In this document: one piece after another, positions 1 through 64,000 of the stretch
How positions within the stretch are numbered: position 1 is the stretch's first letter
Layout of the letters: every line of letters begins with the position of its first letter
NCBI GenBank assembly: GCA_013348725.1
Contig: CP054689.1
Location: 1,910,501 to 1,974,500 of the forward strand
Direction: 5' to 3'
DNA from: Ectothiorhodospiraceae bacterium 2226
GTDB taxonomy: Bacteria; Pseudomonadota; Gammaproteobacteria; GCA-013348725
Length of the DNA stretch: 64,000 bases
Position numbers and translations under genes: made by a program
Notes under the pieces: model-generated
What the model was told of the DNA's origin: nothing
The model's database searches: none
What the model saw: only the letters and a program-made list of their open reading frames with translations

Positions 1-2
1 GC

Positions 3-275
3 GGCCTGCTCGGGCGGCGCACAGTGCAGTTTCCGCTCGAGCATGTGCAGACGGTGACGTTGCGCCAGAGCTGGTTTCAGCGCCGGCGGAGGCTGGCATC
101 GCTTGAGCTCGTCCTGCCGAGCGGCCCGGTCTCGATTCCCTATATCGAGGAGGCCGAGGCCCGACGCATGGCCGACGAGGCGCTGTTCCGCGTCGAGCGC
201 CTGTTCCCGCGCGGCGTAACCCCCGCGGCAGCCCAGGGCGGCACTGGTGAGCCTGATGTGCTTGATGTAACCTGA
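3..275 (+). CDS. PH-domain (YdbS/YdbT-like) protein, 3' end only
   Basis: This is the C-terminal part of a gene whose start lies before the window; the frame is open from base 3. The visible 90 residues (GLLGRR, then PLEHVQTVTLRQSWFQRR, then a LASLEL strand) follow the pattern of the bacterial PH domain (bPH2), in which a short strand is followed by a conserved VQ..RQS..QRR segment. The protein ends with a helix rich in acidic and alanine residues and an unstructured tail. Members of this family are usually small membrane-anchored proteins of unknown function, but no membrane segment is visible in this fragment. The family call is by pattern only. A GTG at 24 could serve as an internal start, but the upstream in-frame residues match the domain, so a truncated gene is more likely. 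Confidence 0.6.
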   Translation, partial: GLLGRRTVQFPLEHVQTVTLRQSWFQRRRRLASLELVLPSGPVSIPYIEEAEARRMADEALFRVERLFPRGVTPAAAQGGTGEPDVLDVT

Positions 276-303
276 AAAAGTACCCGTTCGAGGGAGGTGG
301 CAG

Positions 304-510
304 ATGGAAAAGAACGTCGGTCATCCGCTGGACAAGACGCTGCGCATCGTGGTCGGCGTCGCGCTCCTCAGTCTGATCTTCCTGCTCGAAGGGCCGGCGC
401 GCTGGATCGGCCTGATCGGCATCATCCCCATCGTCACGGTGTTCATCGGCTGGTGTCCCGGCTGGGCCCTGCTCGGGGTCAACACCCGGCGACGTCCCGG
501 TCATTTCTGA
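304..510 (+). CDS. DUF2892 small inner-membrane protein
   Basis: A 68-residue protein with two hydrophobic segments (about residues 14-28 and 32-52) joined by a short loop containing GPARW. The second segment ends in GWCPGWALLGVNT, the signature ending of the DUF2892 (YgaP C-terminal-like) family, which normally reads CP.Y.LLGI.T. The protein should sit in the cytoplasmic membrane. In other bacteria the family is often fused or linked to rhodanese domains, which would suit a sulfur oxidiser, but no rhodanese is adjacent here. The start is an ATG preceded by GGGAGGTGG, a good ribosome-binding site. The role is unknown. Confidence 0.8.
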   Translation: MEKNVGHPLDKTLRIVVGVALLSLIFLLEGPARWIGLIGIIPIVTVFIGWCPGWALLGVNTRRRPGHF

Positions 511-534
511 CGCGGACGGGATCGGTGCGCGCCT

Positions 535-897
535 TCAGCGCCGCCGGGCGAGCTCGCTGAGGTAGCTCGAGTAGCGCATTTCCACCAGTTCGCCGCGCAC
601 CGCGCGCGCCAGCAGCGCGAGGAACTTCTCGTTCGCGTCGGCGGCGTCGTCCGGGATTAACAGGCTTTCCCCCGAACGCAGCCGCAGGCGGATGCCATCG
701 ACCAGCGCGTTGGGATCGGCGTCGGTCACGAGGTAGAGCGGACACTCCTCGAACGCGGCGATCTCGTGCACGTTCAACCAGCACTCGCGTGCCTCGAAGC
801 TGGTCTGCGGGCGACAGCGGGCCGGATGCCCCTTGCCGAAGTGTTCGACGGGCGGGACGTGTTCTTCGGTCAGGGGAAAGAGCTTGATGAACGACAT
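535..897 (-). CDS. conserved hypothetical protein, 120 aa
   Basis: A soluble protein of 120 residues that I do not recognise. It begins MSFIKLFPLTEEHVPPVEHFG, has two cysteines around residues 28-40 and one at about 52 (ECPLYL), and ends in a charged helix (SELARRR). Codon use and GC are like those of its neighbours. It faces away from the ferredoxin-NADP reductase gene and converges on the DUF2892 gene. No signal peptide or membrane segment is present. It is accepted as real because a convincing amphipathic protein is encoded on this strand, whereas the overlapping frames give arginine-rich nonsense. Confidence 0.55.
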   Translation of the reverse strand: MSFIKLFPLTEEHVPPVEHFGKGHPARCRPQTSFEARECWLNVHEIAAFEECPLYLVTDADPNALVDGIRLRLRSGESLLIPDDAADANEKFLALLARAVRGELVEMRYSSYLSELARRR

Positions 898-1134
898 CGG
901 GGCAGCCTCGGCGTGGCTCGAGCCGTCAGTCTACACCGAGCGCCGGCGCGGCCGCGCACGCGGGGAAAGGCGGGTATCGTAGTCCAGGCTGCTGAGGGTG
1001 GCCGCCGGGAACGCCCGCCGCCGCTTGCAGTCCCATCCAGGAGTTCCAGGCGGTGGCGCGTTTATAGCAGCCTCGCGGCTGTGTTAGTTTGAATGGTTGG
1101 CCGCCGGCGGGGCGGCGCCAGTGGAGGACAGGTT

Positions 1135-1881
1135 GTGCCATACAGGGAGCAGAGCGTTACCGGCGTGCGGCGCTGGTCGGATCACACGTTCACGTTCACG
1201 ACCACCCGGCCCGACGATCTCGCGTTCGAGAACGGCGAGTTCGTGACCATCGGGCTGCGGCCCGAGGGCAAGCTCATCGCGCGCGCCTACTCCATCGTCT
1301 CGACCAACGACGACGACTATCTCGAGTTCCTCTCCATCCACGTGCCGGACGGGCCGCTCACCAGCCGGCTGGCGCAGGTGCGCGAGGGCGACACCGTGTG
1401 GGTCAACACCAAGGCCACCGGCTCGCTTACGGTCGGCCACGTGCGGCCGGGTCGCAACCTCTACATGCTGGCCACGGGCACCGGCCTCGCGCCGTTCATT
1501 TCGCTGGTGCGCGGCAAGGAGGTGTACGAGGCCTTCGAGCGGGTGATCTTGGTGCACAGCGTGCGCACCGTCGCCGAGCTGGCTTACCGCGAGGAGCTGC
1601 AGGCGCGGGCCGGCGACCGTTTACGCTACGTGCCGACGGTCACGCGCGAGCCGGCCGAAGTGACCCAGCGCGGCGCGGACCTGTTCCGCTCCGGCGAATT
1701 ATTCGACTTCGTCGGTCTGCCGCCGGCCGATCCCGAGCAGGACCGCGTCATGCTGTGCGGCAACCCCACCATGAACCGCGAGATGAGCGAGTGGCTCAAC
1801 GCGCACGGCTGGACGCCCACCAACTACAAGGGCGTCGGTAATTACACCGTGGAGCAGGCCTTCGTGTTGCACCACGCCTGA
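1135..1881 (+). CDS. fpr: ferredoxin--NADP+ reductase
   Basis: A 248-residue flavoprotein that passes electrons between NADPH and ferredoxin or flavodoxin in the cytoplasm. The FAD-binding domain shows the RAYSIVST motif (about residues 44-51) and the preceding GEFVTIGL strand. The NADP domain shows GTGLAPF (about residues 118-124) and the MLCGNP.MN motif near the C-terminus. It follows the bacterial subclass I type, where the FAD domain ends early and the extreme C-terminus (VEQAFV) stacks near FAD. A GTG at 1135 is chosen as the start because GGAGGA lies about 6 nt upstream and the N-terminus then matches the family. The ATG at 1093 would add an arginine- and glycine-rich tail not expected here. 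Confidence 0.9.
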   Translation: MPYREQSVTGVRRWSDHTFTFTTTRPDDLAFENGEFVTIGLRPEGKLIARAYSIVSTNDDDYLEFLSIHVPDGPLTSRLAQVREGDTVWVNTKATGSLTVGHVRPGRNLYMLATGTGLAPFISLVRGKEVYEAFERVILVHSVRTVAELAYREELQARAGDRLRYVPTVTREPAEVTQRGADLFRSGELFDFVGLPPADPEQDRVMLCGNPTMNREMSEWLNAHGWTPTNYKGVGNYTVEQAFVLHHA

Positions 1882-1920
1882 GCGGCGCGGGCGGCGGGTG
1901 CGTACCCGCCGCCCGCCGCC

Positions 1921-2541
1921 TCAACGGGCGTCGTCGTACAGCGTGTAGGTGCCGACCAGCGAGGCCTGGTCGAGGATGTGGCCTTGCATCGCCTGCAGCG
2001 CCTCGGGACCCGTGAAGCGCCCGCCCATGCCGAGCGAGGGCACGTCCAGGGCATACACCGTGAAGTGGTAATGATGCAGGCGCTCGTCGTTGAACGGTGG
2101 CCAGGGTCCGTCGTAGCCGCCATAGTCGCCCTGCATGTCGGCATCCCCCGCGAACCAGTCGGTATAGCTGTTGATACCGCGCACGCCGTAGTCGGTCGGG
2201 CCGCCCGACTTGCCGCGCGGCGTCAGCCCGTCGCTGTCCTGCCCCTCGCGCAGCTCGCGCACATCGTGCGGGATATCCACCAGCACCCAATGGAAGAAGT
2301 CCACCCGCGGCAGGTCGTAGGGCACCGTGCGGTCGGGCTGGTTGACGTCGTCGGGCCGCGAGGGCACGTCCGGGTCGTGGCAGATCACCGCGAACGAGCG
2401 CGTGCCGTCCGGCACTTCGGACCACGCCAAGTGCGGGCTCTTGTTCGGCCCGGGTTGCGGGCCGTCTGGCCCCGGCACGCCCAGCGCGTAGGTCTCGGAA
2501 ATCGGTTGGCCGTCGGTGAGTGAGAGGCTTTCCAGCTTCAT
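1921..2541 (-). CDS. YbhB/YbcL family PEBP (Raf kinase inhibitor-like) protein
   Basis: A 206-residue phosphatidylethanolamine-binding-protein fold. The family signatures are visible: the anion-pocket DPDVP (about residues 57-61), the HWVL strand (about 86-89), YGGYDGPWPP (about 141-150) and the following HHYHFTVYALD. There is no signal peptide, so the protein is cytoplasmic. The start ATG has GGAGG six bases upstream. It is the last gene of a likely pair with the DUF1622 gene upstream on the same strand, separated by 40 bp. Bacterial members have no firmly established role; they are commonly part of stress regulons, in line with its neighbours here. Confidence 0.88.
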   Translation of the reverse strand: MKLESLSLTDGQPISETYALGVPGPDGPQPGPNKSPHLAWSEVPDGTRSFAVICHDPDVPSRPDDVNQPDRTVPYDLPRVDFFHWVLVDIPHDVRELREGQDSDGLTPRGKSGGPTDYGVRGINSYTDWFAGDADMQGDYGGYDGPWPPFNDERLHHYHFTVYALDVPSLGMGGRFTGPEALQAMQGHILDQASLVGTYTLYDDAR

Positions 2542-2581
2542 AACGCTTCCTCCTTTGATGAGTGCCGCTCGGGGGCGGCCG

Positions 2582-2947
2582 TCAGTCCCGCTCCTCCCGT
2601 CGCGCGGCGGCCCGCCAGGGCAAGGTGCCCTCCACCTCGACGAACAGCGTGAGGCTCAGGAAGGCGCGGATCAGCACGATCACCCCCAGTGCGACCAGAC
2701 TGGTGACAGACTCCTGCACCAGCACGGTCTTGATGATGTCGGCCGCGATGAGCAGGTCCAGCCCCAGAATGATCGACCGGCCGACACGGTGCCGGAAATC
2801 GATGTACGCCGCGTGGCTGGCCACCCGTCGGCCCTGCACCAGGTACAGGACGATGGCGATCGCCACGCCCAGCGTGATGATGGCGACGCTCAGGGCCTCC
2901 AGGACGAGCACCAGTCCCCCGGTCGCGGTGTAGAACAGGTTGTGCAT
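2582..2947 (-). CDS. DUF1622 membrane protein
   Basis: A 121-residue protein with three hydrophobic helices (about residues 8-30, 55-72 and 80-103). The central segment carries RVGRSIILGLDLLIAADI, a hallmark of the DUF1622 family, in which an arginine and an aspartate face each other within the membrane region. The charged C-terminus (RAAARREERD) is cytoplasmic. ATG at 2947 is used as the start, with GGAAG upstream. The gene lies upstream of the PEBP gene on the same strand and may share its promoter (see 3012-3021). The function of the family is not known. Confidence 0.8.
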   Translation of the reverse strand: MHNLFYTATGGLVLVLEALSVAIITLGVAIAIVLYLVQGRRVASHAAYIDFRHRVGRSIILGLDLLIAADIIKTVLVQESVTSLVALGVIVLIRAFLSLTLFVEVEGTLPWRAAARREERD

Positions 2948-3011
2948 TACTGCTTCCTTCTTCTTGTCGCCGGCTTGCGCCAAGCCGGACGCGACGCCGC
3001 CCCCTCTGCAT

Positions 3012-3021
3012 GACAGCCTAG
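3012..3021 (-). promoter_or_regulatory. candidate sigma-S-like -10 element for DUF1622/PEBP
   Basis: On the minus strand this reads CTAGGCTGTC, 65 nt before the DUF1622 start. It resembles the extended -10 of stationary-phase promoters (CTATACTTAA) and matches similar elements before other stress genes in this window. No convincing -35 is seen. This is a prediction from pattern only. Confidence 0.3.
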
Positions 3022-3166
3022 ACGGCGCGCGGGCGGTTGCGGCTGTTCCGCGGCCCGGTTCAGTATGTTAACTTCATCACACTTTAGGCGCTTTGGGCGG
3101 GTCGGCCGCCACCGGGTCGGGGGATCCGGCAACTCAGCGGGATGCTGCGCAAGCCGGTCGAGGCGC

Positions 3167-4288
3167 GTGGCGACAACTCCAAATAACGATGACTGGCTCG
3201 CCGTAGCCGATGCCGCGCAAGCGGCGGCGGTGGGGGCGGGCGCGTGGCTGGTGGTCCTCGAGGCGCTGGCGGCGATCACCGGCTCGCGCGCGGGCGAGTT
3301 GATCGGCCTCGGCGCCGCGAACACGGTCCCCTTCAACTGGGTCAGCGAGCTCGGACCCGATTGGGCCGAGGAGTTCCTCGCCATCGGCGGGGGCGATCCC
3401 GCCGTCAATCCTTTCGTGCGCGCGGGGGCGGACATCCCTGCGCTGACGGTGCTGGCGAGCGCCGATTTCATCACCCGCGAGGAGCGCCGCCGCAATCCCT
3501 TTCTGATCGAACACGTCCGTCGCTTCGACATCCCCTACATCTGTCTCACGCCGCTCATCAAGGAGCGCGACGGCCTGGTGGGACTCGCCGTGATGCGCAG
3601 CTCCCGCCAGGGCGAGATCGGCCCGCTACAGCGCGAGGTGTTCGCCACGCTCGCCCCGCACCTGCGCGCCGCGGTGCGCACTCAGATGGCGCTGGAGAAC
3701 CAGGGCGCGCAGCTCATGGCCGGCGCCTTGGAGGCCGTGTCACTGGCGGCCTTCGTGTGCGACCGCGGCGGGTCGGTTAGGGCGTTGACGCCGGCCGCCG
3801 AGACGCTGGTGAGCGGCGGCGGGCCGTTGCGGCTGCGCTATGGGTTGCTCAGCACCGCCTCGGCCGGCGACAGCCGCGCGCTGCGCGAGGCGATCGGCGC
3901 CGCCACGGACGGGCTGGTGCGCCCCGGCGCCCCGACGGCTCGCACGCTGCTGGTGCGCAACGAGCAGGCGCAGCCCCTGGTGCTGGAGGTGGTGCCGCTG
4001 CCACGGCGCGAGTTCGCCTTCGGATTCGAGCCGCGCGCGCTGGTGGTGGTGCGCACCCAACAAGCGGATCCGGCACGGATGCGCATGCTGCTGCGGGCCG
4101 CCTTCGGCCTCACCGATGCCGAAACCGACGTCGCCCTGCGCCTGGTCGAGGGTCAGCCGCCGGAGGCCATCGCCGCCGGGCGCGGCGCCTCGCTGGGCAC
4201 CGTCCGTACCCAGATCCGCGCCATCTACGCCAAGCTCGACGTGCATCACCTGAGCGAACTCGTGGCGCGCATCAATCAGCTGCGCTGA
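3167..4288 (+). CDS. LuxR-type helix-turn-helix transcriptional regulator
   Basis: A regulator of about 373 residues. The C-terminal 60 residues form a GerE/LuxR DNA-binding domain (LTDAETDVALRLVEG, then SLGTVRTQIRAIYAKLDVH). The large N-terminal part looks like a sensory GAF/PAS-like region of the type seen in LuxR solos and contains no response-regulator receiver and no ATPase motif. The signal is unknown. Its start is uncertain: GTG at 3167 gives a normal N-terminus (VATTPNNDDW), whereas earlier starts add an arginine-rich stretch that looks non-coding. The gene stands alone between divergent DUF1622 and a glutathione transferase-like gene, so its target cannot be read from the context. 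Confidence 0.8.
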   Translation: MATTPNNDDWLAVADAAQAAAVGAGAWLVVLEALAAITGSRAGELIGLGAANTVPFNWVSELGPDWAEEFLAIGGGDPAVNPFVRAGADIPALTVLASADFITREERRRNPFLIEHVRRFDIPYICLTPLIKERDGLVGLAVMRSSRQGEIGPLQREVFATLAPHLRAAVRTQMALENQGAQLMAGALEAVSLAAFVCDRGGSVRALTPAAETLVSGGGPLRLRYGLLSTASAGDSRALREAIGAATDGLVRPGAPTARTLLVRNEQAQPLVLEVVPLPRREFAFGFEPRALVVVRTQQADPARMRMLLRAAFGLTDAETDVALRLVEGQPPEAIAAGRGASLGTVRTQIRAIYAKLDVHHLSELVARINQLR

Positions 4289-4310
4289 GCGCTGCCTATC
4301 GCCTCCTGCG

Positions 4311-4413
4311 TACTCCCGGCAACTCTCTATATCGACGGACTCCCGCAGCACGCTGCAGTGGTACCGAGCGACTGCGAGGGCGCCGGACGAAGGCGATGCC
4401 TGGAGCGGGAGTA
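4311..4413. repeat. intergenic structured element bounded by inverted repeats
   Basis: The 227-bp space between the LuxR gene and the GST gene contains TACTCCCG (4311-4318) and its exact reverse complement CGGGAGTA (4406-4413) as boundaries. Smaller inner hairpins lie between them (for example GGCGCC and GGCGATGCC around 4380-4400). This could be a dispersed intergenic repeat, a small RNA or part of a leader. No second copy was found in the window. Confidence 0.35.
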
Positions 4414-4500
4414 CATACCCTTGCAGCGATAAGCGTCGCGCGACACACTCGAAGGACCCCGGCCACGGCCGGATCAACGCAGCCCTGATCCAGGGTGTAA

Positions 4501-4509
4501 TGCTAATCT
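4501..4509 (+). promoter_or_regulatory. possible extended -10 of the GST gene (leaderless start)
   Basis: TGCTAATCT matches an extended -10 (TGnTAnnnT) and ends only 6 bases before the ATG at 4516. No ribosome-binding site precedes that ATG. Transcription would then begin at or next to the start codon, giving a leaderless messenger. Confidence 0.25.
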
Positions 4510-4515
4510 AGGCGC

Positions 4516-5298
4516 ATGGACACCCTGCACATCTACAGCATCGCCGTATGCCCCTTCGCACAGCGCACGCGCATCCTGCTGCGCCTGAAGGACATCCCCT
4601 TCGAATTACACGAGCTAGATCTCACGCGCCCGTCCGATCCCGACTTTCTCGCGCTGAACCCCTCCGGGCAGGTGCCGGTGATCGTGCACCAGGGCAAGGT
4701 GCTGAACGAGTCCAGCGTCATTAACGAATATCTGGAAGATGTTTTTCCCGCGCCGCCGGTGTTCCCGTCCGATCCTTATAAAAAGGCCGTGGCGCGCGCG
4801 CTCATCGCCTACTGCAATGAGCAGTTCATCCCGGCGATGTACACGCTGCTCATGAACCAGAACCCGGCGCGCGATGCGCAGCTCACCGACCAGGCGTTGG
4901 AGACCTGGGCGCGCGTGGACGCGTTGTTGATGCGCCACAACCCGGAAGGCACCTGGCTATGGGACGACAGCGGCTTCGGCATGGCCGAGTTGTCCTACGC
5001 CACCTTCTTCCAGCGCTATTGCCTGAACGCGTACTACCGCGGCTTCGAGTTGCCGAACGAGGAGCGCTACGCGCGCGTGCGCCGCTGGCGCGACGCGATG
5101 CTCCCCCATCCCCTGGTGAGGGAAACGGGCATGAGTGACGAGGATTACATCAAGCTCTACTACGACTACGCGCTCGGCTACGGCAACGGCGCCGTGCCGC
5201 CGGGCCGCGACCGCAGTTCCTTCGACCTCTCGGTCCCCCTTGCCCAGCGCCCCATGCCGTCGCCCGATCGTCCGCAGCCGCTGCCGCGCGAGCTCTGA
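4516..5298 (+). CDS. glutathione S-transferase family protein (Omega/DHAR-like)
   Basis: A 260-residue protein with a thioredoxin-fold N-terminal domain (residues 1-80) and an all-helical C-terminal domain. The N-terminus carries CPFAQR (residues 12-17), the cysteine-type active site of Omega, Lambda and DHAR transferases and of stringent-starvation-like proteins. The glutathione-binding QVPV cis-proline (about residues 52-55) and the ESSVINEYLE loop (about 65-74) are intact. Such enzymes catalyse glutathione-dependent thiol reductions rather than classical conjugations. The C-terminal 35 residues (PPGRDRSS to the end) are a proline-rich extension. The gene stands alone, and its substrate cannot be inferred. 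Confidence 0.85.
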   Translation: MDTLHIYSIAVCPFAQRTRILLRLKDIPFELHELDLTRPSDPDFLALNPSGQVPVIVHQGKVLNESSVINEYLEDVFPAPPVFPSDPYKKAVARALIAYCNEQFIPAMYTLLMNQNPARDAQLTDQALETWARVDALLMRHNPEGTWLWDDSGFGMAELSYATFFQRYCLNAYYRGFELPNEERYARVRRWRDAMLPHPLVRETGMSDEDYIKLYYDYALGYGNGAVPPGRDRSSFDLSVPLAQRPMPSPDRPQPLPREL

Positions 5299-5328
5299 GC
5301 CGCGCCGCCGCTCGATGCCGTCGATGGT

Positions 5329-5412
5329 GTAGGGCGCATTAAGCGCAGCGCAATGCGCCGGCTGCGGATCAGGGCTCGCCCGCGCTGGGGGCTGCGATTC
5401 ATCGCGCCCTAC
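5329..5412. repeat. short intergenic repeat with 9-bp terminal inverted repeats
   Basis: The 84-bp element begins with GTAGGGCGC (5329-5337) and ends with GCGCCCTAC (5404-5412), with ATTAAGCGCAGCGCAATGCGCC inside; the inner sequence also pairs. It lies between the convergent GST and aminotransferase genes. It resembles the GTAGGG...CCCTAC miniature intergenic repeats common in gammaproteobacterial genomes. Only one copy is present in this window. Confidence 0.5.
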
Positions 5413-5423
5413 GCTCGCTGTTT

Positions 5424-6689
5424 CTACGCCAACTCCGCCAGCGCGGCCAGCGCGGCGTCGACGTGCGCTTCGTCGTTGAGCAGTCCCGGGGTGAGGCGGG
5501 CGTGGCGGGTGGCGTAGGGGGTGATGCTGGCGATGATGCGCCGCGTGCGCAGGTGGTCGACCACGTCTTCGGCATCCATGCCGTTTACGTCGAAGCAGGT
5601 GATGCCGGCCGACAGCGCCTCGTCCATGGGCGTGCGCAGCACGACGTGCGCCATGTCCGCGAGACCTTCTTTCAGGCGCCGGTTGAGGGCGTGAATGCGC
5701 GCCTGCACGTTTGCCTTGCCGAGGCGCGTATGCAGCTCGAACGCCGCAGGCAGCGCCCACACGTGTTCGAAGGCCTTGAAGCCCCCGGGCGTCATCTCGC
5801 CGCCCCAGGTGCCGTCCGCGGTGAAGGTGGGGATGGTGGGCGTCAGCGCCTCCTGGCTGCGCGGGTGGCCCCACAGGATGCCCGTGCCGCGAGGCCCGAA
5901 CAGCCATTTGTGGGTCCCGGCGAAGAAGAAGTCGCAGTTCAGATCCTCGAGGTGGAAGTCCTCCACACCGAGGGCGTGCACGCCGTCCACGCACACCAGC
6001 ACGCGCTCGTCGGCCGCGCGCCCCTCGTTGAGCGCCGCCACCTCGGCGCCGATGCGCGCCACCGGCAGTTTGAGCCCCGACAGCGAATGCACCCAGGTTA
6101 GCGCGAGGAGGCGGGTCTCGGGCCGGATCTCTCCGACCACCCGTGCGACGAGCGCCTCCTCACGCACGTCGGCGCTGTCCTCGTACAGCGGATAGGTGCG
6201 CAACGCGGCGCCGCTGCGCCGTTGCTTGTACTCCAGCGCCTTGTGCGTCGCGTAATAGTCCTGTTCGCTGGTGAGCAGTTCCTGCGCGGCTTCGACGCGG
6301 ATACCGTTGTACGCGAGAGCGATCCCCATGGTGGTGCTCTCGGTGAGCGCGATGTCCGCGCGCCGCCCGCCGAGATAGCGGGCGGCGGCGCGGCGGGCGG
6401 CGTGCTCGGCGTTCCAGCGTTCGGCATCGACGTGCTCCGGCGGATTGCGATCCAGGGCTTCGCGCTGGCGGTCGATCTCGGCGCGCACGGCGGCCGGGTG
6501 GGGCGCGAGCAGCATGCCGGCGAGGTTGATGAGCTCGTGGTCGACATTGAATCGCTGCTGGAAGTCGGACCAGTCGCCGGCCGCCGCGCGCTCGGCCGCG
6601 CGCGCGAGGGGCGCGGACAGGCCGGCCAACCCCCCGGCGGCGAGTAGCCCGGTACTGGAGGTTAGAAAGCGGCGGCGTGTGAGATCCAT
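5424..6689 (-). CDS. class V aminotransferase-fold PLP enzyme with Tat signal
   Basis: A 421-residue pyridoxal-phosphate enzyme of the class V (isopenicillin-N epimerase/cysteine desulfurase-like) fold. The cofactor aspartate lies in CVDGVHALG (about residue 245) and the Schiff-base lysine in GTHKWLFGPRGTG (about residue 271). TESTTMG (about 118-124) supplies the phosphate-binding loop. The N-terminus RRRFLTSSTGLLAAGGLAG is a typical twin-arginine signal followed by an alanine-rich cleavage region, which predicts export of the folded, cofactor-loaded enzyme to the periplasm. The reaction is unknown. It is unlikely to be a cysteine desulfurase, because no catalytic cysteine loop is evident near the C-terminus. 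It sits alone next to a repeat element. Confidence 0.82.
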   Translation of the reverse strand: MDLTRRRFLTSSTGLLAAGGLAGLSAPLARAAERAAAGDWSDFQQRFNVDHELINLAGMLLAPHPAAVRAEIDRQREALDRNPPEHVDAERWNAEHAARRAAARYLGGRRADIALTESTTMGIALAYNGIRVEAAQELLTSEQDYYATHKALEYKQRRSGAALRTYPLYEDSADVREEALVARVVGEIRPETRLLALTWVHSLSGLKLPVARIGAEVAALNEGRAADERVLVCVDGVHALGVEDFHLEDLNCDFFFAGTHKWLFGPRGTGILWGHPRSQEALTPTIPTFTADGTWGGEMTPGGFKAFEHVWALPAAFELHTRLGKANVQARIHALNRRLKEGLADMAHVVLRTPMDEALSAGITCFDVNGMDAEDVVDHLRTRRIIASITPYATRHARLTPGLLNDEAHVDAALAALAELA

Positions 6690-6788
6690 GGCATGCGCGG
6701 CGCGGCGGCGCCGGAGGAGGGAACGGACGGCGCGTTACGCGCCGCCTCGTTCGGCGGCCCTGTGAAAAGGTGGCCGTGCAGCCGTCCG

Positions 6789-7025
6789 CTAGTGGGTCGG
6801 CTTGTCGTAGTCCCGCTTGAGCTGGGGATCGTCTTCCTTCGAATGCTGCTTGGCCTCTTCCTCGGCCTTGCGGATATCCTGCTTCTGTTCCTCGCTGACC
6901 GAAGCGGCTTCCTTGGCCGCCTCGTCCACCTTGCCGGACTTGGCGAAGCGCTCGGTGTCCTCGTTGTACTTACGGGCCGACTCGCGGTCGCCCTCGCCCT
7001 GGATTTTGCTGCGGTCGTCGCTCAT
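6789..7025 (-). CDS. small hydrophilic stress-type protein, 78 aa
   Basis: A very hydrophilic 78-residue protein, almost entirely lysine, glutamate, aspartate, serine and alanine, with no hydrophobic core and no cysteine (MSDDRSKIQGEGDRES; then KEDDPQLKRDYDKPTH). It is predicted to be disordered or a single charged helix, like LEA-like and other general-stress peptides. A good ribosome-binding site (GGAGG) precedes the ATG. A CTATAGTTAG element 57 nt upstream resembles a sigma-S -10. The function is not known, but composition and promoter suggest desiccation, osmotic or stationary-phase expression. Confidence 0.65.
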   Translation of the reverse strand: MSDDRSKIQGEGDRESARKYNEDTERFAKSGKVDEAAKEAASVSEEQKQDIRKAEEEAKQHSKEDDPQLKRDYDKPTH

Positions 7026-7081
7026 AGAAAACCTCCCTGTTTTCTCGACACGGCTGCGCCGCTCAATCGGCGCACTCAGGG

Positions 7082-7091
7082 CTAACTATAG
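7082..7091 (-). promoter_or_regulatory. candidate sigma-S-like -10 element
   Basis: The minus strand reads CTATAGTTAG, the closest match in this window to the stationary-phase extended -10 (CTATACTTAA). It lies 57 nt before the ATG of the small hydrophilic protein. The upstream sequence is GC-rich and has no clear -35, as is common for such promoters. Confidence 0.4.
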
Positions 7092-7160
7092 ACCAGCGCC
7101 CCGATCCGCCCGCCGCCGCTCCGACGGCGGCGCGTGCCCCGCCGGACTACACTGCCGCTC

Positions 7161-8303
7161 ATGCAAGGGCGGGAAATTCAGTTTGTCAGACGCATGCTGG
7201 TGGCGATTGCGATCGGCGCCGGCGCGCTGCTGGCGTTCGTGTTCCTGCACTTTCTGACCGAGGTGTTGCTGCTGGTGTTTGCGGGTGTGCTGGTGGCCAT
7301 CCTCCTGCGCGGACTGGCCGACCTGGTGGCCGACTATACGCCGGCGTCCCCCGGTTGGGCGCTGGCGCTGGTACTGTTGGGGATCGTCGGGGCGGTGGGC
7401 GGCACCCTGGCGGCCTGGGGCCCCGCGATGGTGCAGGGCACGATCGATCTGATTCAGAATCTTCCCGAGGCCTGGGAAGGGGTGTCCGAGCGCCTTGCCG
7501 AGATCGATTGGCTGCAGGGGCTGATGGAGCGCGGCGAGGAAGCCGGCGCCGCGCTGGTGCCCGAGGACGTGGTTACGCATCTCACCGGCATCTTCTCCAC
7601 CCTGATCGGTGCCGTGGTGGGTTTCTTCATTATTCTCTTCACCGGTATCTACCTCAGCATCGAGCCCCGCCTCTATACGCAGGGGATACTGCACCTGGTG
7701 CCCCGCCCGCGGCGCGCGCGGGCCTGCGAGGTGCTGCTGGCGCTGCGCTGGATCCTGCAGTGGTGGCTGCTCGCGCGCCTGATGACCATGACCATTGTGG
7801 GTGTGCTCACCTGGATCGGGCTGCTGCTGCTCGGGGTGCCCATGGCAGGTACGCTGGGACTGCTATCGGGCGCGCTGACCTTCGTTCCTACGCTGGGACC
7901 GATCGTGGCGGCCATCCCCGCCATCCTGCTCGGCCTGGCCGAAGACCCCATCACCGCGCTGTGGGTGGTCGGCCTGTACATTGCGGTGCAGAACTTGGAG
8001 GGCTACATCATCACGCCCCTGGTCGAGCGGCGGATCGTGTCGGTGCCGCCGGCGCTGTTGTTGGTGTTCCAGTTGGTGATGGCCCTGTGGGCCGGCATCC
8101 TCGGACTGCTGCTCGCGACCCCGGTGCTGGTGACGCTGATGGTGCTGATCAAGATGCTCTACGTGGAGGATGCGCTCGGCGACGACATGGACACCGAGGC
8201 CGGGGCCGAGACCAGCGGCGAGGAGGACGTCCCCCAGGGGGCCGCGGCCACCGAGGATCCGCCGCCCGAGGAAGCCGCGCCGGCTAGTCGCCGATCACGG
8301 TGA
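7161..8303 (+). CDS. AI-2E family transporter (PerM/TqsA-like permease)
   Basis: A 380-residue membrane protein with about eight hydrophobic helices arranged as in the AI-2E exporter family (COG0628): two N-terminal helices (about residues 12-50), one at 65-90, a periplasmic segment, then helices around 155-180 and a C-terminal hydrophobic half. The motif TFVPTLGPIVAAIPAILLGL (about residues 235-254) is the family signature, followed by QNLEGYIITPLV. The acidic proline-rich tail (about 45 residues) is a cytoplasmic extension. ATG at 7161 is chosen because earlier codons give a non-hydrophobic lead. Its 3' end overlaps the convergent yjbQ gene by 20 bp. The substrate is unknown; few members truly carry AI-2. 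Confidence 0.85.
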   Translation: MQGREIQFVRRMLVAIAIGAGALLAFVFLHFLTEVLLLVFAGVLVAILLRGLADLVADYTPASPGWALALVLLGIVGAVGGTLAAWGPAMVQGTIDLIQNLPEAWEGVSERLAEIDWLQGLMERGEEAGAALVPEDVVTHLTGIFSTLIGAVVGFFIILFTGIYLSIEPRLYTQGILHLVPRPRRARACEVLLALRWILQWWLLARLMTMTIVGVLTWIGLLLLGVPMAGTLGLLSGALTFVPTLGPIVAAIPAILLGLAEDPITALWVVGLYIAVQNLEGYIITPLVERRIVSVPPALLLVFQLVMALWAGILGLLLATPVLVTLMVLIKMLYVEDALGDDMDTEAGAETSGEEDVPQGAAATEDPPPEEAAPASRRSR

Positions 8304-8700
8304 CGGTGACGCGACGCCGATGGCCGGCGTGGCGGTGCTCCCACAGGAAGATGCCCTGCCAGGTGCCGAGCGCCAAGTCGCCGCCCCCGATCGGCACGCT
8401 GACGTCGCTGCCGGTGAGCAGCGTGCGCACGTGCGCGGGCATATCGTCCGGGCCTTCGTCGTCGTGCTGGAACGCCGGGTCGCCGTCCGGCGCGGTGCGC
8501 GCCATGAAGGCCTCGAGGTCGCGGCGCACGGTCGGGTCGGCGTTCTCGCACAACATCAGCGAGGCGCTGGTGTGGTGCACGAACACGTGACACAGCCCGG
8601 TCCGGATGCCGCTCGCGCGCACGCGCTCGCGCACCGCCGCGGTGATGTCCTGCGTGCCGCGCCCGCGCGTGTCGAGCGTGAAAGCGTCCTGACGAACCAT
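8284..8700 (-). CDS. yjbQ: YjbQ family protein (UPF0047)
   Basis: A 138-residue single-domain protein of the YjbQ/UPF0047 family. The metal-site signature is complete: HHTSASL (about residues 41-47), the H/D-rich HDDEGPDDMPAHVR (about 78-91) and the C-terminal LWEHRH. Family members have been shown to have weak thiamine-phosphate-synthase-like activity, but their true role is unsettled. The protein is cytoplasmic, about the standard family length, and transcribed toward the permease gene, with which its 3' end overlaps. Confidence 0.9.
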   Translation of the reverse strand: MVRQDAFTLDTRGRGTQDITAAVRERVRASGIRTGLCHVFVHHTSASLMLCENADPTVRRDLEAFMARTAPDGDPAFQHDDEGPDDMPAHVRTLLTGSDVSVPIGGGDLALGTWQGIFLWEHRHAGHRRRVTVTVIGD

Positions 8701-8790
8701 GCTGTCTCCTGCCGCGGGGGCTTTTTGACACTGCCGCGCCCGCTACCTATGCTGCGGCCCACGATGCATTACGAGTGAGGATACTACGCC

Positions 8791-9660
8791 ATGCGAGTCG
8801 CCGTACTGGGCACCGGGCTGATGGGCGCGCCGCTCGCGCGCCGCTTGCTGCACGCCGGGCACGAGGTGTGCGTGTACAACCGCACCGCCGCGCGCGCGCG
8901 GGACCTCGGTGCGGCGGGGGCCACGGTGTGCGGACGCCCGCTGGAGGCGGTGCGCGAGGCCGACTGCGCCATCCTGATGTTGACCGACGCCGCGGCCGTG
9001 CGCGACTGCCTGCTGAGTGAACCGGGCAGCGACGCGTTGCGGGGGCGCACGTTGATCCAGATGGGCACGGTGGGGCCGGGTGAGAGTCGGGACCTCGCCA
9101 TCGACTTCGAACAGGCGGGCGCGTATTACCTCGAGGCGCCGGTGCTGGGCAGCATCCCCGAGGCGCGCGACGGCACGCTGATCGTGATGGTCGGTGCGAC
9201 GCGGGCGCTGTACGCGCAGTGGAAGCCGCTGCTGTCGACGTTCGGCCCCGAGCCGCGGCACATCGGCGAGGTCGGTCATGCCGCCGCGCTCAAACTGTCT
9301 CTCAATCAGCTCATTGCCGGCCTCACCGCCAGCTTCGCGCTCAGTCTGCGCTTCGTGCAGCGCGAGGGCGTGTCGGTCGATACGTTCATGGAGGTGCTGC
9401 GCGGCAGCGCGTTGTACGCGCCCACTTTCGACAAAAAGCTGAACCGCATCCTCAACCGCGACTTCACCAATCCCAATTTCCCCACCCGCCACCTGCTCAA
9501 GGACGTGGACCTGTTCCGCCGCGCCGCGGCGGGCTCGGGGCTCGGCACGGCGGGCCTGGATGGCGTGCGCACCTTGCTGCTGGACGCCCTGGAGCGCGGA
9601 CTGGGCGACGAAGACTACAGCGCGCTGGCCGAGGCGCTGGAGCCGCCGCCGGGGCGTTAG
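8791..9660 (+). CDS. NAD(P)-dependent beta-hydroxyacid dehydrogenase (3-HIBADH family)
   Basis: A 289-residue oxidoreductase with an N-terminal Rossmann fold (GTGLMGAPLARRL, residues 7-19; NRTAARA after strand 2 suggests NADP preference) and an all-helical C-terminal domain. The substrate-binding EAPVLGS (about residues 114-120) and the catalytic lysine in AALKLSLNQL (about residue 169) are in place. Typical substrates are 3-hydroxyisobutyrate, glyoxylate and succinic semialdehyde; the fold alone does not decide between them. A following gene begins only 1 bp after its stop, so the two are probably co-transcribed. Confidence 0.88.
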   Translation: MRVAVLGTGLMGAPLARRLLHAGHEVCVYNRTAARARDLGAAGATVCGRPLEAVREADCAILMLTDAAAVRDCLLSEPGSDALRGRTLIQMGTVGPGESRDLAIDFEQAGAYYLEAPVLGSIPEARDGTLIVMVGATRALYAQWKPLLSTFGPEPRHIGEVGHAAALKLSLNQLIAGLTASFALSLRFVQREGVSVDTFMEVLRGSALYAPTFDKKLNRILNRDFTNPNFPTRHLLKDVDLFRRAAAGSGLGTAGLDGVRTLLLDALERGLGDEDYSALAEALEPPPGR

Positions 9661-9661
9661 G

Positions 9662-10438
9662 GTGGGAGACGTGCGGCGCCTCGAGCTGCACGTCCACGGC
9701 GCGCTGCGCGCCTTCGTCGGCCGCCGCCCTGATCCGTTTTCACTCGACTGGCGTCCAGGCGACGCCCTCAAGCACCGACTGGAGGCGCTCGGCATCCCCC
9801 ACACCGAGATCGGTGCCCTGTGCGTCGAGCGCGCGGCGCGCGGATGGGACTGGCATCCGGGCGCGGACGCGGTGTTGGATGTTTATCCCTACGTGGACGC
9901 CCACCCCGACGCGCGGGCGCTGCTGCACCCGCCGCTCGCCCGTCCCCCCGCGTTCGCGGCCGATGCTCACCTCGGCCGCTTGGCCAATCACCTGCGCCTG
10001 CTGGGCTTCGATACCCTGCTGCCGCCCGAGGCCGGCGACGCCGCGCTGGCGCGCCTGGCCGCCGCGCAGGGACGCGTGTTGCTGACCCGCGACCGCAATC
10101 TTTTGATGCACCGCGTCGTCGCCCACGGCGCCTACGTGCGTGCGCAGCGCCCGCGCGAGCAGTTGCTGGAGGTCGTGCGCCGTTACGACCTCGGGCCACA
10201 GGTTGCGCCCTTCACGCGCTGTCTGCGCTGCAATGGAACCCTGGACGGGGTGAGTAAGGCGGCGGTGGCGGACCGGCTGCCGCCGCAAGTGGCGGCCGTG
10301 CATGGCGCGTTCACCCGCTGCCGGGGCTGCGGACGGGTCTACTGGCCCGGCTCGCACTACCGGCGTCTGGACGCCCTGGTGCGGGAGGTGCAGTCGGAGG
10401 CGGCGCGCGTACCGCTCAGGCGCGTAACGTGCCGGTGA
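9662..10438 (+). CDS. Mut7-C RNase-domain protein with ubiquitin-like N-terminus
   Basis: A protein of about 258 residues built from three parts. The N-terminal 80 residues resemble the ubiquitin-like (ThiS/MoaD-type) domain often fused to Mut7-C. A PIN-fold Mut7-C domain begins at about 100 (FAADAHLGRLANHLRLLGFDT, then LLTRDRNLL with the acidic pair). A C-terminal zinc ribbon has paired cysteines CLRC and CRGC and a terminal Y-W motif. The family is predicted to cleave RNA. The start is a GTG at 9662 or 9671, immediately after the dehydrogenase stop. The 3' end overlaps the convergent downstream gene by 23 bp. Confidence 0.8.
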   Translation: MGDVRRLELHVHGALRAFVGRRPDPFSLDWRPGDALKHRLEALGIPHTEIGALCVERAARGWDWHPGADAVLDVYPYVDAHPDARALLHPPLARPPAFAADAHLGRLANHLRLLGFDTLLPPEAGDAALARLAAAQGRVLLTRDRNLLMHRVVAHGAYVRAQRPREQLLEVVRRYDLGPQVAPFTRCLRCNGTLDGVSKAAVADRLPPQVAAVHGAFTRCRGCGRVYWPGSHYRRLDALVREVQSEAARVPLRRVTCR

Positions 10439-11093
10439 GTGCCGAGCGCTCCACCGGGCACTGCAGGCCATAGCGTGCGCTGAGGCGCTGCACCAGCTCG
10501 TAGTACCAGTCGGCGGCGGTAGGTGAGACGTACACCTGCGTGATCAGGTGTTCCAGGTCCACCGGCACCAACCAGCCCGCCTCGCTGTGCCGGGCTTCCC
10601 CGGCACGCTCCGCCGGACACGGCTCCTCCACCACCGCGCGCAACTCCTTCTCGTGCTCGAACGCCCGGCGCTTGATGAAGTAGTGGTACAGCGGCTCGTG
10701 CGCCAGGCATGCCGGATCGGCCTGGTCGGCGTAGCGCACGGTGTGGATGCGCACGCACGCGGGCAGCACCTCGCGCAGCCGGCCCCACGTGGAATGCAGG
10801 GCCACCGCCTCCTCGGGCGGGCTGTACAGCCGCCACATGGCCTCCGATTCGTGCGGGCTCATGTGCCAGCTGCTGACCGCGCGCCGGGGCAGGTGATCGC
10901 CGAGACCGGCCGGGCGCCCATCCATGACGTCGGTAAATGCCTCGCTGTAAGGGAAGAACATCGCGCGCGACTCGAACAGGAACATCAGCTTGGCGAAGTT
11001 CATGTAACGCCATACCGGCGCCTTCGGGCCGTGCGGCGTGTGCAGCCGACAGTGCTCGGGCGCGGATGCCTGCTGGGGAACTGATCGCGACAT
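10416..11093 (-). CDS. DUF2971-like protein
   Basis: A soluble 225-residue protein. It follows the layout of DUF2971: an N-terminal YMNFAKLMFLFESRAMFF helix pair, a central MWRLYS strand with following EEAVALHSTW, the charged YHYFIKRRAFEHEKELRAVV segment, and a VPVDLEHLITQVYVSP strand. The function of the family is unknown; it occurs across bacteria, often near mobile or defence genes, though nothing of that sort is seen here. The ATG at 11093 is the first reasonable start, since longer versions extend into a non-coding arginine-rich frame. Confidence 0.7.
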   Translation of the reverse strand: MSRSVPQQASAPEHCRLHTPHGPKAPVWRYMNFAKLMFLFESRAMFFPYSEAFTDVMDGRPAGLGDHLPRRAVSSWHMSPHESEAMWRLYSPPEEAVALHSTWGRLREVLPACVRIHTVRYADQADPACLAHEPLYHYFIKRRAFEHEKELRAVVEEPCPAERAGEARHSEAGWLVPVDLEHLITQVYVSPTAADWYYELVQRLSARYGLQCPVERSALTGTLRA

Positions 11094-11222
11094 GATGGCC
11101 GATTCTAGCAGTTGACCACGTGGTGGTTCGGCCCCGGCGCCTGATGCCGCTCGAAACGCTTGATACCCTTTAGGCAAGAGACCGGCGCAGGCGTCGGCAC
11201 AACAAAATGGCGAGGCGAGAAT

Positions 11223-11516
11223 ATGGATTACGAGCGTTTTCACGCCAGTCTGGTGGCCGAGCGGCCGCCGGCGGGGCTCACCCCGGCGCTGCAGGCGCTG
11301 TGGTACGACGCGCAGGATGACTGGGCCGCGGCCCACCGTCTGGCCCAAGCGGATGACAGCCGCGCCGGGGCCTGGGTGCATGCCTACCTGCACCGTAAAG
11401 AAGGCGACAGCGCCAACGCCGCCTACTGGTATGCGCGCGCGCAGCGTGCGCCGGGCACCCGTCCGCCGGACGAGGAGTGGCGCGACCTGGTGCAGGCGCT
11501 GCTCGCCGCGACGTGA
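11223..11516 (+). CDS. conserved hypothetical protein, 97 aa
   Basis: A 97-residue acidic protein beginning MDYERFHASLVAERPPAGL. It is helical, with two repeated helix pairs containing WYDAQDDWAAAHRLAQ and AWVHAYLHRKEGDSANAAYWYARA, an arrangement like a short TPR or Sel1 unit. It has no membrane segment or cysteine. Its stop codon overlaps the GTG start of the next gene (GTGA), which indicates translational coupling with the alpha/beta hydrolase. Such small proteins are conserved in proteobacteria, but no function is known to me. Confidence 0.7.
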   Translation: MDYERFHASLVAERPPAGLTPALQALWYDAQDDWAAAHRLAQADDSRAGAWVHAYLHRKEGDSANAAYWYARAQRAPGTRPPDEEWRDLVQALLAAT

Positions 11517-12388
11517 GCAACGCGACCCTGACGTTGCCGGACGGGCGCCGGCTGGGCTACGCGGACTACGGCGATCCGCGGGGCCGTCCCGTGCTCTATT
11601 GTCACGGTCTGCCCGGCTCCCGCTTGGAGGCGCGCTGGGCGCACGAGGCGGCGGCGGAACGCGGTCTGCGCCTGCTTGCCTTGGAACGCCCCGGCTACGG
11701 CCTGTCGGACCCATTGCCGCAGCGGCGTCTGGTGGATTGGCCGGCGGACGTGGCCCACGCCGCCGACCGGCTCGGCGTCGAACGCTTCACCCTGATCGGC
11801 ATCTCCGGCGGCGGCCCGTATGCGTTGGCCTGCGCGGCGCGGCTCGGTCCGCGCGTCGAGCACGCGGTGCTGGTGTGCGGCATGGGTCAGGTGGAAAGGC
11901 TCGCGCACACCCGCGGCATGATGTGGCTCGGCCGCGCGGGCCTGCTGCTGGCACGCTACGCGCCCTGGCTGCTGCACGCGGTGCTGGCGGTGTTGTTCGT
12001 GCCGCTCGCGCGACGCCACCCCCCGGCGCTGCTGCGGCTGATGACCTGGGGCGGCCCGGCCGGGGATAAGGCGGCGCTGCGCGAGCCGACATTGCGCGCC
12101 CTGCTGTGCGAGGCGGTACGCGAGGGCGTGCGTCAGGGGGCGGGCGGGCCGCTGCGCGACCTCTTGGTGTACGCGCGCCCCTGGGGTTTCGCGCCTGAGG
12201 ATGTGCAGGTGCCCGTCACCCTGTGGCACGGGGCGCGCGACGTGACCGTCCCGGCCCATCATGCCCAGCGCCTCGCGGCGCGCCTGCCGCACGCCAAGCT
12301 GCACCTGCTGCCCGAGCATGGCCACTTCACGCTGCCGAGTCAGTTGGCCGAACGCATGCTGGATAATCTCCTACAAGCGCACCCTTAG
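11513..12388 (+). CDS. alpha/beta hydrolase
   Basis: A 291-residue soluble alpha/beta hydrolase. The oxyanion strand YCHGLPGSRLEA (about residues 25-36) is followed by the nucleophile elbow GISGGGPYA (serine at about 98), the acid in WHGARDVTVP (aspartate at about 246) and the histidine in PEHGHFTLP (about 273). GISGGG rather than GxSxGG-lipase spacing, and the ERPGYGLSDP loop, place it with small-molecule hydrolases such as haloperoxidase-like esterases. The GTG start overlaps the stop of the upstream gene. The substrate is unknown. Confidence 0.85.
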   Translation: MSNATLTLPDGRRLGYADYGDPRGRPVLYCHGLPGSRLEARWAHEAAAERGLRLLALERPGYGLSDPLPQRRLVDWPADVAHAADRLGVERFTLIGISGGGPYALACAARLGPRVEHAVLVCGMGQVERLAHTRGMMWLGRAGLLLARYAPWLLHAVLAVLFVPLARRHPPALLRLMTWGGPAGDKAALREPTLRALLCEAVREGVRQGAGGPLRDLLVYARPWGFAPEDVQVPVTLWHGARDVTVPAHHAQRLAARLPHAKLHLLPEHGHFTLPSQLAERMLDNLLQAHP

Positions 12389-12505
12389 CGGGCGCTGCTC
12401 CAGCCGCGGCAGAGGTGCGCGCGCCAAGTCCGCGCCCCGCCGTGGGTTGGCCGCGGGATCGCAAAATTCTATGCGGCGCGCCCTCTACGACGCACCGAAC
12501 GTGGT

Positions 12506-12515
12506 CTAGCCTTTA
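12506..12515 (+). promoter_or_regulatory. candidate sigma-S-like -10 element
   Basis: CTAGCCTTTA lies 67 nt before the ATG at 12582. It shares the CTAGnCTT core with the elements at 13758 and 16439. No clear -35 is present. The assignment is an inference from the shared pattern. Confidence 0.35.
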
Positions 12516-12581
12516 CGGCGCGCGCACATTTCGACAACCCGGCCGGGGGTCGCATCGCTTTCTTCAAGGAGGAAGATCGCT

Positions 12582-13121
12582 ATGGCCCTGGATATTTGGA
12601 AAGAGAAAGGGACGCCGCTGGATCGGCAGAAATTCACTTGGCGGGACATGGTCCGCCAACCCATCAGCAAACTCGATGACGACGCGTTTACGCGCGTACG
12701 CATCATCCTCATGAACGGCATCGAGTCCGAGGCACTGCGCTTTTCCCACGCCTGCGCCCGCATGAACAAAGTCCTGCGTCCGCATCTGGCGCGGGTGCGG
12801 CGCACCGAGCAGCATCAACAGACGCTGGTCAACTGGCTGCTGCCGCCCGATCAGTCGCCCTTGGAAACCACGCTCGGCTTCGAGCAGGTCGCGATCGAAG
12901 TGACCGCTGCGGTGGCGATGAACGAGCCGGACGAGAAGATGGCGGCCGTCTACCGCTTCGGCATGCTGGAAGACTTCGACCACATGTATCGTTACAGCGC
13001 TTTGTACGACCGCCTCGAGGGCCGTGATCCGAACGTCATCTTGGCACTGACGCCTGGCGCGTCCGCCCGTGGCGACGCGCGTCGATGCGACGTTCGGGCG
13101 GAAGACAAGGGATGGACTTAG
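12582..13121 (+). CDS. truncated ferritin-like protein
   Basis: A 179-residue protein whose first 150 residues match, from memory, the N-terminal half of a larger ferritin-like family of roughly 350-400 residues: KLDDDAFTRVRIILMNGIE, then EQHQQTLVNWL, TLGFEQVAIEVTA and LLEDFDHMYRY. These helices carry the glutamate and histidine residues expected of a di-iron carboxylate site (NGIESEALRFSH; LLEDFDH). After RLEGRDPNVIL the sequence changes to a low-complexity arginine-alanine tail and stops, just where the family continues. It is probably a C-terminally truncated gene, and may be non-functional. The ribosome-binding site AAGGAGGAAG is strong. Confidence 0.6.
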   Translation: MALDIWKEKGTPLDRQKFTWRDMVRQPISKLDDDAFTRVRIILMNGIESEALRFSHACARMNKVLRPHLARVRRTEQHQQTLVNWLLPPDQSPLETTLGFEQVAIEVTAAVAMNEPDEKMAAVYRFGMLEDFDHMYRYSALYDRLEGRDPNVILALTPGASARGDARRCDVRAEDKGWT

Positions 13122-13130
13122 GAGGAGAGC

Positions 13131-13727
13131 ATGCAGGTACCGCTGGAGATCAGCTTTCACGGCGTGGACCGTTCCGAATGGGCGGAGGCCTTCATCCGCC
13201 GGCAGGTGGAGCGCATGGAGCGCTATGCCGGCGGCGGTGTGATCGGCTGCCGCGTCGCGGTGGAACTGCCGCACCGCCATCAGCACAGCGGCAAGCCTTA
13301 CCACGTGCGCGTCGAGATCACGCTGCCGTCGCGCAAGGATCTGGTCGCCGTGGCCGAGCCGGTGCGCGTCGACCAGGAGATCGAACTGCGCACCGTGATC
13401 CGCGACGCGTTCGAGGCCATGGAGCGTCAGATCAAACGCGCGGTCGCCACACGGCGGCACGAGGTGAAGGTGCACGATGAACCGGTCGCGCTGGTCGCGC
13501 GCCTGTTTCCCGACCAGGACTACGGCTTTCTGAAAACGCCCGACGGCCGCGACATTTATTTCCACCGCAACGCGGTCTTGCACGACGACTACACGCGTTT
13601 GGCGGTGGGCACGCAGGTGCGCTTCGTGGAGTTCATGGGCGAGGATGGTCCCCAGGCGAGCACCGTGCAGATCATCGACAAGCCCGGTGTGCGTGCAGGC
13701 ACGGCGGAACAGGCCGCCCGGCCCTGA
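13131..13727 (+). CDS. HPF/RaiA-domain protein fused to a cold-shock domain
   Basis: A 198-residue protein with two domains. Residues 1-110 resemble ribosome hibernation factors (HPF/RaiA): LEISFHGVDRSEWAEAFIRRQVERMERY followed by strands and the VRVEITLPS segment. Residues about 118-185 form a cold-shock OB fold (GFLKTPDGRDIYFHRNAVL, matching the RNP motif G-F/Y-G-F-I.....D-F-H). Proteins of this kind are thought to bind ribosomes and RNA under stress. A strong GGAGGAGA site precedes the ATG. It begins nine bases after the truncated ferritin-like gene and may be transcribed with it. Confidence 0.85.
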   Translation: MQVPLEISFHGVDRSEWAEAFIRRQVERMERYAGGGVIGCRVAVELPHRHQHSGKPYHVRVEITLPSRKDLVAVAEPVRVDQEIELRTVIRDAFEAMERQIKRAVATRRHEVKVHDEPVALVARLFPDQDYGFLKTPDGRDIYFHRNAVLHDDYTRLAVGTQVRFVEFMGEDGPQASTVQIIDKPGVRAGTAEQAARP

Positions 13728-13757
13728 CGCGGCCGCCTGCAATATGCGACCGATGGC

Positions 13758-13767
13758 CTAGACTTTG
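13758..13767 (+). promoter_or_regulatory. candidate sigma-S-like -10 element
   Basis: CTAGACTTTG, 123 nt upstream of the SRPBCC gene start at 13890. It shares the CTAGnCTT core with other elements in this window. Confidence 0.35.
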
Positions 13768-13809
13768 AGTCGAAGACGTATGCGCCTCAGCTTACTCGCG
13801 AGGCTGCTC

Positions 13810-13829
13810 CGGGCCCAAGGATGGGCCCG
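13810..13829. other. hairpin in the SRPBCC leader
   Basis: Perfect 8-bp arms CGGGCCCA and TGGGCCCG flank an AGGA loop. No T-run follows on either strand, so this is not a standard terminator. It lies between a candidate promoter and the SRPBCC start, and would form in the 5' leader RNA. The arm-AGGA-arm pattern recurs elsewhere in the window. Confidence 0.5.
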
Positions 13830-13889
13830 AAGTTCTGATACTAGATCCCCGATTGCCCGCTCGGCGGGCTCACGACAAGGAGGTTAACG

Positions 13890-14336
13890 ATGTCGACTGT
13901 TCGCGATTCCATTGAGGTCAATGTGCCGGTCACCACCGCATACAACCAATGGACGCAGTTTGAAGACTTCCCCAAATTCATGGGCGATGTCGAAGAGGTT
14001 CGACAGGTGGACGACAAGCACTTGCATTGGCGCGCCAAGGTCGCCGGCAAGGAGGTGGAGTGGGACGCGGAGATCATCGAGCAGGTGCCCGACCAGCGCA
14101 TCGCCTGGCGCAGCATCAAGGGCCAGAAGAATGGCGGGATCGTCACCTTCGAGCCGATGAACGACACCACCACGCGCGTGCACGTCGAGATGGAGTACGA
14201 GCCCGAGGGCATGATGGAGAATGTGGGTGATGCCATGGGCATGACCGGCCGGCGCGTGCACAGCGATCTCGAGGAGTTCAAGAAGATGGTCGAGGAGCGT
14301 GGCGCGACCGGCGCCTGGCGCGGCGAGATTCACTAG
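13890..14336 (+). CDS. SRPBCC family (polyketide cyclase/START-like) protein
   Basis: A 148-residue single-domain helix-grip protein of the SRPBCC superfamily (COG5637 type). It starts with a short strand (IEVNVPVTTAYNQWTQFEDFPKF, residues 8-30), continues with the family DKHLHWRAKVAG and DQRIAWRS strands, and ends with a long helix (about 118-140). The fold binds hydrophobic ligands; the exact ligand is not known. Such proteins are often in stress or envelope operons. AAGGAGG precedes the ATG. A strong intrinsic terminator follows, so it is monocistronic. Confidence 0.85.
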   Translation: MSTVRDSIEVNVPVTTAYNQWTQFEDFPKFMGDVEEVRQVDDKHLHWRAKVAGKEVEWDAEIIEQVPDQRIAWRSIKGQKNGGIVTFEPMNDTTTRVHVEMEYEPEGMMENVGDAMGMTGRRVHSDLEEFKKMVEERGATGAWRGEIH

Positions 14337-14358
14337 CCGCCGACCATCTCACAACGAG

Positions 14359-14383
14359 CGGGGGCCGCCGGCCCCCGTTTTCT
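14359..14383 (+). terminator. intrinsic terminator of the SRPBCC gene
   Basis: A 7-bp GC stem, CGGGGGC (14359-14365) and GCCCCCG (14371-14377), with a 5-nt loop, is followed directly by TTTTCT. It lies 22 bp after the stop codon. Confidence 0.9.
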
Positions 14384-14427
14384 ATTCGGACGGCCTAACG
14401 CGGACGGCTGCCCGTCCCCGTCGCGCC

Positions 14428-15363
14428 TCAGGGCCAAAGCCACGGCCGACGGCGCAGCCGTGGCAGCTCGCGCAGCCGCGGCGACATGCGCACGGGCACG
14501 TCCCCGGTCTCCACCCACGTAGTCGGCGGTGGCGGCGCCATCGCCAGCAACCGCTCGATGCGCTTGCCTGTGGCGGGATGCGTGCGCAGGATGGCGGGCA
14601 CCGGGTCTCCCCGGCTGCGACGCAGCATCGCCGCGAGTCCGCGTGTCTGGTGCTCCAGTTTGTGCAGCGCGGCGGCCAGGCCGTGCGGGTCGCCGGTCAG
14701 TTCCACCGCCCCGAGGTCGGCATCGAACTCGCGGGCACGCGACAACGCCAGTTGCAGCAGCGCGCTCAGCGTGGGGGCGAATACCAGCAGCAGCACCGCG
14801 AGCCACGGAATGTGCGCCTCGCCCAGCAGCAGCAGCGGGATGTTGGCCACCACCAGCAACTGGCCGATGAGCGACAGCAGCCCGGTGATGCGCATGACTT
14901 GATCGGCGAGGCCCATCACCCAAGTGTCGTTGTGGCGCACGTGGCTGATCTCGTGGGCCAGCACGCCGGTCAGCTCGCGCAGCGTGAGGTGGCGCAGCAG
15001 GCCGTCGGTCACGCCGATGGCCGCTTCCTCGCGCGGACCCACGGTGAAGGCGTTGATGGCGGCGCTCGGCAGGTAATAGAGCGTGGGCGGCGCCGGCAGT
15101 GCCGCGCGGCGCGCCAGTTCCTCGCTGAGGGCGTGCAGCCGCGGTGCCTCCCAGGGCGACAGCGCATGGGCCCCATGCAGGCGCATGATCAGGGCCGGCG
15201 GGACGCGCGGCGAGAAGCCCACCAGCAGCACCCCCATCACCACCATCCACAGCATGAACAGCTCGCCGCCGAGCAGCCAGCCCACCGCGGCCAGCAGCGC
15301 GCCCATGCCGCCGAGCAGCAGTAGCGACTGCAGGGTGTTGATCAGCTTGTGGCGGGCGTACAT
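14428..15363 (-). CDS. M48 family zinc metalloprotease (HtpX-like)
   Basis: A 311-residue membrane-bound zinc peptidase. Two N-terminal helices (about residues 12-55) precede the catalytic domain, which carries HEISH (about 136-140, zinc ligands and catalytic glutamate), a second hydrophobic stretch (about 150-200) and the third ligand in SRAREFDADLGAVEL (glutamate at about 214). The arrangement is that of HtpX, which clears misfolded membrane proteins. The proline- and arginine-rich C-terminal tail is not part of the family core. It starts just 1 bp after the lipoprotein hydrolase gene ends, so the two form an operon. Confidence 0.88.
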   Translation of the reverse strand: MYARHKLINTLQSLLLLGGMGALLAAVGWLLGGELFMLWMVVMGVLLVGFSPRVPPALIMRLHGAHALSPWEAPRLHALSEELARRAALPAPPTLYYLPSAAINAFTVGPREEAAIGVTDGLLRHLTLRELTGVLAHEISHVRHNDTWVMGLADQVMRITGLLSLIGQLLVVANIPLLLLGEAHIPWLAVLLLVFAPTLSALLQLALSRAREFDADLGAVELTGDPHGLAAALHKLEHQTRGLAAMLRRSRGDPVPAILRTHPATGKRIERLLAMAPPPPTTWVETGDVPVRMSPRLRELPRLRRRPWLWP

Positions 15364-15364
15364 C

Positions 15365-16369
15365 TCAGCACAGAGCCTCGGTCCAGCGCGGCGGGTCCAG
15401 TTCCAGGCCGGAGGGCAGCGGGGCGTCGGCCCGCAACAGCCAGTGCGCGATGTCCGCCAGCACGACCTCGGCCTGCAGGTCTCGTGTCAGCAGATGGTAG
15501 CCCTCGGGATAGAACGCAAGGCGCGCGGGGGTGTGGGCGGGCAGCGCGCGCAGGAAGTGGCAGGTCGGGCCGGGCGGGATGATCTCGTCGCGCGCGCCGT
15601 ACAGGATCAGGGTCGGCAGGTTTAGCTGCGCCGCGCTCGCCGCCGCGGCGTCCATCAGGTTCACCATGCCATGAATGGCGTCGACCCGCGTGCGGCGGAT
15701 GATCAGGGGATCGTCGCGCAGGGCCTGCAGCATCTCGGCGTTGTCCGACGCCGTGATGCGCAGCCCCGCGCCGGTCACGGTCAGGCCCGGCGCAACGCGC
15801 ACCAGCGTACCGAGCAGCAGGCGCTGCAGCGGGTTCATGCTGGCGCGGCCCCACACGGCCGGCGCCGCCAGCACCAGGCCGTCCACCGACGCCTGCTGCT
15901 CGGTGGCGCTGATCAGTGCCACCGCGCCGCCCATGCTCTCGCCCATCAGGTACACCGGCAGCCCCGGATGGCGCGCGCGCAGCAGGTCGATCACCGTGCG
16001 CGCATCGGCCGCCAGGCGGCGGTGGTCGGTCCACAACCCGCGGAACGGCGCGGCGCCGAAGCCGCGTTGATCGTAGGCATAGGTGATGATGCCATGGCGG
16101 GCGAGGTATTCCCCGGTGGGGGCGTAGGCGCGGGCGTGATCGTTGAAGCCGTGCAGGCCGAGCAGCACCGCGCGCGGCGCACCCGCGGGCTGCCATACCC
16201 GCAGCGGCAGTGCGACCCCGTCGCGCATCACGACGTCGGCTTCGTTCAGTGCCGGCTCCTGCACGGCGGGCAACAGCGGCGTGTGCTGCACCGCGCCGCA
16301 GGCGGCGAGGGTGCCCACGGCCACGACAGCCGCCCCGGTCAGCAGGACGCCGCGATGTACTCGGCGCAT
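15365..16369 (-). CDS. alpha/beta hydrolase lipoprotein (monoacylglycerol-lipase-like)
   Basis: A 334-residue serine hydrolase of the lysophospholipase/monoacylglycerol lipase group. Residues 1-24 form a lipoprotein signal ending in TLAAC, with Cys24 to be lipidated. The catalytic serine lies in GESMGGAVAL (about residue 148), the acid in YGARDEIIP (about 263) and the histidine in EGYHLLTRD (about 295). YDQRGFGAAP marks the family. It is close to the protein at 18283-19383 over its whole length (GARDEIIP, YDQRGFGA, GESMGGA), so the two are paralogues only about 1.9 kb apart. The probable substrate is lipid esters at the envelope, inferred from family only. Confidence 0.88.
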   Translation of the reverse strand: MRRVHRGVLLTGAAVVAVGTLAACGAVQHTPLLPAVQEPALNEADVVMRDGVALPLRVWQPAGAPRAVLLGLHGFNDHARAYAPTGEYLARHGIITYAYDQRGFGAAPFRGLWTDHRRLAADARTVIDLLRARHPGLPVYLMGESMGGAVALISATEQQASVDGLVLAAPAVWGRASMNPLQRLLLGTLVRVAPGLTVTGAGLRITASDNAEMLQALRDDPLIIRRTRVDAIHGMVNLMDAAAASAAQLNLPTLILYGARDEIIPPGPTCHFLRALPAHTPARLAFYPEGYHLLTRDLQAEVVLADIAHWLLRADAPLPSGLELDPPRWTEALC

Positions 16370-16438
16370 AGGCGCAGTCTGGGTGGGTGCGCCGGGAGGC
16401 GCAAGTGTTCGGGCGCTTTCTTCTCGCCCTACCGGCTT

Positions 16439-16448
16439 CTAGCCTTAC
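16439..16448 (+). promoter_or_regulatory. candidate sigma-S-like -10 element
   Basis: CTAGCCTTAC, 98 nt before the PfpI start at 16546. It is nearly identical to the element at 12506. Confidence 0.35.
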
Positions 16449-16545
16449 TGGACGTGCGGGCGGGGCGGTTTATGCCCGCCGCGCCGCATCTCGCCATGGA
16501 GGGCGGGCACTAAGCGATTCGTCGAATCACACAAGGAGGTGCACG

Positions 16546-17088
16546 ATGGAGCGAAGCCTGCAGGGCAAGCGCGTGGCGATGCTGTTCACCGACGGCGTGT
16601 AGGAGGTTGAGTACACCCGCCCACGCGAGACCTTCGAGGCGCTGGGGGCCGCGGTGGAGGTGCTATCTCCCAAGGGCAGCGGCGAGCAGATCCAGGGCTT
16701 CGATCACCTGACGCCCGATCAGACCTTTCAGGCCGACCGTCACGTCGGCGAAGCCGCGCCGGAGGACTACGATGCGCTGGTGCTGCCGGGCGGGGTGGCC
16801 AACCCCGACATGCTGCGCCTGAGCGAGGCGGCGGTCAGCTTCGTGCGCCGCTTCGCACAAAGCGGTAAGCCGCTGGCCGCCATTTGTCACGGACCGTGGC
16901 TGCTGATCGATGCGGGCGTGGCCGAGGGTAAGCAGATGACCAGCTGGCCCACGCTGCGCAAGGACCTCGAGAATGCCGGCGCGCGCTGGGTGGACGAGCA
17001 GGTGGTGGTGGACGGTAACCTCATCACCAGCCGCAAGCCGGATGATCTGAAGGCATTCGGCGAGCGTATCGTGCACGCGATGCAGTAG
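16546..17088 (+). pseudogene. DJ-1/PfpI family protein, interrupted by an in-frame amber codon
   Basis: A gene of normal length (181 codons with the interrupted codon) for a PfpI-type protein of the DJ-1 superfamily. The first 18 codons (ending MLFTDGV) are followed at 16600-16602 by TAG, where the family has a glutamate or glutamine, and the frame then continues without a shift: EVEYTRPRETFEALGA and so on. The nucleophile elbow is intact (AICHGPWLLIDAG, cysteine at about codon 124), as are the ribosome-binding site and the C-terminal half. The frame is otherwise open and unbiased. It may be a very recent pseudogene, a readthrough gene or a sequencing error. A restart at the GTG/ATG after the stop (e.g. 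16654) would lose the first strand. Confidence 0.75.
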
Positions 17089-17127
17089 GTCGCCGGGGGC
17101 GTCGCGCGTCGCGACGCGACGCCTCCG

Positions 17128-17793
17128 CTACTTGCCTTCGATGTAGCGCGCGTCGTCGAAGGTGATCACCCAGTCGGGCCGGTATACCACCAGCGCGGTG
17201 ATCAACATGCCGTTGAAGAAGCCTTCCGTGAGCACCATGAGCGGCACGTACACGCCGTACTCGTAGCCGATGCGGCCGAGTTCGTACACGCCCGCCCAGT
17301 GGAGGGTGCCGATCACCAGTGCCACGGTCGCGCCCATGGCGAGCACGGCGGCACCGAAGCCGCACAGGTAGACGTACACGAAGAAGTGCGTAGGGAGCCA
17401 CCGCTCCACCACACGCAGGACCAGCAGGCTGACCGTGGCGGGCACCACCGCCATCAGCAGCGCGTTCAGCGAGAAGGTTTCCACCCCGCTCTGCCCAAAC
17501 AGCGTCACACCCGCCAGCACCAGCGTCAGGCCGACGATCGCCAGGTGCCAGCCGAACATGAGAACCATCACGGTGGCGCCGAGGTAATGGAATTGCAGCC
17601 CCGGCGTCATGCCGGCGCTCAGGCTCCACAACAGCATGAGCGCCACGCAGGCGGCCAGGAACACGTTCTGCCGGAAACCGGCCTGGAGCAAGTGCCAGGG
17701 CGCATAGCGTGCCGCGAACAGCAGGATGGGCAGAAACAGCAGATGGGCCCACCACAGCAGGCCGCCCGGCAGCAGGTCGTCCGGGAGGTTCAA
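17128..17793 (-). CDS. CbiM-like energy-coupling membrane protein (COG3235 type)
   Basis: A 221-residue integral membrane protein with about six to seven hydrophobic helices. It resembles the predicted CbiM/NikM-related membrane proteins of COG3235: an N-terminal WWAHLLFLPILLFAARY helix, the FHYLGATVMVLMFGWHLA helix pair with conserved histidine, and HFFVYVYLCGFGAA. True CbiM carries an N-terminal metal-binding loop beginning MH; that loop is not seen here. The start is TTG at 17793, overlapping the stop of the DksA-like gene (TTGA), so translation is coupled. Its substrate is unknown. Confidence 0.7.
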   Translation of the reverse strand: MNLPDDLLPGGLLWWAHLLFLPILLFAARYAPWHLLQAGFRQNVFLAACVALMLLWSLSAGMTPGLQFHYLGATVMVLMFGWHLAIVGLTLVLAGVTLFGQSGVETFSLNALLMAVVPATVSLLVLRVVERWLPTHFFVYVYLCGFGAAVLAMGATVALVIGTLHWAGVYELGRIGYEYGVYVPLMVLTEGFFNGMLITALVVYRPDWVITFDDARYIEGK

Positions 17794-18155
17794 TGCGCTC
17801 TCCCGCGGCGCATGCGGCGCTCGGCCTCACGTGCGCACGCGGTGCAGGTGGTGGCGGCCGGGTCGGCCTCGAGCCGCGCCGGTTCGATGGCTTCGCCGCA
17901 GCCTTCGCACTCCCCGTAACGGCCCAGGGCATGGCGGTGCAGGGCGTGGCGGGCACGTTCGGCGAGGCGGCGGCTGTGCGCGGCCTGGGCGTGCTGCAGC
18001 TGGACGGTGTCGAGATCGGCCACACGGCCGGTGCAGGTCAGCTCCTGTTCCGGCATGGCGGTGGAGGGCGCCGGCAGCGCCTCCTCGGCCCCCTCGTCGG
18101 CGGCCTGACGGCGCAGGCGTTCCAGCAAGTGCTCGAGGTTCGGCGGTTGCGGCAT
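17790..18155 (-). CDS. DksA/TraR-type zinc-finger protein
   Basis: A 121-residue protein with the DksA/TraR zinc finger: CEGCGE (about residues 86-91) and CTACAREAERR (about 107-117), giving the four-cysteine C4 site. The helical N-terminal part (about residues 5-80) is shorter than in DksA but similar to TraR-like and YbiI-type relatives. These bind RNA polymerase in the secondary channel or are of unknown target. The ATG at 18155 is chosen because earlier residues are out of family. It is translationally coupled with the following membrane protein gene. Confidence 0.85.
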   Translation of the reverse strand: MPQPPNLEHLLERLRRQAADEGAEEALPAPSTAMPEQELTCTGRVADLDTVQLQHAQAAHSRRLAERARHALHRHALGRYGECEGCGEAIEPARLEADPAATTCTACAREAERRMRRGRAH

Positions 18156-18282
18156 GATCTCCCCCCAGACTGCCGTCGCGGTGCTCGCGCGCTCAACATC
18201 GGGCGGCGCGGAGGGGCGGGCGCGGCGCCGGCCCCTGTTTGACGTATACACGCGATGTCTGCGCGCCGCAACGCGCCGCCGT

Positions 18283-19383
18283 TCAGCAGAAGGTGGGGGA
18301 ACCGCCGTCCGCCGCTTCCTGGCCGGAGGGCAGCGGTGAGCCCGGGTCGCCGATCCAGGCCCCGATGTCCTCCAGCACCACGGGCCCCTGCAGGTCGCGC
18401 GTGAGCATGTGGTAGCCGTCGGGGTAGTAGGCCAGGCGCCAGCGCGGTCCCGGATCGCGCGGAAGCGTGGCGATCATGTGACAGGTCGGGCGCTTGGGGA
18501 TGATCTCGTCGCGCGCGCCATACAGGATCAACGCCGGTGCCTTGAGCTTGCGCGCGGAGGCCAGCGCTTCGTCCATCAGCGTCACGATGCCGTTGAGGGC
18601 GTCGATGCGGGTCTGCTTGATGACCAGCGGGTCGCGGCCCTGCTCGCGCAGCATGGCGATATTGTCCGACGGGGTGATGCTCAGTCCGCGCCCGGTCACC
18701 TCGCGTTCGGGCAGCAGGCGGGAGACCACCCACAGGGCGGCGCGCTGGAAGGGGTTCATGGTAGTACGCGCCCACACCGCCGGCGCGATCAGGATGGCGC
18801 CGTCCACGTCGGGCGCGTCCGCACGGCTCAGCGTGGTGATGAGCACCGCGCCGCCCATGCTCTCGCCCATCACGAACAGCGGCAGATCGGGGTACTCGAC
18901 CTGCAACAGGCCGATCATCTGCTGCGCGTCGTAGACCAGGGCCTCGGTGCCAGCCCATTCGCCGCGCGTGGCGGTGGCACCGAAGCCGCGCTGATCATAC
19001 GCGTAGGTGATGGCGCCGTATTGGGCGAGGTGCGGCCCCACATTGCGGAACGCGTTGTGATAATCGTTGAAGCCGTGCAGGGCGAGCACCACGGCCGTGG
19101 GCGCCCCCTGCGGGCGCCAGGTGGCCAAGGGCAGTTCGTAGCTGTCCGGCATGATGGCGTAATCGCGGTGGAGCACCGGCTCGCCCTTGCCCTGAGGCGG
19201 CAGCTTGGCGCTGGTGCCGCACCCCTGCAGCAGCAGGGGCAGGGCCGCCGCGGCCAATACCGCCGCGAGCAGGAGCACACGCCACCGGCGCAGCCCCACC
19301 CAGCGGCGGCGGGTCCCACGGGCAGTGCGGGCGTCGTGTGTGAGGTCGGCCTGGGTCGGGCTCGGGATGTTGATCTTGGACAT
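18283..19383 (-). CDS. alpha/beta hydrolase lipoprotein (paralogue of 15365-16369)
   Basis: A 366-residue serine hydrolase with the same catalytic motifs as the earlier one: GESMGGAVLIT (serine at about 178), YGARDEIIP (about 293) and DGYHMLTRD (about 325). The N-terminus is unusual: a hydrophilic stretch of about 30 residues precedes the hydrophobic segment (LLLAAVLAAAALPLLL), which ends in QGC, with Cys55 a possible lipid-modification site. The long lead means either a start further downstream or a non-lipoprotein anchor. About 40 percent of the sequence looks shared with the neighbouring paralogue by eye. No partner gene shares its operon. Confidence 0.86.
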   Translation of the reverse strand: MSKINIPSPTQADLTHDARTARGTRRRWVGLRRWRVLLLAAVLAAAALPLLLQGCGTSAKLPPQGKGEPVLHRDYAIMPDSYELPLATWRPQGAPTAVVLALHGFNDYHNAFRNVGPHLAQYGAITYAYDQRGFGATATRGEWAGTEALVYDAQQMIGLLQVEYPDLPLFVMGESMGGAVLITTLSRADAPDVDGAILIAPAVWARTTMNPFQRAALWVVSRLLPEREVTGRGLSITPSDNIAMLREQGRDPLVIKQTRIDALNGIVTLMDEALASARKLKAPALILYGARDEIIPKRPTCHMIATLPRDPGPRWRLAYYPDGYHMLTRDLQGPVVLEDIGAWIGDPGSPLPSGQEAADGGSPTFC

Positions 19384-19503
19384 GCTGCTTATCCTCCCCG
19401 GAGGCTGCGCAGAATATCACGGGCCTCCCTCTGCTATCGTTCGTTCGAGCAAGACCTTCATCCCACATTGCACATTCGCGCGCTCGGAGGGCGCCGCCGC
19501 CGT

Positions 19504-20205
19504 ATGAACACCTTCGACATGGGCAAGCACGCGCGCGGCAGTCGCTTGAGCCAGCTTGGCGAACTGCTGCTGTTTCTCCTGGTGATCTTCCCCGTGGTGG
19601 CCGCGATGATGGTGTTGCTGCGCCCGAGCGAGCTCACCTTCACCACAGTGGCGCTGCATACCATCGTGCTGCAGTCGGTGTTGCTGGCCGTGGCGGTCGG
19701 GCTGGTGCGCTGGCGCGGCGAGCCGCTGGCGGCCCTGGGGCTGCGCTTCGGCCGCTATTGGCGCGAGGTCCAGTGGGGGGTGCTGCTGTTTGCGCCGATG
19801 TACGTGGGCGCCGCGCTGCTGGAGGCCCTGCTGCGCGAGGCCGGGCTCAGCGGCCTGGACGCGCCGCCCTCGTTTCTGGTGCCGGTGGGCCCGGAGGAGA
19901 TGCTGCTGGCGCTGGTGTTCCTGGTGGTGGTGGCGATCGCCGAGGAGGTGGTGTTCCGCGGCTATCTGCTGTTGCGCCTGCGGGTGGTGCTGGGGAGCCC
20001 GGTCGGAGCGGTCATCGTGGGCTCGATCATCTTCGCGCTGGGTCACGGTTATCAAGGTGGTGCCGGCGTGGTCACCATCGGCGCGGTGGGCGCCGTGCTC
20101 GCCCTGGTGTACCTCTGGCGTGGCAGCCTGGTCGCGCCCATGGTGATGCACTTTCTGCAGAATTTCCTCGGTATCGTGGTGATGCCGCTCGCCGTGCCCT
20201 CCTGA
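19504..20205 (+). CDS. CPBP family intramembrane metalloprotease
   Basis: A 233-residue membrane protein of the CPBP/Abi family. It carries the conserved motifs EEVVFRG (about residues 154-160; glutamates plus arginine), HGYQGG (about 180) and HFLQNF near the C-terminus (about 215), which together build the metal site of type-II CAAX prenyl-protease-like enzymes. About six hydrophobic helices are visible. Some members process or degrade membrane peptides, while many have unknown roles. The ATG at 19504 starts just after a region rich in glycine and alanine. Confidence 0.85.
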   Translation: MNTFDMGKHARGSRLSQLGELLLFLLVIFPVVAAMMVLLRPSELTFTTVALHTIVLQSVLLAVAVGLVRWRGEPLAALGLRFGRYWREVQWGVLLFAPMYVGAALLEALLREAGLSGLDAPPSFLVPVGPEEMLLALVFLVVVAIAEEVVFRGYLLLRLRVVLGSPVGAVIVGSIIFALGHGYQGGAGVVTIGAVGAVLALVYLWRGSLVAPMVMHFLQNFLGIVVMPLAVPS

Positions 20206-20439
20206 GGTTCGTCGTGTTTTTGACACCCCCCCATCCCTCTCCTATAACCAGCTAACGGCATACGGCCTAGCATGACCGCGGGACAAGGATGTCCCACCGG
20301 CGTCGGACCTCCGGTTCACGCCAAGCGGTTCTACCGCGCGGCCGATGCCTGCCGCAGGGCATCGCGGCACGTCGAGGCCGGGGGCGCGCTGTCGGCGCGC
20401 CGCCGGCCACACGCTCCCAAAGCACAAGGAGGTGCTTGG
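20206..20439. other. intergenic leader with hairpins, no gene
   Basis: This 234-bp gap precedes the DUF3618-type stress operon. It contains GGGACA-AGGA-TGTCCC (20280-20295), GATGCC-TGCCGCA-GGCATC (about 20343-20361) and a further GC-rich stem near 20380-20400. CTAGCATG at 20267-20274 weakly resembles the CTAG -10 elements found before other stress genes in this window. No coding region was found. AAGGAGG just before 20440 is the ribosome-binding site of the next gene. Confidence 0.5.
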
Positions 20440-21252
20440 ATGGCACAATCCCCACACGGACCCGGGCGCCCCCCGGAGTCCGGCAGCAGTCGTTCGCCCC
20501 GAGGACTCGAGGGCGGCGGCGCCTCCCCCGAGACCGATACCGACGTCCAGATGCGCGCTGCCCGCGCCCACCCTCATCCCCAACAGGCCGATTCCGGCGC
20601 CGAGGCCGCCGGTCGCGAGATGCGCGAGCAGGCCGAGCGCATCGGGCAGCAGGCGTCCCAACAGGCGCGCGCCCTGGTCGATGAGCAGAAGGGCGTGGTG
20701 GCCCGCGAGGTGCACGGTTTGGCCGACGCGCTGCACCGCACGGCGCAGCAGTTGGGTGAGCAGGAGCACCGTCCCCTGTCGAGCTACGTGGAACGCGCCG
20801 CACAGGGCCTCGACCACCTCGCGGAGAATCTCGAAGGGCGTAGCGGCGAGAGCCTGTTGCACCAGGCGCAGGACTACGCTCGTCGGCAGCCGGCAATGTT
20901 CATCGGCGGTGCCGTGGCGGCAGGTTTGATGCTGTCGCGGTTTCTGAAGAGCAGCCGCCAGGATCAGGCTATGCGGGGAAGTGGCGCAGGCCATGGGCCC
21001 GAACGGTCCGGCGCCCATCAGTCCCACGGCCCACAGTCCCGCGGCCATCAAGCCAGCCATCACGCCAGCAGCCAGCCGCCCGGTGCGCCGTTGCCAACGG
21101 AGCGCGCGGGCAAGCGGGACGAACTGCCGCGGCCGGGCGCCAGCGAGGCCCGGCCCGCCGGTCGCGCCTCCGAGGCGGCGGGCAAGCCCCGTCGCGGACC
21201 CAGCGGCACATCAACCAGCAAGACTCCGGGAGGTACCGATGAAGGAAGATAA
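20440..21252 (+). CDS. hypothetical envelope-stress protein with one membrane helix
   Basis: A 270-residue hydrophilic protein with a single hydrophobic segment (about residues 150-170; PAMFIGGAVAAGLMLSRFL). Before it lies a long glutamine- and alanine-rich amphipathic helix (residues 60-140), and after it a disordered glycine/serine/histidine-rich tail that ends in a basic region. The layout resembles other proteins in DUF3618/holin operons: a cytoplasmic coiled coil, a membrane anchor and a low-complexity end. There are no cysteines or enzyme motifs. The gene overlaps the next start by 14 nt. The function is unknown. Confidence 0.65.
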   Translation: MAQSPHGPGRPPESGSSRSPRGLEGGGASPETDTDVQMRAARAHPHPQQADSGAEAAGREMREQAERIGQQASQQARALVDEQKGVVAREVHGLADALHRTAQQLGEQEHRPLSSYVERAAQGLDHLAENLEGRSGESLLHQAQDYARRQPAMFIGGAVAAGLMLSRFLKSSRQDQAMRGSGAGHGPERSGAHQSHGPQSRGHQASHHASSQPPGAPLPTERAGKRDELPRPGASEARPAGRASEAAGKPRRGPSGTSTSKTPGGTDEGR

Positions 21253-21631
21253 GTCCTTCGCGACGCTATTTACCGACCTCAGCGACGAGACCTTCGCGCT
21301 GGTGCGCAAGGAGGTGGAACTCGCCAAGGTTGAAATCTCCGAGAAGGTCGAGCAGGCCCAACGCGGCGTCACCTCGATGGCGGCGGGCGCGTTCGTCGCC
21401 TACGCCGGTTTCCTTGTGTTGCTGTGGGCGCTCACGGCGGGACTGCATGTCTGGGTCGGGTTTGAGCAGCCGTGGGTCGCGCCGTTGATCGTCGGGCTGG
21501 TGGTGCTTGCCATCGGTATCGGCATGCTGACCAAGGGGCGGCGCAACCTCAGCGCCGAGCGTTTGGAACCGCGGCGCACGGAAGCGTCGCTGCGCCGTGA
21601 CGCCGACCTGGCCAAGGAGCACGTGCGATGA
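21239..21631 (+). CDS. phage-holin-like (PF07332-type) envelope protein
   Basis: A 130-residue protein with a charged N-terminal helix (FALVRKEVELAKVEISEKVEQA, residues about 19-40) and two hydrophobic helices (about 50-75 and 81-100). The FALVRKEVELAKVE motif is typical of the actinobacterial holin-X-like family, which despite its name is chromosomal and not a lysis gene; no prophage is present. It is expected in the cytoplasmic membrane. The start ATG at 21239 follows GGGAGG. It is the middle gene of a three-gene operon with overlapping ends on both sides. Confidence 0.75.
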   Translation: MKEDKSFATLFTDLSDETFALVRKEVELAKVEISEKVEQAQRGVTSMAAGAFVAYAGFLVLLWALTAGLHVWVGFEQPWVAPLIVGLVVLAIGIGMLTKGRRNLSAERLEPRRTEASLRRDADLAKEHVR

Positions 21632-22446
21632 AGAGCAACGGCAACGGTCGCAGCGCGGCCGAGATCGAAGCGGAGATCTCCCACACCCGTGCCGAGATGC
21701 ACGAAACTCTGGACGCCATTCAGCGCAAGCTCTCGCCCGGGCAAGTGCTCGACGAAGCTCTGCATTACCTGCGCGACGGCCCCGGCGACTATTTCACCCA
21801 GCTCGGCGAATCGGTGAAGCGCAACCCTCTGCCGGTGGCCATGCTCGGCCTCAGCATGGGCTGGCTGGCGTTGGCGAGCCGCGCGGACCAGGGCGGCTAC
21901 ACCGGGGCGGGCGTCACCCGCAGTTGGGGCAAGGCCTCCGGCGGCACGGGCGAGAAGATGGGCGACATGGGCGAGCGCGCCGGTGAGCTGGGCACGCGCA
22001 TGGGCGAACAGGTTGGCGAACTGGGCGAACGCGCCCAGCAGGCCGGTGAGGATCTGCGCCACACGCTGGAGGACGTGGGGCAGCGCGGGCGGCGGGGTCT
22101 GCACCAGGCGCGCGATCAAGCCACCCGCTGGCGCGAGGAGATGCGCGGCCAGGGCATGCGGGCGCGCCAAGGCATCGAGCACCTGTTTCAGGAGCAGCCG
22201 TTATTGCTCGGGCTGCTGGGCGTCGCCGCTGGCGCCGCCTTGGGTGCGGCGCTGCCGGCCTCGCGTCAGGAGGATGAGCTGATGGGCGATGCAGCCGACC
22301 AATGGCGCGAACGTGCCAAGGCGTTCGGCGAGGAGCAGGTGGAGAAGGTGCAGAACGTGGTGGAGGAAGCCGGCGCCGCGGGTGCCGACGAGGCCCGCCG
22401 CGAACTCGGTGCCGACAGCGGTTCGCCGCCGACCCAGGCACACTGA
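21628..22446 (+). CDS. DUF3618 membrane-associated protein
   Basis: A 272-residue protein with the DUF3618 signature at the N-terminus (EIEAEISHTRAEMHETLDAI, residues 12-31) and a hydrophobic segment after KRNPLPVAMLGLSMGWLALA (about residues 70-90). A long repetitive glycine-, glutamate- and alanine-rich helix follows (GEKMGDMGERAGELGTRMGE, with an approximately heptad to octad rhythm up to 150), and a second hydrophobic stretch (about 195-213). The last part is acidic. Proteins of this family are widely found next to holin-X-like genes, with unknown function and probable envelope stress roles. It is coupled to the previous gene by an ATGA overlap. Confidence 0.8.
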   Translation: MKSNGNGRSAAEIEAEISHTRAEMHETLDAIQRKLSPGQVLDEALHYLRDGPGDYFTQLGESVKRNPLPVAMLGLSMGWLALASRADQGGYTGAGVTRSWGKASGGTGEKMGDMGERAGELGTRMGEQVGELGERAQQAGEDLRHTLEDVGQRGRRGLHQARDQATRWREEMRGQGMRARQGIEHLFQEQPLLLGLLGVAAGAALGAALPASRQEDELMGDAADQWRERAKAFGEEQVEKVQNVVEEAGAAGADEARRELGADSGSPPTQAH

Positions 22447-22521
22447 CCGCCCTGCGGCGATGGGGGCGGCGCTGTCGCCCCCTTGGTTCGCTCGCTTCAT
22501 CGAGACAACGGAAAAAGAAGA

Positions 22522-22680
22522 ATGGATGTCGGGTTGCTGTTGATCGTCGCCTTGGTTCTCGTGCTGCTCGGCGCCCTGCCCATGTGGCCCTACAGCGCGC
22601 GCTGGGGCTACATGCCCGGCGGCGTGATCGCGGCGTTCCTGCTGATGGTCGTCGTCCTGGTGGCGCTCGGGCAGCTGTAG
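22522..22680 (+). CDS. DUF3309 small membrane protein
   Basis: A 52-residue peptide starting at ATG 22522: MDVGLLLIVALVLVLLGALP then WPYSARWGYMPGG and a final hydrophobic stretch. It matches DUF3309, a family of small membrane proteins with a central W-P-Y/H-S-R-W-G-Y motif. Its function is unknown. It follows the DUF3618 gene by about 75 bp in the same direction. Confidence 0.8.
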   Translation: MDVGLLLIVALVLVLLGALPMWPYSARWGYMPGGVIAAFLLMVVVLVALGQL

Positions 22681-22797
22681 CGGTCGGTCCGCCGCCGCCT
22701 CTTCGGTCAGTTGACGAGGCGGCACAGGCACGGTATTGGTGTGAGACGTACCGCCCCGCTGCGAGGGCGGATATTGGGCCGCCAAAAGGATAACGAC

Positions 22798-25212
22798 ATG
22801 GCCATCCAGGACTCGCGCCACCTGATTGCGGTCGGCTTTGGTTTGGTTCTGGCGCTTACGGTTGCCCTCGGCTCCATCGGGCTGAGCCGCATGCAGGCGA
22901 TCTACGAGCGTATGGACGTGGTGGTCAACGAGCACAACGTGAAGATCGCGTTGGTCACCGGCATGCAAAACGCCGCCCGCGAGCGCTCGATCATCCTGCA
23001 TCACCTGGCCATCACTGCCGACCCGTTCGATCGGGAGGCGGGCCTGCAGCGTTTCGGTCAGATGGCATCCGACTTCATGGTCGCGCGCGATGCGCTCCGC
23101 GAGCTTACGCTTAGCGAGGCGGAGGCGGCTCTGCTGGAGGAGACGCGCCGGCTCGTGATGCGGGGCACCCGGATCCAGGAGGAGGTACTCGAGTTGGTGC
23201 TGGCCGGTCGTGAGGAACCCGCACGCGAACGTCTCATCCACGCCGCCATTCCGGCCCAGAACGATGTGCTGGCTGTGTTACATGAACTGCTGGCCTACCA
23301 GAGCCAATCGGCGGCTGCAGCGGTCGGTGAGGCCGAGGAGGCCTACCGTTACGCCCGCGCCTTCATGCAGGTGGTGGGGCTCGCGGTGCTTGTGTTGGGC
23401 GTCCTCATCGGATACTACGTCATGCGCCGCACGGCCGACGTGGAGGCGGAGCTTGCGCGCGAGAAGGAGCGTGCCGAAGTGACCCTGCACGCGATCGGGG
23501 ACGGGGTGATTACTGCCGATACGTGGGGGCGCATCGAATACCTCAATCCCATGGCGCAGGCGCTCACCGGATGGAGCGCGACCTTCGCCCGTGGACGGGC
23601 GCTGGAGGAGGTCTTCCGCATCGAGGATGAGCGGGGCCGCCCGCTGGGCTCGCCGCTCGGCTCGCATCTCGAGAGCATGCCGGACGGGCCGGTGGTCGGG
23701 TTGACCGAACACGCTTGGCTGCGCGCACGGGACGGCAGGCGGCTGCCCATCGAACAGGGCACGGCGCCGCTGCGCGACCCGCGCGGCCGACCGATCGGCG
23801 CCCTGCTGGTGTTCCGCGACGTCAGCAAGACCGAGGAGCTCGCGCGCCAGTTGACCTGGGCGGCTACCCACGACGCGCTGACGGGGCTGGCCAACCGGCG
23901 CCAGTTCGACGCGCGGCTGCGGGAGCTCCTGGCGCAGGCGCGCCAGGAAGGCGAGCAGCACGCCGTGCTCTATTTCGATCTCGACCGCTTCAAGCTGATC
24001 AACGACAGCTGCGGTCATGCCGCCGGCGACGAACTGTTGCGCGCGCTTACCAAGCGCCTGCAGGAGAGCCTCCGCGCCGACGACATGCTTGCGCGCCTCG
24101 GCGGCGACGAGTTCGGCCTGCTGCTCGAGCACTGCCCCCTGGCGCGCGCCAAGGAGATCGCCGAAACCTGTCGTCAGGTGATTGCCGATTATCGCTTCGT
24201 TTGGCGCGACAAGGTGCTTGAAGTGGGGGTCAGCATCGGTGTGGTTCCCCTGCTTCCCGACAGCGAGTCGCCTGCCGCGATCATGAGCGCGGCGGATGCC
24301 GCCTGCTACCTCGCGAAAGACCTCGGCCGCAATCGTGTCTATGTCACCAGCGACGAGAACGACGTCGCCCTGGTGCGCCGCCGCGGCGAGATGCGTTGGG
24401 TGGAGCGGATCGGCCATGCGCTCAGGGGGGACGGCTTTTGTTTGTACTATCAGGCCATCGCGCCCATTGCCGAGCGGGCGGGGCAGCGCTGTCATTACGA
24501 GGTGCTGCTGCGTATGCGCGACGGCGACGGCTCGCTCATTCCGCCGTTGGCATTTCTGCCCGCGGCCGAGCGCTACAACCTGATGCCCGCGGTGGACCGC
24601 TGGGTGATCCGCGCGACCCTCGCGCACCTGCGCGCCCACCGCGATCCCGGCCTGCACCTGGCCATCAACCTCTCGGGTCAATCCTTGACGGACGATCGGC
24701 TGCTGACCTTCATCTACGACGAGATCGAAGCGGCCGGCGTGGCCCCCGAACAGCTGTGCTTCGAGATCACGGAAACCGCCGCCATCGCCAACTTCGAGCG
24801 CGCCTTGGAGTTGATCCGCGGCCTGCGCGCGCGCGGGTGCCGCTTCGCCTTGGACGACTTCGGCAGCGGCATGTCCTCGTTTGGCTACTTGCGGGAGCTG
24901 GAAGTCGACTACCTCAAGATCGACGGCAGCTTCGTGCGCGACATGCTCACCGACCCTGTCGACCACGCCATCGTGGAGGGCATCATTCGCATCGGCCGAA
25001 TCATGAACATCGGCACCATTGCCGAGTACGTGGAAGACGAGCGCGTGCTGTTGCGCCTGCGCGAACTCGGCGCGGACTTTGCCCAGGGCTACGGCATTCA
25101 TCGCCCGCAGCGCCTCGATGGCCCCATCGACGCCTGCTTCCCCGTGCTCGGACCGGCGCTTCCCGCGGACGAAACCGCGCTTGCTAAACTGAACGACAAC
25201 GCCAACGGATAG
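22798..25212 (+). CDS. membrane GGDEF/EAL cyclic-di-GMP signalling protein with PAS domain
   Basis: An 804-residue signalling protein. Two helices (about residues 10-30 and 190-212) flank a periplasmic four-helix sensor domain of about 160 residues. A PAS domain follows (about 225-345), then GGDEF (LGGDEFGLL, about 441-449, intact active site), then EAL (about 540-790). In the EAL domain the signature reads EVLLRM instead of EALL, and AEGVE is AEYVE; the other catalytic residues ([28 protein letters not shown]) are in place. It could both make and break c-di-GMP. The gene immediately precedes the O-methyltransferase gene with 5 bp between, so they may be an operon. Confidence 0.9.
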
Positions 25213-25217
25213 CCCCC

Positions 25218-25886
25218 ATGTCACGCCGTACCCTGGGCCTGGACGACAGGCTGTACACCTATCTGCTCGATGCCTCCCTGCGCGAGCCCCCGCTACTGGC
25301 CGAACTGCGCGAGGAGACCGCGCGCGACCCCATGGCCGACATGCAGATCGCGCCCGAGCAAGGCCAGTTTCTCGCGCTGCTGGTGCGCCTGCTCAGCGCG
25401 CGACGGGTGCTCGAGATCGGCACCTTCACCGGCTACAGCGCCCTGTGGATGGCGCTGGCGCTGCCCGGCGAGGGCCGCGTCGTGACCTGCGACCTGAGCG
25501 ACGAGTGGACCGCGGTGGCGCGCCGTTACTGGCAGCAGGCGGGCGTCGGCGAGCGGGTCGAGCTGCGTCTGGGGCCCGCGGCCGAGACGCTGCGGGAGCT
25601 GCGGGACCTGGGTGAGGAGGGGCGCTACGATCTCGCCTTCATCGACGCCGACAAGGCGTCCTACGACACGTATTACGAGCACTGCCTCGCCCTGGTACGC
25701 CCCGGCGGCTTGATCGCGGTCGACAACGTGCTGTGGGGCGGCAGCGTCGCCGACCCGAGCGTCGAGGATGCCGACACGGCGGCCATCCGCGCCCTGAACC
25801 GCAAGGTGCGCGACGATGCGCGGGTGGATACCAGTCTCCTGCCGTTGGCCGACGGCCTGTTGCTCGCGCGACGGCGGGGGGACTGA
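25218..25886 (+). CDS. O-methyltransferase (class I SAM-dependent, catechol type)
   Basis: A 222-residue SAM-dependent O-methyltransferase of the catechol/caffeoyl-CoA type. SAM motifs: [16 protein letters not shown] (about residues 58-73), the acidic CDLSDEW after strand 2, and the [15 protein letters not shown] metal-binding segment (about 140-154; aspartates coordinate Mg). DNVLWGGSV and the C-terminal [12 protein letters not shown] complete the fold. The substrate is unknown; the fold typically methylates vicinal hydroxyls. It lies 5 bp downstream of the c-di-GMP gene. Confidence 0.88.
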
Positions 25887-25889
25887 ACG

Positions 25890-26078
25890 ATGGGGTTGGC
25901 GCTGTGGGAGCAATTGTTGCTGGGCGTGCTCGTGCTACTGGTTTTGCTGTGGTTCGGGCCGGGTATCAAGGCCGTGTTCAAGCAGAGCAGCGAGGCCCAG
26001 GAGCGTGACTGGATGGGTGTTCTGGTTCCCATCGCATTCGTGGTGTTGTTCGTGCTGCTGCTCATCATGTTGGTGTAA
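25890..26078 (+). CDS. small membrane protein, 62 aa
   Basis: A 62-residue peptide with two hydrophobic helices (about residues 7-24 and 43-60) joined by a charged linker (GIKAVFKQSSEAQERDWMG). The ATG at 25890 follows the methyltransferase stop by 3 bp and is preceded by GGGGGGA, so it belongs to the same transcript. No family is recognised. The helix-linker-helix shape with a basic then acidic linker resembles small membrane chaperone subunits, but that is only a shape comparison. Confidence 0.6.
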   Translation: MGLALWEQLLLGVLVLLVLLWFGPGIKAVFKQSSEAQERDWMGVLVPIAFVVLFVLLLIMLV

Positions 26079-26147
26079 TGGGCGGCTCGCAAGCCGCCGT
26101 CCCGCGGTCGTATACTGCGCCATCCTCTCTGGCTCGGTGATATCGCT

Positions 26148-26678
26148 ATGAAGCGTCGTTGGCTATTCCTCTCTCTGCTGAGCGTGTGGTTGCTGAGCGC
26201 CTGTCAGGCGCTGACCACGCGCGAGATGGACGTGCTCGAGGGCGCGACCCTGACGCTGCGCGAGCCGCTCACCTTTCCCGCCGGCGACACGCGGCTGCAT
26301 ATCCAGGGCGGCGAGACGCGTAGCTATTGGCGCATCAACCAGTACCAGACCCACTGCCGCCTCGAGCTGGATGGGGCGCGGGAACAGGCTCACACGCTCC
26401 AGCCGGGCGAGTTCCGCGTCGCGCGGGTGCGCTACGAATGGGATCAGGTGCAGCATGGCGAGCAGCCGGTGATGGTCGCAGGGCTCGGCGCGTTCGCCGG
26501 CGGCGGCGCACTGACCTCGCGCATCGAGATCGTGGTGCTGGAACTCGACTCGGCCGAGCAGCCCGAGTTCGCCCGCGTGCGCTGCATGCAGTGGATGGAT
26601 CCGCAGTGGGCACGCGTGCCCACCCTCGACGAGGTGCGCGGCGCCCTTGGCGAGCGCTTCGTGCTCGAGTTGCCCTGA
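26148..26678 (+). CDS. predicted lipoprotein, 176 aa
   Basis: A 176-residue secreted protein with a lipoprotein signal (residues 1-18 hydrophobic, LLSAC with Cys19 as the lipidated residue). The mature part is mixed strand and helix, with the pairs Y-W-R at about 48-52 and repeated V-x-R-V-R-Y-E-W (about 83-91), giving the look of a small beta-rich envelope domain. Two cysteines besides Cys19 are seen (about residues 64 and 149). I do not recognise the family. The start ATG follows an ordinary leader without a strong ribosome-binding site. It precedes the hairpin-repeat region. Confidence 0.65.
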   Translation: MKRRWLFLSLLSVWLLSACQALTTREMDVLEGATLTLREPLTFPAGDTRLHIQGGETRSYWRINQYQTHCRLELDGAREQAHTLQPGEFRVARVRYEWDQVQHGEQPVMVAGLGAFAGGGALTSRIEIVVLELDSAEQPEFARVRCMQWMDPQWARVPTLDEVRGALGERFVLELP

Positions 26679-26766
26679 GGCGCCGAGGCAAGCCGTCATA
26701 ACGCCGGGCCCGCGCCACCGGCAAGCGCGTCCGGAAGCCCTGATCCATTCAAGGTTACGGTTACCC

Positions 26767-26937
26767 GCGGCACAGGCATGTGCCGCGCGGTCTGAGCCAT
26801 CCGGTATGGATGGATTCAGCCCCTCCAACAGTGCCGCCGTGCGCCACGGCCACCGGCCGTGGCGCACGAAGCGTCGCGAAAACCACGCCTTTCCCTACGC
26901 GTGGTCCGAGGAATCCCGGATGGATTCATTCAGACCT
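26767..26937. repeat. multi-hairpin intergenic repeat, diverged copy A
   Basis: This 171-bp stretch lies between the lipoprotein gene and the bcp gene. It holds successive hairpins: GCGGCACA-GGCA-TGTGCCGC (26767-26786); a partial GGTCTGA...TCAGCCC unit with inner stem CCATCC/GGATGG (26789-26822); a perfect 14-bp stem (26838-26851 with 26855-26868); CCACGC/GCGTGG (26883-26904); and GGTCCGA...TCAGACC with inner AATCC/GGATT (26903-26936). The last part is clearly homologous to the 38.4-kb tandem repeats. Confidence 0.75.
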
Positions 26938-27035
26938 TTCTTAGGGCGCTTGATTCTCTCGCCCAATCGCTTACCATCCGGCGGCACAGGCGCGGCGTTC
27001 GCCGCGCCCCACCATCAGGAACAGGTGACACGCCT

Positions 27036-27509
27036 ATGCTGGAGAACGGGCAAGCCGCCCCCGAATTCGAACTCCCCGATGCGGACATGCGCTTGGTCCC
27101 CCTGACCAAGTTCCGCGGAACCAAGCACGTTGTGCTCTACTTCTATCCGAAGGACGACACCTCCGGCTGTACCCTGGAGGCGATCGACTTCTCCAATCTC
27201 ATCGACGACTTCGACCGCCTGGATACGGTGGTGCTCGGCGTCAGTCCCGACGACCCCATCAGCCACGACGCCTTCCGCGAGAAGCATGGCTTGTCCGTGC
27301 AGCTGCTCTCGGATGCCGACCTCGAGGCCTGCACCCTCTACGACGTATGGCGCGAGAAGGAAAAGGACGGGGTGAAGAGGATGGGGGTGTTGCGCTCGAC
27401 CTTCATCATCGACAAGGACGGCGTCGTGCGTCATGCCCTCTACGGCGTGAAGGCGCACGGGCATGCGGCCCAGGTGCTCGAGCTGGTACGCGGGCTGGAC
27501 GGCGCCTAA
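27036..27509 (+). CDS. bcp: Bcp/PrxQ-type peroxiredoxin
   Basis: A 157-residue thiol peroxidase. The fold begins GQAAPEFELPDADM, with the peroxidatic cysteine in DDTSGCTLEAIDF (Cys at about residue 45). In classical PrxQ a resolving cysteine follows five residues later; here that position is isoleucine, so this one lacks the usual PrxQ pair. A further cysteine is present in LEACTLYD (about 95) and might serve. STFIIDKDGVVRHA is the usual C-terminal strand. The protein detoxifies hydroperoxides in the cytoplasm using thioredoxin or glutaredoxin. ATG at 27036 gives the standard N-terminus. Confidence 0.88.
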   Translation: MLENGQAAPEFELPDADMRLVPLTKFRGTKHVVLYFYPKDDTSGCTLEAIDFSNLIDDFDRLDTVVLGVSPDDPISHDAFREKHGLSVQLLSDADLEACTLYDVWREKEKDGVKRMGVLRSTFIIDKDGVVRHALYGVKAHGHAAQVLELVRGLDGA

Positions 27510-27537
27510 GGTCGGATCAGCCCGCGCGCGGCTCCGC

Positions 27538-27637
27538 CGTCGCCAACGGCGTAGCCGTTGACGACGAAGCGACGGGAGAACCACGTTTTTCGCGTCGCGT
27601 GGTCCGAGAAGCCCAGGAGGGGCTTATTCGGACTTAT
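27538..27637. repeat. multi-hairpin intergenic repeat, diverged copy B
   Basis: A copy of the same repeat between the convergent bcp gene and the 90-residue hypothetical gene. Stems: CGTCGCCAACGGC with GCCGTTGACGACG (27538-27550 / 27554-27566, one C-A mismatch), GCGACG/CGTCGC (27569-27574 / 27593-27598), and GGTCCGA...TCGGACT with inner AAGCCC/GGGCTT (27601-27634). The sequence between shared stems differs from the 38.4-kb copies but pairing is kept. Confidence 0.72.
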
Positions 27638-27638
27638 A

Positions 27639-27911
27639 TCAGTTATCGCCCGGGCGCCACACGCCGAAGGCCGATTCGGGCGGCGCCTGTTTGGGCTGAC
27701 TCTGTTCGGCCACGTGCTGCGCGAAGTCGCCAAGTTGCTCGATGGTCTCGCGCTGAGCCTCCGCGGGCAGGTCCAGGCGTCCGACCATGAAGCCCATGAC
27801 CGCAGCGACGTATTGCACGGCGATCATGGGGTCCTTGGCGCGCTCGTCGGCGCTCACCACGGCCTCCTGCACCTTGCGCACCAATTGTAGGGATAGTTGC
27901 AGTTCGCTCAT
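27639..27911 (-). CDS. conserved hypothetical protein, 90 aa
   Basis: A soluble 90-residue helical protein (MSELQLSLQLVRKVQEAVVSADERAKD) with a hydrophobic core in the middle (PMIAVQYVAAVMGFMVGRLD) and a proline- and glutamine-rich C-terminal tail. It has no cysteine and no obvious family. Its stop codon lies 1-2 bp beyond the end of the repeat copy at 27538-27637. The next gene, the M16 protease, is divergent from it. Confidence 0.6.
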   Translation of the reverse strand: MSELQLSLQLVRKVQEAVVSADERAKDPMIAVQYVAAVMGFMVGRLDLPAEAQRETIEQLGDFAQHVAEQSQPKQAPPESAFGVWRPGDN

Positions 27912-28150
27912 GCTCGCTCCGCGTCCGTCGTTAACGTGTCGGGACTCCGGTACTTGGGGTGCTCACCCCGAGTAAGCCCGACGCAAACGGACACTATAGC
28001 GCCAGTACCCTGCAGGGGACCAGATGCCGCGGGCGCCATTCCCCGGTGTCGAGGCCGGGCCGCGGCCTCTATAATGGCCCGATGGGCGCGTCGTTCCCCC
28101 GAGGGGTGAGGCGGCGCGTCAGCCCCTGGACGACCAAAGGTACCATCGTC

Positions 28151-31117
28151 ATGAGCAAGGAATCGGCGCAGACCCTGCGCCGCGCGCCACAGGCCGCAGC
28201 GACCCAAGCCCATCCCGCCTTCGAGTTCGTGCGTGCCGAGCGTATCGAGTCCCTCAATCTGGCGGTCGAGGAGTATCGGCACCGCAACACTGGCGCGGTC
28301 CACTACCACCTCGCGGCGGACAATGACGAGAACGTGTTTCTGGTCGCGCTGCGCACCATGCCGCAGGACTCCACCGGGGTCGCTCACATCCTCGAGCACA
28401 CGGTGCTGTGCGGCAGCGAGCGCTACCCGGTGCGCGATCCGTTCTTCATGATGATCCGCCGCTCGCTGAACACCTTCATGAATGCCTTCACCAGCAGCGA
28501 CTGGACGGCCTATCCCTTCGCGAGCAAGAACCGCAAGGACTTCAATAATCTGCTCGACGTCTACCTGGACGCGGTGTTCTTCTCGCGCCTGCACGAGCTC
28601 GACTTCGCGCAGGAGGGCCATCGCCTGGAGTTCGAGCAGCCGGACGATCCGACTACGCCCCTGGTCTACCGCGGCGTGGTGTACAACGAGATGAAGGGCG
28701 CGATGAGCTCGCCGGCGAGCGTCCTGTGGCACACGTTCACCAAATACCTGTTTCCGACCACCACGTATCACTACAACAGCGGCGGCGAGCCGGACCACAT
28801 CCCCGATCTCAGCTACGCGGCGCTGAAGGCCTTCTACCGCACGCATTACCACCCCTCCAACGCGGTGTTCATGACCTACGGCGATATCCCGGCGGCCGAG
28901 CATCAGGCGCACTTCGAAGAGCGCGCCTTGCACCGCTTCGAGCGGCTGGAGACGCACCTCGCCGTGCCCGACGAAAAGCGCTATTACGCGCCGGTGAACG
29001 TGGAGGAGAGCTATCCGGCCGAGGACGGCGCGGAAGGGGACAAGACCCATATCGTGCTCGGCTGGCTGCTCGGCCCGAGCACCGACCTGGAGGAGATGCT
29101 CAAGGCGCACCTGCTCTCCAGTGTGCTGCTGGACAATAGCGCCTCGCCGCTGCGCCGTGCGCTGGAGACCACCGAGCTTGGGCGCGCACCCTCGCCGCTC
29201 TGTGGGGTGGAAGACTCCAACCGCGAGATGAGCCTCATGTGCGGCCTGGAAGGCTCGCGCCCCGAACGCGCCGAGGCGCTCGAGCAGTTGGTGCTCGAGG
29301 TGCTGCGCGAGGTGGCCGAACACGGCGTGCCGCAGGACCGGCTCGACGCGGCCCTGCACCAGTTGGAGTTGAGCCAGCGCGAGATCACCGGCGGCAGCTA
29401 CCCGTACGGGTTGCACCTCATCCTGACCGGCCTGTCGGCCGGCATTCACCGCGGCGATCCGGTCGCGGTGCTGAACCTCGATCCCGTGCTCGAGCGCTTG
29501 CGCGAGCAGGTGCGGGAGCCCGATTTCGTGCAGCGGCTGGTGCGCGAGCGGCTGCTGGACAACCCGCACCGCGTGCGCCTGACGCTCAAGCCCGACGCCG
29601 AGATGGGGACGCGTGCCGAGCAGGCGGTCGCCCAGCGCTTGGCGGCGCGCAAGGCGCGCCTAAGCGAGGCCGAGCGCGCGTTTGTGGTGAATCGCGCGCA
29701 GGAACTCAAGGCGCGCCAGGAACAGCACGACGACCCGGGCGTACTGCCCAAGGTCGGCCTGGAGGACGTGCCGCCGGAGCTTGCCATTCCCGAGGGGCGC
29801 GTGGTGGGCGAGAAGCCCGTGCCGCTGACCTTCTACGGGCAGGGCACCAATGGACTGGTGTACCAGGATCTGGTGATCGAGCTGCCCGAGCTGGAGGACG
29901 ACCTGCTGGAGGTGCTGACCCATTACACCGCCTCCCTGACCGAGGTGGGTTCGGGCGGGCGCGATTACCTGGAGACCCAGTCGCTGCACTTTGCGGTGAC
30001 CGGCGGCCTCGGTGCCCGCGCCACCGTGCGCGGCGCGGTGGACGACGAACAGCGGGTCAAGGGTTACTTCGTGTTGTCCGGCAAGGCGCTGGCGCGCAAT
30101 GCCGACGCGCTATCGGACTTGATGCGGGAGACGCTCGAGCAGGTGCGTTTCGATGAGCACCGGCGCATCCGCGAGCTGATGGCGCAGCGGCGCGAGGCGC
30201 GGGAGCGCAGCATCACCGGCAACGGCCACGCGCTCGCCATGAAGGCGGCGGCGAGCGGCATGAGCCCCACCGCCGCGTTCGCCCATCGCGTGCGCGGGCT
30301 GGAGGGTATTCGCGCGCTGCGGGCGCTGGATGCCGAACTCGATGCCGAGGGCGGCGTGGCGCGCCTGGTGGAGCGCTTCGAGCGCTTGCACGAGCGCGTG
30401 CTGGCCGCCCCGCGTCAGTTCCTGCTGGTGGGCGAGGCAGAGCGCGGCGAGGCGTTGGCGCAAGGGCTCGCCGCGCGTTGGGCCGACGCGCCCGCGGGCG
30501 CGGTCGCCTTTCAGGCGTTGGCCTTGCCCGGGGTGCGTAACCCCGTGCGTCAGTTCTGGTCTACGTCCACGCAGGTCAACTTCTGCGCCAAGGCCTACCC
30601 GACGGTGCCGATGGAGCACCCGGACGCCGCCGCGCTGGCGGTGCTCGGGGTGTTCCTGCGCAACGGTTTTCTGCACCGCGCGATCCGCGAGCAGGGCGGC
30701 GCCTACGGCGGCGGGGCGGGACAGGATTCGGACAGCGCGGCGTTCCGCTTCTTCTCCTATCGCGATCCTCGCCTGGAGGAGACCTTGGCCGACTTCGACC
30801 GCTCGATCGAGTGGCTGCTCAGCGCCCGCCACGAGCCGCGCGCGCTGGAGGAGGCGGTGCTCGGCGTGATCGGCAGTTTCGACAAGCCGGGCTCGCCCGC
30901 CGGCGAGGCCAAGCAGGCCTTCCACAACAAACTCTACGGACGCACGTCGGAGCGTTTGCAGCAGTTCCGCAAACGCATACTGGCGGTGAGCCTGGACGAC
31001 CTGCGGCGCGTGGGCGAGACCTATCTGCGCCCCGAGCAGGCGAGTGTGGCGGTGGTCTCCAACGCGGGTTGTCTGGAGCGCGCCGCCGCGTTGGAGCTGG
31101 AAGTCTGCAAGCTCTGA
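28151..31117 (+). CDS. M16 family zinc metallopeptidase (PreP-like)
   Basis: A 988-residue M16C peptidase similar in length to PreP, which degrades peptides inside a closed chamber. The zinc site is the inverted HxxEH: HILEH (about residues 83-87) with the downstream glutamate (about 155-165). The N-terminal catalytic domain is followed by linker and two more M16 domains, with the C-terminal inactive one containing an R-Y pair (about 850-870; GAYGGGAG and FRFFSYRDPR). No signal peptide is seen with the ATG at 28151, so the enzyme is cytoplasmic. It degrades small peptides by family precedent. GGTACCATCGTC precedes the ATG and no good ribosome-binding site is obvious. Confidence 0.9.
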   Translation: MSKESAQTLRRAPQAAATQAHPAFEFVRAERIESLNLAVEEYRHRNTGAVHYHLAADNDENVFLVALRTMPQDSTGVAHILEHTVLCGSERYPVRDPFFMMIRRSLNTFMNAFTSSDWTAYPFASKNRKDFNNLLDVYLDAVFFSRLHELDFAQEGHRLEFEQPDDPTTPLVYRGVVYNEMKGAMSSPASVLWHTFTKYLFPTTTYHYNSGGEPDHIPDLSYAALKAFYRTHYHPSNAVFMTYGDIPAAEHQAHFEERALHRFERLETHLAVPDEKRYYAPVNVEESYPAEDGAEGDKTHIVLGWLLGPSTDLEEMLKAHLLSSVLLDNSASPLRRALETTELGRAPSPLCGVEDSNREMSLMCGLEGSRPERAEALEQLVLEVLREVAEHGVPQDRLDAALHQLELSQREITGGSYPYGLHLILTGLSAGIHRGDPVAVLNLDPVLERLREQVREPDFVQRLVRERLLDNPHRVRLTLKPDAEMGTRAEQAVAQRLAARKARLSEAERAFVVNRAQELKARQEQHDDPGVLPKVGLEDVPPELAIPEGRVVGEKPVPLTFYGQGTNGLVYQDLVIELPELEDDLLEVLTHYTASLTEVGSGGRDYLETQSLHFAVTGGLGARATVRGAVDDEQRVKGYFVLSGKALARNADALSDLMRETLEQVRFDEHRRIRELMAQRREARERSITGNGHALAMKAAASGMSPTAAFAHRVRGLEGIRALRALDAELDAEGGVARLVERFERLHERVLAAPRQFLLVGEAERGEALAQGLAARWADAPAGAVAFQALALPGVRNPVRQFWSTSTQVNFCAKAYPTVPMEHPDAAALAVLGVFLRNGFLHRAIREQGGAYGGGAGQDSDSAAFRFFSYRDPRLEETLADFDRSIEWLLSARHEPRALEEAVLGVIGSFDKPGSPAGEAKQAFHNKLYGRTSERLQQFRKRILAVSLDDLRRVGETYLRPEQASVAVVSNAGCLERAAALELEVCKL

Positions 31118-31183
31118 CAGGATACTGAAAAAGCCGACCTGCCTTTTCAACGCCCCGCCCCCCTAATCCGGGCGCGGCTACGC

Positions 31184-31300
31184 CACATCAAACACGTGCG
31201 TGTTCGATGTGCGGGTGAGGCCTTGCGACGGGGGACGGCGCAAGGCCGGTCTGGTGCGGGGTGAGCCGCACCCGCCGGCGAGTCTCCGGGGGCACCGGAG
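31184..31300. other. array of four hairpins upstream of a small gene
   Basis: Between the M16 gene and the gene at 31351 there are four successive inverted repeats: CACATCAAACAC with GTGTTCGATGTG (31184-31195 / 31200-31211, one mismatch); GGCCTTGCG/CGCAAGGCC (31219-31227 / 31239-31247); GGTGCGG/CCGCACC (31253-31259 / 31266-31272); and CTCCGG/CCGGAG (31284-31289 / 31295-31300). They are close together, suggesting an RNA leader or a structured intergenic element. They are not homologous to the 38.4-kb repeat. Confidence 0.6.
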
Positions 31301-31350
31301 GCGCCCCGGGTGTGTCCAAGCGATTTTCATCAAAACAAAGCGAGGAAGTG

Positions 31351-31635
31351 ATGGCATCCGATGCGGAGGCTTTGACGGTCGCGTACAGCGAAGACGGTGT
31401 GGAACTGGTTAAAGAACTGGACAAGGTCATCCTGACCAAAGGGGCGTGGGCGACGGTCATCTTCAAATACCAGGACCTCGACCGGCAGAGCAACGAGTAC
31501 GGTCCGTCGCGGTACACCATTCGCCGTTATCAGAAGCGCAACGGCGTGTACACCCAAAAGTCGAAGTTCAACATATCGAGCGACGATCAGGCGCGCGCGC
31601 TCATCGCCGCGCTGCAGAAGTGGACCGCATCCTGA
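31351..31635 (+). CDS. conserved hypothetical protein, 94 aa
   Basis: A 94-residue protein, beta-rich then helical: MASDAEALTVAYSEDGVELV, then AWATVIFKYQDLDRQSNEYG and RYTIRRYQKRNGVYTQKSKFNIS, ending in a helix (DDQARALIAALQKWTAS). It has no cysteine, no membrane segment and no enzyme motif. ATG at 31351 has GAGGAAG upstream. A multi-hairpin leader lies just before it. The neighbouring genes at 31687 and 31929 are in the same direction, suggesting an operon. I recognise no family. Confidence 0.65.
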   Translation: MASDAEALTVAYSEDGVELVKELDKVILTKGAWATVIFKYQDLDRQSNEYGPSRYTIRRYQKRNGVYTQKSKFNISSDDQARALIAALQKWTAS

Positions 31636-31686
31636 CCGATCGCCCGCTTCCGGGCTTGGTGTTGTTGATGCGTTGAGGAGTGAACG

Positions 31687-31932
31687 ATGGACGATCAAAC
31701 CCGCACCCAACTCGAGGCCGCCGCCTTTCGGCGCTTGGTCGAGCATCTGCGCGAGCGCAAGGACGTGCAGAACATTGACCTGATGAACCTGGCCGGCTTC
31801 TGCCGCAACTGCCTCTCCAAGTGGTACAAGGCCGCCGCCGAGGAGCAGGGGGTCGAGCTCGATTACGAACAGGCACGTCAGATCGTGTATGGCATGCCCT
31901 ACGAGGAATGGAAACAGAAGTACCAGAAATGA
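31687..31932 (+). CDS. DUF1244 protein
   Basis: An 81-residue protein of the DUF1244 family. The characteristic motif is GFCRNCLSKWYKAAAEEQG (residues about 38-56), with two cysteines in CRNC, possibly a metal site, followed by YEEWKQKYQ at the end. The family is small and of unknown function. The stop codon overlaps the ATG of the next gene (ATGA), so translation of the two is coupled. Confidence 0.88.
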   Translation: MDDQTRTQLEAAAFRRLVEHLRERKDVQNIDLMNLAGFCRNCLSKWYKAAAEEQGVELDYEQARQIVYGMPYEEWKQKYQK

Positions 31933-32609
31933 GCGCGGGCCGAGGCGACAAGCTCGCGCGCCTTTGTGTCTGGACGCTGACCGGGGCTTTGGGCGCCGCG
32001 CTGTCGGCGCCGGCGTGGTCGCAGAGCTTCCCCGGCGGCACCCACCTGCGGGCGGACCCCGAGCAGGTGCGTATCTGGAATGCCTTCGCGGAGGACGTCC
32101 ACGCGCTGCACGAACGCGTCCTGCAGGGGCGCGCGGTGCGCGCCGAAGAGCGGATCGGCGGCTACGGCGGGCCCAATGGCGATCCCGAATATTATCGCGA
32201 GCTACGCTTCTACGATGCCGACTCGGGTGCATTGCTCACCTGGATCCAGTGGGAGCGTGAGAACCCGGACAAGGTCCACGCCGTGCACGTCAATGTGTAC
32301 GACGAGGCGGGCGTGCTGGAGCGCAATTACTACGCCGGCTTTCTGCCCTATTTCCGCAACGCGCCGGTGCAGACCCTGATAAACCTGTTTGCCCACAACG
32401 GCGCGTTGCGCGCGTTTCGCCAGTTCGACGCCTCCGCGCGGCGCGTCTACGAATTCTGCGAAGGGCGGTTCGAGGGCGAGGCGGTGACTATCGACATCGA
32501 GAACTTCCGCTCTCAGCAGGCGGTGATGCAGAGTGACGCCTATCGCGCCTGTTTCGAGGGCGTGCCGACGCGGGTGGGCGACTATCTGGACCCCCTCGCG
32601 GGATACTGA
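31929..32609 (+). CDS. secreted protein of unknown function, 226 aa
   Basis: A 226-residue protein with an N-terminal hydrophobic signal (LCVWTLTGALGAALSAPAWSQ; cleavage after an Ala-x-Ala-like site), so periplasmic. The mature part is beta-rich (ELRFYDADSGALLTWIQWER; VHAVHVNVYDEAGVLERNYYAGFLPYF) with two cysteines late in the sequence. I do not recognise the family. It is coupled to DUF1244. A bidirectional terminator lies downstream, so it is the last gene of its transcript. Confidence 0.65.
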   Translation: MSAGRGDKLARLCVWTLTGALGAALSAPAWSQSFPGGTHLRADPEQVRIWNAFAEDVHALHERVLQGRAVRAEERIGGYGGPNGDPEYYRELRFYDADSGALLTWIQWERENPDKVHAVHVNVYDEAGVLERNYYAGFLPYFRNAPVQTLINLFAHNGALRAFRQFDASARRVYEFCEGRFEGEAVTIDIENFRSQQAVMQSDAYRACFEGVPTRVGDYLDPLAGY

Positions 32610-32659
32610 CGCGCGGGCGGTGGCGTCCGCGCCGCACCTTCCTGTCCGCTCCCCACAAA

Positions 32660-32687
32660 AAAAGCGCCGACTTGCGCCGGCGCTTTT
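32660..32687. terminator. bidirectional intrinsic terminator
   Basis: AAAAGCGCCG (32660-32669) pairs with CGGCGCTTTT (32678-32687) around an 8-nt loop. The stem is preceded by A's and followed by T's, so it can work on both strands, separating the converging genes at 31929-32609 and 32708-33181. Confidence 0.9.
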
Positions 32688-32707
32688 CGTGCCGCGATCG
32701 AGCGACC

Positions 32708-33181
32708 TTACGGCTTCACGTAGGTGTAGCCCAGGTGCTGGTACTCGGACACGCTCGCCACGCCGGAGGGCACGACCTCGGCGTTGAGGTTGATGCGGTT
32801 GGCGTCGATCTGGCGGCCCACCAGGGTGTTGTTGCAGATCTTGAACTCCACGCCGCGCGAGGCCAGTTCGTGCACCGGATCGCCCAGGGAGCGGCCCTGG
32901 CTGTCGGCCCAGTCGCTGAGCAGGAAGTCGATGCCGCGGCCGTGAGTGACGACCACGATGTCGGCGTTCTCGTCGCCCACCGCGTTCAGGTGGTTCTGAA
33001 TGTTACGCAGACCGGCGAAGGCGTTCTCCGCGTCATTGATGTGATAGACCGCCTTCTGCTTCTGGTAGCCGTTGGCGGCGGCGCCGCGGTCTTGGGCTTG
33101 GGGCGCGGCGCAAGCGGCCAGACCGAGGGCGAGAAAGCCTGCGGTGGCGATTGCGGCCAACTTCTTAGCGATGCTCGACAT
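32708..33181 (-). CDS. DsrE-family sulfur-relay-like lipoprotein
   Basis: A 157-residue DsrE-fold protein of the COG1416 type. Residues 1-23 are a signal ending in LGLAAC with Cys24 as the lipid-modified residue, which would tether it to the outside of the cytoplasmic or outer membrane. The DsrE core has IVVVTHGRGIDFLL and the cysteine signature VEFKICNNTLVG (Cys at about residue 118), typical of the single-cysteine family members. In sulfur oxidisers DsrE-type proteins carry persulfide sulfur; an outward-facing one could bind or relay external sulfur, but that is inference. A hairpin and a palindrome lie upstream (33229-33248, 33351-33369). Confidence 0.82.
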   Translation of the reverse strand: MSSIAKKLAAIATAGFLALGLAACAAPQAQDRGAAANGYQKQKAVYHINDAENAFAGLRNIQNHLNAVGDENADIVVVTHGRGIDFLLSDWADSQGRSLGDPVHELASRGVEFKICNNTLVGRQIDANRINLNAEVVPSGVASVSEYQHLGYTYVKP

Positions 33182-33228
33182 GGGTGTATCCTCCGTCCTT
33201 TTGGGGTACGTCTTTATATGGTTATGTT

Positions 33229-33248
33229 CATGCTGTGGAACCAGCATG
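33229..33248. promoter_or_regulatory. inverted repeat in the dsrE-like gene leader
   Basis: CATGCTG (33229-33235) and CAGCATG (33242-33248) with a 6-nt loop. It lies 48 bp before the start of the dsrE-like gene, so it may be an operator or an RNA hairpin. Confidence 0.35.
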
Positions 33249-33350
33249 TCATTCTTAGTAGCAAGCTTCCGAATTCTGCGCAAGAAGAATAACGAGCGCC
33301 TAGAAATCAACTTGTTATGGTTATTGTTGTCGCCATTCAAGAGGGCGATC

Positions 33351-33369
33351 CGGGTGCAATTTGCACCCG
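33351..33369. promoter_or_regulatory. perfect palindrome between the dsrE-like gene and the regulator
   Basis: CGGGTGCAA-T-TTGCACCCG, two 9-bp arms with a single central base. It lies 170-188 bp before the dsrE-like start, the distance at which NtrC-type activators bind enhancers, and 12 bp downstream of the regulator gene's stop. It could be the binding site of that regulator. No T-run follows, and with a 1-base loop it is unlikely to be a hairpin terminator. Confidence 0.4.
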
Positions 33370-33380
33370 CTGACCGCCGG

Positions 33381-34742
33381 TCAAGAGTCCGGCTGATTGC
33401 GGCGCAACTTGCGCCATAGTGTGGTTTTGTTGATCTCCAGGATGCGCGCGGCGCGGGTCTTCTTCCCCCCGGCCCGCTCCAGCACGTGCTCGATGTACTG
33501 GCGCTCGATCTCGTCCAGCGAGGGGAAGTTGTCCTCAGGGAACACGATCTGTCCGGGACCGTCGGTGTCTTGCCCGCCGGCGGGCCAAGCCAGTTCGGTG
33601 CCCGCGGCGAGGATCACGCAGCGTTCCACAGCCGTGCGCAGTTCGCGCACGTTGCCGGGCCATGCGTGGGCGCAAAGCCGCTGGAGGGAGGCCGCGTCGA
33701 AGCCGCGCACCTGCCGGTTGTAGCGTGCCGCGAAGTGCTCGACGAAATGCTGTACCAGGGCAGGGATATCTTCGCGCCGCTCCTGCAGCGCGGGCACGTC
33801 AATGCGCACCCGATCCAGCAGGCGGTACAGCTGGTGGTCGAGTTGATCGGTCGCCCGCACGGCGGCCAAGTCCCACAAGTCCCGATTGCAGGCGCCGACG
33901 ATGCGCACATCGATAGCCACCGGCGCGCGCGCCCCCAGGCGCGTAAGCCGCTGCGTTTCGATGGCGCGCGCTAGCGCGGCCTGTAGCGTAGCGGGCAGCG
34001 CGGCGATCTCATCCAAAAACAGCGTGCCGCCGCTCGCCTGCTCCAACACTCCCGCCTTGCGCTGCTGCGCGCCGGGCAGGGCCCCGCGCTCATGACCGAA
34101 CAGTTCGCTCTCGATCAGCGAGCGGGGTACGGCGCCGCAATCGAGCGCGACGAAGGGGCCGTCGGGCCGTGCGCCATGCGCGTGCAGCGCGCCGGCCACC
34201 AGCGTCTTGCCGGTGCCCGCCTCCCCGGTGATCAATACAGGGCACTGGGTGGGCGCCACCCGCTCGATGGCGTGAAACAGGCGCTGCATCGCAGGAGCCT
34301 GGCCGATCATGTGGTAGCGGTCGGTCCGCTGCGCCGTCGCCGTCTGGCCGGCCCCCTGTCCCCTGGCGCGCTTTGCCTGCAGCGTGCGTTCGATCATCAC
34401 GTTCAACTCCGCGAAGTTGAACGGTTTCTTGATGAAGTCGTTGGCGCCGCGCTTCATGGATTCGACGGCGGTTTCGATGGACGAATAGCCGGTCATGACG
34501 AGGATCGGCACGTCCGGATCGACGGCGCGCACCCGCTCCAGAAACTCGAAGCCGTTCATGTGCGGCATGCGCAGGTCGGTCACCAGGAGGTCGGCGCGCT
34601 CGGCGGCGAATGCATCCAGGGCCGCTTGCGCGCTCTGAAACACGCGGCAGTGATACCCTGCGCGGGCGCACTGGCGTTGCATGACGATGCCGGTGACCGG
34701 GTCGTCGTCGACGAGCAGGATGCGTGGCCCTTCAGCCGGCAT
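33381..34742 (-). CDS. NtrC-family response regulator with degenerate sigma-54 loop
   Basis: A 453-residue regulator with three domains. The receiver has acidic pocket DDD (residues 10-12), phosphoacceptor in LLVTDLRMPHMNG (aspartate about 54) and lysine in IKKPF (about 104). The AAA+ core spans about 140-375: Walker A GEAGTGKT, Walker B GGTLFLDEI and the R-finger region LLDRVRIDVPALQERREDIP. A Fis-type HTH closes it (EKAGGKKTRAARILEINKTTLWRKL-like). The L1 loop that should be GAFTGA reads GALPGA (about residue 217). Since that loop contacts sigma-54, productive activation of sigma-54 is doubtful. The start ATG at 34742 overlaps the kinase gene's end by 11 nt. Confidence 0.88.
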   Translation of the reverse strand: MPAEGPRILLVDDDPVTGIVMQRQCARAGYHCRVFQSAQAALDAFAAERADLLVTDLRMPHMNGFEFLERVRAVDPDVPILVMTGYSSIETAVESMKRGANDFIKKPFNFAELNVMIERTLQAKRARGQGAGQTATAQRTDRYHMIGQAPAMQRLFHAIERVAPTQCPVLITGEAGTGKTLVAGALHAHGARPDGPFVALDCGAVPRSLIESELFGHERGALPGAQQRKAGVLEQASGGTLFLDEIAALPATLQAALARAIETQRLTRLGARAPVAIDVRIVGACNRDLWDLAAVRATDQLDHQLYRLLDRVRIDVPALQERREDIPALVQHFVEHFAARYNRQVRGFDAASLQRLCAHAWPGNVRELRTAVERCVILAAGTELAWPAGGQDTDGPGQIVFPEDNFPSLDEIERQYIEHVLERAGGKKTRAARILEINKTTLWRKLRRNQPDS

Positions 34743-36657
34743 GGCGTACCTCCGAAGCGGGCGACGCTGCCGTGGCGGCAACCGGCAGCTCGATGCTGGC
34801 GCGCAGGCCCCCGTGGTCGCGGTTCGCCAGCACGATCTCCCCGCCGTGCCTCTTAACGATGCCGTAGCTCACCGACAGGCCGAGTCCGGTGCCGCCGCTG
34901 TCGGTCTTGGTGGAGAAGAAGGGGTCGAATACCCGTGCCATGTCCTCGCGCGCGATGCCCGGGCCGTTGTCGAGGATGTCCACCCGCAGGTGCGCGTCCT
35001 CGCGTGCCGCCCGCATCGTAATGAAGGAGTTGGCGGGCGAGGCCTGCACCGCGTTCAGGAGCAGGTTAACCAGCGCCTGTTGCAGCTGGTTGGGGTCGCC
35101 CTCGAGGCGCAAAGGCGCCCCCTGTACGTCGAGCTTCAGGTGCACGCGTGCCGCCTCCAGGCGGTGGCGCAGCAGCGCGGCCGTCTCCTCCAGCAGGGCC
35201 GCTATATCGAAGCACTGGTAGCTGGGCGGGTTCTCGCGGGCGAAATTGAGGATGCCCTGCACGATGCGGGCGCAGCGTTGGCCTTCGGCCTGCAGCAGGC
35301 GCAGATCCTCGCGGGCTTCCGCGGCGTCCTCCGGTAGTGACTCCTGCACCAGCGCGGCCAGCGACATGATGTTCATCAGTGGGTTGTTGATCTCATGGCC
35401 GATGCCGGCGGCCAGTTCGCCCACCGAGGCGAGGCGTTCGGCCTGGCGCGCGACCCGTTCGGCTTCCTCGCGCCCCCGTTCGGCCTGTTCCAGGTTCTGC
35501 GCCAAATAGTTGAAGGCGCGTCCCGCGCTGCCCACCTCGTCGCGGCGCCGGTCGCGGTAGCGCACGCGGTGATCGCCGTCGGCGTAACGGATGATCATGT
35601 CCGCCAGTTCGTGCACCGGGCGCGCGAGGCGCGCCGCTACCCAGCGGGCACTGAGCAGGGCCAGGATCAGGACCGCCGCCATCAGGCCCCAGATCCACTG
35701 GCGCAGGGCCGCCACCGGGGCGATGACGTCGCTGCGCTCGGCCTCGATCACGAGCAGCCAGCGCCCGGCCGGGCGCGCCGGATCGGGGGTGTAATGACGG
35801 TAGAACAGCATGCGCCCGTCGTCGGTGCGCAGGGTGCCGGCGCCGGTGTCGGCGCGCATGCGGTTCCACAGCGTCTCGCCCACGTCACGCGCAAAGCGGT
35901 ACTCGGTGCCGAGCTGGTTGGCGAAGCGCCGCGCGTCGTTCTGGTGGTAGAGGTAAATGCCGTCGCGCGCCGGGTCCTCGCTGATCTCGACCATGTAGGC
36001 CTCGCCCGGATGGCCGCTCACCGAGGCCTGGACCGTCGCGTCGACCTGCCGGCCCCACATGTTGACCACCAGCATACCGAGCAGGTCGCCGCCGGCATCG
36101 CGCAGCGGCACGGTGTAGCGGACCATCGACGGACAGAAATCGGCCTCGCCCGGTGCCTTGCCGAGCTCGAAGTCGGAGAGGCCCACGCTCACGCCCGGCA
36201 GCATGGCATGGGTGAGGAAGGGACGACCCTGCAGATCCTCCACGTAGGGCACGCCGCGTGCGTCCCGGTGCGGCGTGGGTTCCTGGTGACCCTCCTTCAC
36301 CTTGACGCGGGTCTTGCCCTCGGCGTCGATGAAGCGCAGCGCCTGGATGCTCGGCATCTGATGCTGGTAGCGCAGGAAGAACTCCGCGAGGCGCTGGCCA
36401 TCGCCGCCCGAGGCGGGCCAACTCGCGCCGTAGCCCCGCACCTCGGGTACTTCGCCGAGCGCCAATGCCACGGCCTTCTGAGTCTCGAGCAGGGTGGTGA
36501 CCTCGCGAGAGAGCATGGCGAGGCGCTCGTGTATCTCCACGGAGGCCTGTTGCTCGAGCTGGCGTTCCACCCGATCCACTACGCTGAACAAGAGGAACAG
36601 CAGCGGCACGACCGCCATCAGGCCAAGCACGAGAAACAGCTTTTGACGCAGCTCCAT
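34732..36657 (-). CDS. membrane sensor histidine kinase (dCache/HAMP)
   Basis: A 641-residue kinase that should control the NtrC-type regulator. ATG at 36657 gives a first transmembrane helix (LFLVLGLMAVVPLLFLLFSV). A large periplasmic domain of about 280 residues, resembling a dCache double-PAS sensor, follows, then a second helix (about 300-320; IWGLMAAVLILALLSARWV), HAMP, and the dimerisation domain with phospho-His in SVGELAAGIGHEINNPLMNIM. The catalytic ATPase domain contains N, G1 (DNGPGIA), F and G2 (GGTGLGLSV) boxes. The signal is unknown. The kinase and regulator are one overlapping operon. Confidence 0.9.
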   Translation of the reverse strand: MELRQKLFLVLGLMAVVPLLFLLFSVVDRVERQLEQQASVEIHERLAMLSREVTTLLETQKAVALALGEVPEVRGYGASWPASGGDGQRLAEFFLRYQHQMPSIQALRFIDAEGKTRVKVKEGHQEPTPHRDARGVPYVEDLQGRPFLTHAMLPGVSVGLSDFELGKAPGEADFCPSMVRYTVPLRDAGGDLLGMLVVNMWGRQVDATVQASVSGHPGEAYMVEISEDPARDGIYLYHQNDARRFANQLGTEYRFARDVGETLWNRMRADTGAGTLRTDDGRMLFYRHYTPDPARPAGRWLLVIEAERSDVIAPVAALRQWIWGLMAAVLILALLSARWVAARLARPVHELADMIIRYADGDHRVRYRDRRRDEVGSAGRAFNYLAQNLEQAERGREEAERVARQAERLASVGELAAGIGHEINNPLMNIMSLAALVQESLPEDAAEAREDLRLLQAEGQRCARIVQGILNFARENPPSYQCFDIAALLEETAALLRHRLEAARVHLKLDVQGAPLRLEGDPNQLQQALVNLLLNAVQASPANSFITMRAAREDAHLRVDILDNGPGIAREDMARVFDPFFSTKTDSGGTGLGLSVSYGIVKRHGGEIVLANRDHGGLRASIELPVAATAASPASEVRHAG

Positions 36658-36837
36658 GGCGGCTGCCCTCCGGTAGGGGGTTGCGCGCGACGGGCGTCGG
36701 CCCGCGGGGCACCTTCTGCTTAATATAGAAGCCACTGTACACCAACGGTCCGCTCAGCGGCGAGGCGGCCCTGCCCTCGCCGCCCGTGTGGCGGGCGCTT
36801 GGCGTACCATCTGACCGGAGTGACAGTTGAGGACATC

Positions 36838-38355
36838 ATGACCGAACACCACCTGCAGACGCGCAACATGCGCCTGAGCGATTACGACGACATCCGCGAG
36901 ATCATGGACCGCGTGTATGCCGGCATGGGCGGGGCCTGGCAGCGCGAGCAGTTCGTCTCGCAACTCGCGCGCTTCCCCGAAGGGCAGATCTGCATCGAGG
37001 ACAACGGCAAGGTGGTGGCGGCCGCCTTCAGCGTGATCGTCGACTACGCCCGTTACGGCGACAAGCACACCTACCGGCAGATCACCGGCGACGGCTACCT
37101 GACCACGCACGATCCGACCGGCGACACGCTGTACGGGGTGGACGTATTCGTGCACCCGGACTATCGAGGCCTGCGCCTGGGGCGCCGCTTGTACGACGCG
37201 CGCAAGGAGCTGTGCCAGAATCTCAACCTGCGCGCCATCGTGGCCGGTGGGCGTATCCCGGGCTACAAGGCCTACCAGGACGACCTGACGCCCCAGCAGT
37301 ACATCGAGCGGGTCAAGCGTCAGGAGATCTACGATCCGGTGCTGTCTTTCCAGCTCGCCAACGAGTTCCACGTGCGCAAGGTGATCAAGGGCTACATGCC
37401 CGAAGACAAGGCCTCCGGCGCCTACGCCACGCTGCTCGAGTGGATCAATATCTATTACGACGATCAGGGCAAGCTGATCGGCGGTGCGAAGACCGTGGTG
37501 CGGGTGGGCGCCGTCCAGCTGCAGATGCGCAGCGTGCAGACCATCGAGGACATGCTCCAGCAGATGGAGTTCTTCGTCGACGCCGTGTCGGGCTACAACG
37601 CCGACTTCGTGCTGTTCCCCGAGTACTTCAACGCGCCGCTGATGACCCAGTTCAATCAGGACAACCCGCCCGAGGCCATCCGCGGCCTGGCCGGTTACAC
37701 CGATCGCCTGCGCGAGGAGATGGTCAAACTCGCGCTCGCCTACAACATCAACATCGTCGCCGGCTCGATGCCCGAGTATCGCGACAACGTGCTGTACAAC
37801 GTCTCGTTCCTGTGTCGGCGCGACGGCACCTCCGATGCGCAGTACAAGCTGCATATCACCCCCGACGAAGCGAGCTACTGGGGGCTGTCGGGCGGCGATA
37901 AACTGGTGACCTTCGAGACCGACGTGGGCCGGATCGGCATCTTGATCTGCTACGACGTGGAGTTCCCCGAGCTCAGTCGGCTGCTGGCGGACAAGGGCAT
38001 GAAGATTCTGTTCGTGCCTTTCTGGACCGACACCAAGAACGCCTACCTGCGCGTACGCCGCTGCGCCCAGGCGCGGGCCATCGAGAACGAGTGCTATGTG
38101 GTGATCGCCGGCAGCGTGGGCAACCTGCCGCGCGTGGAGAACATGGACATCCAGTATTCACAGGCGGCGGTGTTCACCCCCTCGGACTTCGCCTTTCCGC
38201 ACGACGCCATCGTTGCCGAGGCGACGCCCGGCACCGAGCAGACGCTGATCGTCGACCTCGATCTCGACAAGCTCAAGGAACTGCGCCTGCACGGCAGTGT
38301 GCGCAACATCAGCGATCGCCGCCTGGATCTCTACAAGCTCAGTTGGATCAAGTAG
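36838..38355 (+). CDS. GNAT acetyltransferase fused to a nitrilase-family amidohydrolase
   Basis: A 505-residue two-domain protein. The N-terminal GNAT domain (about residues 8-175) has the acetyl-CoA loop YGVDVFVHPDYRGLRLGRRL. The C-terminal carbon-nitrogen hydrolase domain (about 220-500) carries the complete catalytic triad: glutamate in LFPEYF (about 265), lysine in YKLHIT (about 340) and cysteine in LICYDVEFPE (about 378). The reaction is likely removal or transfer of an acyl group on an amine, as in other GNAT-nitrilase fusions; the substrate is unknown. The ATG at 36838 is followed by a good N-terminus and has a weak ribosome-binding site. Confidence 0.9.
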   Translation: MTEHHLQTRNMRLSDYDDIREIMDRVYAGMGGAWQREQFVSQLARFPEGQICIEDNGKVVAAAFSVIVDYARYGDKHTYRQITGDGYLTTHDPTGDTLYGVDVFVHPDYRGLRLGRRLYDARKELCQNLNLRAIVAGGRIPGYKAYQDDLTPQQYIERVKRQEIYDPVLSFQLANEFHVRKVIKGYMPEDKASGAYATLLEWINIYYDDQGKLIGGAKTVVRVGAVQLQMRSVQTIEDMLQQMEFFVDAVSGYNADFVLFPEYFNAPLMTQFNQDNPPEAIRGLAGYTDRLREEMVKLALAYNINIVAGSMPEYRDNVLYNVSFLCRRDGTSDAQYKLHITPDEASYWGLSGGDKLVTFETDVGRIGILICYDVEFPELSRLLADKGMKILFVPFWTDTKNAYLRVRRCAQARAIENECYVVIAGSVGNLPRVENMDIQYSQAAVFTPSDFAFPHDAIVAEATPGTEQTLIVDLDLDKLKELRLHGSVRNISDRRLDLYKLSWIK

Positions 38356-38423
38356 GCGGTGCGCGGCGGGCCGCCCGACAGGTCGGGCGAACATCGGCGG
38401 CAGGGGAAGTCCTCTTCGTGCGA

Positions 38424-38792
38424 CAGGGATGTGGCGCCATGATTGGCGGCGTGCAGCCGCCGATCATGAAGCGAAGCGGAAACCGCGCTTTTCGCTTCGC
38501 GTGGTCTGAGAAATCGAGGGATGGATTCATTCAGACCTTCCCGCGCCACAGGGATGTGGCGCCATGATTGGCGGCGTGCAGCCGCCGATCATGAAGCGAA
38601 GCGGAAACCGCGCTTTTCGCTTCGCGTGGTCTGAGAAATCGAGGGATGGATTCATTCAGACCTTCCCGCGCCACAGGGATGTGGCGCCATGATTGGCGGC
38701 GTGCAGCCGCCGATCATGAAGCGAAGCGGAAACCGCGCTTTTCGCTTCGCGTGGTCTGAGGAATCCAGGATGGATTCATTCAGACCTTCCAA
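38424..38792. repeat. three tandem 125-bp multi-hairpin repeats
   Basis: The unit begins at 38424, 38549 and 38674 with an exact 125-bp spacing; the first two copies are nearly identical, and the third diverges in its last part (GAGGAATCCAGG). Each copy contains hairpins CCACA-GGGA-TGTGG (in copies 2 and 3), ATGATTGGCGGC/GCCGCCGATCAT, GCGAAGCG/CGCTTCGC and GGTCTGA...TCAGACC. The 3' end of the third copy supplies the last codons and the stop of the alpha-E gene. The repeats fill the 420-bp gap between convergent genes. Open frames within them are artefacts. Confidence 0.9.
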
Positions 38793-39711
38793 TAAAGTAC
38801 CGCTGCCGAATCTGCTCGTGCACGTCGCCGAGCCCCAGCTGCAAGGTATCCATGAGGGCGTGCAGTGCCTGCTGGTCGAGGTGTTCGGGGTTGGCGTCGC
38901 GCACCACGCGCTGCAGGTGGGTGACCACCCGCAGCGCGGGCTCGCCCTGCGGCAGGTCCTGCAGGCAGCCCTGCACCTCGCACAGGCAGTGATAGAAGGC
39001 GCGCGGGAAGGCGCGGTCCTGCAAGAGGAAGTTCAGCACCGGCCCGCGCTGCACCCGCACCTGCTGCAGGCGCCGGTACATTTGATAGGCGCTCAAGGAC
39101 TTCAGCACGCTCATCCACTGGATGCTCTCGAAGGGCGGCAACTCGCCGCCGGCCTCCGGCAGCAGGGTTGCCGAACGCACGTCGATGATGCGCGTGGTCA
39201 TGTCGCCGCGCTCGAGGTTGCGGCCCAGGCGGATGAAGCTGTAGCCCGCGTCGTGGCTCATGGTGCCGGCGAGCAGGCCCGTGAGTAGCTGCACGCCGCT
39301 GATCACGCCCTTCAGGAAGTCATAGCGGCGCGCTCGCGCCAAGGCCTGCGGTAGCTGAGCCTTGGTGCTGAGGTAGAGGTCGTTGACCTGCTCCCAGGCT
39401 TCGCGCGGGATGATGTCGCGCACGGTGCGCGCGTTCTCGCGGGCCTGCTGCAGTGAGTTCAACAGCGCGCCGGGATGGCGCGTGTCGGCGAGCAAGAACT
39501 TCACCACGCTGCGCTCGTCGTGCGAGGGATACAGCTCGTTGAACAGGGCGTCGTTGCCGGTGATGTCGATCAGCGGCTCCCAGCCGAAGCGCGTGCCGCG
39601 CGGCAGGTCGAGCAGCAGGTGGGTGTTCACATTCACCAGGCGCGCGCTGTTCTCCGCGCGTTCGGCGTAGCGCGCCATCCAGTACAGGTGTTCGGCGACC
39701 CGCGAGAGCAT
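38776..39711 (-). CDS. alpha-E domain protein (Anbu-locus partner)
   Basis: A 311-residue all-helical protein of the alpha-E family, which sits next to circularly permuted ATP-grasp genes. It starts MLSRVAEHLYWMARYAERAENSARLV, a defining N-terminal motif, with TRHPGALLNSLQQARENARTVRD further on. It is believed to act with ATP-grasp and transglutaminase-like enzymes in peptide synthesis or modification, but the product is unknown. The start overlaps the preceding ATP-grasp stop (TGATG). The last four residues (GRSE) and the stop come from the tandem repeat at 38.4-38.8 kb. Confidence 0.88.
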   Translation of the reverse strand: MLSRVAEHLYWMARYAERAENSARLVNVNTHLLLDLPRGTRFGWEPLIDITGNDALFNELYPSHDERSVVKFLLADTRHPGALLNSLQQARENARTVRDIIPREAWEQVNDLYLSTKAQLPQALARARRYDFLKGVISGVQLLTGLLAGTMSHDAGYSFIRLGRNLERGDMTTRIIDVRSATLLPEAGGELPPFESIQWMSVLKSLSAYQMYRRLQQVRVQRGPVLNFLLQDRAFPRAFYHCLCEVQGCLQDLPQGEPALRVVTHLQRVVRDANPEHLDQQALHALMDTLQLGLGDVHEQIRQRYFIGRSE

Positions 39712-41162
39712 CAGCCGCCCACCTCGACGATCCAGGTGTCCTTGCTGCCGCCGCCCTGCGAGGAGTTCACCACGTAGGAGCCGGCGCGCAGCGCGACCCG
39801 GGTGAGGCCCCCGGTGGTGACGTAGGTCTGCTGGCCGGAGAGGATGAACGGGCGCAGGTCGACGTGGCGCGGCTCGACGCGCTTGTCGATCAGTGTGGGG
39901 CAGGTGGAGAGGGCGATCAGCGGCTGGGCGATGTAATTACGCGGGTCTTTCTTGATGTGCTCGGCGAAGCGTTCGCGCTCGGCGCGACTCGCTTGCGGGC
40001 CCATCAGCATGCCGTAGCCGCCCGACTCGTTGGCGGGCTTGATCACCAGCTTGTCGAGGTTGGCGAGCACGTGCTCGCGCTGCTGATCGTCCAGGCAGAC
40101 GAAGGTCTCGACGTTCTCGATCAGCGGGTCTTCGCCGAGATAGTAGCGGATGATCTGCGGCACGTAGGCATAGATCACCTTGTCGTCGGCGACGCCGGCG
40201 CCGGGCGCGTTGGCGAGCGCGACGGTGCCGTTCTTCCAAGCCCGCATCAGGCCCGGCACGCCCAACATGGAATCGGGGTTGAAGGCCTCGGGGTCGAGAA
40301 ACAGGTCGTCTACGCGCCGGTAGATGACGTCCACGCGTTGCGGACCGGCGATGGTGCGCATATAGACCACATCGTCGTCGTCCACGAAGAGATCCGAGCC
40401 CTCGACCAGCTCGGCGCCCATCTGTTGCGCGAGGTAGGCGTGCTCGAAATAGGCCGAGTTGTAGATCCCCGGCGTGAGCACCACCACCTCGGGGTGCTCC
40501 TTGGGCTCGGGCGACAGCGAGGCCAGCGTGTCGTAGAGCTGCGAGGGATAGTCGTCCACCGGCAGAATGGTGTGCTCCTCGAACAGCTCGGGGAACACCC
40601 GCTTCATCACCAGGCGGTTCTCCAGCAGGTAGGACACCCCGGAAGGCACCCGCAGGTTGTCCTCCAGCACGTACAGCGTGCCGTCCGCGCCGCGCACCAG
40701 GTCCGAGCCGCACACGTGGGCCCAGATGCCGAGCGGCGGGCTAACGCCGACGCATTGCGGACGGAAGTTACGCGAGTTGAGGATGAGGTCCGGCGGCACG
40801 ATGCCGTCGCGCAGGATGCGCTGCTCGTGATAGAGGTCGTCGATGAAGAGATTGAGCGCCTGCACGCGCTGTTTGAGCCCGGCCTCGGTGCGGGCCCACT
40901 CGTCGCTCGGGATGATGCGCGGGATGAGGTCGAAGGGCCAAGCGCGGTCGATGGAGCCCTCCTGCTCGGAGTACACCGTGAAGGTGATGCCCATCACGCG
41001 GATGGCGAGCTCGGAGGCGGCGCGGCGCGCGGCGAGTTCGTCATCGTCGAGCTGCGCGAGGTAGCGTGCCACCGCGCGCGCCGCCGGGCGCGGCCGCCCG
41101 CCGCCGCGCATCAGCTCGTCGTAAAATCCGTTACTGTCGTAGTCCTTCCACTGGATGGGCAT
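39711..41162 (-). CDS. circularly permuted ATP-grasp protein
   Basis: A 483-residue circularly permuted ATP-grasp enzyme. MPIQWKDYDSNGFYDELM starts the standard N-terminus, and the ATP-grasp features are GTLYVLEDNLRVPSGVSY (about residues 155-172), YMRTIAGPQRVDVIYRR with the arginine pair (about 265-282) and KPANESGGYGML (about 385-396) for the nucleotide loop. The family forms amide bonds, probably joining peptides or amino acids, together with alpha-E and Anbu. ATG at 41162 is chosen because the earlier stretch is not family-like. It lies divergent from the Anbu gene, 100 bp away. Confidence 0.88.
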   Translation of the reverse strand: MPIQWKDYDSNGFYDELMRGGGRPRPAARAVARYLAQLDDDELAARRAASELAIRVMGITFTVYSEQEGSIDRAWPFDLIPRIIPSDEWARTEAGLKQRVQALNLFIDDLYHEQRILRDGIVPPDLILNSRNFRPQCVGVSPPLGIWAHVCGSDLVRGADGTLYVLEDNLRVPSGVSYLLENRLVMKRVFPELFEEHTILPVDDYPSQLYDTLASLSPEPKEHPEVVVLTPGIYNSAYFEHAYLAQQMGAELVEGSDLFVDDDDVVYMRTIAGPQRVDVIYRRVDDLFLDPEAFNPDSMLGVPGLMRAWKNGTVALANAPGAGVADDKVIYAYVPQIIRYYLGEDPLIENVETFVCLDDQQREHVLANLDKLVIKPANESGGYGMLMGPQASRAERERFAEHIKKDPRNYIAQPLIALSTCPTLIDKRVEPRHVDLRPFILSGQQTYVTTGGLTRVALRAGSYVVNSSQGGGSKDTWIVEVGG

Positions 41163-41262
41163 GCCATGTCCTGCGGCGGTGGGCAATGACAGCCCCCGCG
41201 GTTGTTCATCTTTTCGCCGTGGAGTGTACCATACGCCTCCGCCACTCCCGCCGGAGCCGCCC

Positions 41263-41997
41263 ATGACCTATTGCGTCGCCGTAAAGCTTAGCCAAGGCCT
41301 AGTGTTCGCGTCCGACTCGCGCAGCCATGCGGGAGTGGACTATGTGACCACCTACGGCAAGATGCACGTGTTCGAGGTGCCGGGCGAGCGCCTGTTCGTG
41401 CTGCTCTCGGCGGGGAGCCTGGCGACCACCCAGGCGGTGGTTAACCTGATCGAGCGCGACATGGCGCACCCGGACGCGGCGCAAAGCCTGCGCACGGTCG
41501 AGTACCTGTTCGACGCGGCGCATTACGTCGGGGCGCTCAGCCAGCGCGTGCAGCGCGAGCACGCCGAGGCGCTTGCCAAGGCGCGTATTCCCGGGGAGGC
41601 GAGTTTCCTCCTCGGGGGGCAGATCGCCGGGCAGCCGCACGACCTGTTCCTGATCTATCCCCAGGGCAACTACATCGCGACTTCGGTCGAGACGCCGTTT
41701 CTGCAGATCGGCGAGACCAAGTACGGCAAACCGATCCTGGACCGCATCATTACGCCCGACACGGCACTCGAGGACGCGGCGCGCTGCGCGCTGGTGTCGC
41801 TCGACTCCACCATGCGCAGTAACATTTCCGTAGGTCCGCCGCTGGAGCTCGCGCTGTACGAGAAGGATGCGCTCACGCTCGCGCGCCGCATGACCCTCAA
41901 GCTCACCTCGCCGTATTACAAGTCACTGCAAAAGCGCTGGAACGAGGGCCTGCGCCGCGCGTTCGAGAAGCTGCCGCGTTTCGATTGGGAGCCCTAG
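41263..41997 (+). CDS. anbu: Anbu (ancestral beta-subunit) proteasome-like peptidase
   Basis: A 244-residue proteasome-type N-terminal nucleophile hydrolase. The start MTYCVAVKL would expose a threonine as the N-terminal nucleophile after removal of Met. Lysine and aspartate of the beta-subunit fold follow (DSRSHAG at about 18-24 with aspartate; KMHVFE at about 33). Anbu forms open ring-like or helical assemblies and its substrate is not known. It is divergently placed from the alpha-E/ATP-grasp pair, the usual partners. The transglutaminase-like gene normally in the set is not seen between 38 and 43 kb. Confidence 0.9.
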   Translation: MTYCVAVKLSQGLVFASDSRSHAGVDYVTTYGKMHVFEVPGERLFVLLSAGSLATTQAVVNLIERDMAHPDAAQSLRTVEYLFDAAHYVGALSQRVQREHAEALAKARIPGEASFLLGGQIAGQPHDLFLIYPQGNYIATSVETPFLQIGETKYGKPILDRIITPDTALEDAARCALVSLDSTMRSNISVGPPLELALYEKDALTLARRMTLKLTSPYYKSLQKRWNEGLRRAFEKLPRFDWEP

Positions 41998-42085
41998 CGG
42001 ATCGCGCGCGGGTGCATATGGGAAAAGGACGAACAGAATTCACTTAGGGGCGTCGCGGCCGCGCCCCTGCGGAGTATGCCCGATC

Positions 42086-42862
42086 ATGCCAACCTTCAAC
42101 GTCGAGGGCATTCGCGCGCTGCGCACGCGCCTGGATCAGCATCCCGTGTACGCGGCGGTACGCAGCCTGGAGGATCTGCGCTGCTTCATGGAGCAGCACG
42201 TCTATTCGGTGTGGGATTTCATGTCCCTCATCAAGTATCTGCAGCACCAGGTGGCGCCCGCGCGCTGGCCGTGGACGCCGGGAAGCGATCCTGCGGTGCA
42301 GCGCTTCATCAACGAGCTCGTGCTGGAGGAGGAGTCCGACCAGGGCGCGCCGGGTACGCCGGACCAGGCCGGATTCAGCAGCCACTTTGAACTCTATCTC
42401 GGCGCCATGCGCGAAGTGGGCGCGGACACGGCCGGCGCGCGCGCCTTTGTCGAACGTGTGCGTGCCCAGGGGCTGCGCGCGGCGCTGGAACATCCGTCCG
42501 TGCCGCCCGCCTCGCGCCGCTTCACTGCTACGACCTTCGACTTCATCGAGGCGGACAAGCCGCACATGGTGGCCGCCGCGCTCGCACTGGGGCGCGAGCA
42601 CGTGATCCCCAACATGTTCCGCGCCTTCCTGCGCGAGATGGCCGTGCAGGAGCGGCAGGCGCCGACCTTTCACTACTACCTCCAGCGGCACGTCCACCTC
42701 GACGAGGATTTCCATGCGCCGCTGTCGCTGCGCCTGCTCGAGCACCTGTGCGAAGGCGACGCGCAACGACTCGCCGAGGCGGAGGCGGCCGCGGCGCGCG
42801 CCATCGAGGCGCGGCTGGAATTCTGGGACGGGGTGCTGCGGGCGCTGCCGTCGAGCCGTTGA
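42086..42862 (+). CDS. DUF3050 protein (heme-oxygenase-like fold)
   Basis: A 258-residue all-helical protein of the DUF3050 family, whose fold is heme-oxygenase-like with probable diiron or metal ligands. Features: FMEQHVYSVWDFMSLIKYLQ (about residues 34-53) with a histidine and an aspartate that can bind metal, EEESDQ (about 79-84), and HYYLQRHVHLDEDFHAPLS (about 195-213) with further histidines and acidic residues. These fit a metalloenzyme of unknown substrate. The gene precedes a convergent 2OG oxygenase with 10 bp between. Confidence 0.82.
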   Translation: MPTFNVEGIRALRTRLDQHPVYAAVRSLEDLRCFMEQHVYSVWDFMSLIKYLQHQVAPARWPWTPGSDPAVQRFINELVLEEESDQGAPGTPDQAGFSSHFELYLGAMREVGADTAGARAFVERVRAQGLRAALEHPSVPPASRRFTATTFDFIEADKPHMVAAALALGREHVIPNMFRAFLREMAVQERQAPTFHYYLQRHVHLDEDFHAPLSLRLLEHLCEGDAQRLAEAEAAAARAIEARLEFWDGVLRALPSSR

Positions 42863-42872
42863 GGCGCGCCGA

Positions 42873-43481
42873 TTAGGCGAACACCACCCAGGTGGTGGCG
42901 ATGTACTTGACGCCCGTTTGCAAGGTCACGCCGCGATGCTCGTGGGTCCAGAACGGCGGAAACAGCAGCAGCTTGCCCTGCTCCGGTTTGATACTCACCT
43001 GTTGATACAAAAACTCCGTCTCACCACCCGGTCCGGGCACGTCATTGAGATACCAGAGCGCGACCAACTGGCGGTGACTGAATTCATGACTGCCGCCGTC
43101 GATGTGCCAGTGATAGTGCTCGCCGGGCAGCGTGCGCTGGATGCCGTAGCCCATGTCCTTGAACGGACCTTTGAAAAACGGGAAGGCCTCGCGAAATTCC
43201 AGCACGGCTTCGCCCAACGAGCGGAACAAGGCGCGGTCGAGGTCGCGCCAGTGCGGCTTGCCGCTGACCACCAGGTCGGTCGAGCGCTTGATGGAGCGGT
43301 CCTGCTGCGCGAGTTGCCCGATGCGCCCCGGGTACTGCTCTTGGGGCGCGGCCTCGAAGCGCGCAATCGCGTCCCGGCAGAGGGCGGCGCTCAGGGCGTC
43401 GCGTTTCTCGAACAGGAAACTACCGGGCTTGACCTCGCGGATACGGCCCATAGCGGCCCGCGCGCTGTCGGGCTGGAACAT
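42873..43481 (-). CDS. 2-oxoglutarate/Fe(II)-dependent oxygenase
   Basis: A 202-residue dioxygenase with the prolyl-hydroxylase-type double-stranded beta-helix. The metal triad is complete: HIDGG (histidine and aspartate, about residues 131-135) and the distal histidine in PPFWTHEHRGV (about 181-187). A lysine in TGVKYI (about 193) can bind 2-oxoglutarate. The substrate is unknown; relatives hydroxylate peptides or other amino-acid-containing molecules. ATG at 43481 is used; TTG at 43514 is a possible longer start. Confidence 0.85.
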   Translation of the reverse strand: MFQPDSARAAMGRIREVKPGSFLFEKRDALSAALCRDAIARFEAAPQEQYPGRIGQLAQQDRSIKRSTDLVVSGKPHWRDLDRALFRSLGEAVLEFREAFPFFKGPFKDMGYGIQRTLPGEHYHWHIDGGSHEFSHRQLVALWYLNDVPGPGGETEFLYQQVSIKPEQGKLLLFPPFWTHEHRGVTLQTGVKYIATTWVVFA

Positions 43482-43586
43482 GGTCGCGGCCCTCGTGCTG
43501 AGGCTAGGTGTCAACGGCTGCCTCGCGGAGCGCGGGCAGGCGGACGCGTAAGGAACTCGCAGATAAGGCTCCCTGATCGGATTCTG

Positions 43587-44675
43587 TTACAGCCTGCGCG
43601 CGTCGATCAAGGCTTCCAGACGGGGTAGGCGATCGCCGCCCCCGGCTTCATGGATGGCGAGCATCTCCGCGCCCACGGCGCGCCAGTGCGCCGCACCGCG
43701 CTCGGCGATCTCGCGCAGACGGGTCGTGGTGCCGCGCTGCACCCAGGTGTCATAGCCTTCACGCAGTGCGGGAAACACGTGCTTGCGCATGCCCCCGAGA
43801 TTGCCCACGAAGAAGTGCAGCGCGCTGGGGCTATCCGTGTCGTCGATGAGTGCCGGCAGGGTAACCAGGCAGTCCGCCAGGTGGTCGCGCACCGCGCGCC
43901 CGAACAACTCCGCGGGCGTGCCGGCCGTCACCGCGAGCATCTCGTTCCAGCCCTCTCCCAACTGCGCGCCCGCGGCGAGTTCGCCGAGTTCGTGCCACAA
44001 CACGGTGTTCGTCTCGTGCGCGGTCATCTGCGCCAGGGCCTGCTCCGGCCGCTCTTCGAAATCGTAGGCGGACAGGGCACGCCCCATGGGTGTATCGGGC
44101 CGGTTCCAGCGCCATTCCTCAAACCGCTCCCAGATCATGCGCTGCAGGGATTCGCGGCACACGAATACGCTGTCTCCCAGCGTCATCGCCGGCGGTGCGG
44201 CGAGATCGCGCGCGTATTCCTCGCCCGCGATCAGCACGGTGTGTCCGCGATACACGCGCCGCTCCAGCAGGCGCGCCAAGAAGAAGTGCGGCCGGCCGCG
44301 CACGCCCAGTCCGCCGCTATACACCAGCCCGTGGCCGCGCACGATGTCGTTGATCTGCGCGGTGTCGAAAGGGTCCAACTCCTCCTCACCCCACGGCAGC
44401 CGGCCGAAGTCCCGCTGCGCGAGGCCGTCCCAGCGCGCTTCGCGCGCGGACAACCAATCCGTCAATGCATCCGTGGGGAGTCGCGCGGTGTAGGCATAGC
44501 CGTGCTCCCAGCGGTAGAACTCGCGCATCTTGAGCAGATAGACACACAAGGTGTAGTCGCCCGCGTGGCGGGCGTCGGCGATGTCGCAATTCTCCTGCAC
44601 CGCGGCGCGCAGACGATCGAGCTGCGGATCGGGAAGGTGCCGCGCGGTGGGGGCGGGCGCTGCTAAGGTAGGCAC
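43587..44675 (-). CDS. conserved protein of about 362 aa, HE-motif containing
   Basis: A 362-residue soluble protein starting with GTG at 44675. It has a conserved-looking core: FYRWEHGYAYTARLP, SGGLGVRGRPHFFLARL, LIAGEEYARDL and ETNTVLWHELGELAAG (about residues 245-260), where the HE pair could be a metal site. LHFFVGNLGGMRKHVFPALREGYDTW is another strongly patterned segment. I recall a similar family in sulfur oxidisers annotated as Sfum_1244-like, but this is not certain. No signal peptide or membrane segment is present. It is divergent from the gene at 44817. Confidence 0.65.
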   Translation of the reverse strand: MPTLAAPAPTARHLPDPQLDRLRAAVQENCDIADARHAGDYTLCVYLLKMREFYRWEHGYAYTARLPTDALTDWLSAREARWDGLAQRDFGRLPWGEEELDPFDTAQINDIVRGHGLVYSGGLGVRGRPHFFLARLLERRVYRGHTVLIAGEEYARDLAAPPAMTLGDSVFVCRESLQRMIWERFEEWRWNRPDTPMGRALSAYDFEERPEQALAQMTAHETNTVLWHELGELAAGAQLGEGWNEMLAVTAGTPAELFGRAVRDHLADCLVTLPALIDDTDSPSALHFFVGNLGGMRKHVFPALREGYDTWVQRGTTTRLREIAERGAAHWRAVGAEMLAIHEAGGGDRLPRLEALIDARRL

Positions 44676-44816
44676 ACGGGATACCTGAGTGGATTACTCG
44701 GTCATGGTCTTCAAGGCTAGCATGCGGCCGGGAGGGCGGCGAGCGAGGCCGGCTTGCCCTCGCGCGGTCACAGTGCTTTGATACGAGTCTGCAAAGGCGG
44801 GGTAGGGCGTGAAACG

Positions 44817-45371
44817 ATGCGCATCCGCAGTCGATGGAATCGTAAGGATAAAGAGCGCTCGCCGGAGGAACAGGCGAGTGTGCTCGGCTTCATCATCTGG
44901 CGCATCGCCTGCAACGCCGTGCTCAACCTGGAAAACGAAGGGTTTCAGACCGACACGCAGCGTCAGCGCCTGGATGTCATCGGCGAATTGGTGGCCTATC
45001 TGCTCCATGTCGTGGATCGGCTCACCTTCGAGCGCTTGAGTGTCGCCGAGCGCGAGCGCTTTATCGGCGCCGTGGCCCAGCGCCTGCTGAACATCTGGCA
45101 CGACAATCTGCGCGACGCCCTCGGCCCCGGCGACCACCGGCAGGCCATGGCCGAGCGGCTCAATGCACGCATGAGCGAGTATGCCGAACTGCCCTTCGGC
45201 GACGGTGAACCCGGCTTCGCCTTCAACCGTTACCTCGGCGCCTGCATCACCGAGGTGATGGGGCCCCGGGACAATCGCTGGATACTCGATCAGGTCATGG
45301 CGATCGAGGTGCCGGAGGCGCTGCAGACGCTGCGCAAGGCCTTGCGCGACGTCATGCCGGCCGGCGCCTAG
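44817..45371 (+). CDS. conserved hypothetical protein, 184 aa
   Basis: A 184-residue helical soluble protein: MRIRSRWNRKDKERSPEEQA, then LGFIIWRIACNAVLNLENEGF and FNRYLGACITEVMGPRDNRW, a short C-terminal helix and EVPEALQTLRKALRDV. It has two cysteines, at about 34 and 145. No enzyme motif is visible. ATG at 44817 is preceded by GGGTAGGG, a weak ribosome-binding site. The family is unknown to me; the surroundings suggest it may belong to the accessory set of a sulfur-oxidation locus. Confidence 0.6.
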   Translation: MRIRSRWNRKDKERSPEEQASVLGFIIWRIACNAVLNLENEGFQTDTQRQRLDVIGELVAYLLHVVDRLTFERLSVAERERFIGAVAQRLLNIWHDNLRDALGPGDHRQAMAERLNARMSEYAELPFGDGEPGFAFNRYLGACITEVMGPRDNRWILDQVMAIEVPEALQTLRKALRDVMPAGA

Positions 45372-45424
45372 TCCCTGCCACGGCGGATCGACCCGGGGTC
45401 CGCCCGCCCGAACGCGAGGGTCCG

Positions 45425-45625
45425 TTAGGCGCTCTTGGCCCAGGACCCCATGTTGTCGAGGCTGTGCTGCTTGCCGTCCTGGTAGCCCGCCTCATAGGGT
45501 TCGGTTACCCGCTGCTCCTCGCGTTTCGGGTTAAGCAGAAACCCGCACTGCCAACCCATGATGTACTCCGGATCAACGCCCATCTGTTCCATCTGGGTCA
45601 CGGCGCTGTAGTAATCCTGCTTCAT
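45425..45625 (-). CDS. small conserved protein, 66 aa
   Basis: A 66-residue soluble protein: MKQDYYSAVTQMEQMGVDPEYIMGW then LLNPKREEQRVTEPYEAGYQDGK and a short end. It is acidic and aromatic-rich with one cysteine (about residue 27). ATG at 45625 has GAGGGAGA upstream. The stop lies 54 bp beyond the stop of the hypothetical gene at 44817, with which it converges. It lies next to the TrpD-fold gene on the same strand, so may be co-expressed with it. No family was recognised, though the short length and the MGVDPEYI segment look conserved rather than random. Confidence 0.6.
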   Translation of the reverse strand: MKQDYYSAVTQMEQMGVDPEYIMGWQCGFLLNPKREEQRVTEPYEAGYQDGKQHSLDNMGSWAKSA

Positions 45626-45672
45626 CCTGCGTTCTCCCTCGTGGTGTCAACAGTCTTGAGTGTGAGCCCGGA

Positions 45673-46797
45673 TCAACTCCGGAAACGTGTCAGCGCGCTG
45701 CCCGTGTCCAGCACCTTGCGCACCGCGTCGGCCGCGGCGGGGAGCGACTCGTGGCGGCGCAGATGGTGCAGGCACAGCGCGCCGGCATAGACGAGGCTGT
45801 CACGCGCGGGCCCCTCGGCCCCGCCAAGCGCCGCGAGACCGACCTCGGCCGCCGCGGCCGCCGCCGCGTGACTGTCGACGGCGTTCGCGATCTCGTCGCC
45901 GGGGCGCGCCGCGAGCGGCAAATCCGGCGGCAGGGGGACGGCGCGTGTGTCGCGGTGGATGCCAAGCTGTATGGCGCTGGCCTTCATCAACTGCTGGGGC
46001 CCGGCGTCATGGTAGTAGTGCACCGCGGCGGGCTGTTGGAGCGAGGGGATGACCCCGCCTTCGGCCCCGCGCACGATGAGCGCGGTGTCAAAGCCTGCCT
46101 CCCGCGCCATGGACGCGTATACCGGCGGATAGGCCTTGTGCACGAAACCGGTGAGCAGATGGGTCCGCTTCTTCCCCCGCACCGGACCCAGCAGCACCTC
46201 TAACGTGGTGAGGCAGGTGCGCTTGACGATGCGTTCGCGCAGACCGACCAAGTCGTGCAGCGCGGGGTGAAAAGCCCGTTGATCGAGGTAGGCCCAGCCC
46301 TGGTCTGCCAGTCGCGCGGCGGCGCGTTCGGGGCTGAGGTCCACGTCCGCACCGGCGGCGCGCAGCACCTGCCGCGTCGTGGTGCCGTACTTCGGGCCGA
46401 CACTCTCCAGGCCGTGGCAAATTGCCGGCACGCCGCATGCGGCGAGCAGTGCGGGCAGGAAGGGGGAGACCGGCAGCCCACGGGCGAAGCCGTCGTAGGG
46501 GTCGGCCACGTCGAACACCTCGTCGACCGGCGCCTGCACCTGGACGCAGGTCGCGCGCAGGGCGCGCAAGACGCCGATGTTCTCCTCGTTCGTCTCGCGC
46601 TTCATACGCAGGGCAATGAGGAATACACCCAACTGCACGGGGTCGGCGCGCCCCGTCAGCGCCAGCGCCATTGCGGCCTGCGCTTCCTCGACGCTGAGGT
46701 CCTTGCTGTACTCGGGGCCGGTTGCGACCTTTTGAATGCACTTGCGTAGGATCAGCGACGCCTGCACGTCGTCGGTAACGCTGGTCAACATGCTCAC
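45673..46797 (-). CDS. TrpD-fold protein without the canonical PRPP-binding motif
   Basis: A 374-residue protein with the anthranilate phosphoribosyltransferase fold (TrpD2-like): a helical N-terminal domain (about 1-90), then an alpha/beta domain with LLAACGVPAICHGLESVGPKYGTTT corresponding to the AACGVKVAKHGNRSVSSKSG segment. The GTGGDG PRPP loop of TrpD is replaced by ADPYDGFARGLP (about residues 97-108), so normal anthranilate transfer is unlikely. Lysine, arginine and histidine residues in GPVRGKKRTHLLTG are retained. The start is GTG at 46797 or ATG at 46791. It is transcribed away from the Sel1/MoxR genes. The role is unknown; it may bind nucleic acid or a nucleotide. Confidence 0.7.
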   Translation of the reverse strand: MSMLTSVTDDVQASLILRKCIQKVATGPEYSKDLSVEEAQAAMALALTGRADPVQLGVFLIALRMKRETNEENIGVLRALRATCVQVQAPVDEVFDVADPYDGFARGLPVSPFLPALLAACGVPAICHGLESVGPKYGTTTRQVLRAAGADVDLSPERAAARLADQGWAYLDQRAFHPALHDLVGLRERIVKRTCLTTLEVLLGPVRGKKRTHLLTGFVHKAYPPVYASMAREAGFDTALIVRGAEGGVIPSLQQPAAVHYYHDAGPQQLMKASAIQLGIHRDTRAVPLPPDLPLAARPGDEIANAVDSHAAAAAAAEVGLAALGGAEGPARDSLVYAGALCLHHLRRHESLPAAADAVRKVLDTGSALTRFRS

Positions 46798-46952
46798 AGT
46801 CCCCGCGGTAGATGGCTCCTGCCCTGCACGAATTGCGCGCGGCCTGGGTTGCCACGGTAGCTGCGACGAACCTGCGCCGCGCTTCCCGTGTCGGCGGTTC
46901 CGAGAATTCCTCGGCGCTTCCAGAGTATACGCAGAGCGCCGGGGGCGGCTTA

Positions 46953-47019
46953 TATCCCCATCGGGGTAGCCACGTTCGCCGTGCCACTCTGGGGCGGGCG
47001 CTTACCCATAGGGGATATA
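46953..47019. promoter_or_regulatory. repeated CCCC/GGGG AT-core motifs in the divergent promoter region
   Basis: The 286-bp space between the TrpD-fold gene and the Sel1 gene contains TATCCCC-AT-CGGGGTA (46953-46968) and TACCCAT-A-GGGGATATA (47003-47019). On the same strand as the second, the first reads TACCCCG-AT-GGGGATATA. TACCCAT also equals the NarL-type heptamer (TACYYMT). The sites lie 65-130 bp before the Sel1 start and 155-222 bp before the TrpD-fold start. A similar element precedes cysG at 51894. Confidence 0.45.
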
Positions 47020-47083
47020 GGCACCTGTAGCCCCCTATTCCTAATATGGTATTGGAACCCCTTAGGCGTGTGGAGGGAGCTGC

Positions 47084-47512
47084 GTGTCCGATGTGGTAAT
47101 GAACTTCCAAAGCGGTATGGCCGCGTTCGAGGCGAAGCACTTCTCGCGCGCCATGCAGTTGCTCTCGCCCCTGGCGGAACAGGGCGATGCCGACGCGCAG
47201 CACCGTGTGGCCATCCTGTACCAGAACGGGCTGGGGGTGACGCGTGACCCGGCGCGGGCGTTGCTGTGGATGCGCCGCGCCGCCGAGCAGGGCCATGCCC
47301 TGGCGCAGCACGGCATGGGTTTCATCCATCTCATCGGCGAGGGCATCGCGCGCGACCCCGGTGCGGCGGCGCAGTGGTTCCGGCGCGCCGCGGAGCAGGG
47401 GCTGGCCGGCTCGCAGATCGCGCTCGGGCAGCTTTACCAGCAGGGCGATGGCGTCGAGCAGGATCCGGACGAGGCGCAGCGCTGGTTCGACCTCGCGGGT
47501 CTGCAGGAATGA
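47084..47512 (+). CDS. Sel1-repeat protein
   Basis: A 142-residue cytoplasmic repeat protein beginning with GTG (SD GGAGGGA five bases upstream). Three Sel1/TPR-like repeats are seen: AMQLLSPLAEQGDADAQHRV, ALLWMRRAAEQGHALAQHGM and AAQWFRRAAEQGLAGSQIAL, each with the W/L-x-x-A-A-E-Q-G core. Such proteins act as adaptors. It is the first gene of the group going toward the MoxR ATPase (43 bp away), suggesting that it works with that set. Confidence 0.85.
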   Translation: MSDVVMNFQSGMAAFEAKHFSRAMQLLSPLAEQGDADAQHRVAILYQNGLGVTRDPARALLWMRRAAEQGHALAQHGMGFIHLIGEGIARDPGAAAQWFRRAAEQGLAGSQIALGQLYQQGDGVEQDPDEAQRWFDLAGLQE

Positions 47513-47555
47513 CGGCGCCGAGCTGCCGTACCCCGCCACCGGCCGAGGATTGACG

Positions 47556-48602
47556 ATGCGTCCGGCACACTTACAGACGGTCCTGGAGGAGGAGTTCCGC
47601 AGCACGCGCAGCGGGCACCATACGCCGGTCATGTTGTGGGGCGGGCCGGGGGTCGGGAAGTCGCAGATGGTGGCACAGGTCGGCGCGCGCCACGACTTGC
47701 CGGTCATCGACATTCGCCTCTCGCAATTGGAGCCGAGTGACCTGCGCGGCATCCCCTTTCGCAGCGGTGAGTGCGTGGAGTGGGCGATCCCGGCCATGTT
47801 GCCGGACGCGGAGCGTCACGGGGCCGAGGGTATCCTGTTTTTGGACGAAATCACCTCCGCGCCGCCCAGCGTCTCCGCCGCCGCCTACCAGTTGATCCTC
47901 GACCGACGCCTGGGTGCGTATCGGGTGCCGGACGGCTGGGCGATTTTCGCGGCGGGCAACCGCCAGGGCGACCGCGGGGTCACCTACGTCATGCCGGCAC
48001 CGCTCGCCAACCGCTTCTCACACTATGAGGTGGAGGTGCACCTGGACGACTGGGTCGCCTGGGCGTACGAGCGAGGCATCGACGCGCGCATCATCGGCTT
48101 CCTGCGCTTTCGGCCCGAACTGCTGTACGAGTTCGACCCGGCGCGCAATCCGCTCGCCTTTCCCACCCCGCGGTCCTGGGAGTTTGCCCACAATGCCTTG
48201 CAGAAGTTCGGCGGGCAGCCGGACCTGCTGCTGAGCGCCTTGCAGGCATGCCTGGGCGCCTCGACGGGGCTCGAGTTGCACGCCTTTCTGACCAACCTGG
48301 AGCACATGCCCGACCCCGCGGCGATCGCCCGCGGCGAGCCGGTGCCCGCCCCCGAGTCGCTGGACCTGCAGTACGCCGTGGCGACCGCCCTGGTGGGTTA
48401 CGCGCGTCGGGCCAGCGCCCGGCCGGAGGCGGCGCGCGTGCATGGGCACATCCTGGACTTCGCCCAGCGCTTCCCGCAGCGCGAGATGGGCGTCATGTTG
48501 GTGGCCGATATGCACCGCGCCATTGGCGCAGCGCTGTTCGAGCTGCCGCAGTTCTCCGCCTGGGCCGACACGGTCGCCGACCTGATGATTTACGAGCCTT
48601 GA
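47556..48602 (+). CDS. MoxR-family AAA+ ATPase
   Basis: A 348-residue AAA+ ATPase. Walker A GGPGVGKS (about residues 29-36), Walker B ILFLDEI (about 93-99), sensor 1 in AAGNRQGD (about 130-137) and the ANRFSH R-finger segment are complete. The C-terminal lid domain is helical. MoxR proteins act as activases, working with VWA-domain partners to insert metals or remodel metalloenzymes. The next gene encodes exactly such a VWA protein. The ATG at 47556 is used. Confidence 0.9.
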   Translation: MRPAHLQTVLEEEFRSTRSGHHTPVMLWGGPGVGKSQMVAQVGARHDLPVIDIRLSQLEPSDLRGIPFRSGECVEWAIPAMLPDAERHGAEGILFLDEITSAPPSVSAAAYQLILDRRLGAYRVPDGWAIFAAGNRQGDRGVTYVMPAPLANRFSHYEVEVHLDDWVAWAYERGIDARIIGFLRFRPELLYEFDPARNPLAFPTPRSWEFAHNALQKFGGQPDLLLSALQACLGASTGLELHAFLTNLEHMPDPAAIARGEPVPAPESLDLQYAVATALVGYARRASARPEAARVHGHILDFAQRFPQREMGVMLVADMHRAIGAALFELPQFSAWADTVADLMIYEP

Positions 48603-48642
48603 GGGCGGCGGCCCGCCGCCGAGGGGCAGACATGGAGGTGGC

Positions 48643-49794
48643 ATGGACCCGACTGAGGTCGACGCCAAGCTGGGCGCCGCGCGCACGCGTCTGATTCTGG
48701 AGCGCCCCTTTCTCGGCGCACTGGTGCTGCGCCTGCCGCTGGTGGCGGCGCCCTGGTGCAAGTCGGCCGGCACCGATGCGCGGCGTATCTTCTACAAGCC
48801 CGAGTACATCGCCGCGCTCGACGCGCGCCAGGCGCAGTTCGTGCTGGCGCAGCAGGCCTTGCACTGCGGCTTGGCGCACTTCGCGCGCCGCGGCCATCGC
48901 ATCAAGCAGCGCTGGGATCTGGCCTGCGAGTACGCCGTCAACATGCTGCTGCTCGAGGAGGGCCTGGAGCCGCCGCCGGGGGCGCTGGTGGAGCAGAGCT
49001 TCGCCGGGATGAGCGCCGAAGAGATCTACCCCTACGTGCTCCATCTGGAGGACGAGGAGCCCATGGACGACCACCTGGCCGAGGGCTCGGAGAGCGAGTC
49101 CGAGGGGCAGCAGCCCGAGGGCGAGGGCGAGGTGCCGCGCCCGCCGCCGCTGTCGGCGCAGGAGCGCGAGGCGCTGGAGGCGCAGTGGCGCCAGCGGCTG
49201 ACCAGCGCGGCGCAGCAGGCGGCACTGGCGGGCAAGCTGCACGGCTCGCTGGCCGAACTCGCGGGTTCGGTGCTGCAGCCGCGGGTGCCCTGGCGTGCCT
49301 TGCTGGCCCGCTTCGTGAGCGCCACCGCGCGCGACGACTACAGCTACAGCCGACCCTCCAACCGGCGCGGCGGCGAGGCCATCTTCCCGAGCCTGCGCAG
49401 CCCGCAGATCGACATGGTGGTGGCGGTGGACAGCAGCGGGTCGATCGACGACGCCCTGCTGCGCGAATTTCTCGGCGAAGTGGAGGCCATCAAGGGCCAG
49501 ATGCGCGCGCGGGTCACCCTGCTGCTGTGCGACGCGGCGCTGGCCCCGCACGGGCCCTGGCACGTCGAGCCCTGGGAGCCGCTGCAGACGCCGCCGTTGG
49601 TGCCGCGCGGAGGCGGCACGCGCTTCACGCCCGTGTTCGAGTGGGTGGAGCGCCAGGACCTGCGGCCGGAGTTGCTGATCTATTTCACCGACGCGCTGGG
49701 TGAGTTTCCCGCCGCCGCGCCGGACTACCCCGTGGTCTGGCTGGTGAAGGGTAAGGCCGCCGTTCCCTGGGGGCAGCGTGTGCAACTCAACTGA
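48643..49794 (+). CDS. VWA-like domain protein (DUF2201/COG3864 type)
   Basis: A 383-residue partner for the AAA+ ATPase. The N-terminal half is a helical metallopeptidase-like domain (FYKPEYIAALDARQAQFVLAQQALHCGLAHFARR) without the usual HExxH. An acidic linker follows (ESESEGQQPEGEGEV, about residues 145-165), then a long helix. The C-terminal VWA domain starts with VVAVDSSGSID, giving the MIDAS DxSxS, with the further ligands T (GGGTRFTPVF) and D (FTDALGEF). It can therefore bind Mg and interact with targets. It is probably the specificity factor of the ATPase. Confidence 0.88.
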   Translation: MDPTEVDAKLGAARTRLILERPFLGALVLRLPLVAAPWCKSAGTDARRIFYKPEYIAALDARQAQFVLAQQALHCGLAHFARRGHRIKQRWDLACEYAVNMLLLEEGLEPPPGALVEQSFAGMSAEEIYPYVLHLEDEEPMDDHLAEGSESESEGQQPEGEGEVPRPPPLSAQEREALEAQWRQRLTSAAQQAALAGKLHGSLAELAGSVLQPRVPWRALLARFVSATARDDYSYSRPSNRRGGEAIFPSLRSPQIDMVVAVDSSGSIDDALLREFLGEVEAIKGQMRARVTLLLCDAALAPHGPWHVEPWEPLQTPPLVPRGGGTRFTPVFEWVERQDLRPELLIYFTDALGEFPAAAPDYPVVWLVKGKAAVPWGQRVQLN

Positions 49795-49803
49795 CGGGCG
49801 ACG

Positions 49804-50943
49804 ATGCCGGTAGCGCTGCGCGATGACGATGCACTGCGCCTGCAGGTGTTGCTCACCCAGGCGCCGCAGGCCGTGCGCATCGACGAGCCGGCGATGCGGG
49901 TGGAGGCCTTGACCGCGCGCGGCGCGGCCGCTGTCGAACTCCATCCCAGCGGCCGCAGCGACGAGTATCTGCGGGCGGTGCGCGAACTCCTCTCCAGTCA
50001 GGTGCTGGGTTCGCCGGGCGGCTACCCGGTGTTTCTGCGCCGCTGGACGCGCATGGGCCAGGCGCGCGACGGCATCCTGGAACGTCTGCTGCTGTTGGGT
50101 GAGCCCGAAGCGGTGGTGGCGGTGGTGCACGCCCCCGGGCTGACCGAGGAACTCGCGCGGCGCGCGTGGTGGGCATGCCCCAGCCCGGAGAACGCGCGTC
50201 GCATGCTGGCCACCCGCCGCGTGGCGACGAGCGCCATGGCGCCGGTGCTGGCGCGCTACCTGCTTGAGTACCTCCCCTTCGAGGAGGAGCCGCGCGCCGC
50301 CATGGACACCGTGCGCCTGGTGCTGGCGGCCGATGGCGTGGAACCCGAGGTGCACTTACGCCTTTGGCAGGGAGGGAGGCATCGGGTGGCCTGTCAGGTG
50401 GGTTTTCTCGCGGCGCGACCGGAGACACTGCCGGCAACGCGCCCCCCGCACCCCGACTGGGCGGCATTGCGCCAGCGCCTCGCGCCCCTGTGCGACGGCG
50501 GCGACCCCTATGCCCGGGGCCTGGGTCGGAGTCTCGATGCACCCGGGCAGGCCTTCCTGCACGTGACGGAGCAAGCATTGCAACGCGTCGGGGACCCTGA
50601 CGTGGCGGTGGCCTTGTTGGACGCCATCGGCCGCTTCTTTGGCGCCGCGGCGCCGTGGCCGGGCGGCGATCGGCCCGACCCTGCGGCGGGGCTGGCGCAG
50701 GTCGCTCTTGCGGCCGAGGCCTTGTGTCGCGCGCCACCGCCCGAGTTGGTCGCCGTGCTGGACGCGGTGCCCGCCCTGCGCGACCCGCTCGCCGCCATGC
50801 TGACCCTCGGCTGCGCCGGCGAGCGCGCCGTCGCCCCGATCCTGGCGCGCACGGACGCGGTGGGTTCCCTGTTGCGCCGCAAGCTCCAACCGGTCATCGC
50901 GCCCTTGCTGGCGCGTATGGCGTGCCTGCAGGGGGCGCGCTGA
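49804..50943 (+). CDS. dsrS: probable DsrS (sulfur-oxidation associated 41-kDa protein)
   Basis: A 379-residue soluble protein of about 41 kDa. Its most patterned segment is LSSQVLGSPGGYPVFLRRWTRMGQARDG (about residues 61-88), followed by LLLLGEPEAVVAVVHAPGLTEELARRAWWACPSPENARRML. From memory these features and the length fit DsrS, the 41-kDa soluble product of the last gene of the dsr cluster in Allochromatium, of unknown function. I cannot confirm this by search. The protein is helical and repeat-like. It follows the VWA gene by 9 bp, so all three should be one operon. Confidence 0.5.
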   Translation: MPVALRDDDALRLQVLLTQAPQAVRIDEPAMRVEALTARGAAAVELHPSGRSDEYLRAVRELLSSQVLGSPGGYPVFLRRWTRMGQARDGILERLLLLGEPEAVVAVVHAPGLTEELARRAWWACPSPENARRMLATRRVATSAMAPVLARYLLEYLPFEEEPRAAMDTVRLVLAADGVEPEVHLRLWQGGRHRVACQVGFLAARPETLPATRPPHPDWAALRQRLAPLCDGGDPYARGLGRSLDAPGQAFLHVTEQALQRVGDPDVAVALLDAIGRFFGAAAPWPGGDRPDPAAGLAQVALAAEALCRAPPPELVAVLDAVPALRDPLAAMLTLGCAGERAVAPILARTDAVGSLLRRKLQPVIAPLLARMACLQGAR

Positions 50944-50944
50944 G

Positions 50945-51490
50945 ATGCCGAACCTGCACTTCGCGCAGGTGGCCTTGTCCATGCGCGTGACCGTGGCGGA
51001 GTCGGATTTGGCGGCCCACCTCGCCACGCCGCCCAGCGCTTTGGGGGCGGCGCTGGCGCGCGAGGTCCACGCGTATGCAGAGGCCCACCAATTCGGGTAC
51101 TACCCGGCCTTGGGCTACTTCCGCGCGCAGGGTGGCGTCGACGCGGACCTGATGGCCTACGCGGAGGAGGTGGGGTGGCTCGCCACCCGCGTGGTGCGCG
51201 ACGAAGTGCTGCGCAAGTTGCGCCCCGTGTTCGCCAGCCTGCGCTTCGATACCCTGCAGTCGACGGCTTTCGCGATGCCGACCGTGCGCCCCGCCGACCG
51301 GAACAATGTGGCGCTGCTGGCGCGCCATTACACGCCGACGCAGGTGAAGACCGATCTGTGGGTCACCCTGCTCCAGAAGGGGGCGCCCACGCACGGACTG
51401 GAGCGCTACGCCCAACATTTGGTGGCGCGCTGGCTGAAGCCTTCGTTCGAGCGACTCGATCTCACGGCCGCCTCCCAGGCGCACCCGTGA
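50945..51490 (+). CDS. conserved hypothetical protein, 181 aa
   Basis: A 181-residue soluble protein starting 1 bp after the presumed dsrS stop: MPNLHFAQVALSMRVTVAESDLAAHL, then EVHAYAEAHQFGYYPALGYFRAQGG, RDEVLRKLRPVFASLRFDTLQST and ARHYTPTQVKTDLWVTLLQKG. No cysteine. The fold is not recognised. It is clearly part of the MoxR-VWA-DsrS transcript by spacing. Confidence 0.65.
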   Translation: MPNLHFAQVALSMRVTVAESDLAAHLATPPSALGAALAREVHAYAEAHQFGYYPALGYFRAQGGVDADLMAYAEEVGWLATRVVRDEVLRKLRPVFASLRFDTLQSTAFAMPTVRPADRNNVALLARHYTPTQVKTDLWVTLLQKGAPTHGLERYAQHLVARWLKPSFERLDLTAASQAHP

Positions 51491-51572
51491 GGTGTACCCC
51501 CAAGGCGATATGGGGCCGCGGCCGAGCGGCTGCTACGTTTTTGGTCGTCCGCCCACGAATCGGGGTCGCGTC

Positions 51573-51872
51573 ATGGCCGCCATCCGCATCTACCTCATAC
51601 CCACCTGTCCGTTCTGCCAGCGTGCTGAACGTCTGTTGACGCGCAAAGGCGTGGCGACCATCGAGAGGATCGACGTCGCCGAGGACGGGCGGCGCTATAC
51701 GGAGATGGAAGCGCTCACCGGGCGCGACACCGTCCCGCAAATCTTCATCGGCGAGCGCCATGTGGGCGGCTACGACGAACTGGTGGAGCTGAGCGTAGAG
51801 GGAGAACTCGACGAACTGCTCGCCGCGATGGGCGCCGTCGCCGACCGCGCCGGCGGCGACACCTGCCTATAA
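51573..51872 (+). CDS. glutaredoxin
   Basis: A 99-residue monothiol/dithiol glutaredoxin: IYLIPTCPFCQRAERLL with active site CPFC (about residues 12-15), TVPQIFIGERHVGGYDEL giving the TVP cis-proline and GG-D glutathione-binding motif. It can reduce protein disulfides or glutathione adducts. ATG at 51573 is chosen since longer N-termini are not family-like. It lies upstream of cysG and behind the DsrS group, so it may serve thiol chemistry of sulfur oxidation. Confidence 0.92.
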   Translation: MAAIRIYLIPTCPFCQRAERLLTRKGVATIERIDVAEDGRRYTEMEALTGRDTVPQIFIGERHVGGYDELVELSVEGELDELLAAMGAVADRAGGDTCL

Positions 51873-51893
51873 GGGATAGGCGGGTCTAGCCAT

Positions 51894-51908
51894 GGGGGAT
51901 ATACCCCC
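51894..51908. promoter_or_regulatory. G5-ATATA-C5 element upstream of cysG
   Basis: GGGGGATATACCCCC lies 54-68 bp before the cysG ATG at 51962. It shares the GGGGATATA core and a preceding CCAT with the element at 47003-47019. It may be an operator for a regulator of this gene group. Confidence 0.4.
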
Positions 51909-51961
51909 GCCGGCCGATTTGCGCTGCACTAACGTGAAAGAATCTCCTGAGGGCATTCCGA

Positions 51962-53401
51962 ATGGACTTCCTGCCCATCTTCGTCAATATCCGGGGCCGC
52001 TCTTGCTTGGTGGTCGGCGGAGGCAACGTCGCCGCACGCAAGGTGAGTTTGTTGCGCAAGGCCGGCGCTGCGGTGACCGTGGTCGCCCCCGAACTCGGTC
52101 GCGAGCTTGCCGAGTGGGCGGCGCAGGGGCTCATCGAACATCTAGGTCGCGAGTTCCAGGCCGCGGATCTGGATGACCGCGCTCTGGTCATCGCGGCCAC
52201 CGATCAGGAGATCGTCAACCGGCGCGTCTCGCAACTCGCCCAGGCGCGCAACTTGCCGGTCAACGTGGTAGACCGCCCCGACCTGTGCGGCTTCATCATG
52301 CCGTCCATCATCGATCGCTCGCCGGTACAGATCGCTGTCTCCACGGGCGGGGCCTCGCCGGTGCTGGCGCGGCTGCTACGCACGCGTCTGGAGAGCTACA
52401 TTCCGGCCGGTTTCGGGCGGCTCGCCCGCTTGGTCGACGGCTTTCGCGAACAGGTCAAACGCCGCTTTCCGAGCACCGAGCAGCGGCGCTACTTCTGGGA
52501 GCAGGTGCTGGAGGGCCGGGTCGCTGAGTTGCTGTTCGCGGGCAAGGATCAGGCCGCGCGCCGTGCCTTGGAGCAGGCGGTGGCGGCGGGCGAGGTCAGC
52601 GGCGGCGAGGTTTATCTCGTGGGCGCCGGACCCGGTGACCCCGATCTGCTTACCTTCCGCGCCCTGCGTCTGATGCAGCAGGCCGACGTGGTCGTGTATG
52701 ACCGGCTCGTGGCGCCCGCCATCATGGACCTGGTGCGTCGCGACGCCGAGCTGGTCTACGCCGGCAAGGAGCGGAACAATCACGCGCTGCCGCAGGAGTC
52801 CATCAACCAGCTGTTGGTGCGCCTCGCGCGCGAGGGCAAGCGGGTGCTGCGCTTAAAGGGCGGCGATCCGTTTATATTCGGGCGCGGGGGCGAAGAAATC
52901 GCCACGCTGATGGAGCAAGGGATACCGTTTCAGGTGGTGCCGGGCATCACGGCCGCGGCGGGTTGTGCCGCTTACGCGGGCATCCCGCTCACCCATCGGG
53001 ATCACGCCCAGGCCTGCGTGTTCGTCACGGGACACCTCAAGGACGGCAGCGTGGACCTGAACTGGCCCGCGCTGGCGCAGCCCAATCAGACGGTCGTGTT
53101 CTACATGGGGCTGCACGGCCTCACGTCGATCTGTCGAGAACTGGTGGCGCACGGCCTGCCGGCCGCCACACCGGCGGCGCTGGTGCAGCAGGGCACCACG
53201 CAGAACCAGCGCGTCCTGGTGGGGACGCTGGACACGCTCGCCGCCCTGGTGCGCCGCGAATCGGTGGAGCCCCCCACACTCATCATCGTCGGCGACGTCG
53301 TCCGCCTGCACAACCGCTTGGCTTGGTTCGAGCCCTTGGGCGAGGAGGGCGTGGCCGAGGGCGTGGACGGGCTCGCGGACGATCAGGCGGCCAATCTTTA
53401 G
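51962..53401 (+). CDS. cysG: siroheme synthase (CysG)
   Basis: A 479-residue trifunctional enzyme producing siroheme from uroporphyrinogen III. The N-terminal half (about 1-210) is the precorrin-2 dehydrogenase/ferrochelatase domain ([21 protein letters not shown], Rossmann motif). The C-terminal half (about 215-465) is the SAM-dependent methyltransferase ([44 protein letters not shown]). Siroheme, or its amidated form made by DsrN, is the cofactor of DsrAB. The placement only a few kb from dsrN fits this use. ATG at 51962. Confidence 0.95.
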
Positions 53402-53423
53402 CGCGCGCGGTTGAAGGAGCTTT

Positions 53424-53735
53424 ATGCAAGGCGGATGTTCAGCAGCCGAGCCCTTCGCCCTGCAGGTCCTGGGCGATAGCATGCTCCCCGAGTTCGAGCA
53501 CGGGGCCATCATCATCGTTGACCCCGGCGGGATCATCGAGGACGGGGCGTACGTGGTGGCGCAACATGCCGAAGAGTACGTGCTACGCCAGTTGCGCCGT
53601 CCCGACGGGCGCTACGTTCTGGCCCCCCTGAACGCGCAATATGACGCGGTGGAGGTACCGGGCGTCGAAGCGATCATGGGCGTGGTGGTGCAAAAGGCCG
53701 GGCGCCGTCGCCGGGATCGCAAGCACTACGTCTGA
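53424..53735 (+). CDS. S24 (LexA-like) peptidase-fold protein without catalytic lysine
   Basis: A 103-residue protein comprising only the C-terminal half of a LexA/UmuD-type repressor. The serine loop is intact, LGDSMLPEFEHG (Ser at about residue 20), and the strand pattern GAYVVAQ...EEYVLRQLRR follows. The general-base lysine (as in YVFKRL) is replaced here by arginine (VLRQL). No DNA-binding domain is attached. The protein is thus probably not an autocleaving repressor, though an arginine may keep some role. It follows cysG by about 22 bp and likely shares its transcript. Its end overlaps the convergent rhodanese gene by 10 bp. Confidence 0.82.
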   Translation: MQGGCSAAEPFALQVLGDSMLPEFEHGAIIIVDPGGIIEDGAYVVAQHAEEYVLRQLRRPDGRYVLAPLNAQYDAVEVPGVEAIMGVVVQKAGRRRRDRKHYV

Positions 53736-54223
53736 CGACGGGATGAACCCAGCTGCTCTGGCGTCAGACGCGGCGTGAAGTACGCCTCTGCCGCGGCTTC
53801 GTCCACCACCCGCCCATCGGGCGTCACCAGCGGCTGTTCGTACTCGTGCCACCCGCGCAGACCCGTCTTCAGCGACACCACCTGCAGGTAACCCATCCGG
53901 CCCAACACGTGGGCAGCCAACACGCTGCGCTTGCCCGACCGGCAGAGCACCACCACGTCACGTTGGCGGGCCTCCACCAGTTCGGGTCGCGTTTCCTCGT
54001 AGCCGTACTCGCAGGCGCTCTCCAGGATGCCCCGCGGCACGTTGATCGACCCTGCGACGTGCATGGCCTCGAATTCGGCCGGTTCACGTACGTCGAGCAA
54101 CAGTGCATCGAGCCCTGCCTCGCGGCGCTCGAGCAGGTCCCAGGGGAAGATCTCCCGCACCTGCCGCTCGCACTCCTGAACCAGTTCGCTGAAGCGCAGC
54201 GCCCGGCCGGGATCGTCAGCCAT
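53726..54223 (-). CDS. rhodanese-domain protein
   Basis: A 165-residue single-domain sulfurtransferase. LLLDVREPAEFEAMHVAGSINVPRG (about residues 42-66) and the active loop CRSGKRSVLAA (cysteine at about 103) are complete; the loop residue pattern C-R-S-G-K-R-S is typical. The N-terminal 35 residues are helical and charged. The protein is cytoplasmic. Rhodaneses feed persulfide to TusA/DsrE/DsrC relays in sulfur oxidisers, a reasonable but unproven role. The gene overlaps the NarL-type regulator gene by 8 bp and follows it. Confidence 0.9.
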   Translation of the reverse strand: MADDPGRALRFSELVQECERQVREIFPWDLLERREAGLDALLLDVREPAEFEAMHVAGSINVPRGILESACEYGYEETRPELVEARQRDVVVLCRSGKRSVLAAHVLGRMGYLQVVSLKTGLRGWHEYEQPLVTPDGRVVDEAAAEAYFTPRLTPEQLGSSRRQT

Positions 54224-54863
54224 GGCGGGCGAGGCCGCGCTCCACGGCGAGCACCGCGGCTTCCACTCGCGAATGCACGCACAGCTTACGTAGGATCGCC
54301 TTCACGTGGAGCTTCACCGTGCCATCCGAGATGCCGAGTTCCCGCGCGATGACCTTGTTGCTCTGGCCGTCGGCGAGATGGTGAAGAATTTCGGTTTCGC
54401 GCGGCGTGAGGGCCGCGAAGGGTGACGTCGGTTCCCGCGACGGCGCCTCGCCGCTTTGGATGATCCGCGCCAGGGCGCCGGTCAGATCCGGCGCTACCAC
54501 GGTCTTGCCCGCGAGGATGTCGTGCAGGCGGTCGACGAGGTCCTGCGGCTGCATGTCCTTGAGCAGGTAACCTTGCGCGCCGTTGCGCAGGGCCAGCACC
54601 AGGTCGCGCTCGTCGTCGCTGGTCGTGAGCATCACAATCGGCGTCGTGAAACCCGCGCTGCGCAGGTTGCGCAGCACCTGCAGGCCGCTCATGTCCGGCA
54701 TGCGCAGGTCCAGCAGGATGACGTCGGGACTGAGTTGGGTCGCCATGTCCTGGCCGGTGCGCCCGTCGCCCGCCGCGCCGCAAACCACGATGCCGCGCCG
54801 CTCGAGCAGGCCTTGCAGGCCGGCGCGGAAAAGTACGTGGTCGTCGATCAGCAAAACACGCAT
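54216..54863 (-). CDS. NarL/FixJ-family response regulator
   Basis: A 215-residue two-domain response regulator. The receiver has the acidic pocket DDH, phosphoacceptor aspartate in VILLDLRMPDMSG (about residue 52) and lysine in YLLKDM (about 102). The C-terminal LuxR HTH reads LTPRETEILHHLADGQSNKVIARELGISDGTVKLHVKAIL. It is paired with the NarX-type kinase gene upstream. Its regulon may include the nearby genes: TACCCAT at 47003 matches the NarL heptamer. This is inference. Confidence 0.92.
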   Translation of the reverse strand: MRVLLIDDHVLFRAGLQGLLERRGIVVCGAAGDGRTGQDMATQLSPDVILLDLRMPDMSGLQVLRNLRSAGFTTPIVMLTTSDDERDLVLALRNGAQGYLLKDMQPQDLVDRLHDILAGKTVVAPDLTGALARIIQSGEAPSREPTSPFAALTPRETEILHHLADGQSNKVIARELGISDGTVKLHVKAILRKLCVHSRVEAAVLAVERGLARHG

Positions 54864-54875
54864 GACGCTCTCCCC

Positions 54876-56513
54876 CTATGGAGCGGCGGCGGCCAGCGAC
54901 GGCGGCGGAGGCTCCCGAAAAGTGAGCAACACCCGTGTGCCCTCACCCGGTTCGCTATCGATGCTGAGTGTGCCGCCGAGACGCTGCGCCCGCTCCTTCA
55001 TTACGCTGAAGCCGATATGTTCGCCGGTGCTGCTTTCGACGCACGGCTTCTCCTCGGTCAGTGTCAGTCCGACGCCGTCATCCTCCACCAGCATCTGGCA
55101 GATGCCCTGCGCCTCCCGGCTGAGCAGGATACGAACGTTGCGCGCCTGGCTGTGCGCGCGCACGTTGCATAGCGCCTCCTGCGCAACGCGCAACACCTGC
55201 AGCTCGAGTTCCGGCGGTAGTTTTAGGTCATTCCATTCGCTCTGCACGAAGACGGCGATGCCGGTCTTGGTGCGAAAGCCGGCGACCAACTGCTCCAAGG
55301 CCGGGAGTAGACCACGCTGGTCGACCGGGCAGCGGAAATGCGCGATCAAGCTGCGCAGTTCGGTATATGCTTCTTGCACGCCGTTTCGCATCTGTCGCGC
55401 CTCGTCGAGCGCGGGATGGCCGTCCAGCGCCTCCTCCAGGGCCCCCGCCTGGAAGCGCAGGCTCGCCAGGGTCTGCGCGAGAGAGTCGTGCAGCTCGTGC
55501 CCAAGTTGTGTCCGTTCCTCGAGTATCGCCAGGCGGCGCGCTTCCTCGTCCAGACGCGCCTTCTCGATGGCCATACCGAGGTGCTGGCCGATGGTGGTTA
55601 GCAGGTCCTTGGAATCCTCGCCCCCCGCCAACCCGGGCGCATCGACGAACAGATTGTAGATGCCGAGTTTGCGTCCCCGGTACACCAAGGGGACCGCGAT
55701 GACCTCGACCTCCGGCGTGTCGAACATGGGTTGGCCGACGAAGCGCTCACAACCGGTCGCCTTCGTGCCGCACACTTCTCCGTGCACCAGCGCGCTGCCG
55801 CACAAACAGCGGTCCACCGGGACCAGGCGCTCGCTCTCCAGCACGAACGCGGGTAAACCCGTGCTGGCGACCATGCGCAACTGCGCGTCGTCCGTGAGCA
55901 GGCGCACGGTGCCCGCGCGGGCGCCAGTGACGTCTTTCAGCACATGCAGAAACCGTTCGAGCAACTCATCCAGATCGCGGTAACCATTAATGCTGGCGGC
56001 GACGTCGTACAGAATCTTCAGCGACGCGGTCTTGTGTGCGATCCGTTCGGTTTGGGCGCGCACCTTGCCCTCCATGTCGCGCGACAGGACCTGCAGGGCT
56101 TCGCTGAGTTCATTGATATCGTGCGCGAGTTGGGCGAACTCGCCGCGTGCGGGCACCGGAATGCGCGCGGCAAGGTTGCCGCCGCGCAGGCGCAGCGCCC
56201 AATTGCGCAGGTGGGCGAGCGGTAGAAAGAGTTCGCGCCGCATTAGCCGCGTGAGCAGCGCCACGCACCCGAGCCCCGCCGACATGAGCGCGAGGTTGAC
56301 GATGACGTAAAGGGTCGAGACGCCGCTCTGGGTCAGACCGGCGCCGCCAAGGAGGAGGAGCGCGAGCGCGATGCCCAGCAACGGCAGGAACAGGCGACTG
56401 TCGCTGATGCCGCCGCCTTTATGCCGCCAACCGGAGGCAGGCGGAATCATCCAGGTGCCAAGCTCTCGGCCGTCGCTGCGCCGTTGGGGCTGCTCTTTGG
56501 GGACCATGATCAT
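54876..56513 (-). CDS. NarX-type sensor histidine kinase with GAF domain
   Basis: A 545-residue membrane sensor kinase. Two transmembrane helices (about residues 45-62 and 70-90) are separated by only a few residues, so there is almost no periplasmic part. A HAMP (about 92-145) and a GAF domain (about 165-300) follow, then HisKA_3 (ELHDSLAQTLASLRFQ, histidine about 345) and an ATPase domain. The GAF domain carries a cysteine set CLCG...CGT...C (about 236-256), which could hold a heme or Fe-S cluster or sense thiols, as in other GAF kinases. It would sense an internal redox or sulfur state. The kinase precedes the regulator by 12 bp. Confidence 0.88.
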   Translation of the reverse strand: MIMVPKEQPQRRSDGRELGTWMIPPASGWRHKGGGISDSRLFLPLLGIALALLLLGGAGLTQSGVSTLYVIVNLALMSAGLGCVALLTRLMRRELFLPLAHLRNWALRLRGGNLAARIPVPARGEFAQLAHDINELSEALQVLSRDMEGKVRAQTERIAHKTASLKILYDVAASINGYRDLDELLERFLHVLKDVTGARAGTVRLLTDDAQLRMVASTGLPAFVLESERLVPVDRCLCGSALVHGEVCGTKATGCERFVGQPMFDTPEVEVIAVPLVYRGRKLGIYNLFVDAPGLAGGEDSKDLLTTIGQHLGMAIEKARLDEEARRLAILEERTQLGHELHDSLAQTLASLRFQAGALEEALDGHPALDEARQMRNGVQEAYTELRSLIAHFRCPVDQRGLLPALEQLVAGFRTKTGIAVFVQSEWNDLKLPPELELQVLRVAQEALCNVRAHSQARNVRILLSREAQGICQMLVEDDGVGLTLTEEKPCVESSTGEHIGFSVMKERAQRLGGTLSIDSEPGEGTRVLLTFREPPPPSLAAAAP

Positions 56514-56683
56514 GTCACCTCCACCGCGCGCGACAGCGCGCAGCAGGACGCCGGCCAGCGGACCGGCGAGGCCACGAGGGGGCCAGCAACCACTGCGGGG
56601 CGGTGCCGGTGGAACTCCCCCTCCGTTCCATCGGTTTTACGAGCATACAACAGAAGAGTGGCGTAGTTGCGTGTTTTTCCGCA

Positions 56684-58126
56684 CTAATCGCGCGTGGCGT
56701 AAATGCCGGGGCGGAACAGTTCTCGGCCGGATTGGAGAAACTCGGCCGTATAGGGGTCGACCGCGTTCTCCAATTCCTCACACCACGAGGGGTGGCTATA
56801 GTTGAGCTCCTTTAGGAACCACAGCCCTTGTCGCGACTGACAGGCGGCAGTCAGCATTTGGATTTGCTCGCCCGCTTCCGGTCCTACGATGCAACCGCCC
56901 AGCATCTGACCGGTTTCTCCATCGTGCACGACTTCGAGCAGACCTTCCACATCGTTTCGCCCACGGGCCTTGGCGGAGCCTGCCAAGTTAGCGCGTGCCA
57001 CCTCGGGTTCGAAGCCCGCCGCCTCGGCGCGCTCTTCCGTCAGGCCTACCGCAGCGATCTCCAGCGCCGAATCGATGACGATCGGCACGCGATTGTAGTT
57101 GCGGGTGATGGCGTTGCCCTGCAGCGCATTGGTCGCGGCGAGTTTGCCGTCGTGCAAAGCGGCGTTGGCCGTCATCGGGCCGCGCTTGACGTCCCCGACG
57201 GCGTAAATGCCGGCGGCCGTGGACTCCAAATATTCATTGGTGACGATGAAGCCCTCATCGTCCAGCGCCACGCCGGCCTTATCGAGCGCCAGGCCGCGCG
57301 TATTGGGGGTGCGCCCAACTGCGACCAGGGCTTCGTCAAACGCCAACTGGCGCCCGTCATCGAGCAGCACGGCGACACCTTCGTCGCCGGTCTCGCAACC
57401 GCGCACCCCGACGCCGGTGATCACTTCGATGCCCAGGCGGTGGAACTTGCGGGCCAGCATGCGGCTGGCGCGCTCCGGTATGCAGGGCTTGTCGAGTAGG
57501 CGTTCACTCCGCTCGACGACCGTCACGCGGGTACCGAATTGGTGCAGCAGGAAAGCGCTCTCGGCGCCGATCGCGCCGCCGCCGATGCACACGGCACGGC
57601 GCGGAAGGGGGCGGCGACGGGCGAACAGGTGCTGTGAGTCGAGGATGCGTCGCCCGTCGACGCGACTGCCGGGATGTCCGCGCACGGTGGCCCCGGTGGC
57701 GAGGATCACGCGCGGCGCGGCCAGACGACGTACGTGGTTGCCGTCGACCGGCAGCACCTCCAGTAGCTCGGGCGCCAGAAAACGCGCATGCCCGCGGTGC
57801 AGCACGATGCCCAGGCGTCGCAGCCAAGCGGGAAGTTGCTCGCGGATGCCGGTCACGACGGCGTCCTTGTGCGCCAGTGCCGCAGCGAAGTCGCCGCGCG
57901 GCCGTCCCACGAGGCCGCGACCGTTGAGCGCGTCCACGTCTTCCATGAGCTGCGCGAGGTAAAGCAGGGTCTTCTTGGGGATGCAGCCGTGGTTCAGGCA
58001 ATTGCCGCCGGGCCGTCCGCGTTCCACCAGGGCCACGCGCGCGCCCTGACGCACGGCGGTCATGGCCGCCTTGTAACCGCCGGGGCCGCTGCCGATGACG
58101 ATCAGGTCGTAGTGGGCGCTGTCCAT
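56684..58126 (-). CDS. dihydrolipoamide-dehydrogenase-like FAD oxidoreductase
   Basis: A 480-residue pyridine nucleotide-disulfide oxidoreductase. FAD motif VIGSGPGGYKAA (about 9-20), active disulfide GGNCLNHGCIPKKT (cysteines at about 42 and 47), NAD motif CIGGGAIGAESAF (about 180-192) and the C-terminal HPSWCEE (histidine and glutamate, near HPTxxE) are present. It thus has a full redox center. It starts 13 bp after the dsrR stop and ends the gene group. Its partner is unknown; a lipoate-binding protein is not in the window. A role in reducing a DsrC-type or lipoyl disulfide is possible. Confidence 0.88.
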   Translation of the reverse strand: MDSAHYDLIVIGSGPGGYKAAMTAVRQGARVALVERGRPGGNCLNHGCIPKKTLLYLAQLMEDVDALNGRGLVGRPRGDFAAALAHKDAVVTGIREQLPAWLRRLGIVLHRGHARFLAPELLEVLPVDGNHVRRLAAPRVILATGATVRGHPGSRVDGRRILDSQHLFARRRPLPRRAVCIGGGAIGAESAFLLHQFGTRVTVVERSERLLDKPCIPERASRMLARKFHRLGIEVITGVGVRGCETGDEGVAVLLDDGRQLAFDEALVAVGRTPNTRGLALDKAGVALDDEGFIVTNEYLESTAAGIYAVGDVKRGPMTANAALHDGKLAATNALQGNAITRNYNRVPIVIDSALEIAAVGLTEERAEAAGFEPEVARANLAGSAKARGRNDVEGLLEVVHDGETGQMLGGCIVGPEAGEQIQMLTAACQSRQGLWFLKELNYSHPSWCEELENAVDPYTAEFLQSGRELFRPGIYATRD

Positions 58127-58139
58127 CGCCGCCGATCGC

Positions 58140-58466
58140 TCAGGAGGCCGCATCCTCTTGCGGGGGGGAGAAGTTGGGGTCATTCGGATTGAGGAAGATG
58201 AAACGGAATTCGCCCGGCTCCATCTCCACGTAGTCCAGCACTGTGCCGCTCAACAGGTCAATGCTCACCGGTGCGATCACGAGTTCGATGCCCTCGGAGC
58301 GGAACACCGTGTCCTCCTCGCGGCCCTGGTCGTCGAAGCCCATGCCGTAGTGAATGCCGCCGTCCTCCAGGCGCTTCGCGGCGATGCGCAGCGGTATGCC
58401 CTCCAGACGGTTCTCGTGCGCGTTGGCGCGGATCTGCTCCGCCGCACGTGGGGTGACGGTGATCAT
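58140..58466 (-). CDS. dsrR: DsrR, IscA-like protein without cysteines
   Basis: A 108-residue A-type-carrier-fold protein (MITVTPRAAEQIRANAHENR; GGIHYGMGFDD; IAPVSIDLLSGTVLDYVE). The three cysteines used by IscA/ErpA for Fe-S cluster binding are absent; there is no cysteine at all. This matches the described DsrR of Allochromatium, which lacks cluster-binding function and affects dsr expression after transcription. It overlaps the dsrN stop and precedes a flavoprotein gene. Confidence 0.93.
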   Translation of the reverse strand: MITVTPRAAEQIRANAHENRLEGIPLRIAAKRLEDGGIHYGMGFDDQGREEDTVFRSEGIELVIAPVSIDLLSGTVLDYVEMEPGEFRFIFLNPNDPNFSPPQEDAAS

Positions 58467-59893
58467 GCGCTGCCCTCCATTACCTGCGTCGTGGGACCGG
58501 GTCGGTCGGGTGCCTTGATGCGCTGCGCGCGCACGAAGGCGAGAAAGCGTTGCGTCCAGGGATAGGCCGCACTGTGGCGCAGGTGCGCGTAATTCGCCAA
58601 CAGCTTGCCGATCACGAGCCCGTCCTGCTGCGCCGCGATGCCGGTGCCGCGCAGCACCCGGTAGGCGTAATCCAGGCCCTCGGGCAGACCCTCCAGGCGC
58701 GAGTAGTGGAACTCGTGCGCCGCGATCTCGGTGCCTGCCGCGGCGGCGCCAGGCCAGGGATGTTGCGCGCTCTCCTGCAGGCGCACGTAGCCGCGCCCCT
58801 GCGGGCGCGAGTGCATCACCGCCTCGGCGGGGATCACGCCGACCATCTCGGCGCGCCGCTCGCCCCAACGCAGGCTGCGGCACAGATACATGAGCCCGCC
58901 GCACTCGGCGTAGGCAGGCAGCCCCCCCTCGATGGCCGCGCGCACCGCGTGGCGCAGCGCCGCGTTGGCCTGCAGCGCGTGCATGTGCGTCTCGGGAAAG
59001 CCGCCGCCGACGAACAGGCCGTCCAGCGGCGGCAGGCGCGCGTCGTGCAGGCTGTCGATGGGGACGATCTCGGCGCCCCCCTCGGCCAGCGCCTCGAGGT
59101 CGTCCGGATAATAGAAACCGAAAGCGCTGTCGCGCAGGATGCCGATGCGCACGCGCGGCGCGGGCGCAGCCGTCCGCGCGTGCGCGGCGGCCTGCTCAGG
59201 TGCGCGGGCGGTGGCGGCCAGGGCGCACAGCGCGTCCAGGTCAACGTGTTCGGCCACGCGCTGTGCCAGGGTGCGGATGCGCGCTTCGGCGGCGCCGTCC
59301 TCGTTGCCGGGCACCAGGCCGAGGTGGCGCTCCTCGATGCTGAGCGCGGGGTCCTGGGGCAGGGCGCCCAGCACCGGGATGTTGGTGTAATGCGCGAGCG
59401 CGGCGCGCAGCTTGCCCTCGTGGCGCGGGCCGCCGACGCGGTTGAGGATCACGCCGCCGATACGCACGCGCGCGTCGAAGGCCTGGAAGCCGAGCACCAG
59501 CGGCGCCACGCCGCGCGTCATGCCGCGCGCGTCGACCACCAGCGCCACCGGCGCATCCAGCAGCGCGGCCAACGCCGCATTGCTGTTGCTGCCGTCCAGG
59601 GCGACGCCGTCGTGCAGCCCCTTGTTGCCCTCGATCAGGCCCAGCGCGTCGCCGTGCGCATGCAGGCGCGCGGCGAACAGAGCGTGCAGTTCGGCCCCGC
59701 TCATGGTGTTGAAATCGAGGTTGTAGCAGGGGCGATGCGCCGCGCGGCCCAGCCAGATGGGGTCGATGTAGTCCGGCCCCTTCTTGAACGGCTGCACCGG
59801 GCACCCGCGGGCGGCCAGCGCCCGGGTGGCACCGATGGCCAGAGTGGTCTTACCCGACGATTTGTGTGCCGCGGACAGCAGTACGTGGGCCAT
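58463..59893 (-). CDS. dsrN: DsrN, siro(heme) amide synthase
   Basis: A 476-residue amidotransferase of the CbiA type (cobyrinic acid a,c-diamide synthase). The N-terminal ATPase/synthetase domain shows SSGKTTLAIGA (Walker A, about 12-22) and the acidic EGNKGLHDG; the C-terminal GATase-1-like domain carries the nucleophile in YAECGGLMYL (about 342) with EFHYS near the end. In sulfur oxidisers DsrN amidates siroheme to siroamide, the prosthetic group of DsrAB. It is translated with overlap with dsrR. Confidence 0.95.
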   Translation of the reverse strand: MAHVLLSAAHKSSGKTTLAIGATRALAARGCPVQPFKKGPDYIDPIWLGRAAHRPCYNLDFNTMSGAELHALFAARLHAHGDALGLIEGNKGLHDGVALDGSNSNAALAALLDAPVALVVDARGMTRGVAPLVLGFQAFDARVRIGGVILNRVGGPRHEGKLRAALAHYTNIPVLGALPQDPALSIEERHLGLVPGNEDGAAEARIRTLAQRVAEHVDLDALCALAATARAPEQAAAHARTAAPAPRVRIGILRDSAFGFYYPDDLEALAEGGAEIVPIDSLHDARLPPLDGLFVGGGFPETHMHALQANAALRHAVRAAIEGGLPAYAECGGLMYLCRSLRWGERRAEMVGVIPAEAVMHSRPQGRGYVRLQESAQHPWPGAAAAGTEIAAHEFHYSRLEGLPEGLDYAYRVLRGTGIAAQQDGLVIGKLLANYAHLRHSAAYPWTQRFLAFVRAQRIKAPDRPGPTTQVMEGSA

Positions 59894-59946
59894 GCATTTG
59901 CCTCATGGGCCGGGCGCCGCGGCGGGGCGCTCCGGCGATGCGATGA

Positions 59947-61179
59947 TCAAGCGGTCGCGGCGTCTACGGCGCCCTGCGCCTGCTGCGGCAGCGCATGCGC
60001 GTCGGCCATTGTGGTCGGCAGGAAGCGCAGCACCTTGATCGCCAACGCGACGATGAGCAGCGCGAAGGCGACGCCGCCCACGCCCAGCGCGATCTCGGGC
60101 CAGCTCGGTGCGTAACTGGCGAGCACGCCGTCGAAATAGCTGCTCGACTCCTCGCGCCCCGGGAACAGCGGCATCGGGTAGGCCTGGCCGCCGATGATGA
60201 GCACGTAAAGCTGGGCGAAGCCGCCCACGATCACCAGCCCTGCCGCCGCGGCGATGACGCCGCGCAGGCGCGACAGGCGCGGGTGGAACAACAGCGCCAG
60301 CGGTAGCACGCTGCCGAGCAGGATCTGCACGCCCCAGAACAGCGCCGGGTACACCCCGCCGTCCACCAGCAGGAAGCGCTCGATGCCGTGGTGCTGGGCG
60401 CCGTAGAGGTTGGTGAGGTGGTAGATCAGCACGAAGTACAGCACGGCCGCCACGAACAGCGCGAGCAAGTTCTTCAGCCGGCGCAGCAGGTCATCGCCGA
60501 GCGGGATGCCCGTGCCGCGGGCAGCCGCCAGCAGCACCAGCAGGAAAACCGCCGTGCCGAAGGCGAACGACATGATCACAAACATCGGGCCCATGATGGC
60601 GGCGTCGTAGGCCTGGCGCGCCACCAGAAAGCCGAAAATGGAGCCGGTGCCCGTGGTGAGCACCAGGCGCCAGACAAAGGCCAGCAAGCCCACGGGCTTG
60701 GCATAGGCATTCATGCGCCGCTCCATCATCATCCACAGGTACACCGCCGCGATGGCGATGAAGCCGGTGTACAGGAAGATGTTCCAGGCGAAGATCGAGC
60801 GGAAGTTGTAATAGGTCATGGCGATGATGAGGCGATCGGGTCGCCCGAGGTCCAGCACCAGGATCACCAGGCCTCCCACCAGCAGTGCGATGGCGAGCAG
60901 GGCCGACAGGCGGCTGAGCGGCTTGTATGCCGTGCGCCCGAAGACGGAGGCGACCGAGGCCACGTTGAGCGCGCCGGAGGCGGCGACGATCAGGAAGATC
61001 GCGAACACGTGCGGCGTGCCCCACACGACGCGGTTGTTCATGCCGGTCACGTAGTGTCCCACGTTCCACACGTACAAGGCGGCGGCCAAGCCCACGGCGG
61101 CCAGCGCGCCCAGGCCGAGGAGCAGGGCGTAATAGGCGGGGCTGCGCCCCTCGATCTCCCGGAAGTCTTCGTCTCGCAT
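59947..61179 (-). CDS. dsrP: DsrP, NrfD-type membrane subunit of DsrMKJOP
   Basis: A 410-residue integral membrane protein with about ten helices of the NrfD/PsrC type, the quinone-interacting subunit of the DsrMKJOP transmembrane complex. It begins MRDEDFREIEGRSPAYYALLLGLG and has histidine- and aspartate-containing helices. It follows dsrO by 16 bp, as in other dsr operons. Electron flow between cytoplasmic DsrK/DsrC and periplasmic DsrJ/DsrO passes through the membrane subunits. Confidence 0.95.
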   Translation of the reverse strand: MRDEDFREIEGRSPAYYALLLGLGALAAVGLAAALYVWNVGHYVTGMNNRVVWGTPHVFAIFLIVAASGALNVASVASVFGRTAYKPLSRLSALLAIALLVGGLVILVLDLGRPDRLIIAMTYYNFRSIFAWNIFLYTGFIAIAAVYLWMMMERRMNAYAKPVGLLAFVWRLVLTTGTGSIFGFLVARQAYDAAIMGPMFVIMSFAFGTAVFLLVLLAAARGTGIPLGDDLLRRLKNLLALFVAAVLYFVLIYHLTNLYGAQHHGIERFLLVDGGVYPALFWGVQILLGSVLPLALLFHPRLSRLRGVIAAAAGLVIVGGFAQLYVLIIGGQAYPMPLFPGREESSSYFDGVLASYAPSWPEIALGVGGVAFALLIVALAIKVLRFLPTTMADAHALPQQAQGAVDAATA

Positions 61180-61195
61180 CGAAATGAGGCCTCGC

Positions 61196-61939
61196 TCAGG
61201 TCAGCCCGCGGTAGCGCACGCCTTGGTTGAGTCGCAAATCGGCGCGCACCTTGGTGCCGCCTTCCTTCGCGAGTCGCTGGGCAATCTCGCTCTCGGGGTC
61301 GTGCAGGTTGCCGAACACAATGGCCCCGTAACCGGCTTCCTGGCAGGCCTCCTTGCACGCGGGAACGCGGCCTTCATCCACCCGGTGCACGCACATCGTG
61401 CAGCTCTCCACCGTGCCCTTGCCGCGCGGCGCATGCGGGAGCTGGTCTTGCAGCGGCTCGTGGATAAAGGAGCGGGCATGGTAGGGGCAGGCCATCATGC
61501 AGTAACGGCAGCCGATGCAAATGTGTTTGTCGACCAGCACGATGCCGTCGGCGCGCTTGAAGGAGGCGCCCGTGGGGCACACGTCCACGCAGGGCGGTTG
61601 TTCGCAGTGCTGGCACATCATGGGCAGCGAGTGGGCGTGGCCGGTGGCGGGGTCGCGTACGTCGAGTTTGCGTATCCACTGCGCGTCGGTGGTGGGGCGC
61701 CCGGTGCTGGTGATGCCGTGCTCCTCATTGCACGCGCGCACGCAGGCGTCGCAGCCTTTGGCGCACTGGGTGGTGTCGATGAGCATCCCCCAGCGCACCT
61801 CGGACGAGGCGCCGTCGGTGCCGCGCGCGCGCGCTACGCCCTGCCAGAAGAAAACGCCCGGCGCCGCGGCGAGCGCCGCGGCGGCGGCCGCCGTCCCCAG
61901 AAACTTGCGGCGCGCGCCATCATGCGCTTGATCACTCAT
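61196..61939 (-). CDS. dsrO: DsrO, periplasmic ferredoxin-like Fe-S subunit
   Basis: A 247-residue Fe-S protein with a Tat signal (ARRKFLGTAAAAAALAA, residues 9-25). Four cysteine groups can bind [4Fe-4S] clusters: CAKGCDACVRAC, CQHCEQPPCVDVC, CIGCRYCMMAC and CTMC.....CKEAC. These are the signature of DmsB/NrfC-type subunits. The gene overlaps dsrJ by 8 bp, showing tight coupling. It should sit on the periplasmic side of DsrP. Confidence 0.95.
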   Translation of the reverse strand: MSDQAHDGARRKFLGTAAAAAALAAAPGVFFWQGVARARGTDGASSEVRWGMLIDTTQCAKGCDACVRACNEEHGITSTGRPTTDAQWIRKLDVRDPATGHAHSLPMMCQHCEQPPCVDVCPTGASFKRADGIVLVDKHICIGCRYCMMACPYHARSFIHEPLQDQLPHAPRGKGTVESCTMCVHRVDEGRVPACKEACQEAGYGAIVFGNLHDPESEIAQRLAKEGGTKVRADLRLNQGVRYRGLT

Positions 61940-62411
61940 GGCTCTCTCCTTGCTCGGCGAGCAGTTTCAGTTCCGCCGCGCTCAGCGTGCCGTCGCCCAT
62001 GTGGTGACGGTGCCCTGAGAGTTTGTGGAAATAGGTGGCGCGCGCGGGCCGGTCGGCGTGGCACTGAAAGCAGTCCACACGCACCCCCGTGAATACGTGG
62101 CAACTGGCGCAGAAATGCTGGGGATCGCTGTAGCGCGGCGGCTCGTTGCCGCCCACCGGCTGCACGTGGCAATCGATGCACTCCACCAAGCTGTGGCGCG
62201 CGCCGCGGATGCCGCCGTGCACCGTCTCGTCGCGGATGTGCAACAGGAACTTCGGGTGGTCGCGGCGCATCACGTCCGTCGGCTCCACGCACTCCTCTCC
62301 GGCCGCCGGCGGCAGCTCGGGCAGGGTCACGCGGCTTTGGGCGGTGGCGGTCGCGAGTACGACACCCGCCGCCAGCACCCCGATGACGATCTTGGTGATC
62401 CAGGATTTCAT
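61932..62411 (-). CDS. dsrJ: DsrJ, triheme cytochrome c
   Basis: A 159-residue periplasmic cytochrome with an uncleaved or weakly cleaved N-terminal anchor (SWITKIVIGVLAAGVVLATATA). Three CxxCH heme sites: CIDCH, CASCH and CFQCH (about residues 78-117). A cysteine upstream (EECVEP) may serve as the unusual heme ligand described for DsrJ. It faces the periplasm in the DsrMKJOP complex. It overlaps dsrO. Confidence 0.95.
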   Translation of the reverse strand: MKSWITKIVIGVLAAGVVLATATAQSRVTLPELPPAAGEECVEPTDVMRRDHPKFLLHIRDETVHGGIRGARHSLVECIDCHVQPVGGNEPPRYSDPQHFCASCHVFTGVRVDCFQCHADRPARATYFHKLSGHRHHMGDGTLSAAELKLLAEQGESHE

Positions 62412-62469
62412 CGGTCTCGCTTCCTCCCGTTTGTTTTACGCGCCCGAGGCAGGCGGCGCGCGGCACGGG

Positions 62470-64000
62470 CTACTCGCCCAATGCCATGTCGATGTAACCC
62501 GTCGGGCAAACGTCCGCGCAGATGTGGCAGCCGATGCAGCGGGCGTAGTCGGTATACACGTAACGGCCCATGGTGCGCTCGCTCTTGGGGACCCGATGCA
62601 CCGCATCCTGTGGGCAGTAGACCACGCAGTTGTCGCATTCGAAGCACATGCCGCAGCTCATGCAGCGTTTGGCCTCGGTCACCGCCTGCTGATCGTCCAG
62701 GCCCTTCATGCGCTCCTCGAAGTTGCCGAGGACGGCGTCGCCGATGATGGGAATCTCGGTGCGCTTGAGGCGGGCCTCGTAGCCAAAGTGGCCCAGGAAC
62801 AGCTTGTCCGACGGGATGATCTCGTGCTTGGAGCGGTCCTCGTAATTGTGCACCGCGAACTTCGCCTCGTTGGTGCCCCAGGCTTGGGAATGATCGTAGG
62901 ACTCGGGCTCCAGGCCGGCTTCGCGCAGCTTGGAGAGGAGGTTGAAGTGGTGTTTGTCGACCTTGGGCCGCTTGCCGAGGTCTTTGTTGTCCAGGTAATG
63001 GCAGATGCTGTCGACCGCCACCGAGGCCTGGCCGATGGCGGTGGTGAGCAGATGCGGGCGCACGATGTCGCCGGCCGCGAAGTGACCGGGGCGGCCCTTC
63101 ACCTGATAGTGGGCGTCGGCGTCGATCAGGCCGCGGCCATTGTTCAGGGCCTCCAGGCCGACGAGGTCTCCGCTCTGACCGATGGCCGCCACGATGAGGT
63201 CGGCCTCGATGTCGAACTCCGAACCCTCGATCGGGGTGCTGCCGTCCTCCTGCAGGCGGATCACGCGCAGCGCCTTGGCCCGGCCGTTCTCGTCCTTGAT
63301 GACTTCCACCGGGCTCAGGCAGCCCTGCACGTCGACGCCCTCGCGCAGCGCGTCCTGCACCTCGTGCTCGGCGGCGGTCATGTTGTGCACCGGCGCGCGC
63401 GAGATCAGCATGACCTTGGCGCCGTTGCGCGTGGCCGATGCGGCCACGTCGTGCGCGGCGTGGCTCATGACCACGTACTCGGGCCGGTCGCTCTCGGTGA
63501 TGTTGGTGATATGGCCCAGGCGCCGCGCCACGGAGGCCACGTCGATGGAGGTGTCGCCGCCGCCGATGACCACCACCTTCTCGGACACGAGCTTCAGGCG
63601 GCCCTGATTGAAGGCCTCCAGGAAGGCGACGCCGGTCAGGCAGTTGGGCGCGTCGGCACCGGGCACCGGCAGGGGACGGCCGGACCAGGTGCCCACCGCC
63701 CACAGCACGGCGTCGAACTCCTGCTCGATGTCCTCGATATGGACATCCCGGCCGACGCGCACGCCCAAGCGGGTTTCCACGTCCATGTCGAGGATGCGCT
63801 TGATCTCGCCCGCGAGCACGTTGCGGGGCGTGCGATAGCCGGGGATGCCGTAGCGCATCATGCCGCCCAGCTCGGCCCGTTCGTCGAACACGGTGCACGC
63901 GTGGCCGCGGCGGCGCAGCTGGTACGCCGCGGCCAGGCCGGCGGGGCCGCCGCCGATGATGGCCACCTTCCTGCCGGTGGATTGTTCGGCGGGCGAGAAG
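62470..64000 (-). CDS. dsrL: DsrL, iron-sulfur flavoprotein, C-terminal 509 residues (5' end outside window)
   Basis: The gene is cut by the right edge: the frame stays open to position 64000 (…FSPAEQSTGRKVAIIGGG). DsrL is a NAD(P)H-linked oxidoreductase that interacts with DsrAB. Features: FAD motif GGGPAGLAAAYQL, NAD(P) motif VIGGGDTSIDVAS, AAGDIVRP, and a C-terminal ferredoxin part with two [4Fe-4S] sites, CMSCGMCFECDNCVVYC and CIGCHICADVCPTG. dsrJ follows after 58 bp. The remaining N-terminus and the rest of dsrABEFHCMK should lie to the right. Confidence 0.95.
   Translation of the reverse strand, partial: FSPAEQSTGRKVAIIGGGPAGLAAAYQLRRRGHACTVFDERAELGGMMRYGIPGYRTPRNVLAGEIKRILDMDVETRLGVRVGRDVHIEDIEQEFDAVLWAVGTWSGRPLPVPGADAPNCLTGVAFLEAFNQGRLKLVSEKVVVIGGGDTSIDVASVARRLGHITNITESDRPEYVVMSHAAHDVAASATRNGAKVMLISRAPVHNMTAAEHEVQDALREGVDVQGCLSPVEVIKDENGRAKALRVIRLQEDGSTPIEGSEFDIEADLIVAAIGQSGDLVGLEALNNGRGLIDADAHYQVKGRPGHFAAGDIVRPHLLTTAIGQASVAVDSICHYLDNKDLGKRPKVDKHHFNLLSKLREAGLEPESYDHSQAWGTNEAKFAVHNYEDRSKHEIIPSDKLFLGHFGYEARLKRTEIPIIGDAVLGNFEERMKGLDDQQAVTEAKRCMSCGMCFECDNCVVYCPQDAVHRVPKSERTMGRYVYTDYARCIGCHICADVCPTGYIDMALGE

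Follow-up and report, generated by a model that had tools for sequence, protein, structure and literature searches.

Co-inheritance of a MoxR-VWA pair with DsrS suggests an accessory ATP-driven module for the reverse Dsr pathway of Gammaproteobacteria

Genes for a MoxR-class ATPase, a VWA protein and a probable DsrS lie close to a dsr operon in the window (the whole stretch of 64,000 nucleotides analyzed), raising the question of whether they form a maturation machine for the reverse sulfite reductase DsrAB, as a sequence-only reading had proposed. A direct check of the ORFs agrees with that reading on the layout: Sel1, MoxR, VWA, DsrS and P5 genes run in one direction and are followed by glutaredoxin and CysG genes (Table 1). 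The gaps are 43 bp (Sel1-MoxR), 40 bp (MoxR-VWA), 9 bp (VWA-DsrS) and 1 bp (DsrS-P5). The MoxR start is placed at 47556; a longer ORF from 47244 would overlap Sel1. The dsr operon lies on the opposite strand, 5 to 13 kb away. P5 had no useful match in Pfam, NCBIfam, PADLOC or PDB sequence searches, and a promoter and terminator scan gave no signal above chance.

Table 1. Positions of the clustered genes and of neighboring dsr genes
Feature	Position	Strand	Basis
Sel1-repeat protein, 142 aa	47084..47512	+	Pfam Sel1 repeats, 2.5e-32
MoxR-class AAA+ ATPase, 348 aa, module core	47556..48602	+	AAA_5 over Pfam cut-off
VWA partner, 383 aa	48643..49794	+	DUF2201_N (PF13203) 2.6e-43, DUF2201 (PF09967) 3.6e-22
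DsrS, 379 aa	49804..50943	+	Synteny with published dsrS; co-inheritance with MoxR
Protein P5, 181 aa	50945..51490	+	ORF; adjoins DsrS downstream
Glutaredoxin 3	51573 (ATG)..51872	+	TIGR02181 over cut-off
Siroheme synthase CysG	51962..53401	+	NF007922, E 8e-201
dsr operon end: dsrN, dsrP, dsrO, dsrJ, dsrL (exits window)	58463..64000	-	
dsrR	58140-58466		
dsrA	G000:C1:1979950-1981155 (past window edge)		

The clustering of MoxR, VWA and DsrS genes is not due to chance, because adjacency of MoxR and VWA is near universal and DsrS is the third gene in 43 of 96 MoxR loci, many of which are cut by contig ends. A VWA ORF adjoins MoxR in 88 of the 96, and contig ends explain most of the remainder; one genome (G031) has MoxR and no VWA gene close by. 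The other genes are optional neighbors: Sel1, which is often the upstream one, was found in 29/96 MoxR neighborhoods (and still adjoins DsrS where MoxR sits elsewhere), P5 adjoins DsrS in nine of 37 loci with a full flank, and the glutaredoxin and cysG genes are likewise dispensable to the arrangement, although 13 loci have CysG downstream of DsrS at a distance of no more than 3 kb.

The ATPase belongs to the MoxR class of AAA+ proteins, with an AAA_5 match of 26.3 bits (Pfam cut-off, 22; E, 8e-6), Walker A and B motifs, sensor 1, an arginine finger and an adjacent VWA partner. The Walker motifs, sensor 1 N135 and the region of R153 show little or no variation across 17 orthologues. Orthologues in general are mostly 60 to 77% identical and confined almost wholly to dsr-containing Gammaproteobacteria. 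The partner falls in the DUF2201 class of VWA proteins, matching both DUF2201_N and DUF2201 and, in Pfam and NCBIfam searches, none of the NorD, CbbO and ViaA families. Its MIDAS motif (DxSxS-T-D) is complete, with D263, S265, S267 and D350 present in 100/100 sequences and T326 in 99/100, and its C-terminal tail, VPWGQR(I/V)QLN, is conserved. Foldseek recovered the VWA fold for the predicted structure, with generic VWA/I-domain matches only. The N-terminal DUF2201_N motif (HExxHCxxxH) is degenerate in the window copy (QQALHCGLAH): H74, C75 and H79 are invariant in 100 sequences, and the HE of HExxH is present in 82 of 100 relatives. Peptidase activity of the DUF2201_N type was considered and rejected for the window copy, as QQ replaces HE.

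The call of “probable DsrS” is borne out by synteny. The dsr operon of the Solemya velum symbiont has been published as dsrABEFHCMKLJOPNRS (PMC4287430), and direct comparison in that symbiont located a homologue exactly at the dsrS position, immediately after dsrR (L292:4483-5541); the same family also fills the dsrS slot in genome G015. The published dsr operons of Allochromatium vinosum and the S. velum symbiont agree on this place for dsrS, whereas the window has its dsrS apart from the dsr operon, as the third gene of the MoxR-VWA cluster. Sulfur oxidation papers list DsrS as a dsr gene product and leave its function unresolved (PMC3368242). The family has no curated profile match in Pfam or NCBIfam, and PADLOC and PDB sequence searches gave no useful match. 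The AlphaFold model (pLDDT, 93.4) predicts an alpha-solenoid, for which Foldseek returned no match with an E value of ≤0.001. The best VIA Z scores, of ≤6.8, were to importins and CRM1, from which no function is drawn because such values are typical of any alpha-solenoid. DsrS is probably the client adaptor of the module, a role suggested by its predicted shape, which has no specific structural relative, and by its co-inheritance with MoxR.

The tie of the module to dsr was examined in two surveys. Among 56 genomes, one per family, a MoxR orthologue was present in 15 of 17 dsrA-containing genomes versus 0 of 39 lacking dsrA. Among 369 Gammaproteobacteria, 94 genomes carried both genes, 11 MoxR only, 22 dsrA only and 242 neither, so that dsrA is present in 94/105 genomes with the orthologue, and the orthologue in 94/116 genomes with dsrA versus 11/253 without. 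The link of the MoxR-VWA-DsrS set to dsr therefore holds, and the pair, which the sequence-only reading had required not to be common without dsrAB, is rare there in its orthologous subgroup (0/39 and 11/253). Incomplete assemblies account for most of the 11 exceptions: about five absences of dsrA are expected from this cause, dsrB is present in three of these genomes, and a DsrK 76 to 83% identical is present in three. A few near-complete genomes (G126, 100% complete; G316, 99%) have the module, and no dsr genes were found in them. Literature searches found no paper linking MoxR to dsr.

This distribution bears on two broader explanations. The set could be a general chaperone or stress module that lies near dsr through shared ancestry only, a view favored by the existence of distant MoxR-DUF2201 pairs lacking dsr or DsrS neighbors, but near confinement of the orthologous subgroup to dsr-containing genomes, together with covariation of DsrS and MoxR after control for phylogeny and when unlinked (see below), makes this explanation improbable. 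Alternatively, some NTP-dependent MoxR-VWA systems are biological conflict systems (PMC7159879), and the set could be an anti-phage defense of this type. PADLOC, however, gave just two weak ATPase matches (E, 0.003 to 0.005), and identities of mostly 60 to 77% and dependence on dsr are unlike those of patchy defense loci, so a defensive role is very improbable.

DsrS follows MoxR closely. Among dsrA-containing genomes, DsrS is present in 41 of 42 with MoxR versus two of 22 without it, and independent phylogenetic contrasts were concordant in about 9 to 10 of 11 cases and opposed in none (p about 0.002). The co-occurrence extends to genomes in which the genes are far apart (e.g., G079, G121 and G108). 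In G210, a single deletion (or misassembly) seems to have taken out MoxR, VWA and DsrS together; co-loss by single deletion was rejected as a full explanation, because the genes are unlinked in many genomes. MoxR, VWA and DsrS, grouped earlier from their spacing, thus very probably constitute one functional unit, and their joint retention or loss alongside the dsr genes suggests that DsrS belongs to a small ATP-driven machine.

The stronger claim, that DsrAB requires this machine for maturation, found no support in the surveys. An obligatory maturase would insert siroheme or Fe-S clusters into DsrAB, for which there is precedent in NorQD, a MoxR-like AAA+ and VWA chaperone that inserts FeB into cNOR (PMC13036017). 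The recurrence of CysG downstream of DsrS and the gene order MoxR-VWA-DsrS-dsrA in genome G086 are consistent with such a role. However, dsrAB persists without a MoxR orthologue in 22/116 dsrA-containing Gammaproteobacteria (the majority with nearly complete genomes) and in all 48 dsrA-containing genomes sampled from other classes, and an obligatory maturase is consequently unlikely. The adjacency of cysG, real but optional, was not accepted as proving that siroheme is inserted. On the DsrAB tree, MoxR occurs in a scattered pattern, and no module-specific dsr lineage was found. Because dsrAB is often kept without the module, its job would be accessory (activation, repair or quality control) rather than obligatory cofactor insertion.

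The preferred reading is that MoxR, VWA and DsrS form one ATP-driven remodeling module with an accessory job in the reverse Dsr pathway of Gammaproteobacteria (probability, roughly 0.55). By analogy with NorQD, MoxR would form an AAA+ ring, on which the VWA protein would dock, using its MIDAS metal site to grip the client. The DsrS alpha-solenoid would recruit the module to this client, a Dsr protein and most likely DsrAB, and ATP hydrolysis would distort the client, thereby activating or finishing it or freeing it from a dead-end state. The balance favors a Dsr protein as the client; DsrAB itself is a serious candidate at somewhat less than even odds. The module might instead serve another Dsr part: the membrane complex DsrMKJOP, DsrL, the DsrC/DsrEFH relay or the mobilization of stored sulfur. 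The module is tied to the whole dsr set as closely as to dsrAB, in G041 it lies at the distal end of an entire dsr operon (dsrABEFHCMKLJOPNR-MoxR-VWA-DsrS, all on one strand), and RavA-ViaA is reported to act on respiratory Fe-S complexes (PMC3893208 and PMC10585395). However, the module adjoins dsrA in G086, its recurrent neighbor cysG serves siroheme enzymes, and the remaining dsr genes are kept where the module is lost, leaving this alternative doubtful. The best conjecture is an accessory function in which the module would activate or repair DsrAB or a Dsr complex. The most specific form of this idea, advanced tentatively, is a dedicated three-part “Dsr activase”: an AAA+ machine, with the alpha-solenoid as its client adaptor, would reactivate or finish the siroheme enzyme DsrAB.

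Co-inheritance sets DsrS in the definite biochemical context of an ATP-driven MoxR-VWA machine and identifies partners for it even where the genes are far apart. Its role thereby becomes testable, and model sulfur oxidizers offer a simple way to test the association. Should DsrAB or another Dsr complex prove to be the client, reverse sulfite reduction would have a dedicated remodeling factor, as rubisco and nitric oxide reductase do; if the activase model is true, DsrS gains its first function and sulfite reductase joins the clients of MoxR-VWA systems.

Resemblance to characterized systems is partial. The module shares with NorQD a MoxR-like AAA+ protein, a separate VWA protein with complete MIDAS and a genetic tie to a metalloenzyme pathway, but its VWA partner belongs to the DUF2201 class and carries a degenerate metallopeptidase-like domain at the N terminus, it has a third, solenoid component, and by distribution it is not obligatory for its presumed client. 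The CbbQO rubisco activase is also a MoxR AAA+/VWA pair beside metabolic enzyme genes, and its rubisco repair role offers a model for accessory function, although the ATPase similarity is distant (CbbQ profile match, E 4e-4) and the partner family differs. RavA-ViaA combines a MoxR AAA+ protein and a VWA protein as an accessory to Fe-S respiratory enzymes; unlike it, the partner described here matches no VWA family but DUF2201, and RavA-ViaA lacks DsrS and has another client. More distant MoxR-DUF2201 pairs do occur in dsr-free genomes. Such general pairs (G105, G287 and G636) have the identical two-gene arrangement and families but are about 25 to 42% identical, have no DsrS or dsr neighbors and lack the C-terminal VPWGQRIQLN.

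A Sel1 gene, genes for a MoxR-class AAA+ ATPase, a DUF2201-class VWA partner and DsrS, and a gene for a 181-amino-acid protein (P5) lie in one direction in the window with spacers of 1-43 bp. They are followed by genes for glutaredoxin and then siroheme synthase (CysG), which upholds the closely spaced, codirectional cluster of the sequence-only reading. The source genome is a single contig of 2.96 Mb (window, G000:C1:1910501-1974500). The dsr operon (reverse sulfite reductase pathway) occupies the strand opposite to the MoxR-VWA-DsrS module, and dsrS is therefore detached from it in this genome. dsrA lies outside the window, while dsrL-J-O-P-N-R reach into it, followed by dihydrolipoamide dehydrogenase-like, histidine kinase, response regulator, and rhodanese genes.

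Coordinates of the module and neighboring genes in the window
Feature	Position	Strand
205-aa conserved protein	44754-45371	+
Glycosyl-transferase-3 (TrpD-like)	45673-46797	-
Sel1	47084-47512	
MoxR	47556-48602	
VWA protein	48643-49794	
DsrS	49804-50943	
P5, unknown protein	50945-51490	
Histidine kinase, response regulator, rhodanese	53726-56513	-
Dihydrolipoamide dehydrogenase-like	56684-58183	-

DsrS matches no curated profile in Pfam or NCBIfam, and its identity was therefore tested by gene position. The dsr operon of the Solemya velum symbiont is published as dsrABEFHCMKLJOPNRS (PMC4287430), an order identical to that of Allochromatium vinosum, for which the role of DsrS is given as unresolved (PMC3368242). 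The homologue of the window DsrS directly follows dsrR in the symbiont (locus L292) and likewise in genome G015, i.e., it occupies the dsrS slot, confirming what had been called a probable DsrS. Genome G404 carries a dsrR-dsrS pair (L299:5305-6765); dsrB and a close dsrK were not found in that genome.

Co-occurrence of the module with dsr genes was surveyed in two sets. Of 56 genomes (one per family), 17 carried dsrA; among these, DsrS was present in 16 and the MoxR orthologue in 15, and neither was found in the other 39. Among 369 Gammaproteobacteria, 105 contained the MoxR orthologue, 116 dsrA, 94 both, and 242 neither (Fisher P = 7e-53, relatedness ignored). Three of the 11 MoxR-positive genomes lacking dsrA have dsrB, three have a DsrK 76 to 83% identical, and ~5 absences are expected from incomplete assemblies; G126 (100% complete) and G316 (99%) are possible true exceptions, and the sequence in G145 is a divergent relative (53% identical). 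The 40 genomes reached by a contig scan include Thiohalobacter, Thioalkalivibrio, Thiolinea, Sulfuricella, Gallionella, and the S. velum symbiont; 31 of the 40 have dsrB.

MoxR and DsrS are retained or lost together. DsrS occurs in 41 of 42 genomes with both dsrA and MoxR, versus 2 of 22 with dsrA only; the contig of the sole exception (G063) stops within the VWA gene. In 3 of those 22, DsrS is reduced to fragments, one with an internal stop (G056), and DsrS is kept in 9 of 11 MoxR-positive genomes lacking dsrA. In a DsrAB tree built from 52 genomes, a gene tree in which MoxR-positive genomes were sampled as a subset, DsrS agreed with MoxR state in 9 to 10 of 11 independent contrasts and opposed it in none (P ~0.002). 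Linkage alone does not explain this coupling, because it holds where the genes are far apart in single-contig assemblies (G079, G121, G108, and G324); both are also present on separate contigs in G073, G155, and G031.

The VWA gene is next to MoxR in 88 of 96 loci (G031 is an exception, with no VWA gene near MoxR), and DsrS is third in 43, many loci ending at contig edges. G041 carries dsrABEFHCMKLJOPNR-MoxR-VWA-DsrS on one strand. The order in G086, a fragmented assembly, is MoxR-VWA-DsrS-dsrA, with no dsrB after dsrA. In its relative G210 (L252:1-1620), just the C-terminal end of DsrS remains ahead of dsrA, joined to genes that precede MoxR in G086, which may reflect a single deletion of MoxR-VWA-DsrS or misassembly. 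CysG is downstream of DsrS in 13 loci.

The 22 Gammaproteobacteria with dsrA but not MoxR include five genomes of ~1 Mb and many others of 2 to 5 Mb. The MoxR orthologue is also absent from 48 dsrA-positive genomes of other classes in a phylum-wide sample, whose only three orthologues (G000, G609, and G660) belong to dsrA-positive Gammaproteobacteria. The module is therefore accessory to the dsr pathway of Gammaproteobacteria (GTDB sense) and not a universal requirement, and the earlier proposal of a maturation machine is not supported in the sense of one that DsrAB always needs. That the module can be missing suggests a role in activation, repair, or quality control rather than obligatory cofactor insertion, and the dsr link, the dsrA adjacency in G086, and the recurrent cysG neighbor point to DsrAB as a candidate client.

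MoxR retains its ATPase motifs, and its closest solved relative by profile is midasin (2e-14), CbbQ being far weaker (4e-4). In the MoxR tree, Dsr-linked proteins are separated by long branches from those of dsr-free MoxR-DUF2201 pairs; the placement of the G145 sequence is unsure. Loci L312, L313, L314, L315, and L316 hold distant MoxR-DUF2201 pairs with no DsrS neighbor. Among 100 VWA sequences, the metal site (MIDAS) is complete in essentially all and H74, C75, and H79 are invariant, whereas the HE of a metallopeptidase-like motif is altered in 18, including the window copy. The C terminus VPWGQR(I/V)QLN is common to Dsr-linked VWA proteins and missing from distant pairs. DsrS is predicted with high confidence (pLDDT, 93.4) to fold as an alpha-solenoid that carries a small beta element at its N terminus; no specific relative of DsrS was found in the PDB. 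NorQD offers a model, in which the AAA+ ring is the docking site for the VWA domain and the MIDAS of that domain is proposed to hold on to the client (PMC13036017). By analogy, MoxR would supply force, the VWA protein would pass it to the client, and DsrS would choose the client. MoxR-VWA machines are already known; the proposed three-part form, which includes a solenoid Dsr protein and is linked to reverse sulfite reduction, would be new, and no paper linking MoxR to dsr was found among open-licence literature.

As in the window, dsrN-dsrR is followed by a histidine kinase (GAF/HisKA_3), a LuxR-type regulator, and a rhodanese in many sulfur oxidizers (e.g., G001, G014, G047, G060, G079, and G131), and in others by kinase and regulator with no rhodanese match; the set is a candidate regulator of dsr genes. 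The dihydrolipoamide dehydrogenase-like gene is directly 3' of dsrR, as in G034, G044, and G083, and comes after dsrN in G206. The TrpD-like gene, which is oriented away from the module, is found at this position in ~12 of 96 MoxR loci, and the 205-amino-acid protein, with no Pfam match, is encoded upstream of Sel1-MoxR in ~20.
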